Assembly (NCBI RefSeq): GCF_039555335.1
Contig: NC_092628.1
Span: 101,516,647 to 101,580,646 of the forward strand
Length of the DNA: 64,000 nucleotides
Direction: 5' to 3'
From: Amphiura filiformis
Lineage: Eukaryota > Echinodermata > Ophiuroidea > Amphilepidida > Amphiuridae
Shown one piece after another: positions 1-64,000 of this stretch; the stretch's first letter is position 1; each line of letters starts with the position of its first letter. The position numbers and the translations under genes are program-made. The notes beneath the pieces are model-generated. The model was not told where the DNA came from. It saw only the letters and a list, made by a program, of their open reading frames with translations, and ran no database searches.

Positions 1-3000
1 CAAGTTCATTGTTTACCTCTTGGTCGACTGTAACAGAAAATAGTTACAGAGTGCTATCTTCGCTAAGTAGTGAGGATGACATTAGATCCCCCTTAGCTGC
101 ATCGTCACCTATTCATATTCCAACTAGGCATCACGCAAGACACAGGTTTTCATAAGCGTACAAGATGGTCTGACAAGCCTACTACCACTGGTAGTGGCTG
201 TCCCTCCCCTAAGAACAAACCAGTCAAAGTCATGGTCATAAACTTCCAGAGCATCTGTAACAAAGTTGCCGAGCTGGCATTCTGTCTGGACGTAAATAGC
301 CCTGATATTTTAATCGGAACAGAGTCTTGGCTGTCGGATGACATAAGTAGTAGTGAAATTTTTCCATCAAATTATTCCGTCATCCGAAAAGATAGGCCCC
401 TTGATGACCATGGTAAGCGTTACGGTGGAGTCTTTATCTGTATGAAAAACGACATCATCATGTCACATCGTGCAGACTTGGACAGTGAGTGCGAAATACT
501 ATGGGCACAATTAGAGCTTGTCGGCTCCAAAAAAATCCTTTTAGGTGCCTTTTATAGACCCCCTGAATCGGGAAGTGATATACTAGAACAACTACAGGTG
601 TCTCTTTCCAAATTAGAGAATAACAAAGACCACAATATATGGTTGGCTGGTGATTTCAACCTCTCTCACATTGATTGGGAGGAACAGTCAACCACCCAGG
701 GTTGTCCAAAACCTGGGTTATGTAGGCAATTATTGGAATTAACCAATGATTTTGGCCTAGACCAGGTAGTCCGTGAACCAACTCGTGGTCAAAATATTTT
801 GGATTTATTTTTCGTGTCAAATACTAGCCTGGTCGGAAACGTGAGGGTTATTCCTGGGATGAGTGACCACAATGGAATTCCAGTGGTTACAATAAATACC
901 CGCCCAAAAGTTAACAAATCTAAACCCAGGAAGGTATTTTCATACCACAAAGCAGATTGGTCAGCCGTAAGGTCAGATCTCGCTGAGATTAGTAGTGATT
1001 TTCTAGATCTCTGTTCAGAGATGGTCACAGTTGATGAGATGTGGGATGATTTCTGTACCAGGGTCAAGGGTACTATGGAACGGAACATCCCTTCAAAGAT
1101 CGTAAGCCCTCACAAGAAACCTCCGTGGTTCAGTCGAAATGTCTCACGGTTGTATAGGAAGAAAAAGAAAGCCTTTAGCAAGGCAAAGCACTCAAACAGT
1201 ACTGAAGACTGGGAGATCTTTCGATCACTTAAGTAAACAGCTAAATAGAGAGTCTACTTGAAATTACCGTCAATATGTTAGAGACACATGTATGGTATCA
1301 ATGAAGAAGTTCTACTCCTTCATTAAGAGTCTTAAGCATGACTCTTTCGGCATTCCATCACTTAAAATCGATGGGAGACTAGTTTCTGAAAATATTAAGA
1401 AGGCTGACATCCTGAACCATCAATTTGAGTCAGTGTTCTGTAAGGAGAGACTTGATAATCTTCCACACATACCAGGTTCAAAATTTCCATGCATGCCAAA
1501 CATACATATATCCATCAATGGTATTGAAGAGCTACTGACAGACCTTGACCCGAACAAAGCAACTGGACCTGACGGCGTGCCTGCACGCATTCTAAAGATG
1601 GGGGCAAAGGAGATTGCGCCAGCCCTGGCGACCATCTTTAGAAAATCACTCGAGACTGGCAATTTGCCTGAAGATTGGAAGAATGCGAATGTAACTCCAA
1701 TCTTCAAAAAGGAGATCGCATACAGCCTTGCAACTATAGACCGGTTTCCTTACTTCTATATGTTGCAAGGTGATGGAACTATGTCATTCATTGAATGTCA
1801 TGAAACATCTTGACAAGTATGGCATATTGACCGACCATCAACATGGCTTTACGAAATCGATCGTGTGAATCTCAATTAATACTGACAACAAATGACTTAC
1901 GCCAAATCCCTCGACAAGGCGACAGACAGGCGTCATCATAATGGACTTCAGCAAGGCCTTTGATGTAGTACCACATCAGAGGCTCATGCTGAAACTTGCC
2001 CATTATGGTGTGGATGGACCGACGCTAACTTGGATTTCTAACTTCCTAATGCAAAGAAAGCAAAAGGTTGTTATAGGAGGTGATGCATCGGACTGGGTAC
2101 ATGTCAAATCAGGCGTTCCGCAGGGCACTGTACTCGGTCCTTTGCTTTTCTTATTATATATCAACGGCCTCCCCGACCAAATCTCCTCCACTGTCCGACT
2201 TTTTGCTGATGATTGTGTTCTTTACAGAACAATCAGCAATGACGAGACGCCGACAAACTCCAAAAAGGACCTTGACAGACTCTGTAGCTGGGAACATACA
2301 TGGTGCATGAATTTCAACATAGCCAAATGTGTTGTCTTAAAGGTTACAAGCGCCAAAGAACCAAAACAACATACATATTCACTAAATGGTTCCGTTCTTA
2401 GTCAAACAAATTCACACACATATCTTGGTGTAGACATCTCAAACAACATGAAATGGAAAAATCACATCAGTCAAGTAGCTGCAAAAGCTAACAGATCACT
2501 GGGTTTTATAAAAAGAAATCTACGGGGATGCACTGAAGATATAAAGAACATGGCTTATAAATCATTGGTGCGACCTTCCATGGAGTACTGCGCTGCAGTC
2601 TGGGACCCTTACACCGCGGACCAAATATACCAACTTGAAGCTGTTCAGCGCAGGGCTGCCCGCTTTGTTAAAAACATCTATGACAGGCGTAGCAGTCTCA
2701 CCGACATAAAGGCGGACCTGGAGTGGCCACTTCCATCTACCAGACGTAAAAAATCACGACTCAGCCAGTTCCAGAAAGCCTACGAAGGTCACCTAGCCAT
2801 CCCGGTCCAAACCCTGCTGCACCCGGTAACACGCTCCACCAGAAATAATCACAGCAAAGCATTCATACCACTTCAACCATCAAAGGACACCTACAAATTT
2901 TCATTTTTACCAAGGGCTGTCTCCGAGTGGAATTCTCTACCAGAATCAACAATAGCAATTACAGACCCAACAGCCTTCAAAGCACAACTGCAAGAAATCT

Positions 3001-3090
3001 TCATCTAAGAGAAAACAAAAAGCACACACACCATAAACCGGTTTATTTTCCCCACTTGGGGTGTTTAACCGTATCGAACTTGAACTTGAA
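1..3090 (+). mobile_element. CR1/L2-like non-LTR retrotransposon, decayed
   Basis: A LINE runs from before the window edge to about 3090. An open frame at 3-152 (Ser-rich, ending TAA) precedes the endonuclease and is probably the end of the previous ORF or a frameshifted ORF2 start. After the ORF2 stop at 3006-3008 a short 3' UTR ends in GAACTT hexamer repeats near 3075-3090, a typical 3' terminus of CR1/L2/Rex-like elements. The left boundary is outside the window. Clade assignment is by motif appearance only. Confidence 0.85.
100..3008 (+). pseudogene. LINE ORF2: APE endonuclease plus reverse transcriptase, frameshifted
   Basis: The product would nick target DNA and reverse-transcribe the element RNA. 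Endonuclease (to 1236): NFQSI start, GTESWL, FYRPP, GDFN and SDHN motifs, all the expected catalytic positions of the apurinic-endonuclease family. Reverse transcriptase (1292-3008): GPDGVP, then DFSKAFD, SGVPQGTVLGP and the FADD catalytic box, followed by a CR1-type C-terminal region (SMEYCAAVWDP). The coding region lies in three different frames with breaks near 1236-1292 and 1700-1940, so it cannot make a full protein. It lies upstream of the macro-TIR gene in the same orientation with no evident link. Confidence 0.88.
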
Positions 3091-3197
3091 ATTTCAATTG
3101 AATGAATGCAGCCTGATCGACATAGCGCGCGTCACGCTATCATAGCGTGACGATTTTTTCGTACACTGCATGATGTATACCAGCAACTGTGTGTGCG

Positions 3198-4175
3198 TTA
3201 AGTTGAATATTAATTATTATACTCGATCGCTTTTGCTGCAAAGCGATTCACGCATACAACGTCGAGCCGATCAATCGTTTCAAATCGCCGAGGCAAAAAC
3301 GATGTCGCTTGAAGAAATCTCAACTTCCCAGCGATATCGCTTGACACGTGAATGCGTCAACCAATCATATACAACCAACTGGATCTATTATTTTGCTAAT
3401 TAATTTATACCTTTCTCGATTATTAACTTTTGGTGATGAATTAATTCAAAGCAATAATTATTGACAGCAACTGATATTTTTTTAAATGCATTTTGTGGCA
3501 TTTAGAATATCTTTAATAATATTTTAATTGTCGTCTGCAATTGCTATTGCCGTGATAAGTATAAATGCAACAGCGACGAACGATGCATCGCAAAATTCGG
3601 CGATTGCCCATCGCTTTTCAAAAGCGTTTTGACATCGTAAAGCTTACACATGTATGTAATTTATACTCGATCGCTGAGCGATTGCGATGAAATGCTTTTG
3701 GAAAGCGATGGGCAATCGCTGAATTTTGCGATGCATCGCTCGATGCTTTTGCATAAATTTATACGGTACTTATCATGGCGATAGCGATTGCAGACGACAA
3801 TTAAAATATTCTAAATGTCACAAAATACATTTTTAAAACATCAGATGTTGTAAATAATTATTGCTTTGAATTAATTTGTCACCAAAAGTTAATATTCGAG
3901 AGGTAGATTAATTAGCAAAATAATAGATACAGTTGGTTGTATATGATTGGTTGATGCATGCATTCACATGTCAAGCATATCGCTGGGAAGTTGAGATTTC
4001 TTCAACTTGCAAAAGCGACATCGTTTTTGCCTCGGCGATTTGAATCGATTGATCGGCTCGACGCTCTTGAAATGTAAGTAAACACTGAGCATGCATGAGA
4101 ATCGCTTTTCTGCAAAAGTGATCGAGTATAAATTCAGCTTAAATCGCTCGGCGATCGAGTATAAATTCAGCTTAA
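3198..4175. mobile_element. TTAA-bounded foldback element
   Basis: Two arms of about 450 bp are reverse complements, centred near 3680. Left arm features (TACTCGATCGC, GCCGAGGCAAAAACGATGTC, CAACTTCCCAGCGATAT, TTGTCGTCTGCAAT) recur in reverse order and orientation on the right. The ends read TTAAG(T/C)TGAAT and are flanked by TTAA at 3198-3201, 4139-4142 and 4172-4175. The last 33 bp repeats the terminal motif once more. No transposase is present. A TTAA target is typical of piggyBac-type insertion; that assignment is inference. Short ORFs inside it are not genes. Confidence 0.75.
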
Positions 4176-4239
4176 TGCGGAAGTGAATCCAACCATGGAT
4201 GATGAGGGGAAACAAATGTTACAAACAGTTTATACAGGT

Positions 4240-4930
4240 AGTCTCATTTTATTAACTTTGTGGGTTTCACCCCCGAGGGGGTCACTCTCATCACACAAAA
4301 GTGCCTCCCACCCGCGTCCGAACACATCTGAAATTCACCCTTAATGGCGAATTTAAAAAAAACCAAATTGCACCCCTTAATGGCGAAACACATGCAAAAT
4401 CCTACCCTAAATAGCGCAGCACATGCAAAAACCATACCCTAAATGGCGTCAACTGAGAAATATCTATATTTATACCCTAAGTGGCGTAAAGAGGGAAATG
4501 AGGTAATTTGATACCCAAGGTGTCTTTTTGATGTTGCAGACCTATAGATACTGAAGAAAACATGCACAAAAGTAACAAGAATCAATTAAAAAGTGGTGAT
4601 TTTAATCAAATTAGTGCAAGCTTACTCAAACAATAATATTACCTACCCTAAACGTCTAAGGATTTGGCTGAAAAAAAAAAAGACCTCTAAATGGCGATGC
4701 CTTCTGAAAAAGTACCCTTTTTTCAAAAAGAGCGTCGACGACGCTGTGTGGTGAAAAACATACCCTTTTAGACGTTTTTCTTGGACGTGGGTGCGTAGCA
4801 AGTCAAGTAGTGAGTGACCCCCCCCCCCGTGGTTTCACCGTGCACAAAAGCATTAGTGGTGTACCAGGATTTTTTTCGGGGGGCATGGGTTGAGGGCAAG
4901 TGAATTTCAGGGGGGGGGGGATCCCCCAAA
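4240..4930. repeat. Degenerate dispersed repeat with CCCTAAATGGCG motifs
   Basis: The motif (A)CCCTAA(A/G)TGGCG or CCCTTAATGGCGAA recurs at irregular spacing (about 4340, 4376, 4405, 4437, 4478, 4685), interrupted by G-rich and C-rich homopolymers near 4818 and 4908. It looks like an old repetitive element rather than a gene. It fills the interval between the foldback element and the first coding exon; no promoter could be recognised. Confidence 0.5.
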
Positions 4931-5044
4931 AGTGCCCAAATGCATGAGAGTTATCAGCCATGTAACATTTTCATTCATAACACTGTTTTCCAGCATCCAT
5001 CAAACTATAAACATCACCTGCGCTGTTTAGAACTTGGATACAAC

Positions 5045-5183
5045 ATGGCAGGTTTTGTGTTGCACGATTCCCTGAAGGTGCTGACACAGAATGGAGAATG
5101 CCAAATTGACTTGTGTTTTGGCGATATCACTAAGCTTAGAAGACAGGATAAAGTAGATGTGCTCATGGTTTCAGCTTTCAGGG
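5045..5183 (+). CDS. Macro-TIR gene exon 1 (start of macro-like domain)
   Basis: Encodes residues 1-46 and ends in phase 1 at AGGG|GTGAGT. It holds the GDIT motif and the VDVLMVSAF strand, corresponding to the GDIT...VDAIVNAAN region of canonical macro domains; the usual NAAN is replaced by VSAF. The frame is open upstream to the acceptor at 4991-4993, so an N-terminal extension of up to 17 residues from an upstream coding exon cannot be excluded. Confidence 0.8.
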
Positions 5184-6047
5184 GTGAGTATGTGTTTATA
5201 ATTTCCTATGGTACAAGAATATTAATTTATAATTATAGCCCATTAAGTAGGTAAATGAGAAATACGGGGAGAAATACCCCCATGGATGCGAGAATAGAGC
5301 ATGTAGTGCAGAGATGCTGACTCCCTATTTTAGAGGTCTAGGCTCCCTATTTTTGTAAACATTTTTGTCCGTTTTGACATCCAAATTTGGCAACCTCCCT
5401 ATTTCTGGCAAGTTTTGTGTCCTTGAAGTTGCATGTAATTTTGAAAACCTCCCTAATTTTTGTTTGAATCCTCCCTATTTTCTGGATGTTAATGTTGGCA
5501 TCTCTGGTAGTGTGATGGACCGGTAACTTTACACATCGATCCGAGAACAGTGACATCATACATTTGATCATAAGTCGTGATATCAATATGCTATTTTACT
5601 GCGGCTATTTTGCTGTTGGCAGCGTCATTTTTCTGCTGTTAATCATTCATTCATGAGGTTCGCCAACTTTTATGATATCATTTTAATAACTAAGTCTTTA
5701 TAGCAATACGCTATGAACACCACTGGCTTTGGATGACTAGAATTTGACATCTATGTATATTTTGATTATATTTTCTTTTTCTCAGGTGATTACACTCCAA
5801 CAGCAAGCTCAGTCATTGGTGCATTAAAACGTAGTCTGGGATTAAATGTACGTGATCTGGCCCGCAACAAGGAAGAAGATTTACGCAATTTATATTCATG
5901 TTGGTGGTCTCATCCGCTACCAGATAAAATGCCGTATAAACGTCTCTTGTGTTTTGAAACTAAAACGTAAGTTTTATTCAATGCTTAAGGTTATTATGAT
6001 TCAGTGAAGATGATGATGATGATGATGATGATGATGATCAATGTTTG

Positions 6048-6124
<77 letters not shown>

Positions 6125-9100
6125 GCAGTGATGACGGTGACAAAAACAATGAGGTGGAGGAGGAGGATCATGGTGAAGGTGCTCTTGAATCTGAAGTTAA
6201 TATCTTCATCAAAAAGTTGAACAAATCAGTGTAAATTAACACATGATATCTCAACCTGTTACAATTTTTAAAGAACTTTGGAATATTAACTACAGTCCAA
6301 CCTCTCTTATCCGGACCTCTTTTATATGGATCTCTCTGTTATCCGAATGTGAAATTTTCACAGGGAAATATGTTTTTGATGATTTACCACAGGTAATTCC
6401 ATGCTCTGAATGCTTAGAATGACATCTATGGTGCAAAAAGCACTCTAAAGCCATCTTTTAGTGTTATTACACCATGTTTAAACAATCTTTTGTTGTCACC
6501 ATTTTAGTACTTGGGACAGTCAATGCAGAATTACAAGTATTTCACTTATCCGGATTTTTCACTTATCCGGACAATGCTTGGTCCCATCTGAGGTTGGACT
6601 GTAGTTTAATTCTGTTTAAAATTCAAACATGTTGTTTTGGACCAATTTGTTTTGTATTATCATGATAAAAAGTCTTTAAAAGTGCTTATGATTTTAAGTT
6701 TCATTTTTGTCCTGATGGTACTTTCTTTCTATCATATTAGTTTTGGTATGGGGCGCCCTCAAGAGTTAGTTGCCAATGTTTACAGGTGCCTAGTACCAAT
6801 CTTGAATAATGAAGATGGAACTGTTATCACACCTCTCTTAAACACAGGAGATCAGGTAAGTTCAAACTGATGAGTTATATATTTATTTGCCCTGAAATTG
6901 GTCAGTTTTGCTAGATCTGTCACTGTAGATTGTGTGTCACCAGTGCTATGTTATATCCTGTTCATACCACAGAGAGGAAGCAATATTAGGCTGGTACAGT
7001 TGAAATCCATACACCCCCGTGGAAGACACATCCATGATATTCCACACAGTGGGTGTAGACTTCATATATAGTCAACTATTAAAATGGAAATTGTCACTCC
7101 CTGTGTGGAAGATTAAGGTCATGTACATGTCTTACATAGGGTATGAATGGATTTCAACTGGATGTTTCATTGTTCGTTCTGCTACATGTTAACAAAGTTC
7201 ATGTGCCACTTGGTCAAAGATACAAAATAGATATTGGGCTATTCCAGTTGAAATCCATATAACTCCTATGGAAGACATGACCTTTATCTCCGTAATGTGG
7301 TTATAGATTTCATATTGAGTCAGACATTCAGGTAAACCACATTTAAAATTCACACTATCTGTGTGGGAGACTAAGGTCGTGTCTTCTAAAGTGGGTGTAT
7401 GGATTTCAACTGGAATAGTTCATTGACTTTCCAGCATTTTCTGTATGTTTGTTTTTCATTTGATTTTTATGATCACTGATGTAAATGTTGTATTTTACGG
7501 AACTAAATAAATAAATAAAGTTAAGGAGATTTGAAATAAATAAATAATGAATAAATTAGCTAGGAGGAATGTCCACAAATCCACTTCCCAAATTTGCCCA
7601 TTTTCATGTACACCAACATTTGATGCTTTACAGTTACTATGTTGTCAACAAATGTCTGTAAATGGCATTGCTTGACTTACCAAAGTTTGGGAGTGTGATC
7701 TAGCCTTTAGACCTGTAATGTCTTACAGTAATCATGCAGATAGGAAGAAGCCTTTATGCTTTACCATGACAGGGTGTAAGACCTGTAATATATTACAGTT
7801 ATCATGAAGAAAGTGAGACGGCCTATATGCTTTATCTGACAGGGTGTACTACAATGTGAGGCATACACAATTAATATATGCCAAGGAGCAGAAATAAAGG
7901 ATGCAAGACCAAAAAGCAAGATTTAACTTTATAAAGCTTGGGCAAACTGGCAAATTGAGAGAGAGCGCAAAAAATTAGGACTCAGTGTGGTTTGAACCCC
8001 AGACCTCATGATTACCGGTTGAGAGTTACATGTATACCAACCTGAACTACATGAGTTCACGGTTGGTTCACAGGTCTCGCCTAGTATTAATTGCATACTC
8101 TCTCACTGTGTCTTTGCAACCAACTACAGTAATGTATAAAGAAAAACCAAGTAATACTTTAACATCCTTTGGAATGGGGCAATTCAAACATATCCTTTCA
8201 GACCAGTTTCAGCCTTACAATCAGACCCCTATAGTTCAAATCGCCAAACATATTTCACTCTTCAGGGGTATGGAGAAATTAGCATGTGTTAAAACAGTCT
8301 GTCCACATAGAAATACAAAGTAAACAGACCGCGGAAACTCGAGGTATGAGAATAATTATGTCGCTGCAATGCGTGTGTAAATACTTCTTTCGCACACCAA
8401 CTGCTGCACGATTTGTACTTGCCAAGCGCACCACGCTCTTTACGCGTCACATTTTTTAACACGCAGTGCATGGGTCGCGAAGCATCGACCCCCGATGCCA
8501 CAGATTTGGTTTGTACTTCTATGTGGACAAACTGAGGTATGGTGGTACCAGCTGTGAATTGGATTATTAAAAGCTGATGTTCTCTTAGAATCTCTGACCT
8601 TGCAAGATTGTTATAGTTATAAAACGTTCTTGAAAATGTTTATATTTCACTTTTCAGGGGTATAACCAAGTAAGCATGTTACAAGGCATGGTGGTAGCAG
8701 CAGTGAATTGGATGAAGGCTGGCCTTCCTCTCAGATTACTCAAAATTGTCCTCTATGCAAAGATTACAGATGACAAACTTAGTGCAGCGACCCTGAAACG
8801 TTTTACGCCTGTGTGCCACAAATTTGCTGAGCTGAAGGAGAGATATGATTCTCAGTATCTGGTGCCAAAGGTCAGTATTTTGACTATGAATTAATCATAG
8901 ATCACAAAGTTAGCTCCAAAAGTTGCCTGGTGTGATACAATACAAGTGGGGTGCACAGTTGCTATGCAATTTTTTGTTAAGCAAATATGCCCCTACGTTA
9001 CTACAAAACTCAAATTGAATGAATGTGTACTAGACCTGTTTGGATCAACCCAACAAGCACAAAATGTTTTACAGAAAATATTAGCATGAAAGTTCATCTG

Positions 9101-12100
9101 TGTTGGTAGACATAATTATGATTTTAAACTTTTGATCTCAACACAAGATTAGACATACCTCAAATTTTCGGTTGTAACTTCGACCTTCATCGGGAGACAT
9201 TTACAGAAAATGTTTAAATATTGGGTTATAATTAAGGGTATAAAATGTGACATGACCTTAATCTTCCGCACATGGTGTGCATTTCAAATGCGGGTATTTG
9301 AATGGAGGCTGTACCTTTTGAATTTGACATCTACCTCTTGTTTCTTGCATACAGGCTGTACCTATTGAATTTGACATCTACCTGTTGTTTCTTGCATACA
9401 GGCTGTACCTATAGAATTTGACATCTACCTCTTGTTTCTTGCATACAGGCTGTACCTATTGAATTTGACATCTACCTCTTGTTTCTTGCATACAGGCTGT
9501 ACCTATTGAATTTGACATCTACCTCTTGTTTCTTGCATACAGGCTGTACCTATAGAATTTGACATCTACCTGTCCTATTGTGAGGATGACAAAGGTGTTG
9601 TAGAAGCAATCCAAAACAAACTGAAAGCTGATAAACAAGATATCCGTATCTTTGGTGAACATCAGGAGATAGATGAAGAAGCTGTGTGGCAACAAGATAT
9701 GTATCAAGTGATGATGAGAAGTGCTAGGGTTGTCACAGGTAAGAGTTAGACAAAGAAGCTGTGTGGCAACAAGATGTGTATCAAGTGATGATGAGGAGTG
9801 CTAGGGTTGTCACAGGTAAAAAAAAGACACTCAAATCTTCTAGTACATGGCGCTATGGGGTGATTTTTTAGCATCTAGTTTTGCTACATTAGTGGAACCA
9901 ATGTTTTTTTTGCATCCTTACATGTTAAATGATAAAACTAGAATTGATTCTATTTTATATGCCCCCTATGCTTCCCATGAGGGGTCAAAGGCCATAAAAG
10001 GGCCAATATTTAATATTTGTTCTATCATGTTGTAATATACCTCAAATTGTTATTTCTCTTTACAGTTCTGAGCCCGCATTACCTGAAGTCTACTGCATGC
10101 GTAGAACAATACAACATAGCATTATGCTGCAATAGACGGGCTCATCGTGACATGCTAGCACCATTTTATGTGGACTCAATAGAGCTGATGCCAACCTATA
10201 TGGGCTTGGTGCAATATGTTGACTGCAGGTAAGAAATAGACATCTTCTATACTTTATAATAATGCACCATGTTTAGTAGTCCTATTGAGGCCCTGCATGC
10301 TTTTATCGATTGGCTCCAAACAAATGATTTGAACCGGTGTCCGTCACCATAATCATGGCGCAGTGCAGTACATTCAATCAAATGTCATCAACCTATTTGA
10401 TCGTAGTGCATTTGTTATGTGCGTGAGACAAACTGTCGCGGTAGATTGCAATCATGCTTTTGTTGAATAGGTTCAGATTTCTGAGGATAAGGCTATGCTA
10501 AAGTAATAATTTTCCAGTCATGTTGAAATAAAAAGGGGCCATTAGGCACATGTATACGTAGCTTTCATGCATTATTATGATATTGGGTGTAAGCTTTTGA
10601 AAGAGGAGATCATTGGGTGGCAGTCATGGAGTAAAAGGGTCCATTAATGAGACTTATAATGACCGTGCAGAAAATTACATTGGCACTTATCCTTTCTCCG
10701 GTCTCTCTTTAATAACTTTTGCAAGCCCGCAACTTTGGGGCTGTAGACAGTTCACAGTTTGAATAATTGACTAAAACTAACTAAAACAATTACATAAATG
10801 GCTATTCCAGTTGATAACCATACACACCCTAGTATAGAAGGCATAACTTTAATCTTCCACACAGGGAGTGAGAATTGTTAGTCAGTGGGAGTGGTCTAGG
10901 TCGTAAACACATAATCTGATTTGACAATGGCATGATTTCGAGTATAGTCTATCATGCTGTAGACGACCCCACATCATCATGAGTATTGATAATGTGTAAC
11001 ACGCTTGTAGAGGTATGTAGCGCGTTGTATGTGTCCACATATCGTGTAATACTTGCATGTTCTTGCAGTACGCGAAAATGAAGAGTAACGTTGTAAACAA
11101 GTTTCTTTAATTCTAGGATAACAAGAGTTTAAATAAAACAGTTTATAATCATAATAAGATAGTACTTATCTGCCTAGGAATGAGAATAACCTAGGAATGA
11201 GAATAAACTTTATGAATTTTTGCTTTTGTTATCCCCAACCATGTGATAGACGAAAGGCCTGCGCCGGTATCCACTACTGAAAATATTGGACCTGCCTGTC
11301 ATCTATCATACGGTAGAGGATAGTAAAAACAAAAATTCCTATCATTTATTCTCTAAATCTACACCCATATGTATTTATTTATTTATTTATTTACAACATG
11401 TTTACCCAGGGTAGCCCGATTCAGCCGAAGCTGGTCTAACACGGGCCCTGCAAAATACATAAAAGGAATATAATTATAGAGAATTACAAAGAATATAATT
11501 ATACAATTTACAACTCAAGCCATTATTAAAAGATACATTAAAAGAATATAAATCTCACATACATTTGTACAGTTTGCAATAATTATTAAAACTCACATGC
11601 CATTATTAAATGAACATTGATCCATAAAAACATCATATAAAACACATAATAACTCAGTAACATATATATTTCAAGATGTTATTTACATTATACACTATTT
11701 AATTAAAACTGGTGAAAATATACATTTTTGTAATACCGTTTAAAAGTTTGCACATTTATTGAGTTTCTAATATCATTTTCAATGTTGTTCCATAATTTTA
11801 CACCACTGTAACTGAACGATGATTTAAAACATTCTAAGTCATATCCATGAATTGAAGGTGGCAAAGCCAACTGACCAGCAGCAGCCTGTCGGGTGTGTTA
11901 ACATTGTGAGTTGTACATACATGGTTAAACATTTTTGCAAGATAATGTGGCGCCAGGCCATTAAGAGATTTATAAACCATTAGTGCTTTAAAATAATCAT
12001 TACGAGTGTGAAGCCGTTCCCAACCAAGAATTCTAAACATGAAATCAGATGAAGTTAAGTTGTTCACGCTCAAAATCACTCTTGCACAGCGTTTATGAAG

Positions 12101-15100
12101 AGAACATTAAGTTTGGAACTGTCATCTTTAAAACGACCATACCATGAGATGTTGCAATAGTCAAATATAGGCTGAACAAACGATTTAAAAATAACATTTA
12201 ATGTATCAATTTCAAGGAAAGGTTTCAGGCGTCTTAATAGCCCAATCTTACAGAAAACCTTTTGAATAATACTATTAACTTGATCATGCCATTTTAACTG
12301 ATCATCAACAACAACACCTAGGCATTTTGCCTTTCTTACTCTTTCCAGTTGTTTACCATTAACAAATACAGAAAAATCTTTCTCATTAACATTCCTTAAC
12401 TTACTCGCAGTTCCAATCAACATAACATTTGTCTTATCAGTGTTCAAAAACAATTTATTAACATTCAACCAATTCATTATTGAATCAAGATCAGAAGACA
12501 ATTTAGCAGATATATCTTGGGGGTCTTTACCACTGACGGAGAGTGTTGTGTCGTCAGCATACATAGATATTTGACCATGGGAAATTACTTTGTTCATACT
12601 GTTGATAAATATAAGGAAAAACAATGGACCTAGTATACTGCCCATGTAGGATATTAAGGACATGTTTTCCATTCACTCGGTCGGATATCTGGGAACATTG
12701 TCCCCTTATTGCACAAGCGCGCACATAGGAGGGGAACTGCACATGCGCACACTGATTTTACAAAGCTTTTTCCGCTGTGTGACGTCAGCCCAACCAAGAG
12801 AATAGAACGTGTATGGATTTCAAATGGGATAGCCCAATGAATATCTTTTATGAGTGAAATACTCATATAATATTTTATATCTTTATTTCATGACAGACCC
12901 AATGATGCAAAGAAGATCCATGAAGCCTGCTTATCCCTGCTTGGCTCCATGACAATCAAGGTTCATCTGGAGACATTGACAGTTGACCCTGCACCTATCC
13001 AGTATGATATCTTTGTCTCTTACTCACATAGAGATGACAAGATTGCTAAAAAGGTTATCAAGTTACTCCAGAAATTAGCCCCCAAACTCAGGATCTTTTT
13101 TGATATCCAAGAGCTGAAAACAGGTGAGCTCAAATTCACTTATATATTTCCACTTTCTGTTCTATTTTTTTAATTGGCAAAAACAAATGAGACTCATAAC
13201 ATCATGTGTTAACGCGGCTGTGTACTCTAGCCATTGTTTCTTTCTCAAAATTGAGTTTTTATGATGTTTGTACCTTGTTATGTTTTTTATAAATACAAGG
13301 AATGAAAATCCAGATTTGTAAACTCCAACTGCAATATTTTAAGGATTTTATTTCACTATTCCACTCGTGTTTGAAATTGAAAAGGAAAGAAAATCTTTGT
13401 TGTACCAGCAAGGTACACTTGGCATAACAACTCATCGCGTTAGCGTATCGTGCAATTTGTTAACGCACAAATACGCTTGCGATATCTGCGGCGCTTATCT
13501 GCATGCGTGGCGCATCTTATGGAAACACCACGGAAGCACTGATTTCACAAAAACCTAGTGGTCAAATGGCTCCGTTTTAGCTGATAAAATGTGGGTTTTT
13601 TCAAGTTCTTTCCCCGATTTAAATATCAAGTTATGAATGGATTTCGCTCAAACTTCTCAAGGGGCTGTGGATTTACCCGATGTTCACGTAATATAAGTTT
13701 CAAAAGCGAAAACTGTCGCATTCTCCTGTGAGATTCGATGAAAGTGCAAAATGTGACCACTTTAAACTTCAACAGCCATTATTTCAATGTTCATTTTCTC
13801 GGTAAAATGACGATTTAGGTACACGATAACTCAATAAATACAGCGTCTGCAGGTAGGCAGATAGGAACAGCGTCAAGAGCGGGATCGGCTCAAGAAACGA
13901 TGGTCTCATTATCTTTTAATTTGGTCTATTTCCGATTTTGGGCATCATTTTGTGCAAATAGGCGTTTTGAATTTTAAAAAGTTCATTTTGATGCCTTATA
14001 TGGTCAATATCTCAAAAAATAAGGCCAATATCAAAAAAAAAAAAAACGTTTTTGGAATGGAGCCTCAAGATTGAGCTAAAAACAAAATAAAATATTTTGG
14101 AAAGAGTGTTTTTTGTTATGATGTACCTAACAAATATTGCCAAAAACTCACTTTTTGTGATTTTCTTCACAATTGTTGTTTTACCCCAAATCTGTATTTA
14201 TATTAAGATTTATTGATGTCTTGCCTTCATAAAAATGTATACTTTTATAAATCTTGCGCGAATAATTACAAAGTTATTGCACTTTTACTACATGCATGTC
14301 TGAGAGTACACAGCCACCTTAATATACAATGGCATGCACGCAGTTGGGTACTGTACCTATGCTAGTGTTGAGTAATGTATGACTGGGGCGTGCTTATGTG
14401 AATTTACATAAGCGTGAGTTGGTACTTTATTGATGCATGCAGTAACAAAAACCAAATAATTTTCACCAATTATAAGCCAAACAAACGTTAGTTTGTAAAT
14501 GACCAAAGAGATTGAGAACTTTTGTCAACATCTCTGAAGTAAGCTCTTGTCAAAGGTTTGCAGCAATTTACTATAGTTGAGTAAATCAACATGAGATGAA
14601 TGATGATTGTGACATAATTGAAGAAATAGTCTTTCAAATTTTTGGTAATTCTGAATTGAAGGAGCTGTGGGATTAATAAAGAGTCCCAAGACTCATTTGT
14701 ACTGCCAAGCATTCTTTGAATGGGATTACAAAAACAAAGCAAAATCACACATTTGAATCAGCACAATGTATAATTTCTGGTAACAAAACTGAATGTTTGT
14801 GAATTGGACTATTCCAGTTGAAATCCATACACCCCTTTCAAAGAAAATCTCCCACACAAAGGGGTGTAGATTTCAAATGGAGTCACCCAGTTTGGTAATT
14901 TGAAATTCTCACTCCCTGTGTAGGAGATTAAGGTCATGTCTTCCATAGAGGGTGCACATATGAATTTCAAGTTAAATACACATGCATTCTGTTTCCTTTC
15001 AACAGGCAAGGCATGGCAGCGTACCTTGTACCATTCTATAGATGGTAGTCGATGCTTATTGGCTCTGATCTCAGAGAACTATACCAAGTCCCCTGTCTGC

Positions 15101-18100
15101 CAAGAGGAGTACAATCTGGCATTAGCTAAACACTGCTCAGGGGTAAGGGTACATACTCATATGTGACCAGCTACCACGAAATGAGCGTAAAGTCAGCTCA
15201 GCTGGCAGGATGTCTCGAAACTACCAACTTTCGACTTAACACTCATTCCATGGTAGCAGGTCACATATTGTCCTTTTTCTTCTCATTTTCTGCTTTTTTT
15301 ACAATATTCTTCTTTTGCTTTTCTGCTTCTCTCCATGCTCCACTTCCTTTCCTTTCCTTTACTCTTCCCCTCCTCTACTTATCCTCCTCCGCTTTCACAT
15401 TTTCTTTTTTCTCCTCTTCCTCATTCTCATTCTCTGTGTTTTCTTTTAGATTTAAACTTTCTGCTTTTACATCCGGAAAGGAAAGCCTCACAATTCCCAC
15501 CTATTTTTGATGCTGATCAAAGCTTAGACTTATGAATGGTAGTTTCCTTTGGTGTCAGTGGGCTATTCCAGTTGAAATCCATACACCCCCTATGGAAGAT
15601 GCATGACCTTAATCTTCCTCACAGATGGTATGAATGTCCCAGAGGTGAATGTCTTCCATAGGGGGGGGGTCTATGGATTTTTGACAGGAAAAGTACATTC
15701 CACTGTGTTTAGAGAACTTGAAAGTAGTACCAGCTGAACTTATACATTCCTTCCATCACAGGATGGTTCCATGCAGTTAGTTCCATTGTGTTTAGAGAAC
15801 TTGAAAGAAGTACCAGCTAAACTTATACATTATTTCCATCACAGGATGGTTCCATGCAGTTAGTTCTACTTTGTTTAGAGGACTTGAAAGAAGTACCAGC
15901 TAAACTTATACATTCCTTCCATCACAGGATGGTTCCATGCAGTTAGTTCCACCTTGTTTAGAGAACTTGAAAGAAGTACCAGCTAAACTTATACATTCCT
16001 TCCATCACAGGATGGTTCCATGCAGTTAGTTCCACTGTGTTTAGAGGATTTGAAAGAAGTACCAGCTAAACTTACACATTCCTTCCATCACAGGATGGTT
16101 CCATGCAGTTAGTTCCATTGTGTTTAGAGGACTTGAAAGAAGTACCAACTAAACTTATTCATTCCTTCCATCACAGGATGGTTCCATGCAGTTAGTTCCA
16201 CTTTGTTTGAAAGACTTGAAAGAAGTACCAACTAAACTTATACATTCCTTCCATCACAGGATGGTTCCATGCAGTTAGTTCCACTGTGTTTAGAGGATTT
16301 GAAAGAAGTACCAGCTAAACTTACACATTCCTTCCATCACAGGATGGTTCCATGCAGTTAGTTCCATTGTGTTTAGAGGACTTGAAAGAAGTACCAACTA
16401 AACTTATTCATTCCTTCCATCACAGGATGGTTCCATGCAGTTAGTTCCACTTTGTTTGAAAGACTTGAAAGAAGTACCAACTAAACTTATACATTCCTTC
16501 CATCACAGGATGGTTCCATGCAGTTAGTTCCACTGTGTTTAGAGGATTTGAAAGAAGTACCAGCTAAACTTACACATTCCTTCCATCACAGGATGGTTCC
16601 ATGCAGTTAGTTCCATTGTGTTTAGAGGACTTGAAAGAAGTACCAGCTAAACTTATACATTCCTTCCATCACAGGATGGTTCCATGCAGTTAGTTCCATT
16701 GTGTTTAGAGGACTTGTAAGAAGTACCAGCTAAACTTATACATTCCTTCCATCACAGGATGGTTCCATGCAGTTAGTTCCATTGTGTTTAGAGGACTTGA
16801 AAGAAGTACCAACTAAACTTATACATTCCTTCCATCACAGGATGGTTCCATGCAGTTAGTTCCATTGTGTTTAGAGGACTTGAAAGAAGTACCAACTAAA
16901 CTTATACATTCCTTCCATCACAGGATGGTTCCATGCAGTTAGTTCCACTTTGTTTGGAAGACTTGAAAGAAGTACCAGCGACCTTCAGTAAAGTGAAGCT
17001 GATTAAAGCCACTCCTGATGTATTTGATGCTGTTACCAGTACAGTGTGTAAGGCTGTGGTTAGCTGGCTCACAGGGAAGCAGGTGGATGCTGATGTGCAA
17101 CATATACTCAATCAAGATGAGGTAGGAATATTGGGCTATTCTATTTGAAGATTTTGTTAAAGTCTTCCACAGAGGGAGTATGTGTTTCAAATAGAATATG
17201 TAATTGGGTAACTTCCATTTGAAATACTCACCTCAATTGTAGAAGATATAGATAAAGTCATGTGTAGGGGGAGAATTAGACTGTTCTGCATTCCCTTTTT
17301 GATAAACAATTCATACCATTCCATGCATAAAACAAAACACATCCCCAGTGACTGCCCTGCCCAGAGAATGGTTGGATCAGAACAGGATTGGTGGATTTCC
17401 ATGGTCAGACGGAATAGAGGGATGAAAAATTAAAATGGTCTAGTACAGTAGACTAGGGGAGAATGAGTTGCAAAATAATTAACCCAAGTTACAGTCATGA
17501 AAAGTCCCCTGGTCTAAAGTGAATGAAACTTGTTTACAAATTCAGTTGCGCGTAGTGTGATCCCTTATTACACACTGTTCTTGAAACGCACTACATACAT
17601 GCAGCTAGTGCACCTCGACAAGGGTGTTCCATGACGACATGGACACTGCTGTGTACTGTCAACTACGGTGTGATAGACTACATCCACTGGAACCAATGAA
17701 ATTTGGCGCTTATGGGTTAAACCACAATCACTGAATAAGAATTACGCTTCTTGCACTTATAAACTGTTTAGTTACTCATTGGCAGTTTACTCATTGGTAG
17801 ACAAAATATAAATTTTCTGTCCTGAATTATTACTCCTTATGTCATAACAGAACCCATCCTGTGATGTCAAACAAGTAAGTGAAGATCAACGCAGCAGAGA
17901 CTTTACCACCAAGTATGGCAGTGCTGATAAAAAGCTTCTATCCATGAAAAAAGACTTTGCTGAAAAGATCCACCTTCACCTAAAAGAAAGCACATCAGAT
18001 GCCACCTCAGATGAAAAGGGAGAAGTTGTTGACATCGTCTTCAGCTGCGCTCAAGAAGATTGGAAGTATGCCACTGTCTTGAAGGCCATCTTCAAGGATA

Positions 18101-20422
18101 CAGCTCCAGATTTGGTGGTGAAGACCCCTACTAATGCAGACAAAGATCGTCTCATACTGATGGACACAGCTCAATGTGTCGTAGCCTTCTTATCACCCAA
18201 TTACTTGGATTCCCCTGAGCAAGTTGAAGAGTTCCACATTGCCTTGTGCAGACAGCGTATTAGCCCAGCTACTGTGCTCTTCCCTCTCATAATCCACCCG
18301 TTGCCACAGAAACCAACCTACTTTCATCTTGTTCCTTGCACCTTGAATATCTCTGATTCATTGTGGGCAGCATTAGGAACCAAATGGAATGTACACATGC
18401 CACTTTCACAAATAGATCTGGGACGAGGATATGATGCTGATAAGTCTGTTCCTGCAGAAGAGGCATTGGGATTGCATGAGGCAGCACATATTCTTATAGA
18501 GCGACTGGCTGAAAATAAAAGGTAGGTAGGAATACGGGTTGGAGTGGGGTAAGGGTTGGAGTGGGGTAGAGTGATAATGGGATGAGTCTGATAAGTCCAT
18601 CCCTACAGAGAATCATTGGGATTGCACAAGGCTGCACATCTTCTTATAGATCGACTGGCTGGAAATGAAAGCTGATGATATACATAGCATGAAGTTTAAT
18701 TCTATTTAGGGGAGTGTATTTTGAATTCATTATGCCTCCACAGAAAGTGTTGCGAGTGCAATTTCTGGGAACTGGTAGGGCGTACAATGATGTGATTTGA
18801 TGGAGGGGTGGCAATTGGCAGTTTTCAAATTTGTCGCAAAATATGCTAATTTGGTAGCTCATTTGCATAAATCAAAAGCACAATAGTGATGTGTGATTTG
18901 GTGGAGGGTGGCTATTGGTAGTCTTCAAATTTCACTAGGTTTTTGTTGCAAAATATGCTAATTTGGTAGCTCATTTGCATTGTTCAAAACTTGTGAGCAT
19001 GATGGAAGTAAAGGAGAGTGAAACCTCCATATGCAGCCATGATGGGGCCAAGCATTAAAATATATTGAAATTTAGGATGATTTGGTTAGGCACATTGGGT
19101 AATTCCACTCCCCCTGTGGAAGATTTAGCAAACATTTTTCAGAGAAGGAGTATGGGTCACAAATAGAATAGACAATTGGGTATCTTCCATTTGAAATTAT
19201 CTGCCAGTTGTGGAAGATGTAGGTAAAAGCCATATCAGGCGAGTATGGGTTTCAAAATAATTAACCCCAGCCAATTCTATTTGAAAAACATCCTCCCTCT
19301 GTGGAAAGCTTTTCTTAATATTCCACAGGTGTATGGCGAACCCATTACTAATTGGGTCTTCAAACAGCTCTTTTTACTTTTGTCATTGATAACAGGGTAC
19401 TAGTAGCTGCAGATAGCACTTTCACAAGACCAGTTCTTCATAATGTGCCAAGAATTCAGGATGAACTTCAAAAAGGATCAAAGGGCAGCAAAGATACCAT
19501 AAAACTAGCAAAGGTAAGAACAAATGGGGACATTTCCCTGCTATGATTGCAGTGTTGTCTCTTGAGGATGAAAAGATAATCCTTGACCATAATTTGTGAC
19601 TTCTGTTTATAGATTAGGGCTCTTGCATGGGGGAGGAAGAAATACAGGGATGTGCCACTGAATTCACCTATTGCACGGTTCCGCCATATGCTATATGAAA
19701 GGAAGTATTGCGTAACTTTACGCAATATTATATGACTGGTTCAATCAAGGGTTCAATTCCCATTCATGCATGCTGCCAGATCGAGGCTCTCCTCGCATAT
19801 GGCGGAACCGTGCAATGGGTGAATAAAAGGCCATATTTAAACAAATAAGTTTTGATAATGTGGTCCAAAATTGGAGTCTCATGTATACTTATGGGGCATT
19901 GGTATAAATGGGATAAAGTATCCCCTTACGTTGCCTAAATTTTTAGTTACCACATTCTTACTACTACAGATACTTGTAACTCTCAACATCATTGCTGATG
20001 TAGCTCTCATTGAGCTATTGAAAGAAGACACTACAGTCATGCATGAATCAAATCCATCACAAAGCAATGATGACCCAACACCTACACACTCATCTGATCC
20101 ATTGCCTGCACCTGATCTGCAAACCACCTCACCCATGCATGAAAACCCAATACTGCATGCTGATGACACCAACACCAAAGAACCTGCTGCTGCTGCTGGT
20201 GGTGGTGCTGCCATGAGCACTGAGCCACCAATGGAAACTAAAGTGTGTGAATTTAATCAAGAAGCCAATAATGATGATGATGGTACTAGTCCCAAAGAGC
20301 CTTCACAGGAGAATATTAAGTCAGAAAAAAAGCTCCCTAGTCATGGTAATGATGAGTTGAGAAGGGTGCAACTTCAGGCAAAGAGGGAGCGACGTAAATC
20401 AACTGTATGTGGACTGATGTAA
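5045..20422 (+). CDS. Macro-like domain protein with three TIR domains and CaaX-like C-terminus (12 exons)
   Basis: Exons: 5045-5183, 5786-5966, 6741-6855, 8658-8870, 9543-9738, 10066-10228, 12897-13123, 15006-15142, 16924-17121, 17851-18521, 19396-19513, 19970-20422. All introns are GT-AG and all phases fit, giving 2811 nt (936 residues plus stop). Residues about 17-190: macro-like fold (GDIT at 26-29, VDVLMVSAF at 37-45, TGDQGY at 142-147). TIR1 about 221-345 (FDIYLSYCEDD), TIR2 about 370-500 (YDIFVSYSHRDD), TIR3 about 582-700 (VDIVFSCAQEDW). The position matching the TIR NADase glutamate is Gln296 in TIR1, Glu446 in TIR2, Glu650 in TIR3. Residues 787-936 are acidic and Ser/Pro/Asn-rich, ending in a basic patch and CGLM. 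There is no signal peptide or membrane span, so it is probably cytosolic or lipid-anchored. TIR domains of this kind signal by assembly or cleave NAD+; macro domains bind ADP-ribose derivatives. An innate immune role is inference. The start at 5045 is in a good context (CAACATGG); an acceptor at 4991-4993 suggests an upstream untranslated exon. Confidence 0.85.
5786..5966 (+). CDS. Macro-TIR gene exon 2
   Basis: Acceptor TTTTTCTCAG, donor AAAAC|GTAAGT (phase 2). Encodes residues 47-106, beginning GDYTPT. It holds the conserved-looking SVIGALKRSLGL helix and a CWWSHPLP segment. This exon has no long open frame of its own and is recognised from splice signals and phase continuity with exons 1 and 3. 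Confidence 0.8.
6009..6123. repeat. GAT trinucleotide microsatellite
   Basis: Two GAT runs (6009-6038 and 6047-6123) in intron 2 of the macro-TIR gene. Poly-Met and poly-Asp reading frames across them are by-products of the repeat. Confidence 0.95.
6741..6855 (+). CDS. Macro-TIR gene exon 3
   Basis: Acceptor TATCATATTAG, donor ATCAG|GTAAGT (phase 0). Encodes residues 107-145: FGMGRPQELVANVYRCLVPI, then an ITPLLNTGDQ strand-loop that resembles the PALGTG phosphate-binding loop of macro domains. Confidence 0.82.
6990..7163. mobile_element. MITE of the GGCTATTCCAGTTGAAATCC family, copy 1
   Basis: Inverted repeat: CAGTTGAAATCCATACACCC at the left and TGGATTTCAACTGG at the right, with internal inverted blocks (GGAAGACA...; ...GGAAGATTAAGGTCATG). 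Intron 3. It belongs to a family seen at least eight times between 7 and 21 kb. Confidence 0.7.
7237..7427. mobile_element. MITE of the GGCTATTCCAGTTGAAATCC family, copy 2
   Basis: Left end GGGCTATTCCAGTTGAAATC, right end GGATTTCAACTGGAATAG. A near-palindrome in intron 3, about 75 bp after copy 1. Confidence 0.75.
7865..8090 (-). mobile_element. tRNA-derived SINE
   Basis: On the minus strand a tRNA-like head reads TAGTTCAGGTTGGTATACA (A-box like, about 8055-8035) and GGGGTTCAAACCACACTGAG (B-box like, about 8005-7985), spaced as in a tRNA gene. A non-tRNA body follows towards 7865. It does not fold as a full tRNA, so it is a SINE or pseudo-tRNA and not a functional tRNA gene. Confidence 0.5.
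8295..8534. mobile_element. Short MITE with about 25-bp TIRs
   Basis: CAGTCTGTCCACATAGAAAT at the left is matched by the reverse complement of ATGTGGACAAACTG at the right; the TIR continues inward (ACAAAG / TTTGTAC). About 240 bp, in intron 3, no coding capacity. Confidence 0.7.
8658..8870 (+). CDS. Macro-TIR gene exon 4 (end of macro-like domain)
   Basis: Acceptor CACTTTTCAG, donor CCAAAG|GTCAGT (phase 0). Encodes residues 146-216: GY completes the TGDQGY loop, followed by the helix MLQGMVVAAVNWMKAGLPLR and the strand LLKIVLYAK, matching the helix-strand end of macro folds. The exon closes with a charged linker into TIR1. Confidence 0.82.
9306..9572 (+). repeat. 47-bp tandem array of the exon 5 splice acceptor
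   Basis: Six copies start at 9306, 9353, 9400, 9447, 9494 and 9541. Each holds the intron end TTTCTTGCATACAG and the first 30 bases of exon 5 (GCTGTACCTATTGAATTTG and on). Only the last continues into the exon. 47 is not a multiple of three, so upstream acceptors would shift frame if the copies were included. Confidence 0.95.
9543..9738 (+). CDS. Macro-TIR gene exon 5 (TIR1, N-terminal half)
   Basis: Acceptor TTTCTTGCATACAG at the last of six 47-bp copies, donor GTCACAG|GTAAGA (phase 1). Encodes residues 217-281 with TIR box 1 (FDIYLSYCEDD) and a box-2-like RIFGEHQEI. Both exon edges are duplicated in the adjoining introns. Confidence 0.85.
9745..9815 (+). repeat. 77-bp-offset duplication of the exon 5 donor edge
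   Basis: The last about 65 bases of exon 5, including GTTGTCACAG|GTAA, are repeated directly 77 bp downstream with a few substitutions (GATATG to GATGTG, GAGAAG to GAGGAG). The second copy keeps a GT donor. Use of the distal donor would include an in-frame TAG from the intervening GTAAGAGTTAG. Confidence 0.9.
10066..10228 (+). CDS. Macro-TIR gene exon 6 (TIR1, C-terminal half)
   Basis: Acceptor TTCTCTTTACAG, donor GACTGCAG|GTAAGA (phase 2). Encodes residues 282-335 beginning VLSPHYLKSTACVEQYNIAL, the TIR helix that carries the NADase glutamate in catalytic members. Here the aligned residue is Gln296, with Glu295 immediately before it. Confidence 0.85.
11199..11352. mobile_element. Palindromic MITE
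   Basis: Left GAGAATAAACTTTATGAATT and GTGATAGACG match the reverse complement of the right end (GAATTCCT-like ATTCCTATCATTTATTCTC, CATCTATCATACGG) with moderate divergence. About 155 bp; intron 6. Confidence 0.55.
11371..12645 (-). mobile_element. 5'-truncated non-LTR retrotransposon, RT fragment
   Basis: Minus-strand LINE remnant in intron 6, antisense to the macro-TIR gene. The coding part begins inside the reverse transcriptase at GSILGPLFFLIFIN (12640), passes the catalytic YADD (about 12560) and LNTDKT, and runs to SFVQPIFDYCNISWYG. A frameshift near 12076 separates the C-terminal segment (ILGWERLHTRNDYFKALMVY). The 3' end has a TAAA-type tetranucleotide tail (TTTA repeats at 11371-11393 on the plus strand). 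5' truncation is typical of LINE insertion. Confidence 0.9.
12897..13123 (+). CDS. Macro-TIR gene exon 7 (TIR2, N-terminal half)
   Basis: Acceptor TTTCATGACAG, donor AAAACAG|GTGAGC (phase 1). Encodes residues 336-411: a linker helix (NDAKKIHEACLSLLGSM), then TIR box 1 YDIFVSYSHRDD and box 2 RIFFDIQELKTG. It is the clearest TIR sequence of the gene. Confidence 0.9.
13209..14322. mobile_element. TTAA-bounded nonautonomous element (piggyBac-like target)
   Basis: TTAA at 13209-13212 and 14319-14322 flank inverted termini: GGCTGTGTACTCT at the left and AGAGTACACAGCC at the right, each three bases inside the TTAA. The 1.1 kb interior is AT-rich with no transposase. It lies in intron 7. Confidence 0.7.
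14806..14973. mobile_element. MITE of the GGCTATTCC family, copy 4
   Basis: GGACTATTCCAGTTGAAATC at the left, ATGAATTTCAAGTTAAAT at the right; inner inverted blocks AAATCTCCCACACAAAGGGG and CTCACTCCCTGTGTAGGAG. It ends about 30 bp before the exon 8 acceptor, so it forms part of that intron's 3' end. Confidence 0.7.
15006..15142 (+). CDS. Macro-TIR gene exon 8 (TIR2, catalytic helix)
   Basis: Acceptor CCTTTCAACAG, donor CTCAGG|GTAAGG (phase 0). Encodes residues 412-457: GKAWQRTLYHSIDGSR, LLALISENYTKS, then VCQEEYNLAL, in which Glu446 aligns with the NADase glutamate of SARM1-type TIR domains. Confidence 0.85.
15267..15480 (+). repeat. Pyrimidine-rich tract
   Basis: About 210 bp of almost pure C/T with scattered CTTCTTT and CCTCCTC runs in intron 8. 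Simple low-complexity sequence; the open frames it supports (Phe/Ser/Leu/Pro-rich) are not genes. Confidence 0.85.
15559..15690. mobile_element. MITE of the GGCTATTCC family, copy 5 (partial)
   Basis: Left end GGGCTATTCCAGTTGAAATC; right end GTCTATGGATTTTTGACAGG. It is shorter than other copies and lies immediately before the 83-bp array. Confidence 0.65.
15694..16923 (+). repeat. 83-bp tandem array of the exon 9 splice acceptor
   Basis: Fourteen full units start at 15762 and every 83 bp to 16841; the fifteenth (16924) is the real exon. Each unit carries TTCCTTCCATCACAG, the first about 55 bases of exon 9 (GATGGTTCCATGCAGTTAG and on), then GCTAAACTTATACA. A partial unit precedes 15762. Units at 16011, 16094 and 16177 (types A, B, C) recur as A-B-C-A from 16260, a 249-bp higher-order period. 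Several units keep the open frame, but 83 is not a multiple of three and no unit has a donor. Confidence 0.95.
16924..17121 (+). CDS. Macro-TIR gene exon 9 (TIR2 end)
   Basis: Acceptor CCATCACAG at the end of an 83-bp tandem array of its own acceptor edge; donor GATGAG|GTAGGA (phase 0). Encodes residues 458-523: DGSMQLVPLCLEDLKEVP closes the TIR fold, followed by the helix ATPDVFDAVTSTVCKAVVSW. The last unit alone continues into coding sequence (GCGACCTTC instead of GCTAAACTT). Confidence 0.85.
17133..17203. mobile_element. Short MITE, GGCTATTC variant family
   Basis: GGGCTATTCTATTTGAAG at the left and TTTCAAATAGAATATG at the right form a small palindrome with TCTTCCACAGAGGGAG inside. It is a relative of the main MITE family and lies just after the exon 9 donor. 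Confidence 0.6.
17851..18521 (+). CDS. Macro-TIR gene exon 10 (complete TIR3)
   Basis: Acceptor TCATAACAG, donor AAAAG|GTAGGT (phase 2). Encodes residues 524-746. A charged linker (524-580) precedes a divergent TIR held in one exon: VDIVFSCAQEDW, then CVVAFLSPNYLDSPEQVEEF with Glu650 at the catalytic-like position, and FPLIIHPLP. It differs from TIR1 and TIR2 in having no intron after box 2. Confidence 0.85.
18580..18675 (+). repeat. Decayed duplication of the exon 10 3' edge
   Basis: About 95 bp repeats the end of exon 10 (GATAAGTC, CATTGGGATTGCA, CTTATAGA.CGACTGGCTG) with substitutions, about 150 bp downstream of the original. It is separated from the donor by a short GGGTTGGAGTGGGGTA direct repeat. 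It has lost the donor and frame. Confidence 0.85.
18785..18985 (+). repeat. Direct duplication in intron 10
   Basis: A block with ATGTGATTTG(A/G)TGGAGGG, TTCAAATTT and AAAATATGCTAATTTGGTAG occurs twice, about 105 bp apart. Noncoding. Confidence 0.8.
19096..19300. mobile_element. MITE, GGCTATTC variant family
   Basis: Contains GGGTAATTCCACTCCCCCTG, CACAAATAGAATAGACAATT and CTTCCATTTGAAATTATCTG in an inverted arrangement related to the 17133 element. Intron 10, just upstream of exon 11. Confidence 0.5.
19396..19513 (+). CDS. Macro-TIR gene exon 11
   Basis: Acceptor TTGATAACAG, donor GCAAAG|GTAAGA (phase 0). Encodes residues 747-786, a basic linker (LVAADSTFTRPVLHNVPRI, QKGSKGSKD). No domain is recognised. 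It is supported by splice signals and by the frame match to both neighbours. Confidence 0.7.
19663..19825. mobile_element. MITE with 28-bp TIRs
   Basis: TTCACCTATTGCACGGTTCC and GCCATATG at the left match the reverse complement of CATATGGCGGAACCGTGCAA and TGGGTGAA at the right with one mismatch. About 163 bp, intron 11. The interior includes GGGTTCAATTCCC, a B-box-like string, but no tRNA fold. Confidence 0.85.
19970..20422 (+). CDS. Macro-TIR gene exon 12 (tail, stop, CaaX-like end)
   Basis: Acceptor TTACTACTACAG; TAA stop at 20420-20422. Encodes residues 787-936: a hydrophobic start (ILVTLNIIADVALIELL), about 110 residues rich in Pro, Ser, Thr, Asn, Asp and Glu, then basic RRVQLQAKRERRKSTV followed by C933-G-L-M936. 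A cysteine four from the end with terminal Met after a polybasic stretch resembles farnesylation sites; Gly at the first aliphatic position is atypical. No AATAAA was seen close downstream. Confidence 0.75.
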   Translation: MLVTLNIIADVALIELLKEDTTVMHESNPSQSNDDPTPTHSSDPLPAPDLQTTSPMHENPILHADDTNTKEPAAAAGGGAAMSTEPPMETKVCEFNQEANNDDDGTSPKEPSQENIKSEKKLPSHGNDELRRVQLQAKRERRKSTVCGLM

Positions 20423-21590
20423 AATAATGGGGGAAGCTTGTTTTATTTTCTCATCAATATTTTGCCATGAAATGTAAGTTGAGTTGTGCAGTTCCATAAT
20501 GCTGTTATATCCACAGAGTTGCATCACTTCCATGCATGCACCCTTCTTTGACTGACACATGTTTGCATCTTGTTCTTCTGCATTGGTCCAAGTTAACCCA
20601 CCTGCACTATACACATAGCTCTTAGTTTGTTCTCTGTTTTCTTGTATTTTCTTTTATCAATGTCTGACATACTTTGTGTTTTCATCTTTATTTTTGACAT
20701 ATTTGTGTTTTATTTTGTATACATTTCATCCTTTTTATATTTTATTTCAGATTCTTATAAACCTGTCTTTGAAAGAGTAATGGGTAAGACATGTCCAAAG
20801 TGAAGATATTTTTCAATTTTAATTTTAATTTTAAACACAAAAAGATTGAGACCTAGCATCTCAATCTCAAGGATATAATGGGCTATTCCTGTTGAAATCT
20901 ATACACCCCCAGTGTGGAAGACATGACCTCAATCTTTTGAAATCTACACTCCCTGTGTAGGAGATTAAGGTTATGTCTTCCATAGGGGTGTATGGATTTC
21001 AACTAGAATAGTGCAGTTGTCATCAAAGTAGGCTCACTGTAGATGATGTGACATCATACCAAACAGTTGGTTGCCAGATACCACTGTGGGCATGCATCCT
21101 GTTTGGTTGAGGACCTGTGCCTTCAAAAACTGTGTCAAATCAGATAATGGGCAATAAGGCTGTTGGGAAGTGAAATGGTACACGGACAGTTCCCTCAAGC
21201 ATATAGATTAACCATTTCCTTGCCCTTGTTTATAAACATTGCTGTCACATCATCTATAGCTTTACATGCAGTCAAAAGAAAAGATCTTCACTTTGATTCC
21301 AAGCTTGGTGAAAGTCAATGAATGTTGTCACAGTTATATAATATATCATACTGCCCTCTCGACAAAGAAGCTTTGTTTTAGAATTTCCTTTTCTCATAGA
21401 ATTAGACAGGAGGAGGCAGACTCCATGTAGCCCCATGAGTAACACTATTGGATTGTCATTATGGGGATTAAAATGGTGAAACACTAGCATATTTTGGTAT
21501 CAAAAGTTAATATGGTTGTTATAATTCATGATTGTTGCAATGGTTTGTACATCATTGGTGCAATTTGCCTTATATACAGATTTTTTTTAA
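20423..21590. other. 3' flank of the macro-TIR gene with one MITE
   Basis: The flank holds the 3' UTR or intergenic DNA. A clear GGCTATTCC-family MITE lies at 20880-21011 (GGGCTATTCCTGTTGAAATC ... GGATTTCAACTAGAATAG). No further exon, RNA gene or polyadenylation signal could be supported. Confidence 0.6.
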
Positions 21591-21594
21591 TTTG

Positions 21595-22012
21595 ATATGA
21601 TTTGTTTGGGTTTTGACAACCCTGGATAACCCAAGAAAGTCTCTATTGAAGCTTATTTCCATTGGGGTCCATTTGAACACCGGGACGGGTTTGGGAACAG
21701 TCAGGGGTTAACACCCTACTCTTTTTGAAACTGACTGCGAAATACATGTACAGGTATGCCTCCCGGCACACGGGACCGACAGCTTAACATACGCTCCAAA
21801 AGACGGAGTACTTTCATGATTCATTTACCCAATTCTGGATGAACCATGGGGAGAGCGGAAGTCTGAATTTAATCTACAGAAGTTGCTAATTAATTTCAGA
21901 CTTTTTTCACTTTTTTAAGTCAATATCTCAGCAAATCACCACCGCCGGGAATTGAACCTGGGACCTCATGCACTAAAGGCAAGTACCCTAACCATTGCGC
22001 CACGCTCTCCAC
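21595..22012 (-). mobile_element. tRNA-derived SINE, copy 1
   Basis: Minus strand from 22012: GGAGAGCGTGGCGCAATGG (A-box region), ACTTGCCTTTAGTGCATGAG, then AGGTTCAATTCCCGGC (B box), followed by a conserved body (CTCTCCCCATGGTTCA) and a 3' region (CTTGGGTTATCCAGGGTTGT). A second copy lies at 37125-37505 in the opposite orientation. The tRNA-like head lacks a full acceptor stem pairing, so it is a SINE. Confidence 0.85.
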
Positions 22013-25000
22013 TGAAAACCATAGTTTACCAGCACATTGTGAAATGATCTGAATTCTCATTTTCCTCTTTGAATGAGTAACATACAGATATGGTGGAGCC
22101 TGCCTTCTCCTTTTTATTTCAATGATTTTCTCTTATTTTTGTAACAACACAAGACAATTTAATATTCAGCAACATACCTCATGATGAATAAGCCATTATA
22201 TTTATATTCTTGCCAAAAAGTAGACATTTGCCAAAGAATGGTGCCAAATGGGTGGTGGGGATTATGATAACATACTGGTGTAGTGTGCACTAATTTAAGA
22301 TTGAAAAGTCATACATAACCCCAAGCCCCCTCCTAGAGTCTCCCTCAAATAATGCCCCCATCCAAGCACTCAGGAAGTAGGGGCCTATCGCCTATATATG
22401 TTTTTTTTAAAGGGGTGAATGGGTATAAACTTAAGGGAAAAGGCAATCATTTGGTATAAAATTTTGGAAATATGGGTCATTTTTTTCCTTCCAAATTTAC
22501 AATACAAATTTGCTGAAATAAGAAAATTTGAAAGTTTCTGCATTATTTTACGGTATTTTGATGACAAAATTCTAGAAATAAGGGAGTCATTTGGTAGCCA
22601 AACCTAAAAAAGGGGCCATCGGGTAGGACATATAAAGGGGGTCATCAGGTATGTTCGACTTCAGAAAAGGGGTCCTATTGACAGGCACATACCCATCCCT
22701 TCAAAAGTTGAGTGTCCCTGCGCACCCCCAAGCTCAGACCCCTGGAAGAGTAAGGTGAATGTACTATTATAATGATGAAGTCATCAGATAAATTTTGAGA
22801 CAATGCTATTAGGAGAGTGATGGTTAAGGTGGATCATGAGGCATTTTGAAAAAATAAGTATGTTTTAAACAGATTGAGCAGGACAAAGTACACTGATCAA
22901 TATGCCCTTTGTTTGAAGCCACAGCAAATCGGATATACGATTTTCATAATATATGCATTTGAAATATTTTGGTATTGTACTGCTTTTACCAATAATCAAA
23001 AGGAAAACAAATTTAATTCATTTAAATCTGTAAATTTGCATTCATTTTGTTCATTGTGACAGAATCTATTTGTTGAGCCATCAAAATAAACATGTTTCCT
23101 GTTATCGATATATAATTAGACAGTTAAATAAGGAAAGATAACAATGCAGGTTGCCAGATGACCACGTCACTCAATACTCCTCATCTCTGAGTATTACTAT
23201 TAGGTAACAGCAGATCGAGGAGTGTTCCCCCTACTATAAAATGTGTATTTGATATTACAAAGATAACAATGCGGGTTGCCATATGACCATGTCACTAAAT
23301 ACATTCCTCTTCTCACTGAGTATTACTATTACTGTAACACCTTGGGTATAAGCCCACCTTCGGCTGTAAGCCCACCCCCTATAAACTTCTTCTGTTGCCA
23401 AAAGGTGCTCGATTGACTATACTTCAACAATTTCTTTCCAACTCTATTCCCCCCCCCCCCCAATGTCAAAAAGAAATCTACGCCACTGCCCAAAAGTAGG
23501 CAACTCTGATGATAATTATCTTTGGTATCTGTAGTATTTGTATACCTGTGCAGTGGTAGCCATATGGGTAATAACCTCTGAGCTTGTGAACCTTGCAATG
23601 TAGAAATTACTAAATCCACCATTCCTCCAAGTTATTGCCAAATTTGGTGCTTTCACCCAGTCAAAATAAGAAATCAAAATAAGAAATCAAAATAAGAAAT
23701 CAAAATAAGAAATGGAGCAAAAAATGTAAATTTTTATCCATTATTATTATTTTTCCTTCTTGTAATCATATCATATCCTTCTTGTCTTGACTCCTGCCCT
23801 CACTTCCATTATTGCATAATCACATGATACCCTTCTTGTCCTCACCCCATCAACAGCAGGAAAGTGCCAAATATAGGAATGGGCTGTATGATGCATTGTC
23901 AATATTAATGAACGCCATCCCTAAATCCCACTAACACTGCCTCTAGTGGTTCAGAATCCTTAGGTTTTGAGCCTCCAGTGTAGACATGACTAATATGTGG
24001 TGTGATCAAGCAAAATCAGTCCAAAGTCGGCCATATGCAAGTTTCATTTGTCTACTTTGATGTATAAAGCATTTGCCAAGCTACATTTTGCAGAAATCAC
24101 ATTGAAATTGGACAAATTGTTCCACAGATATGAGCAGTTGAAGGGTATCCAAAACAATAGGAAAGAGAAGAAATTACTTCCGTTGTTTGACTGTATCTCA
24201 AAATAAATACTTCCGACTGAATTTTGTTTGATCGCTTTAAGGGTATATCTGTATATCATCTATTCATTGGAAGGTGTGTAGTGTTTGCCCTACAGGTGTA
24301 TTTATAGAATATCAAAGGCCAAACGTTACTTGTGGTCGATTATATTTATAACATGGGATGAGGATATGTTTACATAATTTCAAAATGATACTAAATTGAT
24401 ATGATAAATAATTGGTTGTGTAACTTTGGGCACCGTAGCTAGATATTGTAATACTGTAATGTGATTGTAACCATTATTTACAGGTCGAAAACTGCATGTC
24501 ACTGCTTTAAGCTATATTGTAACATTTCCATATGAAATTAATTTTTACTTTTCAAAATGTTAGTCTTCACTCTCAAAAGTGTCCCCTTTGAATTTTGAGT
24601 CGAATAAATGAGACAAAACAAAGAAAATTGCTATTTAATTGCAATGCCTATATTGCCAATGCTTGTCACTCCTTTGATTGTGACTGGCGGGTTGTGACCA
24701 TCCGGTACACCATGTACGTACAGTGTTATGAACATTGCGTATGTGTTTGACTAATATTTTGATGGTATGAATAAAACAATGGGACACATCTTTTTATTAG
24801 AAATCTCCGATTGTGTCACACATACAGCACCTAAAGCCTTGATTTGTGCAGGGTATGTTATTTATTCAAGTACATTTTAATCGTGTAATAACCTGAATTT
24901 TGACAAACATTGAGGACGTCCTCCTCAGCAAATGTTACAATATGGCTTTAAGAGAGGATAAAGGCAAATGTATCCATATCTATTTTACATACATGTACAG

Positions 25001-25686
25001 ACTACAGGAAAATAGTAATAGGTTTATTATTTTCACAAACAACATGAAATCGAGCAGGCTACGTGTTTTGGACATCCTTACAAACACTTTAAAGAGGGAT
25101 TTTCCCTTTAGTCATGTGACTTGTGAGTATGGGCAGTAGCTATGTGCAAGGGGTGGGGGATTTTCAAAATAGTCAACCAAAACAACTTAAAATGGTTGAA
25201 ATATAAGATGAAAGAATTCAAGAAATCAAGCAAGCAGGAAGGTATGGTGAGATTTTATGCTATTCTTTTAATATCATATTATTACATAAGATTAAAATTG
25301 TGTTTAACAATCAGGAGCTCAAAGCTCCTTTTTATTGACATGTCAAAATTATTCCCCTTTTTTTGTTTCCAAAAATGTTTATCCTTCTGCACCTGAAACA
25401 TGAAGGCACATGGGGTTGGCAAAGTATTGAACCTTATAATAAATAATTCCTTCAAATATGTGCCTTTTTGATAACTTCTCTTTATAGTACCATGGTTGCC
25501 TTGTATCAAAATCACAGAACATCTAAATAGTCTGTTACTTAAACAAATTAATATACTAGTAGCAATAGTAACAAATATATACAATTAAATGAAACCTTTG
25601 GTTTTATTTTTATACATACACATACTTTGTACATAACTATAAACTACTATTTTAATAAGTTAAAGTTTACTTTATACAATATATTT
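22013..25686. other. Intergenic region without a recognisable gene
   Basis: 22370-22690 holds degenerate GGTCAT(C/T)(T/A)GGTA repeats. 23137-23205 and 23263-23337 are a diverged direct duplication (GATAACAATGC(A/G)GGTTGCCA). 23663-23716 is a 13-bp tandem repeat (TCAAAATAAGAAA). A run of C at 23450-23461 is low complexity. The rest is AT-rich with only short open frames on both strands and no domain I recognise. Confidence 0.6.
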
Positions 25687-26161
25687 ACCTACAGTGTAAT
25701 ACAGGCTGTATCAAAATGATTGGTACCCATCAGTTTTCAGTAACTGTCTCATCAAAATGCAACATAAGATTCACCAATTTTTGTTAGATTAATATGATGA
25801 AAGGTTATAAACTTTAAATTCTTACCATTCCAAGCGGATCTAATGTTGCATTTGGAAGATGCTGGCTTTTCAATAAGCACCAATGGGTACCAATCTTTTT
25901 GATACAGCCTATATGTACAATATTTTTACCTACAGTGTAATACAGGCTGTATCAAAATGATTGGTACCCATCAGTTCTCAGTGAATATGGACAAGACTGT
26001 CTCGTCAAAATGCAACAAAATATTCACCAATTAATATGATAAAAGGTTACAAACTATAAATTCTTGCCATTCCAAGAGGATCCTATGTTGCCGTTGAAAG
26101 AAGCGGGCTTTTCACTAAACACCAAAACCAGTGGGTACCAATCATTTTGTTGCAGCCTGTA
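25687..26161. mobile_element. Two MITEs in tandem (ACAGGCTGTATCAAAATGAT TIR)
   Basis: Elements at 25701-25922 and 25942-26161 have TIRs ACAGGCTGTATCAAAATGAT + TGGTACCCA and the reverse complement at the right. The flank CCTACAGTGTAAT is repeated before each, so the pair arose by a tandem duplication of about 241 bp that included flanking DNA. TA dinucleotides border the elements. No coding capacity. Confidence 0.85.
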
Positions 26162-26415
26162 CAGGCCAGTCAACTCAAGGGACTCCTTATGTGAGGAGTC
26201 ACATAAAGTCTTTCAAACCAGTATAATCTTAAAATGTCCTAAAATACTCTTAAAATGACAAGAAACTGGTTGGTATGGGATCAATAAGAAATTTAATGAA
26301 GTTTCAAAAGTGCAATATATCCAAATAGCAGGCTCAAATATTGAGACCTTTGTTAAGTTTATGAGCATATTTTGACCTTTGACCTAATTTTCAGATTTCT
26401 TAATTGACCTTTACG

Positions 26416-26570
26416 GTAAATCCCATAAGCCCTTGCGAGTATACCTGAGAACTCGTCATTTTACGTCACGCCGACTTGCAGTGCACAGTAACGATGTTCG
26501 ATAAACGATGTGTGCATCGGCGCAGATCGGAGTTCTCAGGTGTACTCGCAAAGGCTTATGGGATTTATCA
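26416..26570. mobile_element. MITE with about 45-bp TIRs
   Basis: AAATCCCATAAGCCCTTGCG and AGTATACCTGAGAACTC at the left match the reverse complement of GAGTTCTCAGGTGTACTCG and CAAAGGCTTATGGGATTTAT at the right. Confidence 0.85.
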
Positions 26571-26996
26571 AAAAGGTGAATCATTCCCCATGTAACCAGG
26601 TATCTTGTCATTTTGACATGTATGTTTGTAGTGTAGATGATCTGTCTGTAATTATGCTTTGTAGCAATTTTACAAATGAATAGTTTTATACACATGTATG
26701 TTGAAATCAATGATTTGCTAATGATATAATGTTTTATATAATCTGATTAAGAATTATTCAGATATCTGTAATACTAAGAAAAGAAATAGTTTATATACAA
26801 ATATATATATATAGGCCTATATAATTTGTATTTTTGTAATGGCATTAAAGTAATATATATGAATACAATTACTTTTTCTATTCTTTTTTGTACCTCCATT
26901 TTACAGAAATGATCTCAGTAAGTAGTACTGGAAGTATCAAAATGATTGTTCACCATCAATGTTGGGAGAAGCGAGCTTCTACCAAATACCGTAAAA

Positions 26997-27252
26997 ACTC
27001 GATAGTTAGCATTATGTGCTTACTATCAAGCGCTTTTAAAACATGCAATCATGAAGAGCCCCATCCTCAAAAGTGTAAAGGGTTTTGAGCAAATCATTGA
27101 TACACAAAGTTATTTATGAACAAGTAAACCTACAAATGTGTGTCTCAACCCCATTAGCTAAGTTGGTAAAGCACAGGACTTTGGTACAATTTCATGTTTT
27201 CAAAAGCGCTCAATATAAAAGCACATATGCTAACTATCAAGTTTTTACGGTA
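26997..27252. mobile_element. MITE (TACCGTAAAAACT TIR) with a tRNA A-box-like insert
   Basis: About 55-bp TIRs: TACCGTAAAAACTCGATAGT + TAGCAT at the left, and the reverse complement of ATGCTAACTATCAAGTTTTT + ACGGTA at the right. The interior has TAGCTAAGTTGGTAAAGC at 27158-27175, matching the pol III A-box consensus TRGCNNAGYNGG; no B box is evident. Confidence 0.8.
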
Positions 27253-27659
27253 TGACATATGTCATAACCATCAAATAACATTATTTCACAAGGGACTCTT
27301 CCTCTACAAAGTTACACAACTGATGACGAGAAACTAGTTTTTATTTCTTACTTGACCTAAAGAAACTTAAAAGCATTATCTTAGCTCGTTTCTCCTAAGT
27401 TTCTCCTCATATTCTGTTTTATGGTGTCCAGCATATAACTGTGTAACTGATCTGTGTTTGAGATGTGAAATTTATGCTCGATGCTATTTCAGAAAACAGA
27501 GTTGCACGCATGCTCAATTAAGTGGAAAACGGCGTCATCTTTGAACACTGAGCATTCACGCAATTCACTTCTCTGCCAAAGCGATCGAGTGTAAATTCAG
27601 CATTATGCTGAGTGAGATGCCAGCCACAATTGTCTAATATCCAATATGAAATACTCACG

Positions 27660-28366
27660 TTAAGGGTGGTCTTAACCCTGGAATTATGGAAACTTTCGGG
27701 CTTCATAACTGCTAAATTATTAGTCTAAAGAATATAAAAGTATACATTTTTAGACTGGAAATGACTTGCTGAATTCATCTGTGAGGTCCAATTTGGGCCA
27801 AAATGCTCATTTGGGAGAAAATCCCCCAAAACAGGTTTTTTGACCCAAATTTTTTCGTCTAACGTAACAAAAAAATTGTTTGGCCAAAATTTTTTTAAAT
27901 TAATTTTAAAAACTAGATAAAAATATCTAGGAGCGTTTTTTATTTTTTGAATTTTGACCAACTTTGAGAAATTTGCACCAAAAATGGTCAAAAAATGCAA
28001 AATTTTCAAAAAAATCATAAAAAAACCTGATTTTCGCCCAAATGTCAAATATTTTTGGTGAAGTTGGTCAAAATTAAAAAAAATGAAAAAACGCTCCCTA
28101 GATATTTTTATCTAGTTTTTAAAAATTAATAAAAATTTTTTTTGGCCAAACAATTTTTTTGTTTTTTTGCACGAAAAAATTTGGGCCATAAAACCAGTTT
28201 TTGGGATTTTCTCCAAAATGAGCATTTTGACCCAAATTGGACCTCACAGATGAATTCATCAAGTCATTTCCATTCTAAAAATGTATACTTTTATATTCTT
28301 TAGACTAATAATTTAGCAGTTATGAGGCCGAAAGTTTTCATAATTCAGGGTTCAGACCAACCTTAA
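27660..28366. mobile_element. TTAA-bounded foldback element, copy 1
   Basis: Arms of about 345 bp meet near 28013. Left TTAAGGGTGGTCTTAACCCT and right (reverse complement) TTAAGGTTGGTCTGAACCCT; inner matches include AATATAAAAGTATACATTTT and AAATGACTTG.TGAATTCATC. Flanked by TTAA at 27660-27663 and 28363-28366. No transposase. Confidence 0.85.
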
Positions 28367-29093
28367 TTAACTTTTCTAATAATACTAGCGCCAAGTGACT
28401 CATTTCGCATGATCATTACACAGTTGGCTACATTTGGCATTTTTAGGAATAGTATTTATTTTATTTAAAAGCAAATTTGTGATATGATCTGGTCCATAGG
28501 GGACCATGAAATTAAGACAAAGGCAAATATATGGAGTAAAAAACAAAATACATAAGAAAATAAACATCACAAAACTTCAGAACTTTAGAACCAAGTATGC
28601 AAGACTGTTTTCAGTATATGATATCCTAATAAGGTAATAATTATAGGAACTCAATTTTCAAAAATGCCTTTGTCCCCATAAGCAAATCGTGTCACACTTG
28701 TAGCATTGCTTGTCATGCTTGTGTAACCCTTATGAATCTAAGAAGTGATACAAAACTACCGTTATATATAATTAAAAATTCTATTTACATTACTGGAAAA
28801 AACATTAAACCTTCAAACATTAAGCCTTCCTTCGCAATCAGTAAACAGATATTTGGCATTTTATCAGTACTGCATTATGGACAAAATATTGAAGCGACTT
28901 GCAGTAAGACTTTTATAATACATTTTTATAAAAATAACTATGTTCCATACGTTTTGCAAAACAAACTTTAAGGCACCGCATCCTAACGTCGCCGATGTAG
29001 CGCACGCAGCACCGATTCGATGTCCGATATGGGCGATATAGCCTAATAATAGCGTTTTCAAAAGAATTTAAATTCTGCGCGTTTCATCTTATG
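28367..29093. other. Downstream flank of TGF-beta copy 1
   Basis: AT-rich DNA between the foldback element and the TGF-beta stop codon, repeated as 30704-31429 in copy 2. On the minus strand it could hold the 3' UTR; AATAAA occurs on that strand near 28455. A 79-codon open frame at 28732 is broken in the other copy and is not supported as a gene. Confidence 0.5.
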
Positions 29094-29828
29094 CTATACA
29101 CACATACATTCTTCTACAATTATATCTTCCATAACAGCCGTCTCATAACCTGTAGCCGTTAAATGTTGGATACTCAAATTTGTCAAACTTGACCCTGTGC
29201 AACACGGTGAATCCCACTCTGACGGATTGATCACGTGTAATTGTGACCTAATAGAAGCATAATTGTTGGCCATCCGATGGCCCTGTGGACAAGACCCTTT
29301 GCAGTGATAAAGTGTAAAATGAGCAGGGCTTGCCACCCAGTAATCCCATCCTAAATCAGCAAATGATACAGTTCTTTGCTCACGACAGCAGGTTGTTTCT
29401 CCCCTTGTACAATCTGTGCCGCTACTGCGAGCTTGCCGGCCAGACCGACGTTGAGGTTTTTGTTTTTCTCCAGGCAGAAAAGTCCCATCAAGGCGAAGAT
29501 GATTTTCTAACGGCAGCAATTCCAAATTTTCTTCCTTCTGATTAATTTGTGATAAGAATGTATCTGTAGCGACTTCGAGTGCTTCGAGAAGTTCTAATGA
29601 AGCTGACTGAATCTCGATTTCTTTTCTCGAAAGCACGTCTTCGTGAGTCCAAAGTTGAACTGCATCCGTGACATCAAAAGTCCTCCATATCGGTACCCCA
29701 AGTGGCACAGTACGACTGTCAAGGAGTTCTTTACTCCCGTGGTCATCAATAGTATGAAAAACATCAACTGAACCTCGCTCTCTGCGAATTGAGGCTGCGG
29801 GATTTTCATCATCTAATTGGCTGAAAAA
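29094..29828 (-). pseudogene. Truncated TGF-beta ligand exon (duplicate, frame intact)
   Basis: Duplicate of the last exon of the ligand gene, cut at its 5' side by the tandem-duplication junction. It encodes the latter prodomain, a basic RRSGRQAR cleavage region and the complete mature domain with nine cysteines (DC, TTCC, HCKGSC, SPCC, EECMCV). The reading frame is open across the position where the other copy is frameshifted. It lacks the original acceptor and exon 1, although the junction creates CTCTGTTTTTCAG|CC on the minus strand, a good acceptor-like site. It could be spliced from exon 1 only by skipping the other copy. Confidence 0.8.
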
Positions 29829-29991
29829 CAGAGTTGCACGCATGCTCAATTAAGTGGAAAACGGCGTCATCTTTGAACACTGAGCATTCACGCAATTCAC
29901 TTCTCTGCCAAAGCGATCGAGTGTAAATTCAGCATTATGCTGAGTGAGATGCCAGCCACAATTGTCTAATATCCAATATGAAATACTCACG

Positions 29992-30703
29992 TTAAGGGTG
30001 GTCTTAACCCTGGAATTATGGAAACTTTCGGGCTTCATAACTGCTAAATTATTAGTCTAAAGAATATAAAAGTATACATTTTTAGACTGGAAATGACTTG
30101 CTGAATTCATCTGTGAGGTCCAATTTGGGCCAAAATGCTCATTTTGGGAGAAAATCCCCCAAAACGGGTTTTTTGACCCAAATTTTTTCGTGCAACGTAA
30201 CAAAAAAATTGTTTGGCCAAAATTTTTTAAATTAATTTTTAAAAACTAGATAAAAATATCTAGGGAGCGTTTTTTTATTTTTTTGAATTTTGACCAACTT
30301 TGAGAAATTTGCACCAAAAATGGTCAAAAATGCAAAATTTTCAAAAAATCATAAAAAACCTGATTTTCGCCCAAATGTCAAATATTTTTGGTGAAGTTGG
30401 TCAAAATTAAAAAAAATGAAAAAACGCTCCCTAGATATTTTTATCTAGTTTTTAAAAATTAATAAAAATTTTTTTTTGGCCAAACAATTTTTTTGTTACG
30501 TTGCACGAAAAAATTTGGGCCAAAAACCAGTTTTTTGGGATTTTCTCCAAAAATGAGCATTTTGACCCAAATCGGACCTCACAGATGAATTCATCAAGTC
30601 ATTTCCATTCTAAAAATGTATACTTTTATATTCTTTAGACTAATAATTTAGCAGTTATGAGGCCCGAAAGTTTTCATAATTCCAGGGTTCAGACCAACCT
30701 TAA
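29992..30703. mobile_element. TTAA-bounded foldback element, copy 2
   Basis: The duplicate of the 27660-28366 element carried by the tandem duplication; TTAA at 29992-29995 and 30700-30703. Small indels in A/T runs distinguish the two. Confidence 0.85.
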
Positions 30704-31429
30704 TTAACTTACAATAATACTAGCGCCAAGTGACTCATTTCGCATGATCATTACACAGTTGGCTACATTTGGCATTTTTAGGAATAGTATTTATTTTATT
30801 TAAAAGCAAATTTGTGATATGATCTGGTCCATAGGGGACCATGAAATTAAGACAAAGGCAAATATATGGAGTAAAAAACAAAATACATAAGAAAATAAAC
30901 ATCACAAAACTTCAGAACTTTAGAACCAAGTATGCAAGACTGTTTTCAGTATATGATATCCTAATAAGGTAATAATTATAGGAACTCAATTTTCAAAAAT
31001 GCCTTTGTCCCCATAAGCAAATCGTGTCACACTTGTAGCATTGCTTGTCATGCTTGTGTAACCCTTATGAATCTAAGAAGTGATACAAAACTACCGTTAT
31101 ATATAATTAAAAATTCTATTTACATTACTGGAAAAAACATTAAACCTTCAAACATTAAGCCTTCCTTCGCAATCAGTAAACAGATATTTGGCATTTTATC
31201 AGTACTGCATTATGGACAAAATATTGAAGCGACTTGCAGTAAGACTTTTATAATACATTTTTTATAAAAATAACTATGTTCCATACGTTTTGCAAAACAA
31301 ACTTTAAGGCACCGCATCCTAACGTCGCCGATGTAGCGCACGCAGCACCGATTCGATGTCCGATATGGGCGATATAGCCTAATAATAGCGTTTTCAAAAG
31401 AATTTAAATTCTGCGCGTTTCATCTTATG

Positions 31430-32288
31430 CTATACACACATACATTCTTCTACAATTATATCTTCCATAACAGCCGTCTCATAACCTGTAGCCGTTAAAT
31501 GTTGGATACTCAAATTTGTCAAACTTGACCCTGTGCAACACGGTGAATCCCACTCTGACGGATTGATCACGTGTAATTGTGACCTAATAGAAGCATAATT
31601 GTTGGCCATCCGATGGCCCTGTGGACAAGACCCTTTGCAGTGATAAAGTGTAAAATGAGCAGGGCTTGCCACCCAGTAATCCCATCCTAAATCAGCAAAT
31701 GATACAGTTCTTTGCTCACGACAGCAGGTTGTTTCTCCCCTTGTACAATCTGTGCCGCTACTGCGAGCTTGCCGGCCAGACCGACGTTGAGGTTTTTGTT
31801 TTTCTCCAGGAAGAAAAGTCACATCAAGGCGAAGATGATTTTCTAACGGCAGCAATTCCAAATTTTCTTCCTTCTGATTAATTTGTGATAAGAATGTATC
31901 TGTAGCGACTTCGAGTGCTTCGAGAAGTTCTAATGAAGCTGACTGAATCTCGATTTCTTTTCTCGAAAGCACGTCTTCGTGAGTCAAAGTTGAACTGCAT
32001 CCGTGACATCAAAAGTCCTCCATATCGGTACCCCAAGTGGCACAGTACGACTGTCAAGGAGTTCTTTACTCCCGTGGTCATCAATAGTATGAAAAACATC
32101 AACTGAACCTCGCTCTCTGCGAATTGAGGCTGCGGGATTTTCATCATCTAATTGGCTGAAAAACAGGTGCAATTTTGCTGAGAGTACTTTTGCATTGGAC
32201 CAGTTGGACAAGGTGAAGTTATCAAATGAAATGTCGATGTATTCGAGGTTGTTAGAATGATTAGGTGGAGTCTGGTGTCGCCTTGATG
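31430..32288 (-). CDS. TGF-beta ligand exon 2 (prodomain end and mature ligand)
   Basis: The full-length last exon, with acceptor at 32289-32291 (CAG on the minus strand) and TAG stop at 31430-31432. N-glycosylation sites NFT and NWS occur early. The frame shifts at 31984-31985 (GAGTCAAAG here, GAGTCCAAAG in the duplicate). Confidence 0.85.
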
Positions 32289-34702
32289 CTGAAAATAAGT
32301 AGAAACATTTAAAAGATAATTATTTTTCTGTTCTCTATAATAATTCGCAACTGGTTCGCTGTTTTATTCAAATATTAATTATGTGGCTATTTCGTCATCT
32401 GAACAAACGAAGTATAATAACCGCAACCGTTTGTTTGCGTTATGGTGAAGATAATGTCACGATTACACGATTAACGATACCACGTCATGATTTCCGCTGT
32501 TGTGATTGGCTGAAAGTTTTGTTTGCAGCTTTCAGCATGTTTGTAGACCAAGATTACACACAAATTGTATGACGTGTATAGTGAGTCATCATCAGACCCA
32601 CATTGGTAATTACTGGATCGAACGATTTAAACTACAATTGGTAGAATAGCTATCAGGCGAAATATTTTTCCTTACAAATTTCGCGTCATTGTCAAAAGAG
32701 AAGTCAAAACAGTACCGTTGTTTTAAATTTACACCCTTTTTCAGTTAGATTTCAGTTTTCAGTCAGATCTAGGTCTGGATCTAGGGGATAGGGCATTCTT
32801 TTATGGTATGGACCTTTCTTTATGTTGATATCAAAGATTTGCCAATAATTGTGTGATCCTGGTTGTGTTGCCGCATGCATGCAGTTCTCAATATTTCATA
32901 AGCCTCTTTGAAGTAACATGAGTATGGCAGACACAAAAGGAGATGTGCTTTGATTTGAATATAACTTCTTGTCAGCTGAGAAAGCATCAAAGATTACCCA
33001 AATCAAAGCCTTATGGGCTGTGTTCTTATACACCTCTTTGCTCCTATGATGATTGCTCCTATTCTATGCTGCGAAATACATGTTGAACTACAGCCTGTCT
33101 TAGGGTCTCAAAAAAAATGATGCAAGTGAAAAGCGCCCTCTTTGGCAATTAGAAAATACCGTTGTGACGTGATGCTTACATCAACGTCAAGGGCGTAGGC
33201 TTAGCTCTCAAATGCCGTTTATTCTGTTCAATTTGCTTGTTTTAATCTCGAGATATGCTTAGTTAACGACGAAAGGGTAAAATCACACGTGTGCCACTTT
33301 TACTAGGGAAGAGGGCTTTACATGAGTAACCGTATTTGTTTTACAAATCTGGGCCAATTTGTAGTGTCACACATCATTGCGTTTGACCACAATGGTTCAT
33401 TATGTAAAAAAGAGGGAGTTTTAAAAGTTGCACCTGAGTCCATAGGAGTCAATTGTCAAACAATACAGTATGTTAGGCCTGTCCATGTGTTTGTAATGGA
33501 AATAAAACTTAAAGTCTAGATGTTTAGTAGGGGATGTGTCCTCCTGCACTGTTGACAAGTGCATTGCAACTCCCATACGACGAGCAATTTCTTTCACCGG
33601 TACATTTTCATCCAGCAAACCTATTGCTCTACCGCGAAGAAATTCGGGCAAACGCGGCATTATTAAAATGTGACTTTTCACATGTGATGAACTACTGGCG
33701 ATGTGGTCTATTCTCACTGTAGTACATATCCCTTCCATCTCAGACATTTATCATTAAAAAGAAAATAATAAAACACCTGCTTTGCTTTTGAAGAAGAAGA
33801 AGAATACCAAAGATTAAGTTTTCTTTTACAAACACATGAATATCCCTGGCCTACTGTATTGTTTGAGAATTGAGTCCTATGGACTCAGATGCAACTTTTA
33901 ACACTGTTTAAAACGGTCTCCTTTTTTTATATAATGAACCATTGTGACTGAACGCAATGACGTGTGACGCTAAAATTTGGTCCACATGTGTAAAACAAAT
34001 AAGGCTACCCATAGCATTTTACAGGTTTGCATTTTGTCAAATAGTTTTCGATTTATTAAAAAAAATATGTAGGGGGGAACTTATAAGTTGTGCACCCTAT
34101 ATCTCTCGAGATTGAAACACGCAAATTGAACAGAACAAACGGCATGTGAGAGTTAAGACTGCGCCCTTGACGTTTGATGTAAGCATCATGTCACAACGGT
34201 ATTTTCTAATTGCCAAAGAGGGCGCTTTTCACTTGCACAATTTTTTTTTAGACAGGCTGTATTTTCCCGGATCATGTCATCAATGAAGTTAAATTAGAAC
34301 CATTTATTTTTTGGCATACGTAAACTTACCTTTTCCTGTGAAGCTGACCACTTGCTTTGTCGTTGCTCGTCTTTCTCGAGGACGGACACCAGAATGCTCT
34401 GTCTCCTTTCGGTTGTAAATAACCTCCATGTCGTTTGGAGCATTAGATGTGTAATTTACGATTTCTTCTCTCGATGGTGGCTTTGTTAACCCCAATTTGG
34501 CGAGGAAAACGTGCTTGAAAGCTTCCATCTCTATGTCACTAAGACGTCGTGGGACTTCTTCTATTGCCTCACTAAGACTTCGTGGCCCTTGGGAGACTTC
34601 TTCTAGTGCTTCAACGTCTCTGGTGTTGCAAGCTCGCAAACAACCATCTGTCGAAATGCTCAAAAATACAGCTATGAAGAAAAAGATGCCCATTCCGTAC
34701 AT
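31430..34702 (-). CDS. TGF-beta superfamily ligand, activin/inhibin-beta-like, frameshifted in exon 2
   Basis: Two exons: complement of 34330-34702 and 31430-32288. It would encode a secreted dimeric growth factor acting through serine/threonine kinase receptors. Exon 1: ATG at 34702, a hydrophobic signal peptide (MYGMGIFFFIAVFLSIS), then a prodomain segment (KHVFLAKLGLTKPPSREEI). Donor AAAAG|GTAAGT, acceptor TTATTTTCAG, phase 1. Exon 2: prodomain (NWSNAKVLSAKLHLFFSQL, VPIWRTFDVTDAVQL), furin-like RSGRQAR, then a mature domain with C-x6-CC, DLGW, CKGSCP, CC and a final VEECMC. C-x6-CC and VEEC-x-C match activin beta rather than BMP. One base is missing near 31984-31985 compared with the duplicate copy, which breaks the frame between prodomain and mature domain; with it the protein would be about 410 residues. 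Either a damaged gene or a sequence error. Confidence 0.85.
33091..34260. mobile_element. Tc1/mariner-like foldback element with transposase remnant
   Basis: TA-flanked (33089-33090, 34260-34261) with long inverted arms of about 400 bp: CAGCCTGTCT at both ends, then GCAAGTGAAAAGCGCCCTCT and TTGGCAATTAGAAAATACCG mirrored. The centre holds the start of a transposase on the minus strand. It sits within the intron of the TGF-beta gene. The interior deletion makes it nonautonomous. Confidence 0.85.
33535..33660 (-). pseudogene. Transposase N-terminal HTH fragment
   Basis: About 40 codons beginning MPRLPEFLRGRAIGLLDENV, then PVKEIARRMGV: the paired-like helix-turn-helix DNA-binding start seen in Tc1/mariner transposases. 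No DDE/D catalytic region follows; the frame runs into arm sequence. Broken remnant. Confidence 0.65.
34330..34702 (-). CDS. TGF-beta ligand exon 1 (signal peptide and prodomain start)
   Basis: Encodes about 124 residues: signal peptide, an acidic stretch (RDVEALEEVSQGPRSLSEAI) and a helix typical of TGF-beta prodomains. It contains a short internal repeat (SLSEAIEEVPRRLSD). Linked to exon 2 by a 2.04-kb intron that carries a Tc1-like remnant. No promoter motif is identified upstream. Confidence 0.8.
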
Positions 34703-37124
34703 GTTTATCTGTTATAGAATAGAAGACAAAATACATGTATTAAATCATGACATTTACTACATTGCAAATTATACAATAACCGCTATAAACGCAGATATTC
34801 TCATCGACGCGATCCAACAGTCTAGAGTCTTGACTCTGAGTTCTGGTTTACTAAAACATAATCCACCTCGAAATTACCGAATAGCTCGGGCCTTGATTTT
34901 AGTTACATAATTTCATGACTACTTCAATTTGAATTTCGGAGGTAAATATGGTAAACGGGCTAAAAAGAAGTTGGAAACGATCACAAAAGCTATATGACCC
35001 CCTATCTTTCAACTTAGTATCACAGCAAACGCAAAACGAATTTAAAACATTTTAAAGATATTATATTTTGGGTTTTGGTTTTGATAAAATAAAAACATTT
35101 TAAGTTTAGCAACTATTTTAAACTGTTGCGAGTTGGTCCCGGAGTTGGTACTTCACAGCATCTTGCGAATGGTAGTGCGCTTTGGCAAAAATTACATACA
35201 TCATTTCATATAATATGTAGAAGAATTCAAATATCACAGATATACTTTTATGGGTCCTGTGGTTCTTGAGTTATGTTGCAAAGAGAGCTGAAACAACAAC
35301 ACTTTTGTAAAACGTACCTTATTTACAACAATAAATCAAGCAAGTTTTTTTAAGTATATGATTTGTAGAATGAACTTTTGCAAAACATCAAAGTGTTATT
35401 TTTCAATAATTTATTGATTTAGATAATGAAAATCGATTTTGTTTGGTTGCTTCGACCAACAATACTGTCTACATTAAATGTCGGGTTTTATAAAGGTCAT
35501 GAAAACGTTTTGTATCAAAACACCGCAACAAAAGTTTTAAAATGTCAAAATGTTATTGTAAAAAAGTAATTTTTGCCGTTTCTGCCACCTATTTTGTCAA
35601 AATGTTAGAATATTGAACTTCCCGCACCTGTAGGCCCGTACGAAGGGAGTAGGAAGGGATTCAAGGGAACGCCCGCCACCCCGGGTGTCTGCGGTGGTTG
35701 AAATGAAAAATTTGGCAACAAACGAAGAAAACAGCAGTAGGCCTATACTGACGAAGTTGAAGCCCCATTCAAATACATGTAGCTAATTTATAAACTATCA
35801 GCATGGTCAGTATATTCATGTAAATGCCTTACAGGTGTATTTTGTCTTACATACACAGCTTTCAGCTGAACCACTAGCATGCAGGCTATGTTCGCACATC
35901 TATGACAATGACAAAAGTACCAAGATCTGAATTTTGATGATTTATCAGTGAATAGGCCTTGAAGGCCCCCATTTTCAGGCTCGTTCCTTTATCATGCTCC
36001 AGTTCTTTAGCCTCAAACTCTGAAAATTGTAGCTCTTAACCTCAAATTTGGACAAATGGGGAATTCTTTTAGCGCCACATCCTATAATTTGGCCCAAATA
36101 TATGTAACTAGACCCCAAAAAAAAAAAAAAAAATGTTGAAATTTTAGTTCATCAAGTCCCCAAAGTTTGGCACTCCTCGCCGCACACCTACACACATGCC
36201 AAAGTTTAAGTTGAGCGCCCCGTGTAAATATGTCCACGAAGAAACCAACTTTTCATTCTAATATCGCACCTGTAATCATTGGTAATCGTCCAAAATCAAA
36301 AATAAAAGGATACGAGACCAAGATCGTTTTCGGCAATCAAAATTTGTAGTGCTTTGCCCGGTGCTTTGATAAATAAAATATATCCCCCCAACATGTTGGG
36401 GCAGATGGGGCATGTTAATCTGTGACACTTATGGCAGGTAGGCCTACGATCCGCTATAGGCCGTATCCGGGGGCCCTATCACACAGGGATCGCGAAGGTA
36501 GTTGGCAAAGACTACAGAATGTTTAAAAACTTTGGTAGGCCTATATCCCGGGGTATCCACTTACCTTCCCGTGATTTGCTTGACCAAAGTGAATGAGAAA
36601 TACTACAAGTCTGCAATACGTAACTACGAACAGGTTAGCCACACGTCTCAAAGCTTCTCAATCCTCCAACGATAGAAAGAGGCAGATCTGAAATGTAACG
36701 TCAAACCAACTCCTTTTTATAGGAAATCTATGTCCATTCTATATTGAAGTGAACCCCCCGGGTCATATACTGGTACATGCGCATCACATGAACGGTAACC
36801 AGACGTTGACATAGACCTATACAAATAGTCTATGTGTAATTAAGTAACTGGGGTGACCACGCTGTCGTGCTCGGGCCACGCAATGCTCCCGTGATATCTC
36901 TATACTTGCGTCAGAAATGCTGAAATTAGACATCGTATGTTCCAGCACAGACCCAAGTTCACTTTTCCAGCCTAGCCATCTGCGCACTAGGGAGCGACCC
37001 CGGGGTATTTAACTCAAATTACCAAATCTTCATTGGAGAGACCTCTGTTTGTGGACCCCGTAGCTCCGAAAGATCCCTGAATTTTACCAGATCAGAGCGC
37101 TTTAAAGATCCCTGATTTTGAGAT
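34703..37124. other. Region upstream of the TGF-beta gene, repeats only
   Basis: 35025-35620 is a diverged fragment of the CCCAGCAAACACAAAA foldback family (CAGCAAACGCAAAACG, ATGTCGGGTTTTATAAAGGT, CATGAAAACGTTTTGTAT). A poly-A run lies at 36117-36133. No gene, RNA or clear promoter is seen. Confidence 0.55.
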
Positions 37125-37505
37125 GGAGAGCGTATAACCTATGCCTTATAATAGGTACTTGCCTTAGTCCATGAGGTCCCGGGTTCAATTCCCGACATTG
37201 CTGAGATATTGACTTGGAGAATGTCTATGGATTAAATTCAGAGTTCCGCTCTCCCCATGGTTCATAGAATGGGTAAATGAAATATAAAAGTACTCCGTCC
37301 TTCGGAGGAAACGCCGTCTGTCCCGTGAATAGAAAGCCATACCTTAATACATGTATTTCGCAGCCAGTTTCGAAAAGAGTATGGTGTTAACCCCTGACTG
37401 TTCAACTTCCCAACCCGTCCCAGTGTTCAAATAATGGAAATAAGCTTCAACAGAGGCTTTCTTGGGTTATCCAAGGTTGTCAAAACCCGAACAAATCAAA
37501 TCAGA
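37125..37505 (+). mobile_element. tRNA-derived SINE, copy 2
   Basis: GGAGAGCGTATAACCTATGC, a degraded A box, then TGAGGTCCCGGGTTCAATTC (B box) and the same body (CCGCTCTCCCCATGGTTCAT) and 3' region (CTTTCTTGGGTTATCCAAGG, TTGTCAAAACC) as the copy at 21595-22012. Orientation is opposite to that copy. Confidence 0.85.
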
Positions 37506-39329
37506 AAAGCTCTAAAAGACCACAAAATTGCTCATTCCTCAAATTTATGGGGGGTTTTCAGGCGATTCTTAACCAGCATGACCAGATAGCTCCAAAAGAC
37601 CCTTGATTTTGACCATTCATAGCTCTTTAAAGACAATCTTTTACCGGTACGCCGTCAACTCCCAAATACCCACTATCTCCGAATTCCGAGGGAGCATACC
37701 CACCAAGCAATGTTCATGTGCCCCTCACCTCACCTCCCAGGAGCGAGTATCGAAATGCGAGCAAACTTGGGTATAGGCCTACACGAAAAAGTGGACATGG
37801 TGAAAACAATCCTTAGAACTTTGAAACTACATAGGGTTAATTATTATGCTATGTAATATTAGTGCTATATGAAATAGTTCATGCTCTTTAAATTGTGCCA
37901 CTATAAATTTCCTTTAAAAAAAACCCGGATATCTGCCTAAATTTGGGCTTTTGTTTGTTTATTTTTACCACAGAAGTTTTTACATAGGAGGCCTATTCAC
38001 CCAGAACGCTATTCAGCCGATGGCTATTGTTATTATTACACAAGACCGGTTAGTGTCTTGGATGTGATTTACATGTGCTTTTGGGTTGTTTTTTGCGAAA
38101 TCCTTATGATATTGGACGAGACAAGAAAAAAAATGCAGCAAAATGAGAAAAATATGTTGTAATCGTAGTCGCTTTCGTACATGTCGTATAATTATACTAG
38201 TACTAGCTTATACAAGAAATCCATAGGCCTACTTTCGAAACTTAGCACGGCCCATTATTGAAAAACACGCACTGTGATTTGTCAAAACACGTCACGTGAA
38301 AGCCCTAGTAAAGGATAGTGCATTACCCTTTCGTTCTTGAATACAATTTGGTTTATTTTAATGTTATCGCAAACTCATTAACTGCAATCATCATGATCAC
38401 TTATTTGCAAATGTTCTTTTGTATTCGGTTGGTACCATCGCTCATTAGCGTAGGTGTGTGTTAAGTTAACAAATATGTTTTGATATCAATCATATCAATT
38501 TTTTTGGCATGATTGGTAAGTTTTTATCGGGTTCGCCGTCGGTCAAGTTCAGAATTGTCGTAAGCCTATCCCATAATCAGTCATATCTATAAATGACTGT
38601 GATAATCTAGTTTGTCTAAACCATGCATCGCACATGTGACCTTTGGGACTCCTTTGGACCTAAAGCCTACTTGTCAGTTTGATCTCGGTTTTTGAAACTT
38701 TTATATGTTTCAATGCACAATAGCTCGGAGGACCTTCCCAGGCAATAGGCCCTACCAAGTCTCTGACAAATTTTACGACAATCGAGAACCTCATCATTGA
38801 AACACAAGTCAAAAACAGCCATCAGAAAATAGCTTTAATTGTACATAGACTAACAGGCGCTTGCAGTTTTGTTTTCTTAAGTTAATTTATAACGTTCATT
38901 TGCTGCAAAAAATGTTCCTAGTGTCGTAAAAGCGCATAATTATTTATTTCAGACACGTTCACAAAGAACTGTCATTGCAAGAGATTAAATGGGCTAAATA
39001 GGCCTAGTCCTTGTCATGTGGGACAGGATTAGCAAAAGGCATACGGGTATAAGATATTAGGAATCATTGCCTAGCCTCTTAACCACAGGGTTGATGGGCT
39101 ACGTCCATTAGCTATCAGACACGGGGTATACGTAGGCCTAACGGATAGGCCTAGCATATGAGATACCCGATGAGATATGGGTTCAAATGGCATTAGGCCT
39201 AGGCCCTATAGTTCACTCCGTGAACAAAAACAATGGGAGCGTGATGATGGCTAAAGCTCTCATGTGAGATTGTGAGTAGGCCTATCGCAACTTGAGCAAA
39301 TGTTTTATGTTCACAAACGATCAGCTAAG
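37506..39329. other. Intergenic region without a recognisable gene
   Basis: AT-rich sequence with many TAGGCCTA-type palindromes (near 37771, 38223, 39000, 39135, 39147, 39197, 39276). No reading frame longer than about 60 codons and no repeat boundary that I can place. Confidence 0.5.
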
Positions 39330-40979
39330 AACGAATTTAACACACTATGCCGGTTCCTTGGATGACAAAGGACATTAGGAAGTTATGTACAAGAAAGAAG
39401 CTTATGTACAGGAGGTTTAAGAAATCTGGTAGTCATGTTGCTGAGCAACAATTTAAAGAGTGTAGTAAGAATTTGAAAAAAGCTATTCGGACTAGTCATT
39501 GTAATTATTCTCTTGGTATTTCCAAACTAGCTAGGAGTAATCCTAAGAAATTTTGGAACTATGTAAGATCTAGTTCTAAGGACTCTTCCCAGCTTTCATT
39601 TACTACTGATAGTGGTGATTTGACTGATCCCGATGATTGCTTGCGCTTTTAATAAGCATTTCTCAAGTAACTTTGGGACTTCCTCTACCATTGATGTGAA
39701 TTGTCTTCCTGACTCTCCCCCCTCTCATGGTGGTGCTTGTCTCTCCTTTGACATGTTTTCTGTTGATGAAGTTGTTGATATTCTTAAGGGTCTTGATACC
39801 AACAAGTCTCCCGGTCCTGATAGTATTCTTCCTGTTTTCTTAAAATCGTGTGCAAGTGAATAAGCTCCTGTTTTGTGTACCTTTTTTAATGAATGTATTT
39901 CAAAGGGTGAAATTCCGTCTGCTTTGAAGTGTGCAAATGTTGTGCCTATTTACAAAGGCTCTGGTAAGCCTAAGAATGCTATTTCGAGTTACAAGCCAGT
40001 TTCCTTAACAGCAATCCTCTGTAAGGTCATGGAAAGATTGGTTTGTAAACGTCTTCTTGGTTATCTTGATGAGCATGACATTCTTTCAGATAATCAATTT
40101 GGTTTTCGACATGGTAGGAATTGCGAGCAGATGTTGGCTAAATTTTATCATTTTCTCAGTGGTAACCTTGATAACAGCAAATATTGTAATTTGGTGGATG
40201 GGATTTTTCTTGACTTTAGTGTGATTTTGATAGAGTAGATCATACAATTTTGTTACAAAAGCTTCATTACTATGGTATCAGGAATAATGTGCTTAACTGG
40301 ATTCAAAGCTTTCTTTCTGGTAGAAAACAGAGAGTTATCTTTGGCGGAGCTAAATCTGATTGGGCTTCAGTCACATCGGGTGTTCCTCAAGGTTCTGTTT
40401 TGGGGCCCATCTTGTTTCTGTTATTTGTAAATGACATTAATGACAACCTGTCCTCTGCCTTATTTCAATTTGCTGATGACCATACACTTGTACGTTCTAT
40501 TAAAACTTTTGAGGATCAAGTTGCACTGCAGAAAGATCTTGACACAATTCACAAGTGGACCATTGAGAATAAACTCCCCCTGAATGCTTTATAAGTGTGC
40601 TGTTGTTCATTTTTCGAGGTCTAGGGCTTGCAGTCTTTTTACATACAAGTTAGGTGGTATTCCAATTGAGATTGTTGATGAGTATAAACTGCTTAGTGTT
40701 GTTTTCAATTCTTCCCTATCGTTCTCTTCACATGTTGATAAAATCTGTAAAAAGTTTCTCGCCTAACTGGTTTTGTCATCAGAACTTCTCGCCATATGCA
40801 CTTCGGTGCTCTTCTACATCTATTTAAAGCATTGATACTCCCTCACCTTACTTACTGTGCTGTTATTTGGAATCCTTGTCAGACTGGCCTGCTTGATAGG
40901 TTAGATAAGAGTCAGAGAAAGATTTCTAAAGTTTTGATGTATAGGAAGAGGTGTCCTTCTGATCTTTCACCCAGCAAAC

Positions 40980-41661
40980 ACAAAAACGTTTTAAAAACGT
41001 TTTAAATAAGTTATATTTTGGCTTTTGGTTTAGGTAAAAACGTTTTAATAACATTAAAATGTCGGGTTATATAAAGGTCATGATAACGTTTTAAAACGTT
41101 TTGTATGAAAACACACTACAACAATTTTTTTTAATGTTTTCAAAAAATGTTATTGTAAACTATTTTTGCAAACATTTTTGCCAAATATTGTGTCAATACT
41201 TAAATAACATTATGTTAAAATATTTGAACCCAGCAAACACAGAAATGTTCTTAAAATGTTTTTTCAAAACCTTTTAATAACATTTAAATGTCGGGTTATA
41301 TGAAGGTCATGAAAACGTTTTTAAAACGTTATTGAAAATATTTTGGGCAAACATTTTTCGCAAAATATTTTTTCAACCCCAAAATAACATTCTGTTCAGA
41401 ATGTTTTGTATCAAGTTTTCAAGAATATTTTTGGAATGTTATTAAAACGTTTTTATACCCTTTATATAACCCGACATTTAAACGTTTTCTGTAAAACATT
41501 TTTGTTTGCTGAGCAGTAGATTATAAAAACATGTTTTTTAAGGTTATGAAAACGTTTTATACTCTTAATATACCCTTTATATAACCCGACATTTAAACGT
41601 TTTCTGACAACCTTTTATAACCTTTTGCGAATGATGTCGAAAACGTTTTGTGTTTGCTGGG
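40980..41661. mobile_element. Foldback element with CCCAGCAAACACAAAA termini
   Basis: 682 bp inserted in the LINE coding region. The ends are CCCAGCAAACACAAAAACGT and the reverse complement ACGTTTTGTGTTTGCTGGG, flanked by CA on both sides (40978-40979, 41662-41663). The interior repeats AAAACGTTTT and ATGTCGGGTTATAT blocks in both orientations, with an internal end-like copy at 41229 and 41505. Removing it restores the LINE reading TCT GAT CTT TCA TAT GAG. Confidence 0.88.
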
Positions 41662-41744
41662 CATATGAGTCTAGATTAGATGAATTTGGATTGCTTAAAA
41701 CATGCGACTTATTTGATTTGTTGAGGTTGATCTTCTGCTTTAAA

Positions 41745-43695
41745 TTGCTTACTTGCTGCTGCTTACTTGCTTATTTCGGGTGGTTTTCCCGAACCACGAC
41801 AGCTCTCCATATCCTCCTGTCCTGCATCGCCGTTCCCAGGTCAGATGCTTCCAGTCCGGTGTCTTGCTTGAGTACATCTACATATGTAAGGGGTGGTCTA
41901 CCAGGGTTTCTTGTTCCATGTTTGGGTGCTCAGTTTATCAGGTTGGCGACAGGTTCACACTTGCTTCTGAAGCAGTGGCCAGCGAAGCGTGTTCTCCTTT
42001 CTCTGATCTTCTCTGAGAGCCTTGGGAGGTCTCCATACAACTCTTTGTTGCTTATGTGCTGTTTCCAATGGATGTTGTACACTGCCCTAAGCATACGGGT
42101 GTAACAGCCGTCCAGCTCTTTAGATAGTTTGGGAGTTATGGCCCAGGCTTCAAATCCGTACGTTAACACAGACTCCACTGTTGCACTGAAGACTATCAGT
42201 TTGAAATTCTTTGGTAGAGCAGACTTCCAGATCTTACTTAGGCTATTGCATGCTCTCCAAGCTGCTGCCTTGCGTGTTTTGACATCATGCTCTGTGCTAG
42301 CCATCCATGCTCCGAGGTATTTGAAGTCTTTCACCTCGTCTAGCTTTGTACCATTATTCGTGCTGATGTTACATGTAACTTGCTGATCTTGGTTAAAGGA
42401 TGAACTTTGTCTTGGTGGCATTCATCTTTAATCCGACTCTTCCAACTGATGTTTCTAGCCTTTGCAGCAGTCCCTGAGCTTGATTTATTTCTTCTGACAG
42501 TAGGGCGATGTCATCAGCGAAGTCCAGGTCGGTTACCACTTCTGGCCCAACTCGTCTGCTCTTTTCAAGCTGGAATCCTATAGTGCTTCTTCCTTGCCAT
42601 CTATAGCCACTCTCAAGGCATAGTCAAGCACTACGGTATCACAAACAGATACGGGGCAAGTGTATCTCCTTGTAGAACGCCGGCTACGATGTCAAACAGC
42701 TCAGTTTCTCCATCAGAGGAGATCACTTTGGCTTTGGTTTTCTTGTATGTCCTTCCAATGGCACCCACAAGTTGTTTTGGTATCCCATAGGCTCTGAGGA
42801 TTTGTAGCATCTTGCCTCGGTGAATAGCGTCGAAGGCTTTTCGGAAGTCAATGAATGTGATAATGGCTGGTAGATTTTTGGCCTTCACTCCTTCTATTAT
42901 CCTTCTAAGAGCCAGTATGTGGCTGACAGTAGTTCTTCCCACTCTGAAGCCATTCTGGTTGTTTCTCAGAAGTCCATCAACTTTGGGTCTTATCCTGTTG
43001 AGTATCAACCTATTGAAGGTTTTGGCCACTATTGAGGATAGGCTGATGCCACGGTAATTACCTCCTTGACTTAGGTCTCCTGACGTTGGTATTGGGATTA
43101 TGTTAAGAATAGACCACTGATCAGGCATTCTTTCTTTCAGGAATGCATCGTTGCAAAATCCTAGCAACAGGTCATCCAGGTCACATCTCTTTAAGACTTC
43201 TGGTGAGATGCCGTCTTCTCCACTACTCTTTCCCTCTGCTATTGCTGTCTTTGCCTTTGTGTATTCTTCATGGCTAAAAGGACCAACCCCAATCGAGAGA
43301 TCATCTGTGATGGGCTCTATCGTATCATCTTCTCCCTCTATATCTGGGGAACTTCCTAGTAGATCTTTGAAATGATAATTGTTAACCCTTTCCATCTGAG
43401 TGTCTTCTTTCAGCTGGCCCCTCATTGACGATTTTCTTCCTGTAATGTCATTGATCAGTCTCCAACTCTGACTGTGTTTACAGTTGTCATGAGCCATTTC
43501 AACTTCTCTCAGCTTGATGTTGAGATCATCCTCTATTGCCTGATTATAGGCTCCTGCTAGATCAGACTTTACCTGATTATAACTGACCCTGTTGTCTTCG
43601 GTTGTGCATTCCTGATATATTTCATAAGCCTTCTTGATTTTCTGTCTTGCTGCTGTTACTTTGTGATCACTTGAGAAGCACGCCTTCCTGATTTT
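41745..43695 (-). mobile_element. RTE-like non-LTR retrotransposon nested in the CR1-like LINE
   Basis: Inserted in opposite orientation with a 7-bp target duplication CTTTAAA (41738-41744 and 43696-43702). The 3' tail on the minus strand is AAGCAAGTAAGCAGCAGCAA, a short RTE-style repeat. 5'-truncated: the coding part begins at KKIRKACFSSDHKVTAAR. Confidence 0.9.
41790..43695 (-). pseudogene. RTE-like reverse transcriptase, two frame blocks
   Basis: The first block (to about 42631) has GKSSGEDGISPEVLKR, IPIPTSGD, NYRGISLSSIVAKTFNRLIL, NQNGFRVGRTT, FIDFRKAFDAIHRGKM and GVLQGDTLAPYLFVI, motifs characteristic of the RTE group. The catalytic xxDD region falls in the disrupted part (42420-42640; ADDIALL-like on the minus strand near 42500). 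The second block (42421-41930) has FKYLGAWM, RKAAAWRACNSL and LTYGFEAWAI. Frameshifts prevent expression. Confidence 0.88.
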
Positions 43696-44253
43696 CTTTA
43701 AAATGATTAATGAAATTGGTCCTTCTTCTTTTTGCCAATTTTTCAAGCCTTCTAAGGTTAAGGAGTTTAGGTATCTCCACTGTATTTCTCATACCAATGC
43801 CTTTTTCAACTCTGTTTTTGTTTCCTTTCCACGTTTGTGGAATGAACTTCCCACTGATGTCCGCTCTGCGCCCTCCCTTATACCTTGTTTAAGGCCATGT
43901 GTAAAGAGCATTTTATGATGTAATTATGTTACCTTCCGGGGTTACCTTGTTTAAGGCCATGTGTAAAGAGCATTTTATGATGTAATTATGTCTTTCATAT
44001 GCTTGTTTACTGTTAAGTTATGTCATAGAGTGTTCCACTAATATTTTCATACAAATGTTTTTGCTTTAATTTATGCGTATCTTGTATCTATATTATTATT
44101 ATTTTTATTATTATTATTATATGCACTTTAATATAATCAGGAAAGAAGAACACATTGTGCTTGGACTGTTTAGTCTATTTCTTCTTTCCTGGATTGTCAT
44201 TTAAATTGCTTTTAATGTTTTTCATGTTTGTAATTTATGGCAATTGAAATAAA

Positions 44254-44438
<185 letters not shown>

Positions 44439-44440
44439 GC

Positions 44441-45146
44441 CTATAGCATAGCCCTACTGGCCTTATCTGGATCTTAAAGTTAATAAGTAGGCCTATTATA
44501 TAGGGCATATATATTTGGAATAAATATGACGTTGTGTAGGCAGAAAGCCTAGCGTGATCATAATTAATAAAATGATTCGGCCCGGGACGGTATTTTGTGT
44601 GACTACCTTTAGAATTCACAGCCAGTGTAGACGAATATAGGCCTACATGTAGGCCCAACTATTTTCGTCTCGAGTCGACCGTATGCAGTAGTCTATGCTC
44701 TAAAGAATGTAAGCGATGGGCGCTCCAGGCGGGCGCTCCTATATAAAGAGTGCCAAAGCAGTGCATAGCGATTTCCATCATGTACGAGACTATTCGTGTT
44801 CCGCCGGTAAGAACGTGTCTAAGGACAGCGGCTTGTGTCCCCATCATAGTTGGTGCCCCCCACCCCCCCCAATCGGATTACCCACGCTACGCCACTGTAA
44901 ACGAAGTATCAATAGACGAAGAATTGTGTTTATTCGGCACGATTCGACTTTATTTCCGGGCTTTATTTTTTACATCCAAATTAATTGACACTTCAAAAGT
45001 GACAAACATTATACAGACGTCCCTTTTCTCTTGAAACACGCTAATTATGAGCACAAAGAGTGAATGTTGTCACGCTATAATGAGCCCGTTACAAAAGCTG
45101 GTGGGACTCACCCTGATGAGAATAAATATCCAAAATAATAAATAAC
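44441..45146. other. Unassigned interval
   Basis: No gene or repeat boundary recognised. Contains TAGGCCTA palindromes at 44484 and 44637 and a C-rich run at 44857-44870. Confidence 0.5.
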
Positions 45147-45475
45147 CCAGCAAACACAAAACATTTTACAGAAAAAGTTTTATTGTCGTGTTATATAACG
45201 GGTATAAAACGTTTTAAAAACATTAGATGCAAAACATTCCAATATTTTAATATTATTAAATTAGTATTAGGCCTATTATTTAACAAAATATTTTTTTGTT
45301 AAATGTTTGCTAAAATTATTTAATAACAATAACACTTTGGACTACAATTTTAAAATGTTGTTGTAGTTCATTTTTAATATAAAAAACGTTTTCATGACCA
45401 TAATATAACCGGCTATATGTTATTGAAACGTTTTGAACAAAACCAAAACGTGTTAATAACACGTTTATAATTCAG
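45147..45475. mobile_element. Fragment of the CCCAGCAAACACAAAA foldback family
   Basis: Begins ACCCAGCAAACACAAAACAT and contains TTATATAACGGGTATAAAAC, AAAACGTTTTCATGACCATA and ATGTTATTGAAACG blocks, as in the 40980-41661 element. The right terminus is not found. Confidence 0.75.
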
Positions 45476-45591
45476 AGATGTCAGTTTTCAGGTTTTAACC
45501 TGAATTCAGGTTTTTTGTGAGTTCAAATTCCCGCGTTTTTATTTATTTTCAGCCTGTTTTGGGGCTTTTGGTCTGCATTCACGCGCCTTTT

Positions 45592-46036
45592 AAAGTCTCA
45601 TGCACGATATCGTGACATGTAAAGTTGCATCACTTCCATGATATGAGATGATAATGCCGGGGTTAAATGTATAACACATGCCCATGTTTAATATAAGCCA
45701 CATTTTTATGTGCATGGACATTTCCAAAAAAATCCGGCCACTCTTGAGACATTTTTTCATATTTCATATTATTCAATTTTACTATAAAGACAACTCAAAT
45801 GAGCTCAAATAAGAGATCTTATTCTTCCCTTCCATTGGATGCAAAGGTTAGCATGGATTTGTGCTTCAAATGGTTGATGACACTCGCTTTGTGCATAAAC
45901 TTGCGTGGTGAAAGTCTCATGCACGATATCGTGACATGTAAAGTTGCATCACTTCCATGATATGAGATGATAATGCCGGTGTTAAATGTATAACACATGC
46001 CCATGTTTAATATAAGCCACATTTTTATGTGCATGG
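45592..46036 (+). repeat. Direct duplication, 319-bp offset
   Basis: A block of about 126 bp (AAAGTCTCATGCACGATATC ... TTTTATGTGCATGGAC) occurs at 45592-45719 and 45911-46036, nearly identical. The intervening segment is unique. Confidence 0.92.
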
Positions 46037-48429
46037 ACTTGCATCATTGCAGTGGCTTACAATTCAAGTTCAACAGTGTCATACATTATTGTCCGATTAT
46101 GGTTTTATTTTTGTTTTGCTTTTTTTTTTATCTCTTGCTCCATCTCAGTTAGATGCACAGTATAATAAAAATTCCTTTAAAAAGGAATGGGGCGCCCATG
46201 TGAGCTTGGTCGTGATGTGGTGAATTCCATGGTGTTTAGATTTGGTATTATCTGTTCCAAACCCGGTGACACCTCATTATAGAAATCAGACCTGTCGATA
46301 GGTTGTAAGAGGGGATAGCCTTTTCCTTGAGAAAATCAATATAACTTTCCAGGCACGAATGGGGCCATAGGCCCTATACGTATAAAGAAAGTTTTGCTAC
46401 TTTGCAACGCGCAATATATCATTCACCAATCATTGATATAGGCCTAATACGTATATACCATTGAAGTATATTAAGACATATGCCTACTTAGCAAATTTCC
46501 TCCAACCTTGACTACATGTAAGCCTACATAGTTATTACTAATTTAACTACCTCAGTTTTTGTTCTATTATTTATATAGCCAATCTTTTAAAGTGTTAATT
46601 AGTATGCCAAATATGAAATGTTTATCACCTATGTCACGAGCGAACCATGTTTTGCCCGGCCTAAACATGCTCTAACATGCTATACTATAACATGCTTCTA
46701 CTACCCCTGGCAATATGCATGAGGCACAGTGACATCGCCCCGATATCTTCATGGTAGAAATCGCCATGGTAGGTTGAATCCACAGCCACCCATGGCCATT
46801 TTATTCGGACCTTATGAGATGCATAATTAGCGAAGTGACCTGACTAAGGCTACTGACAATAGCCGGGGTAATTGATTTCTCGCTGTGAGAGTAAGCTTGT
46901 ATACGACATTGCGGTCAATGGTTATACTGCCTCCACTTGAGTAGTGAGTGCCGCTATAGCCTGCTGCGCGCTGTAGTCCATACAGGACCAACCATAGTAT
47001 CTATGGACCAACGCAATATAAAATTAGAGTTTTGGTCAAATTTTGAGTTCAAAGCGCACGGCCAATTTTCAAAGCGCACTAACGACTATCATATCTGTTC
47101 AACACGTATTTTCAAGTGTATGAGACCATATCTGGTTTCTTGAGACGAAATCATTTACGGGAGATATTCATCATTTTCTAACCCAGTATCCGAAGATTTT
47201 CGTCTGATATCAAAATCCCGGATCAAAATCGTGCATAGCAATTCACGTGTATCGATCCCGTGTATTCATTTTAGTGTCTCTGCTGCACATGCACCAAATA
47301 ATTATTAGCCAGGCGATGTCGGTGTGTGAGGTGTCACAAGATTTGGAATAGATAATAGAAGGGAAGATGATTAGGCCTAAATGCAAAAGATATGTATGTG
47401 TTTGAGTGGGGGAGGTGTATGATAGGACTGTTCATTGAAATAAATTGTATTTAAATGAATGGTATGAAGCGTCAGTGTCAATTTGTGATCATGAACATAG
47501 GCGTTGGCGAAGAACACGTTAATAATAGGCCTATTACGATGGTCAGTAGGGCCTATATAAACTGATTTCAACACTGTCGTGTTAAAAAACTTGTGTGAAT
47601 GAACACTACAACGCGTTGAAATATAGCGTTAATATTTACACTGTGGGGTGGGGGAGTTTTGTATTTATTGTAGTGAGGATATTGCATTGGATATTGAATA
47701 TTGTTGAATTTCGTTGTGAGCAGGGGTAAGACTGTTATGATTTATAGTAAAGAAGACAAGAATAATTATTTTGCTTTTACAAAGTACCTTTCATTTCATT
47801 CATTTAAACAGATGTATAATTGCACTGACAATGTTTATAAAAAATACATTTAGGCCTTATACTAAACAACCCCAAAATTATTAACATCTCATAATCCGCA
47901 AAACGAAACCATGAAAACACACCAAGCGCCTGTCTCCCCTGGCTGGCACCAACAGCCAAAGCTGCACAGCGACGTCGGTTTATGTCGGGTTCTAAGAGAC
48001 GGTCGGTAAACTGGTTTAAGCCATACAAAGGTCTCGGTTTATTTGGTGTTTTTATAAGTCTATTAATTTTGTATTTTAAACAAAGAATATACGCACAACA
48101 ATTTATCCCATGCATATCAGAAAACAATAATAAAATAAAATCCAAGCAAATTGTGGTTTTATTTCTAAGCTGGGCATACTTTTAGCAAAACAATTGCGAA
48201 GTAAATCTAGCAAGAGTGAAATTAGAAGATTTTCATAAAGTCATGCCAAATAAGGTGCCCCCGCCGTTGCGGGCGCCCCCAAAACAGTCTATGATTGGGC
48301 TTGGCATGCAAGGGACAGTGTACATAGTTTTGTCCTAGTTACCTTAAACTTGTTACGCTATCGTGGTGCTCATAGTGTTTCCTTCCCCCTCCCCCAAATG
48401 TTTAGGATTTTATGTTATTTAAGAGAGAT
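46037..48429. other. Intergenic region without a recognisable gene
   Basis: Only short open frames. Scattered TAGGCCTA-type palindromes (46440, 47372, 47527). No repeat unit, RNA or exon could be supported. Confidence 0.5.
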
Positions 48430-49157
48430 TTTCTGAGAAATACTGATGCCATGGGAAAAAGGTGGAAGATGGGGGTCAGCAAATTTCAACCATATTTTGG
48501 CAATTTAATAAGTTTGGATAAGTGTTCATAATAATCAGTATAAAAAAATCTGCTATGCCCCCCTCCTGGGAAATATGGGGCCCCCTAAAATATGCCCCCT
48601 AACACGTATTTCTCTGACTTGTAAAATGCCGTTTTATGCCATTTTTGAACAAATTTTTGGCACCTAAGACAAGCATCTATGAAAGTAAATTTTTCTACAC
48701 ACCTTCTTTCATCCTTTGTCTTTATCATAAAATATAAAACAACAAATTTTTATATTGGGATGTTCCATTTATGAACAGGGGTGGGGGCCCATATTTCACA
48801 TTTTACAACTTTTGAAAAAAAGTGAAATATCCCTCTACTTTGTGACGTCATTGTAGGAGTTCCTCAATCTTTCTCACATTGTTCATTACAGGAGAGAACC
48901 TCTGTACATAGGTCATTTATATAATGCAATAAAAATCATGGAGACTTTTTTACTTTTCATAGAACACAAACTTGGATTTTCCCAATATGTGACATTGGTA
49001 TAATGATGCTGTATACAACACCAACATCAAATATATGATCTTTTCACTGTAGGAGTCCCTTTTCTTGAGCCAATAGTCAGTTATTGCATTGAGGAGTTAA
49101 GAACCACATTTAAGAATGTAAATCAAATACAGGGGTAGGTGTTTCTCTTTTACAGCA

Positions 49158-49379
49158 TACCGTAAAACCCCGTCTACAAGCATATAGTGTGCTTCTGATG
49201 AAAGCTACATTAACCCAGTCGCCATTATGGAGTTTGAGCAAATAAATTACGGATCCAAGCATATACAAACAACTATTATTTTAAGACCGATCTATTGTAT
49301 TGGTATATTAACGCTTGCTTCGAATTAATTAAGCTTTTATAAAAACACTATATATGCTTGTAGACGGGGTTTTACGGTA
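49158..49379. mobile_element. MITE with TACCGTAAAACCCCGTCTAC TIRs
   Basis: Left TACCGTAAAACCCCGTCTAC + AAGCATATA, right the reverse complement TATATGCTTGTAGACGGGGT + TTTACGGTA. 222 bp, nested within the 48430-52375 structure. Shares the TACCGTAAAA terminus with the element at 26997. Confidence 0.9.
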
Positions 49380-50093
49380 TTGGTAAAATCGCCAGTAGAT
49401 AATGCTCCTTGAATATGAGCCCCTACCTCATGTCACAAGCTCGTATTCATACATGTTAGTGGTATTATGAATCACAAGCTCCTATTCCGATTCTTAATCA
49501 TTTCACATGCATCAGTACTTAAGCTATAGGAACTAGGCCTAGTAGGGCCCCATACCCCAAAGTACTAAATCCTAATAACCTGGGGGTGGAACTTAATGCT
49601 AGGAGTGGGCTATAAATGGGACTTGTTTTGTTTTGCTTCGGGATAAGGTTTTTTGTATGTTCTATTTGACCTAGGCCTATCTCAACATGAAATTACAAAA
49701 TGTTAAGCCTGGGTTTCAAAAACGAATGTGCACAGCAAAAATCCAAAATGGCTGCATTTTCCTGAAAATCACATTTTAGCCATAACTTTGTCATTTTGGG
49801 TCTTTTTACCAGGTTCTGTGTTGTTTTGGGTCAATCAATCTATTTATGCAGTTAGAAGTAGTCTCAAATCTTCATGTGTTGAGTTACGACCATTTCTGAC
49901 CCAATGCACCTTTTTTACCCAAATTTTGAACCAGGCCCATATTTAAATTACAGAAAAGCTTTACAACAGGTTAAAACTTACATAACAATATAAATTGGAA
50001 AAACGAAATAGACACACAACATACGTTACATCAAGCATGTCAAGTAAAAAATGTAGATTTTTGCACTGCAGACTTTTATACAATTTTGATAGT

Positions 50094-51175
50094 TTAATGT
50101 ATTTTATTGTATTTACATTTTTAGCAATTTCTTGCATTACAAAAGTTTGTATTACACTTTATATTACTGATTATACGAGGCTTCTTTAATTGTGACCTAG
50201 GATAATTCAAAGTGAAGGCAGTTTCCATGGCAACGGCCATTTATACTCATTTTAAAGCAAATTTTAAAGCAATTCCCTCATCATGTGAACATGACCTAAA
50301 CATTTTACCCAGAATAGCCAGTATCAGGGATAATAAATTTTCTTTTTTTTTCATTTTCAGTAGGGGAGAGCTCCAACCAAGTCATGTGTATTGACCCTTG
50401 ACCTTCTACGGTGACAGTGGTATGTTAAAATAAGATGAGGGGAAAAAATTATTATCCCCAATACTGGCCAGTTGGGAGTAAAATTGTTAAGGACATCTCC
50501 ACAATATATGGTAAAATTTACAAAAAAAACCCATAATATAAATAGCTAGTTGTTATGTTGCTACGGAAACTGATAAGTGTCACAGGCACAATCTCAAACT
50601 GCTGCATGCGGTACTGTATCAGTACCGCATCAGGTCGAAGGTTTTTCCCCCGCATTTCGTCCCCATTATCATCAAGGTAAAACCCAATATACCAACTTTT
50701 GTGGCCTCCCTCATCCCAAATGACAGCAACAACATTTTTCTGTGACCTATGACCTTTGAATTTTGGGCAGTTCACCCCAAATTTTGAGCAATTTGTTGCA
50801 TTAAAAAAGTTTGTATTGCACTTAATGAGTATATTATTGATATATGGATTCTTTAATTGTAAGCTACATGTATTAGGAGATTTCAAAGGGAAGTCAATTG
50901 CCATGGCAATGGCCATTTATACTAATATTTAAGCGAATTTTCCCAGTAATCTATGATCTTTGAATTTTGGGCAGTTTGACCCCAAATTGACCCATTTTCT
51001 TCATTTTGAGCAATTTGTTGCATTAAAAAAGTTTGTATTACACTTTATAAGTATATTGATATACATGGATTCTTTAATTTTAAGCTACATGTATTAGGAG
51101 ATTTCAAAGAGAAAGCAGTTGTCATGGCAATGACCATTTATACTAATATTTAAGCGAATTTCCCCAGTAACATTA
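50094..51175 (+). repeat. Diverged direct repeats of about 205 bp
   Basis: The block GAGCAATTTGTTGCATTAAA ... GGCAATGGCCATTTATACTA occurs at about 50786-50935 and 50990-51155, and a more diverged copy at 50110-50265 (GCAATTTCTTGCATTACAAA, CATGGCAACGGCCATTTATA). Noncoding interior of the large inverted structure. Confidence 0.85.
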
Positions 51176-51474
51176 AGCAAATTCGATTTCACAAGAAAAG
51201 TATATAGGCCCTCTCCGAATAACTGCTAACAGAGCCCGTTTTAGTACTAGTTTCGATGTTGAAATAGCAGCATCACTTTCTAACATTTGTTAATAAACAC
51301 TGAACCTTACCTGTAAGATAGACAAAATTGGAGCTTAAGTGAAAATTTAGGCTTTATTTAATACAGCTAAAAATAAAGAAAAATATTGTCATTTTTAAAC
51401 TTAGAAAATCACCGTACCTGAGTTTAGCATGAAAATATCGCACTTTTGCACTTTTTTGAAAAAGAACATGAAGT

Positions 51475-52006
51475 AAGATGTGCTCATTTTAAAACGGAAA
51501 AAGTCTCCACGATTTTTATTTGCTCAATTGTTCAACCTATATCTACTTTATCCAACAAGTAAATAACTTTGACAAAAATATTGAGGAACTCTCACAATCA
51601 TCTTGCAAACTTTGCTTCAAAATTAGGATTTTGCGCTTTTCTGAAAAAGAGCATAAAGTAAGATATGCTCATTTTAAAACGGAAAAAAGTCTCCACGATT
51701 TTTATTTGCTCAATTGTTCAACCTATATCTACTTTATCCAACAAGTAAATAACTTTGACAAAAATATTGAGGAACTCTCACAATCATCTTGCAAACTTTG
51801 CTTCAAAATTAGGATTTTGCGCTTTTCTGCAAAAGAGCATAAAGTAAGATATGCTCATTTTAAAACGGAAAAAGTCTCCACGATTTTTATTTGCTCAATT
51901 GTTCAACCTATATCTACTTTATCCAACAAGTAAATAACTTTGACAAAAATATTGAGGAACTCTCACAATCATCTTGCAAACTTTGCTTCAAAATTAGGAT
52001 TTTTCA
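51475..52006 (+). repeat. 185-bp tandem repeat, three copies
   Basis: Units anchored by TTTGCTCAATTGTTCAACC at about 51519, 51705 and 51890 (offsets 186 and 185). They encode overlapping short open frames (CSTYIYFIQQVNNFDKN and on) that result from repetition. The unit corresponds to a single-copy segment of the opposite arm at 48847-48950. Confidence 0.92.
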
Positions 52007-52743
52007 CATTTACACAATTGCTGAAAAGGCCATTACACCCCTCTCTGAAAATGGAACAACCCAAATGTTGTCCAAAGAATGTTTTATTGTTATGTCGAGA
52101 CAAAATGTGTATTATTACTGTGAAGTATAAATAAAATGTCTGGAGATGCGCGTTATTACGTGGCTCTAATCAAAAGTTAGTGCACATTTCAAAGTTTTTG
52201 TGTCTGAGAAGACAATCATGGGGGTCAATTTGAGGGGGTCCAGTATCTCCCAGTGGGGGTCCTCAAAATTTTTAATACCTCCACTGTAAATACTCATGGA
52301 CACATGTTTGATTGACAAAATATGAACAAAATTTGCTGACCCCCATCTTCCACCTACCATCTGAGTCTATCGGATAAAGCCTCTTAAATGTCATTTTGTC
52401 GGGTCGAGTATTTTTACATGCACACCCAGTTCGTGGAAAAACAACACTAATAGCACTTTTGTGCCGCTAAGTTAGATAACCAATTTAACCGAATATTAGG
52501 CCTACATAGCGTTTTTGTTTTGTTTTTGTTTTTGCTGTTATGTACTCGTTCAATTGCATGACATTTTAAATGATTAGTTTTACTTTGCTATAAATAATGA
52601 AATATAGTGGAATTCAACCATGTTCTTTTGGCCGACTAGCGACTGGCCGTATAAATTAATTCCAAATCGAATTTACGAAAAATAACCCGCGCAAATGACT
52701 GATATTGCTGTGTCAGCCTATCACAACGCGCCCTTACCGTGTA

Positions 52744-53772
52744 TACAGGGTGTCCCAGAAAAAAATACCGGGTAAATGAATTTGGACGTAAGTCGAGAAA
52801 ATAGACATCAGAATCCAAAAGTCTAAACATCAGCGTGTAGCCCATCTTATTCTGCATCTTATATGCTAATTTTACTGGAATCGGTTGACTGATCGCGAAG
52901 AAATGAGCGATTACATAACGCATGCGTCAATTCACTTCATTCCAAGTTTGAAGGAAAGATCATTCAACACAATGCGCACTAGTGGTTAAACTTTATATTT
53001 TGTTCTATGAAATCCTGATCGCTCTTTTTAAACAACGTGTTTCTTGAAAAACATTTAATTAGGGTTTGTTCAAATTTGAAAACCTGCACGATATTGAAAA
53101 TTAGAGCTTGCATGTAAGATGATGCTCGGTATTTGTAAATATCTTTTTCGTTAATGTTTAGAAATGTTGCATAAAGAATTACTACATAAAGAATTCCAGC
53201 TGGCTTAAAAGTTTCTCACACACATTAATGTTTTCAGAATATTTCCAAGAAATTGTAATGCAAAGTTTAAATCTTTTAAAACTTCAACATTAATGTTGCA
53301 TGGTATCAAAATCACACGTAAAGCTGTAAGCACTTGATCATTATCATTCTTGGCTCAAATGTTCTTTGTAAAGTTAAAATATAATATATATATTTGCACA
53401 ACCTAAAGAATGAAAGTTGGAGAGCTTCCAATTGCAGAAGTTTTTTTTTTGACAAACTGTTATTCATCTTCAGTGAAAGCATGAATGACATTTCACCGTC
53501 GGATTAAATTTAATGAGATACACAAACTTTAGGAAGCGGTGAGCGAGTATGAAAAAAGCTCCTGTTAATCAAACATGGAATAAACTGCATTGATGAACGG
53601 ATTATGCAATCGTTCATTTCTTGGAAACCAGTCAACCGAATCAAATCAAATTTTCGTATGTGATGCACAACTAAATAGGCTATGCGCTACATTTTTAATT
53701 GTTTGATTCTGATGTCTATTTCTCGACTTGAATTTTATTCCCTCGGTATTTTTTTCTCGGGGACACCCTGTA
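52744..53772. mobile_element. Nonautonomous TA-flanked element (mariner-like TIRs)
   Basis: Termini TACAGGGTGTCCC(A) and GGGACACCCTGTA with further inverted matches (AAAAAAATACCG, AGTCGAGAAAATAGACATCA versus TGATGTCTATTTCTCGACTT). About 90-bp TIRs, 1.03 kb, TA at both borders. No transposase coding region. Confidence 0.88.
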
Positions 53773-56700
53773 TATCATGATATGGGACCGACTTGCCCCC
53801 AATGACCTACTCCAATGACCTGATTTGTTTAATTACAAAAACCATCAGCAAATATTTTACTACAACATTGTAACATACAACATATTGACCTTGAGAAGCA
53901 AAAACACAATGTGGCCCTTGGCTGAATCCTCGATGTGATTTCATTAATCGCGTTAGGTTATCACTGATAATTACGGTATCATCATTACAACCAATAACGT
54001 TGTGAAATCATTATCAATTTTGTCAACAACGAACGTCTTTCCTATTGTTGTGAATCAACAAATCATATCATAAGTCAATGTACACATTTCATAAATAGGT
54101 CTAATGTAAATAGTGTGATTAGCCTAATTTCAATATGAAATAAAAATGGGTTATTTAAATAATAATAATAAAAATCGTATATATATATCCACAATTTTGG
54201 TCAAAATGGAGAATGGACATGTTGAGAGAATTCCAGATTATGTCACTTTGCAGAACGTAAATATAGGGCGTTCTAAAGCCGTTTTGTTAAAGCCCTGGTG
54301 AAAGAGTGCAAATTGTATCGGTATTTCGTGATCTTAGAATCATCTTTTTATGATATTTTTCAGTAGATATTCACGAAAATAGCTTCCCAAAAGAAATTTC
54401 GGTTGATTCCGATTTTGCGTTGCGACTTTTGCATGATGTGTATTAGGCCTACACTGTTTGCTAAACGAATTAATCTGTAAGAAACATTTTGTACATTTAA
54501 GCCATAGGTTTCCAGTGGTATAAAAATCGCAATTGTGTTTTGAGAAATGTAGCCAGAGGCTTCCAGTGGTCATGGTGGTATAAAAATCTCAATTGTTTTT
54601 TGAGAAAAGTGGGGGATCGGGGATGAGGCTGTGGATCACGAAATGCCCCTTTAAAGCATGAAAAAGTAGTCCCTTTGGGTTGAAATCAAAACTCGACCGC
54701 CGGTAGCCGCGTTCCATTGTTTAAAAAAATAGAACCGGTACCAACCGGACGGAACCGCGCGGAAGCAGCGTCAATTAAGCGCCGCTCAAGTTTTGATTTC
54801 ATCCCTTTGTTAATTTGTTTAATATAATTGGGACATTCTTGAGTACATTTTTATATAATAGTTTTGTACCCGAAAAGAGGACATTCGTCAATTGCGTAGC
54901 CTCCCGCGGCAACGCCCCTGGACAAACACAGCAGCATGGCAGTAACATGACACCGCATGTTTTGCGAGCGGTTTGTCGTTGATTCAAATGTCGCGTTTTT
55001 AAATTGGGCACTCGTCCGCTGCGATTATCTGTGGATGCTGTGTGACCTGAAGACCGAATTGAAAAGACTAGTTTGCGTATGACGTTCTGTAAACCAGACC
55101 AAAAATACCGTACAGCGCAGGTCAGCAACCAATCAAGCCGCGTCTTTAGACGCAAACTAGTCTTTTTAATTCTGTCTTCAATTATAGCTCTCTTTGTCTG
55201 AAGTCAGTAAATCATCCCTCGGTCGCACCGGGCGGTGAGTCTAATCGACGGCTTCTGCAGCGCAAGACGCAGCGGAAAATTTAGCCGTGCGGCGTAGGCC
55301 TATCTCACTGGCGGAAACTGTGGCGTAGATTTCCTTCTGACATGTTTTTGAATAGAGAGATTACAACATCATTTATCGGCAGAATTAGTTTATGGTATAA
55401 AAATTTGCCATATTGAAGCTAAAATTGTGAATTGTGGTGCAAAAGTGGAACAAATTCGAGCGAAGAGCGCACTAAATTGGCATTTTTAGGCTAATGTAAT
55501 GGTCAAATATGAGGTCAGAAACCCACATAGGCCTACAGGTGTCAACGTGGTGGCCCGGCGTGGTGGGATGATGGACCATCCCTTTAGCTTTTCGCATCCC
55601 CCATCTCCCGGGATTACGCCGACCGGGTACGCCGACGGCTCAAACTTCAATGGCTAATTAGACTGGGAACTAGCACTACCGCCTTTGCACCCAAATCGCG
55701 TATACATACATCGCCAACATCATTCGCATCACTCAAGGTTTATTTGGCAAGAACCATTCATTTTAATAGGTCCGAGGATGGTGCCCTGTGGCTCACCAGA
55801 CGACATGCAATTTATGTGTTTAATTGTGGCCTGTACACCATCCGCGATAATCAACTTTTGAAAAGCACATGATGCAGTCATGTCTACAGTAGAATTCATC
55901 TCGACCTTTGCAGGACTTAAACCCCATTAAAAGCTATTAAACCAAGATAACACTCATTGAAACAGCTCAACTGATTAAATCGGATCTTCTCTGGTTGTGC
56001 ACATGTGTCTGTTTTATATGTGCGATATCGCTATGAGGTGCTATAATACAGCTTCAGTTGAGTAACTGATTATAAAGGAAACGCAAGGAAACAATGGTAT
56101 GTGGACCTTTGTTCACGAAATGAGACAATGGCCTGCTTTTTGTTAACCAGCATTCTTGAAAATGAATATTTTTGGTGTAATCTGTCGTTTACATATCCTT
56201 CCTAAAACACAAAAGTGCGACTATTTCCAAACACCTAAGCTAAAAATTTAGGACATGTTACAAAACTATATTTTCTAGAATTTCATAGAATAGTTTAAAT
56301 GTAGCTTGTACCGTTTTTTGTGGAATCCTTCAGAACGGAGCGGTCCGTTACCAATATAGCTCAATATTTTCGGTCAAATCTCCATTCAATTAACACGGGG
56401 AGTTGGCTAGCTATGAGCTAGCTATGCTTTGCCCTCACTCATATTCTACGAAAGTGCGACTATTTCTGAACATCTAACCTAGCTGTAATTTTAGGTCATG
56501 TTAGAGAAATATATTTGCTAGAAGTTTGGAGAATAGTTTAAATATTGGCCGGTTATTTTTCACACAGTGATGTTAACTAGGCAAATGCAATTTACTTCTA
56601 ACAGGCCACAATGGGAGTGACCCCCGGGATTGAAACACAGAAACGTCTGTGATATAGTAACTGCCCCGCATGGAATTTACAACCTGAAGTATGTCAATCG

Positions 56701-57429
56701 GGATACGACATCGAGACACCACAATTAACATTTTTTTTCCATAAAATGAAAAAAAATGAGAAAAGTACAATTACAAAACGAAATGGCAAATGTCCAAAGG
56801 TAAGGAGCAATCTTCATTCCAATTGTAGGCCTATAACCTAAGCATATCCCACAAGCTATGCTTTACAGTAGCATATACGGTATGACGATAGTTTTATTCA
56901 GCTAAATTTATCATTTTTATTGTGCCTAGTCTTACCTCTTTACCAAACTTCAAATAAATTATTCTTCATGCAGTCTCTTGTACAATACAGCAGTATACAA
57001 GAACAGGCAACAACGGAGTGCTTAGAAAGGGTTTAGCAGAACCATATTTTTGTCCCTCTGGACAGCCCTATTTGTCCACGTCCTCACTTCGCATTGTGAA
57101 CAAAAAGCAAACTAACTACTGAATATCTAGCAAGGCAGGATCGTAAACGGGTCAAAGGCCTGTATCTATTTTAAAACTTCTATATATAATGTACCTTTTA
57201 ATAGCTTTTCCCGCCAAGTTGATGAATTTTCCAAACTGTAAACATTGGGATTGTGGTGAAGTTCTGGAGGTGGGTCACCAAGGGGCGTAGGATATAAAAT
57301 GTTTTGCTTTTAATAAGATCTAACCTCAATCGCGCGCTTGCAAATGTGATCTTTATCTGGTAGTATATAAAGTGACAATGATATCATCTGTATTGGGCTC
57401 TTCAACAAAGTGAGTATGACATCATTTTA
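53773..57429. other. Intergenic region with small inverted and direct repeats
   Basis: 54498-54607: short tandem duplication (TTCCAGTGG..ATAAAAATC). 54677-54806: palindromic MITE (TTGAAATCAAAACTCGACCG mirrored). 55049-55179: MITE (GAAGACCGAATTGAAAAGAC + TAGTTTGCGT mirrored), in relatively CpG-rich DNA. 56207-56320 and 56447-56560: diverged direct duplication (AAAGTGCGACTATTTC..AACA). No gene could be supported. Confidence 0.6.
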
Positions 57430-60400
57430 CTTATACCCATCCTCTTTCAGACCTGCAGGGACGTAATATCATTTGCACTTGGACCCGTCTGCGAAAAGAA
57501 ATGGCATGTTCTGCACTTCAAACCTTCTCCCAAGAGGAAGTTACCTCAGTGAACTAACATCCTCTAGTAGTGAACTATAACATCCTCTATACTTGGACCC
57601 TTCTCTTCAGCGTAAAGGACATCTTCAGTACTTGGACCCTTCTCTCAAGTAACAATTACATCCTATATACTTGGACCCTTCTCTTCAGCGTAAAGGACAT
57701 CTTCAGTACTTGGACCCTTCTCTCAAGTAACAATTACATCCTCTATACTTGGACCCTTCTCTTCAGCGTAAAGGACATCCTCAGTACTTGGACCCTTCTC
57801 TCAAGTAACAATTACATCCTATATACTTGGACCCTTCTCTTCAGCGTAAAGGACATCTTCAGTACTTGGACCCTTCTCTCAAGTAACAATTACATCCTCT
57901 ATACTTGGACCCTTCTCTTCAACGTAAAGGACATCCTCAGTACTAGGACCCTTTCTCTCAAGTAACAATTACATCCTCTATACTTGGACCCTTCTCTTCA
58001 GCGTAAAGGATATCCTCAGTACTTGGACCCTTCGCTCAAGTAACAAAAATTACATTCTCTATACTTGGACCCTTCTTTTCAGCGTAAAGGACATCTTATA
58101 CTTGGACCCTTCTCTCAAGTAACAATAATTGCATTTTTCTTCAGCGTAAAGGACATCCTCCGTACTTGGACCCTTCTCTCAAGTAACACTTATACATCCT
58201 CTATACTTGGACCCTTCTCTTCAGCGTAAAGGACATCTTCAGTACTTGGACCCTTCTCTCAAATAACAATTACATCCTCAGTACTAGGACCCTTTCTCTC
58301 AAATAACAATAACATCCTCTATACTTGGACCCTTCTCTTCAGCGTAAAGGACATCCTCAGTACTTGGACCCTTTTCTCAAGTAACAATTACATTCTCTAT
58401 ACTTGGACCCTTCTCTTCAGCGTAAAGGGCATCTGCAGTACTTGGACCCTTCTCTCAAATAACAATTACATCCTCTATACTTGGACTCTTCTCTTCAGCA
58501 TGAAGGACATCTTCAGTACTTGGACCCTTCTCTCAAGTAACAATTACATCCTCTATATTTGGACCCTTCTCTAAAGCGTAAAGGACATCTTCAGTACTTG
58601 GACCCTTCTCTCAAGTAACAATTACATCCTATATACTTGGACCCTTCTCTTTAGCGTAAAGGACATCTTCAGTACTTGGACCCTTCTCTCAAGTAACAAT
58701 TACATCCTCTATACTTGAACCCTTCGCTTCAGTGTAAAGGACATCTTCAGTACTTGGACCCTTCTCTCAAGTAACAATTACATCCTCTGTACTTGAACCC
58801 TTCGTTTCAGCGTAAAGGACATCTTCAGTACTTGGACCTTCTCTCAAGTAACAATTACATCCTCTATATTTGGACCCTTCTCTAAAGCGTAAAGGACATC
58901 TTCAGTACTTGGACCCTTCTCTCAAGTAACAATTACATCCTATATACTTGGACCCTTCTCTTTAGCGTAAAGGACATCTTCAGTACTTGGACCCTTCTCT
59001 CAAGTAACAATTACATCCTCTATACTTGAACCCTTCGCTTCAGTGTAAAGGACATCTTCAGTACTTGGACCCTTCTCTCAAGTAACAATTACATCCTCTG
59101 TACTTGAACCCTTCGTTTCAGCGTAAAGGACATCTTCAGTACTTGGACCTTCTCTCAAGTAACAATTACATCCTCTATACTTGAACCCTTCGCTTCAGTG
59201 TAAAGGACATCTTCAGTACTTGGACCCTTCTCTCAAGTAACAATTACATCCTCTGTACTTGAACCCTTCGTTTCAGCGTAAAGGACATCTTCAGTACTTG
59301 GACCTTCTCTCAAGTAACAATTACATCCTCTATACTTGAACCCTTCTCTTTAGCGTAAAGGACATATTCAGTACTTGGACCCTTCTCTCAAATAACAATT
59401 ACATCCTATATACTTGGACCCTTCTCTTTAGCGTAAAGGACATCTTCAGTACTTGGACCCTTCTCTCAAATAACAATTACATCCTCTATACTTGAACCCT
59501 TCTCTTCAGTGTAAAGGACATCTTCAGTACTTGGACCCTTCTCTCAAGTAACAATTACATCATCTATACTTGGACCCTTCTCTTCAGCGTAAAGGACATC
59601 CTCAGTACTAGGACCCTTTCTCTCAAGTAACAATTACATCCTCTATACTTGGACCCTTCTCTTCAGCGTAAAGGATATCCTCAGTACTTGGACCCTTCGC
59701 TCAAGTAACAAAAATTACATTCTCTATACTCTCTTCAGCGTAAAGGACATCCTCAGTACTAGGACCCTTTCTCTCAAATAACAATTACATCCTCTATACT
59801 TGAACCCTTCTCTTTAGCGTAAAGGACATCTTCAGTACTTGGACCCTTCTCTCAAATAACAATTACATCCTCTATACTTGAACCCTTCTCTTCAGTGTAA
59901 AGGACATCTTCAGTACTTGGACCCTTCTCTCAAGTAACAATTATATCCTCTATACTTGGACCCTTCTCTTTAGCGTAAAGGACATCTTCAGTACTTGGAC
60001 CCTTCTCGCAAGTAACAATAATTACATCCTATGTACTTGGACCCTTCTCTTCAGCGTAAAGGACATCTTAAGTACTTGGACCCTTCGCTCAAGTAACAAT
60101 TACATCCTATATACTTGGACCCTTCTCTTTAGCGTAAAGGACATCTTCAGTACATGGACCCTTCTCTCAAATAACAATTACATCCTCTATACTTGAACCC
60201 TTCTCTTCAGTGTAAAGGACATCTTCAGTACTTGGACCCTTCGCTCAAGTAACAATTGCATCCTATATACTTGGACCCTTCTCTTCAACGTAAAGGACAT
60301 CTTCAGTACTTGGACCCTTCTCTCAAGTAACAATTACATCCTCTATACTTGGACCCTTCTCTTTAGCGTAAAGGACATCTTCAGTACTTGGACCCTTCTC

Positions 60401-60900
60401 TCAAGTAAATAATTACATTCTCTATACTTGGACCCTTCTCTAAAGCGTAAAGGACATCTTATACTTGGACCCTTCTCTCAAGTAACAATAATTACATTTT
60501 TCTTCAGCGTAAAGGACATCTTCAGTACTTGGACCCCTCTCTCAATAATAATTACATCCTCTATACTTGGATCCTTCTCTTCAGCGTAAAGGACATCCTC
60601 AGTACTTGGACCCTTCGCTCAAGTAATAATTACATCCTCTATACTTGGACCCTTCTCTTCAGCGTCAAGGACATCTTCAGTACTTGGACCCTTCGCTCAA
60701 GTAACAATTACATCCTCTATACTTGGACCCTTCTCTTCAGCGTAAAGGACATCTTCAGTACTTGGACCCTCTCTCAAGTAACAATTGCATCCTATATACT
60801 TGGACCCTTCTCTTCAGCGTAAAGGACATCTTCAGTACTTGGACCCTTCACTCAAGTAACAATTACATCCTCTATACTTGGACCCTTCTTTCATTTCATT
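57430..60900 (+). repeat. 78-bp satellite array, left block
   Basis: About 43 units of 78 bp, each built of two 39-bp halves that start TACTTGGACCCTTCTC: half A continues TTCAGCGTAAAGGACATC, half B continues TCAAGTAACAATTACATC. The first units (57430-57590) are diverged and mark the array edge. A 311-bp higher-order duplication occurs (58554 and 58865). Because 78 is 26 codons, long repetitive open frames appear (e.g. 57570-57965); these are not convincing genes. Confidence 0.96.
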
Positions 60901-63277
60901 TCATATATATTTATTTCACAATCGTGGCCATGGGCCAAATTACAGAGAAATATTACAATTATAATTAAATACTTAGAATAACACACAAATTTAAAACATT
61001 TATAAATACACAAGTATTGCACATGGTAATATCAATAAACATGACACATGGAAAATATATTATTACAAGGACATAAAGATATGAAATTTGCACAAATAAA
61101 ATAGGCCAATTACAATGAAAAATATCACCAAAAGATTTGATTAAAAAGCACTAAAAATCAAAAATTTAACCTGCCAGCAGGATAAAATCTTTATGAAAAA
61201 AATGTGTACATCCATAACAAAATGATGCACCCGTCGGACACACGCGTCCCACCCCGCACAACAGCCAGGAACAAACACCAGACCCATCCCACGCGGAGGC
61301 CACTCCAAATCATCTGCAAGTCACATGGCCAAGGAATGTTCTCTGTACTCCCAAACCATGTGACCCAGGGCTGACCCAAAGCGACATCCACCCGAGACAA
61401 GCCCGGCATCTACTCCCAGCTACCATGCGAAATGAGACACATGTAGCAGTCGACAAGCGCATCCCTCTGACATGGATGCACACAAATTGAATTTAGATAA
61501 AAGCAAGTGGGTCATTTAATGCATGTTTAAAAGTGTGACATAAAAGGGGATGGGGCTCTGTTTGAAGCGTTTCGTGTTGGCCCTGAGTTGTGTATGATCT
61601 TGAGCATTGCGCAAACTTCTGCCATGGACCGAGATTCTGGTGGGGGTAATAAATGACTGGTTCTTAGACTGTCTCTCAGTCCATTGGCAAAAGTTCGGCA
61701 ATGCTCAACCCTTCTGTCTTCTAGCTTTTTAATATTGCACTGTTGTATTGACTTTGAATATGAGATGTATTTATAACCAAGTATGGTTCTAATAGCCCTT
61801 CTTTGTATGCGCTCAAGATCACTAGCTTGTTTACATGTGAGCCCTGAATGCCAAACCACATCAGCATACTCGAGCACTGGTCTGACATAGCTTTTGTAAA
61901 CGACCGTAAGTTCATCCTGGTCAAAGCCAAATCTTTTCAGGGATCTAAGCATGAAAAGACGAGTGTTTGCTTTCTTGATCATAATATCAACCTGAGATTG
62001 CCATTTCAGGTCACTTTGAATACAGATACCCAGGATTTTGGCTTTGTCAACATAATCAAGCTTGTCAGATCCAATGCTCAAGTCTGCATGATGTGGTTTG
62101 GTTTTACTAAAATTAACCTCAAGTGCCTGGCATTTCTTGGCATTAAGATTTAGGCCATTAGTTGCAGCCCAGTCTGAGAACTTATTCAGATCTTCCTGGA
62201 TATGACTATTGCTATCACTAGTAGAGTTTTCAGCAAATGTGAGATCATCAACATACTTCCAGACTTCTGCATGTGCATCATCGGCGGCATCATTGATGAG
62301 GATTTGAAAACCAATTGGGCCAAGCTTGGTGCCCTGCGGTACACCAGCTGTGAGTTGCACAAAGTCTGAAAGCATGTTGTTGTATCGTACACATTGCTGT
62401 CGATGCTGAAGAAAGTCACAAAGCCAAGGTACTATGTTCCTACGCACACCCATTTGAATAATTTTTGTGATGAGAATGGTGTGGTTGACCAAATCAAAGG
62501 CTTTAGAAAAATCAGTCAGGACAATCGTTCCGGTATTGTGACTCACTTCAGCACCAGTATGAAGGTAATGCATCATATTGACTAGATAGTGATTAGTTGA
62601 CACACCTGCTACATTTCCAAATTGCCTGATGTCTAACTTGTGATTAATATCATCAATTACCCATCTCGATACAAAACCCTCAGCTACTTTGGCGAAGATT
62701 GAGGTCAAAGAAATTGGCCGTAACTTATCAAGAGTAGGGGGTCTTTGTTTTTTGGTATAGGCACAACGATACCTTGTTTCCATTGACTTGGTACAATACC
62801 TTCAGTAAATGAGGAATTAAGAATATTTGTCAAGGGGATGCTCATCTCATAGGCAAATTCCTTAATGATTTTACCAGGGATACGATCTGGTCCCCCAGAT
62901 TTGTTGGGGTTAATTTTCTGTAACTCAGAATAAACTTCCCAAGGGTGCAGTTTGGGAGCAGGGTCTTTGGCTGGTAAATACGCAGGTAGCTTAGATGTAT
63001 CCAATGGGGGTACATGCGCAGATACTTTAGCAAACATGTCATTGACCGCATCAGCCTTACCCTTCTCATCATCATCACAAACACCTGGGATGTCCAATCT
63101 GAGCTCAGATCGGCCAGAGTTAGTAACCTTTTGATTTGTTGGTACCATTTTCTTGACTCCGTTTTTTGAAGACCTCTGATTCTGTTGGCATGGTAATCTA
63201 TTTTTGACTTTTTAATTTTACGCTTGACCTCGTTTCTCAGTTTACGCCACTCTTGATCGGAGCCGGAAATGAAAGCC
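60901..63277 (-). mobile_element. 5'-truncated non-LTR retrotransposon inside the satellite
   Basis: Minus-strand element with a TCATT-type 3' tail (60901-60915 on the plus strand) directly against satellite on the left, and a truncated 5' end against satellite at 63277-63281 on the right. It splits the array at the CCCTTCT|CTTCAGCG site of a unit. The 3' UTR of about 600 bp (60915-61520) has no gene. Confidence 0.9.
61527..63277 (-). pseudogene. LINE reverse transcriptase, Jockey-superfamily-like, frameshifted
   Basis: Contains EWRKLRNEVKRKIKKSK, NPNKSGGPDRIPGKIIKEF, VVPIPKNKDP, LRPISLTSIFAKVAEGFV, TDFSKAFDLVNHTIL, AGVPQGTKLGPIGFQILIND, YVDD catalytic box (WKYVDDLTFAE), YVRPVLEYADVVWHSGL and RIQRRAIRTILGYKY. 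The RT core (61527-62783) is one open frame of about 400 codons; frame changes near 62710 and 63130 separate it from the upstream part. Confidence 0.9.
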
Positions 63278-64000
63278 TTTTCTTCAGCGTAAAGGACATC
63301 TTCAGTACTTGGACCCTCTCTCAAGTAACAATTGCATCCTATATACTTGGACCCTTCTCTTCAGCGTAAAGGACATCTTCAGTACTTGGACCCTTCTCTC
63401 AAGTAACAATAATACATCCTCTATACTTGGACCCTTCTCTTTAGCGTAAAGGACATCTTCAGTACTTGGACCCTTCTCTCAAATAACAATTGCATCCTAT
63501 ATACTTGGACCCTTCTCTTCAGCGTAAAGGACATCTTCAGTACTTGGACCCTTCTCTCAAGTAACAATAATACATCCTCTATACTTGGACCCTTCTCTTC
63601 AGCGTAAAGGACATCCTCAGTACTTGGACCCTTTTCTCAAGTAACAATTACATCATCTATACTTGGACCCTTCTCTTCAACGTAAAGGACATCCTCAGTA
63701 CTAGGACCTTCTCTCAAGTAACAATTACATCATCTATACTTGGACCCTTCTCTTTAGCGTAAAGGACATCCTCAGTACTAGGACCCTTCTCTCAAGTAAC
63801 AATAATACATCCTCTATACTTGGACCCTTCTCTTTAGCGTAAAGGACATCTTCAGTACTTGGACCCTTCTCTCAAATAACAATTGCATCCTATATACTTG
63901 GACCCTTCTCTTCAGCGTAAAGGACATCTTCAGTACTAGGACCCCTTCTCTCAAGTAACAATAATACATCCTCTATACTTGGACCCTTTTCTTCAGCGTA
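63278..64000 (+). repeat. 78-bp satellite array, right block (continues past window)
   Basis: At least nine further units of the same 78-bp satellite, in the same orientation and phase as the left block, running to the window end. Variants such as ACAATAATACATCC and CTCAAATAACAATTGCATCC mark a local subfamily. Confidence 0.96.

Follow-up and report, generated by a model that had tools for sequence, protein, structure and literature searches.

A macro-like domain before three TIR domains in an Amphiura filiformis gene, and a bacterial protein that shares the macro-TIR unit

In type II Thoeris, the products of TIR enzymes are readable by macro domains, and ligand binding can drive the formation of macro oligomers, according to PMC11204291. 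Specifically, TM-macro ThsA has ADPR or imidazole adenine dinucleotide as its ligand and forms oligomers; the paper also gives the ligand contacts of the ThsA macro domain and counts several macro classes as hydrolases (PMC11204291). In animals, SARM1 is a TIR protein with NADase activity (PMC7075850). The same paper describes a TIR glutamate (E75, between strands C and D) as critical for TIR NADase activity and as rare in MyD88 (<10%), and adds that the frequency of this residue is not necessarily correlated with activity (PMC7075850).

Here we describe a gene of Amphiura filiformis in which a macro-like domain precedes three TIR domains. A preliminary description had suggested that it could be an animal counterpart of a TIR-macro immune circuit. 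The core macro-TIR pair is not peculiar to animals and is also found in a bacterial protein. What is remarkable is less an animal invention than a macro-TIR unit that bacteria have too and that has grown larger in the animal. To judge from the sequences, bacterial machinery seems to have been put to new use in an animal and extended there. Among the open-access matches listed, titles and abstract openings do not name a macro-TIR architecture in animals, by which we do not claim its absence from print. The comparison shows direct, colinear homology between a TIR protein of an animal and a two-domain protein of a bacterium, adds a candidate to the signalling parts common to bacteria and animals, and brings out a macro subfamily without a significant match in Pfam, NCBIfam, PADLOC or PHROGs. 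It also makes testable, starting from the 335-residue bacterial protein, the question of whether SARM1 is alone among animal TIRs in using NAD-derived signals.

Gene structure and domain order

The window (the whole 64,000-nucleotide stretch of DNA analysed here) carries on its plus strand, at 5045-20422, a predicted gene of 12 GT-AG exons with consistent phases and zero internal stops, which join to 936 codons and a stop closing at 20422 (Table 1). The 12 exons and their fitting phases had been proposed in the preliminary description, as had the order of a macro-like domain, marked by GDIT and TGDQGY, before three TIR domains in one gene; all of this holds. The two motifs lie at residues 26-29 and 142-147. 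In a Pfam search that covered the whole protein in five pieces, TIR_2 (PF13676, cut-off 28 bits) was matched three times: clearly by TIR1 (64.3 bits, E 2e-17) and TIR2 (74.8 bits, E 1e-20), and barely above the cut-off by TIR3 (28.7 bits, E 2.1e-6). The three TIRs are 24-27% identical to one another. The last 190 residues gave nothing above the Pfam cut-off.

The first six exon junctions are crossed by an alignment to the intronless frame of the bacterial relative described below, here called L006. Junctions 1/2, 3/4, 5/6 and 6/7 are gap-free in this alignment, a 2-residue gap adjoins junction 2/3, and junction 4/5 lies inside an 11-residue linker gap. For the junctions beyond exon 7, the only basis is splice consensus and the continuity of the TIR domains, of which TIR2 extends over exons 7-9.

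Table 1. Coordinates of the exons of the animal gene (positions in the window) and of bacterial genes discussed in the text
Feature	Location	Strand	Content or context
Exon 1	5045..5183	+	Residues 1-46 plus base 1 of codon 47; start of macro-like domain, GDIT (Asp27)
Exon 2	5786..5966	+	Macro-like domain; motifs DYTPT...IGAL, K..DLR, CW.S
Exon 3	6741..6855	+	Macro-like domain, TGDQ at exon end
Exon 4	8658..8870	+	Macro-like domain up to residue 216; phase-0 boundary to TIR1
Exon 5	9543..9738	+	First half of TIR1 (TIR_2 E 2e-17)
Exon 6	10066..10228	+	Second half of TIR1; Gln296 at putative catalytic position
Exon 7	12897..13123	+	End of TIR1 and start of TIR2 (from about 12988)
Exon 8	15006..15142	+	Core of TIR2; Trp415; Glu446 at putative catalytic position
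Exon 9	16924..17121	+	TIR2 up to its end at about 17005, then linker
Exon 10	17851..18521	+	Linker and degenerate TIR3 (about 18019-18349); Glu650
Exon 11	19396..19513	+	C-terminal linker
Exon 12	19970..20422	+	Tail without recognised domain; polybasic stretch, CaaX box CGLM (Cys933), stop
Last 17 codons of gene	20369-20419	+	In exon 12
Bacterial macro-like-TIR gene (L006)	G060:C1:1280627-1281178 (L006:1087-2094)	minus	335-residue protein
ZacC-like helicase	L037:3724-6978		G220 (PADLOC); in a row with the ECF sigma factor and kinase-macro-like genes
ECF sigma factor	L037:7518-8348		G220
Kinase-macro-like gene	L037:8335-10086		G220
PDC-S11-like gene	L037:14030-14476		G220 (PADLOC); further on from the kinase-macro-like gene

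Three tandem arrays in total lie on splice sites of this one gene. The exon-5 acceptor is covered by a 47-bp unit repeated 5.7 times (9306-9571), and the end of exon 5 with its donor by a 77-bp unit repeated 1.9 times (9676-9819). The third array, an 83-bp unit in 15.4 copies (94% matches, 15698-16979), contains the exon-9 splice acceptor and exon start. Fifteen copies retain the acceptor and start with DGSMQLV; the last copy alone is open and the other 14 stop, a striking pile of decoy acceptors for exon 9.

Elsewhere in the window, we labelled by eye reverse-transcriptase-like frames on the plus strand (97-3005 and 39864-40591) and on the minus strand (12079-12672 in intron 6, 41933-43788 and 61530-63360), and a tandem pair of highly alike TGF-beta-superfamily-like frames on the minus strand (29097-29849 and 31433-32319). 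Together with the introns, both kinds of frame give the window the look of animal DNA. A short dispersed repeat (about CCAGTTGAAATCCATACACCCC), likewise recognised by eye, recurs in introns and flanks, for example at 7000-7420, 14810-14990, 15560-15620 and 20885-21010.

Bacterial relatives of the macro-TIR unit

Of 396 genomes taken from the same phylum as an Acidobacteriia record, and hence Acidobacteriota by that title, two have relatives of the N-terminal domain. One genome (G060) has a single locus, matched at E 1.5e-36 with 43% identity over animal residues 18-207; the other (G220) has three copies, with E between 2e-20 and 4e-14. No additional family member came from profile searches of three overlapping sets, which comprised 41, 396 and 162 genomes. 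The L006 protein of G060 consists of a macro-like domain followed by a TIR domain (Pfam TIR_2 1.4e-19) and is the one bacterial example of this arrangement found among the 396 genomes. BLASTP of the animal protein against it gave one alignment with 113 of 338 columns identical (33%; E 2e-56 in this single comparison). The alignment covers exons 1-6 and the first part of exon 7 in colinear order; it takes in the macro-like domain, the linker and TIR1, and stops where TIR1 ends (animal ...YVDCRPNDAKKIHEACLSLLGSM, bacterial ...YDDCREADHERLAEICQDIAGSV). Therefore the macro-TIR pair is common to the animal and bacteria, and with a macro-like domain directly before a TIR in colinear order, the animal gene belongs by sequence with the bacterial macro-like-TIR proteins. 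The L006 TIR is also matched by TIR2 (34% over 107 columns) and TIR3 (27% over 116 columns), and the alignment of both to the same bacterial TIR fits duplication. The preliminary description had linked the gene to the TIR-macro circuit of Thoeris; a relationship to bacterial TIR-macro proteins stands in part, but the nearest found is this single-chain protein.

The L006 gene has a BlaR1-type/BlaI-like pair on one side and a pyruvate-kinase-like gene on the other (the latter two labels by eye), with no clear defence island around it. In the same genome, a pentapeptide-repeat-TIR gene adjoins a phage-type integrase (L034:112-1092 and 1092-2108), 7-8 kb from the L006 gene.

In the three G220 proteins (L007, L012 and L013), the macro-like domain lies C-terminal to a Ser/Thr kinase and is 27-32% identical to the animal domain. 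At all three loci an ECF sigma factor gene precedes the kinase-macro-like gene; Table 1 gives one of the surroundings. The fusion to a kinase would be as expected of an interchangeable regulatory module.

Macro ancestry of the N-terminal domain

Library searches leave residues 1-216 without a family. There were zero Pfam matches, and none in NCBIfam, PADLOC or PDB sequences (limit E 10, although HMMER filters discard most matches above about E 0.1) or in PHROGs (limit E 1). With the limit set at E 10, neither the animal domain nor any of the four bacterial members matched the Pfam Macro family (PF01661). For the N-terminal domain of L006 there was no Pfam or PADLOC match, and a weak NCBIfam one (E 0.17) looked irrelevant. 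The best match of a PDB profile search, not significant at E 0.34, was a viral non-structural polyprotein chain, which we take to be a macro domain; Src and SQD1 came next.

Searches of other sequence collections were also negative. As a single query, residues 1-216 found no relative in the viral contigs or genome contigs scanned; viral contigs gave nothing with the bait alignment or with the family alignment A2, and plasmids held zero relatives of the bacterial macro-like domain at E<=0.01. Four tblastn matches of residues 1-216 in plasmids and phages (E 2-8) were judged to be chance; of the three inspected, one had no listed gene, one overlapped an HNH gene and one lay opposite a long frame. 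A degenerate DNA pattern run over the genome contigs matched one Acidobacteriia contig, also judged to be chance, as no frame of at least 80 aa was open on that strand.

Comparison of profiles gives a different picture. The preliminary description had suggested comparing residues 1-216 with macro folds by profile search and by structure prediction. With hhalign, the five-member family aligned to six macro proteins over 172 columns at E 6.7e-8 (probability 94.6), with a score of 54.6; none of 60 column shuffles exceeded 22.1, and the reversed alignment reached 12.6.

The genome searches point the same way. The single-sequence search of the 396 genomes gave, besides the four family loci in two genomes, four weak matches (E 0.001-0.008 per genome), each alone not significant over 396 genomes, so that their identity is what counts: three are Macro (PF01661) proteins and the fourth is a frame with stops. 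The profile search of the same genomes, with at most seven candidates scored per genome, gave 16 matches outside the family at E<=0.01 per genome, and all 16 carry a macro signature. Eight proteins run against Pfam (five of the 16 and the three weak-match proteins) all matched PF01661, with E no higher than 2e-35. Of the 16, 13 are orthologues that hardly differ from one another, two others belong to the same group and one is separate, and therefore they represent few independent events. The majority are restricted to the final third of the domain.

The fold was predicted for the bacterial relative L006 only. In its AlphaFold2 model, strands and helices follow one another over residues 1-193 as in a macro fold. 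Confidence is modest: the mean pLDDT is 57, with block means of 54-87 as far as residue 190, and values drop below 50 at residues 137-142 and over almost the whole TIR part, which was modelled without aligned relatives. Foldseek against the PDB returned macro entries, by title or known identity, as 42 of the 50 matches listed, among which the target TM reached 0.74. We recognise these as macroH2A, Af1521 and a design on it, PARP14/15, O. iheyensis, MacroD2, trypanosome and YmdB entries. The other eight of the 50, one of them at rank 1, are SPX-domain entries, presumably crystallised on a macro carrier, which would account for their presence. The profile comparison with its shuffle control and the predicted fold of L006 both place the domain in the macro fold superfamily, and on these comparisons residues 1-216 are a divergent macro domain.

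Proposed function and comparison with known systems

Pocket residues were read from a joint alignment of the five family members (the animal and four bacterial) with four macro proteins. All five members keep the Asp of GD[IL] and a single Gly of the STGxxG loop; the GDQGY loop is common to the animal (TGDQGY) and L006 (AGDQGY) only, and the Gly-rich GGGG loop is not retained in the family. In all five, Val stands in place of the first NAAN Asn and Ile in place of the GGVDG Asp. At the second NAAN Asn the animal has Gly, L006 and L007 retain Asn, and L012 and L013 have Asp. Invariant residues of the family include Tyr49, Pro51, Lys75, Arg80, Cys85, Trp86, Ser88 and Glu104. The roles of the NAAN asparagines and the GGVDG aspartate, like the atom contacts to ADP-ribose, are general macro-domain knowledge. 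Nucleotide binding by the macro-like domain is plausible, and given the changes of pocket residues, ADP-ribose binding is not assured. MacroD-type hydrolysis appears less plausible for the family than nucleotide binding, least of all in the animal.

At the position of the TIR glutamate, TIR1 has Gln296, TIR2 has Glu446 and TIR3 has Glu650; the L006 TIR also has Glu. The preliminary description had cast the TIRs as signal producers, which suits them unequally. TIR1 is probably not the producer, because Gln replaces the putative catalytic Glu, although a Glu immediately precedes Gln296 (CVEQY) and a shifted catalytic Glu is therefore possible. TIR2, with a canonical BB-loop, Trp415 and Glu446, appears to be the best candidate for a signal producer among the three. 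TIR3 is degenerate and is without the Trp segment after the BB loop.

The animal protein ends in ...KRERRKSTVCGLM, a basic stretch followed by a CaaX box with terminal Met, a feature that the preliminary description overlooked. The window has 1203 frames that end in a stop and are at least 30 aa long. Seven of them end CaaX-like and the macro-TIR gene alone adds a basic stretch; this combination was chosen after the tail was seen, and 1 in 1203 is a guide only. A CaaX box with terminal Met would favour farnesyl transfer. By its motif only, the tail looks prenylated.

We tentatively propose that the gene encodes a signalling protein, probably intracellular, built on a bacterial-type macro-TIR unit and working as a sensor-transducer chain, and we put the probability of this reading at slightly under one half (about 0.48). 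The macro-like domain, with its GD[IL] Asp and first phosphate-loop Gly, would bind an ADP-ribose-type nucleotide and act as the sensor. TIR2 would cleave NAD, or assemble around an NAD-derived signal; TIR1 (with Gln as in MyD88) and TIR3 would be a scaffold for TIR-TIR assembly, and the polybasic-CaaX tail would tether the assembly to a membrane. Within one chain, ligand on the macro-like domain might gate TIR assembly, or the domain might read the TIR product. TIR and macro domains are covalently joined, and therefore the signal could act in cis. The role would most plausibly be in cell-autonomous immunity or regulated cell death.

An alternative, which we consider somewhat unlikely, is a pure scaffold: a MyD88-like adaptor without NAD chemistry, whose macro-like domain has kept its fold, lost its ligand and serves protein-protein contacts or autoinhibition. 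It would agree with the PDB matches of TIR1, of which MyD88 makes up seven of ten distinct sequences including the best ones, with the Gln that TIR1 and MyD88 share at the catalytic position, with the best PDB matches of TIR2 (TLR2/TLR15 TIRs, then a plant TIR, with bacterial TIRs further down) and with the loss of several macro pocket residues in the animal. It sits less well with Trp415 and Glu446, both retained in TIR2, with TIR2 being the animal TIR closest to the L006 TIR (31% against 22% and 24%), and with the GD Asp and the loop Gly kept throughout the family.

More speculative than the sensor-transducer chain, and in our view unlikely, is an animal immune switch of bacterial descent, with producer and sensor of an NAD-derived signal on one prenyl-anchored chain. 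TIR2 would make an ADP-ribose-type nucleotide, which the macro-like domain would bind, either in that molecule or in a neighbour; the bound domain would then lock the TIRs into a membrane-bound assembly, and the signal would not need to diffuse. To our knowledge, such a switch would have no precedent, either as a TIR-macro circuit in an animal or as one in a single chain.

The preliminary description had offered 'sensor or eraser' for the macro-like domain. As an eraser, the domain would act on an ADP-ribose mark or signal that the TIRs had made, hydrolysing or reversing it. Its macro ancestry, the hydrolases among macro classes (PMC11204291), the second NAAN Asn kept in L006 and L007, and the possibility that the invariant K75, R80, C85, W86, S88 and E104 form another active site are in favour of this. 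The MacroD-type ADP-ribosyl hydrolase residues, however, read Val, Gly and Ile in the animal, and the Val and Ile recur in every family member. Since MacroD features are mostly lost, a sensor is likelier, and we infer that the macro-like domain is a sensor and not a MacroD-type eraser; erasure is disfavoured in the animal and seems distinctly improbable.

We regard as doubtful to a similar degree a recent, idiosyncratic horizontal acquisition by one animal from a bacterium, without established function. The 43% identity over residues 18-207 and the patchy occurrence (2 of 396 genomes) speak for it; the 11 introns, the three diverged TIRs and the tail absent from the bacterial protein speak against it and hint that the gene has been in the animal for a long time, with selection keeping its frame open. 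A gene-model artefact, in which N-terminal exons of another gene were joined by reading, finds some room in the long introns, the arrays on splice sites and the frame in intron 6, but is very hard to reconcile with the colinearity of exons 1-6 and the start of exon 7 with a single bacterial frame.

We favour the sensor-transducer chain, and it can be set beside the systems described so far. Type II Thoeris couples TIR enzymes to a macro domain, and the animal protein likewise has TIR and macro-like domains; by analogy, it may work like type II Thoeris. It is not type II Thoeris itself, because it is one chain instead of two proteins, a separate TIR (ThsB) and a macro effector (ThsA) with transmembrane helices, and zero PADLOC models match residues 1-216. 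SARM1, with its ARM-SAM-TIR architecture, is an animal TIR protein too, but the macro-TIR protein has no ARM or SAM match in Pfam. MyD88 is the most similar to TIR1 among solved chains and has the Gln in common with it; unlike MyD88 and other TIR adaptors, the macro-TIR protein is without a death-domain match and has instead three TIRs and a macro-like domain. The kinase-macro-like proteins of G220 have a domain of the same macro-like family, placed C-terminally and with a kinase as partner. L006 shares with the animal protein the order of macro-like domain and TIR (33% identity over 338 columns); it has one TIR only, with the catalytic Glu, and no C-terminal tail, and to this unit the animal protein adds two TIRs and a tail.
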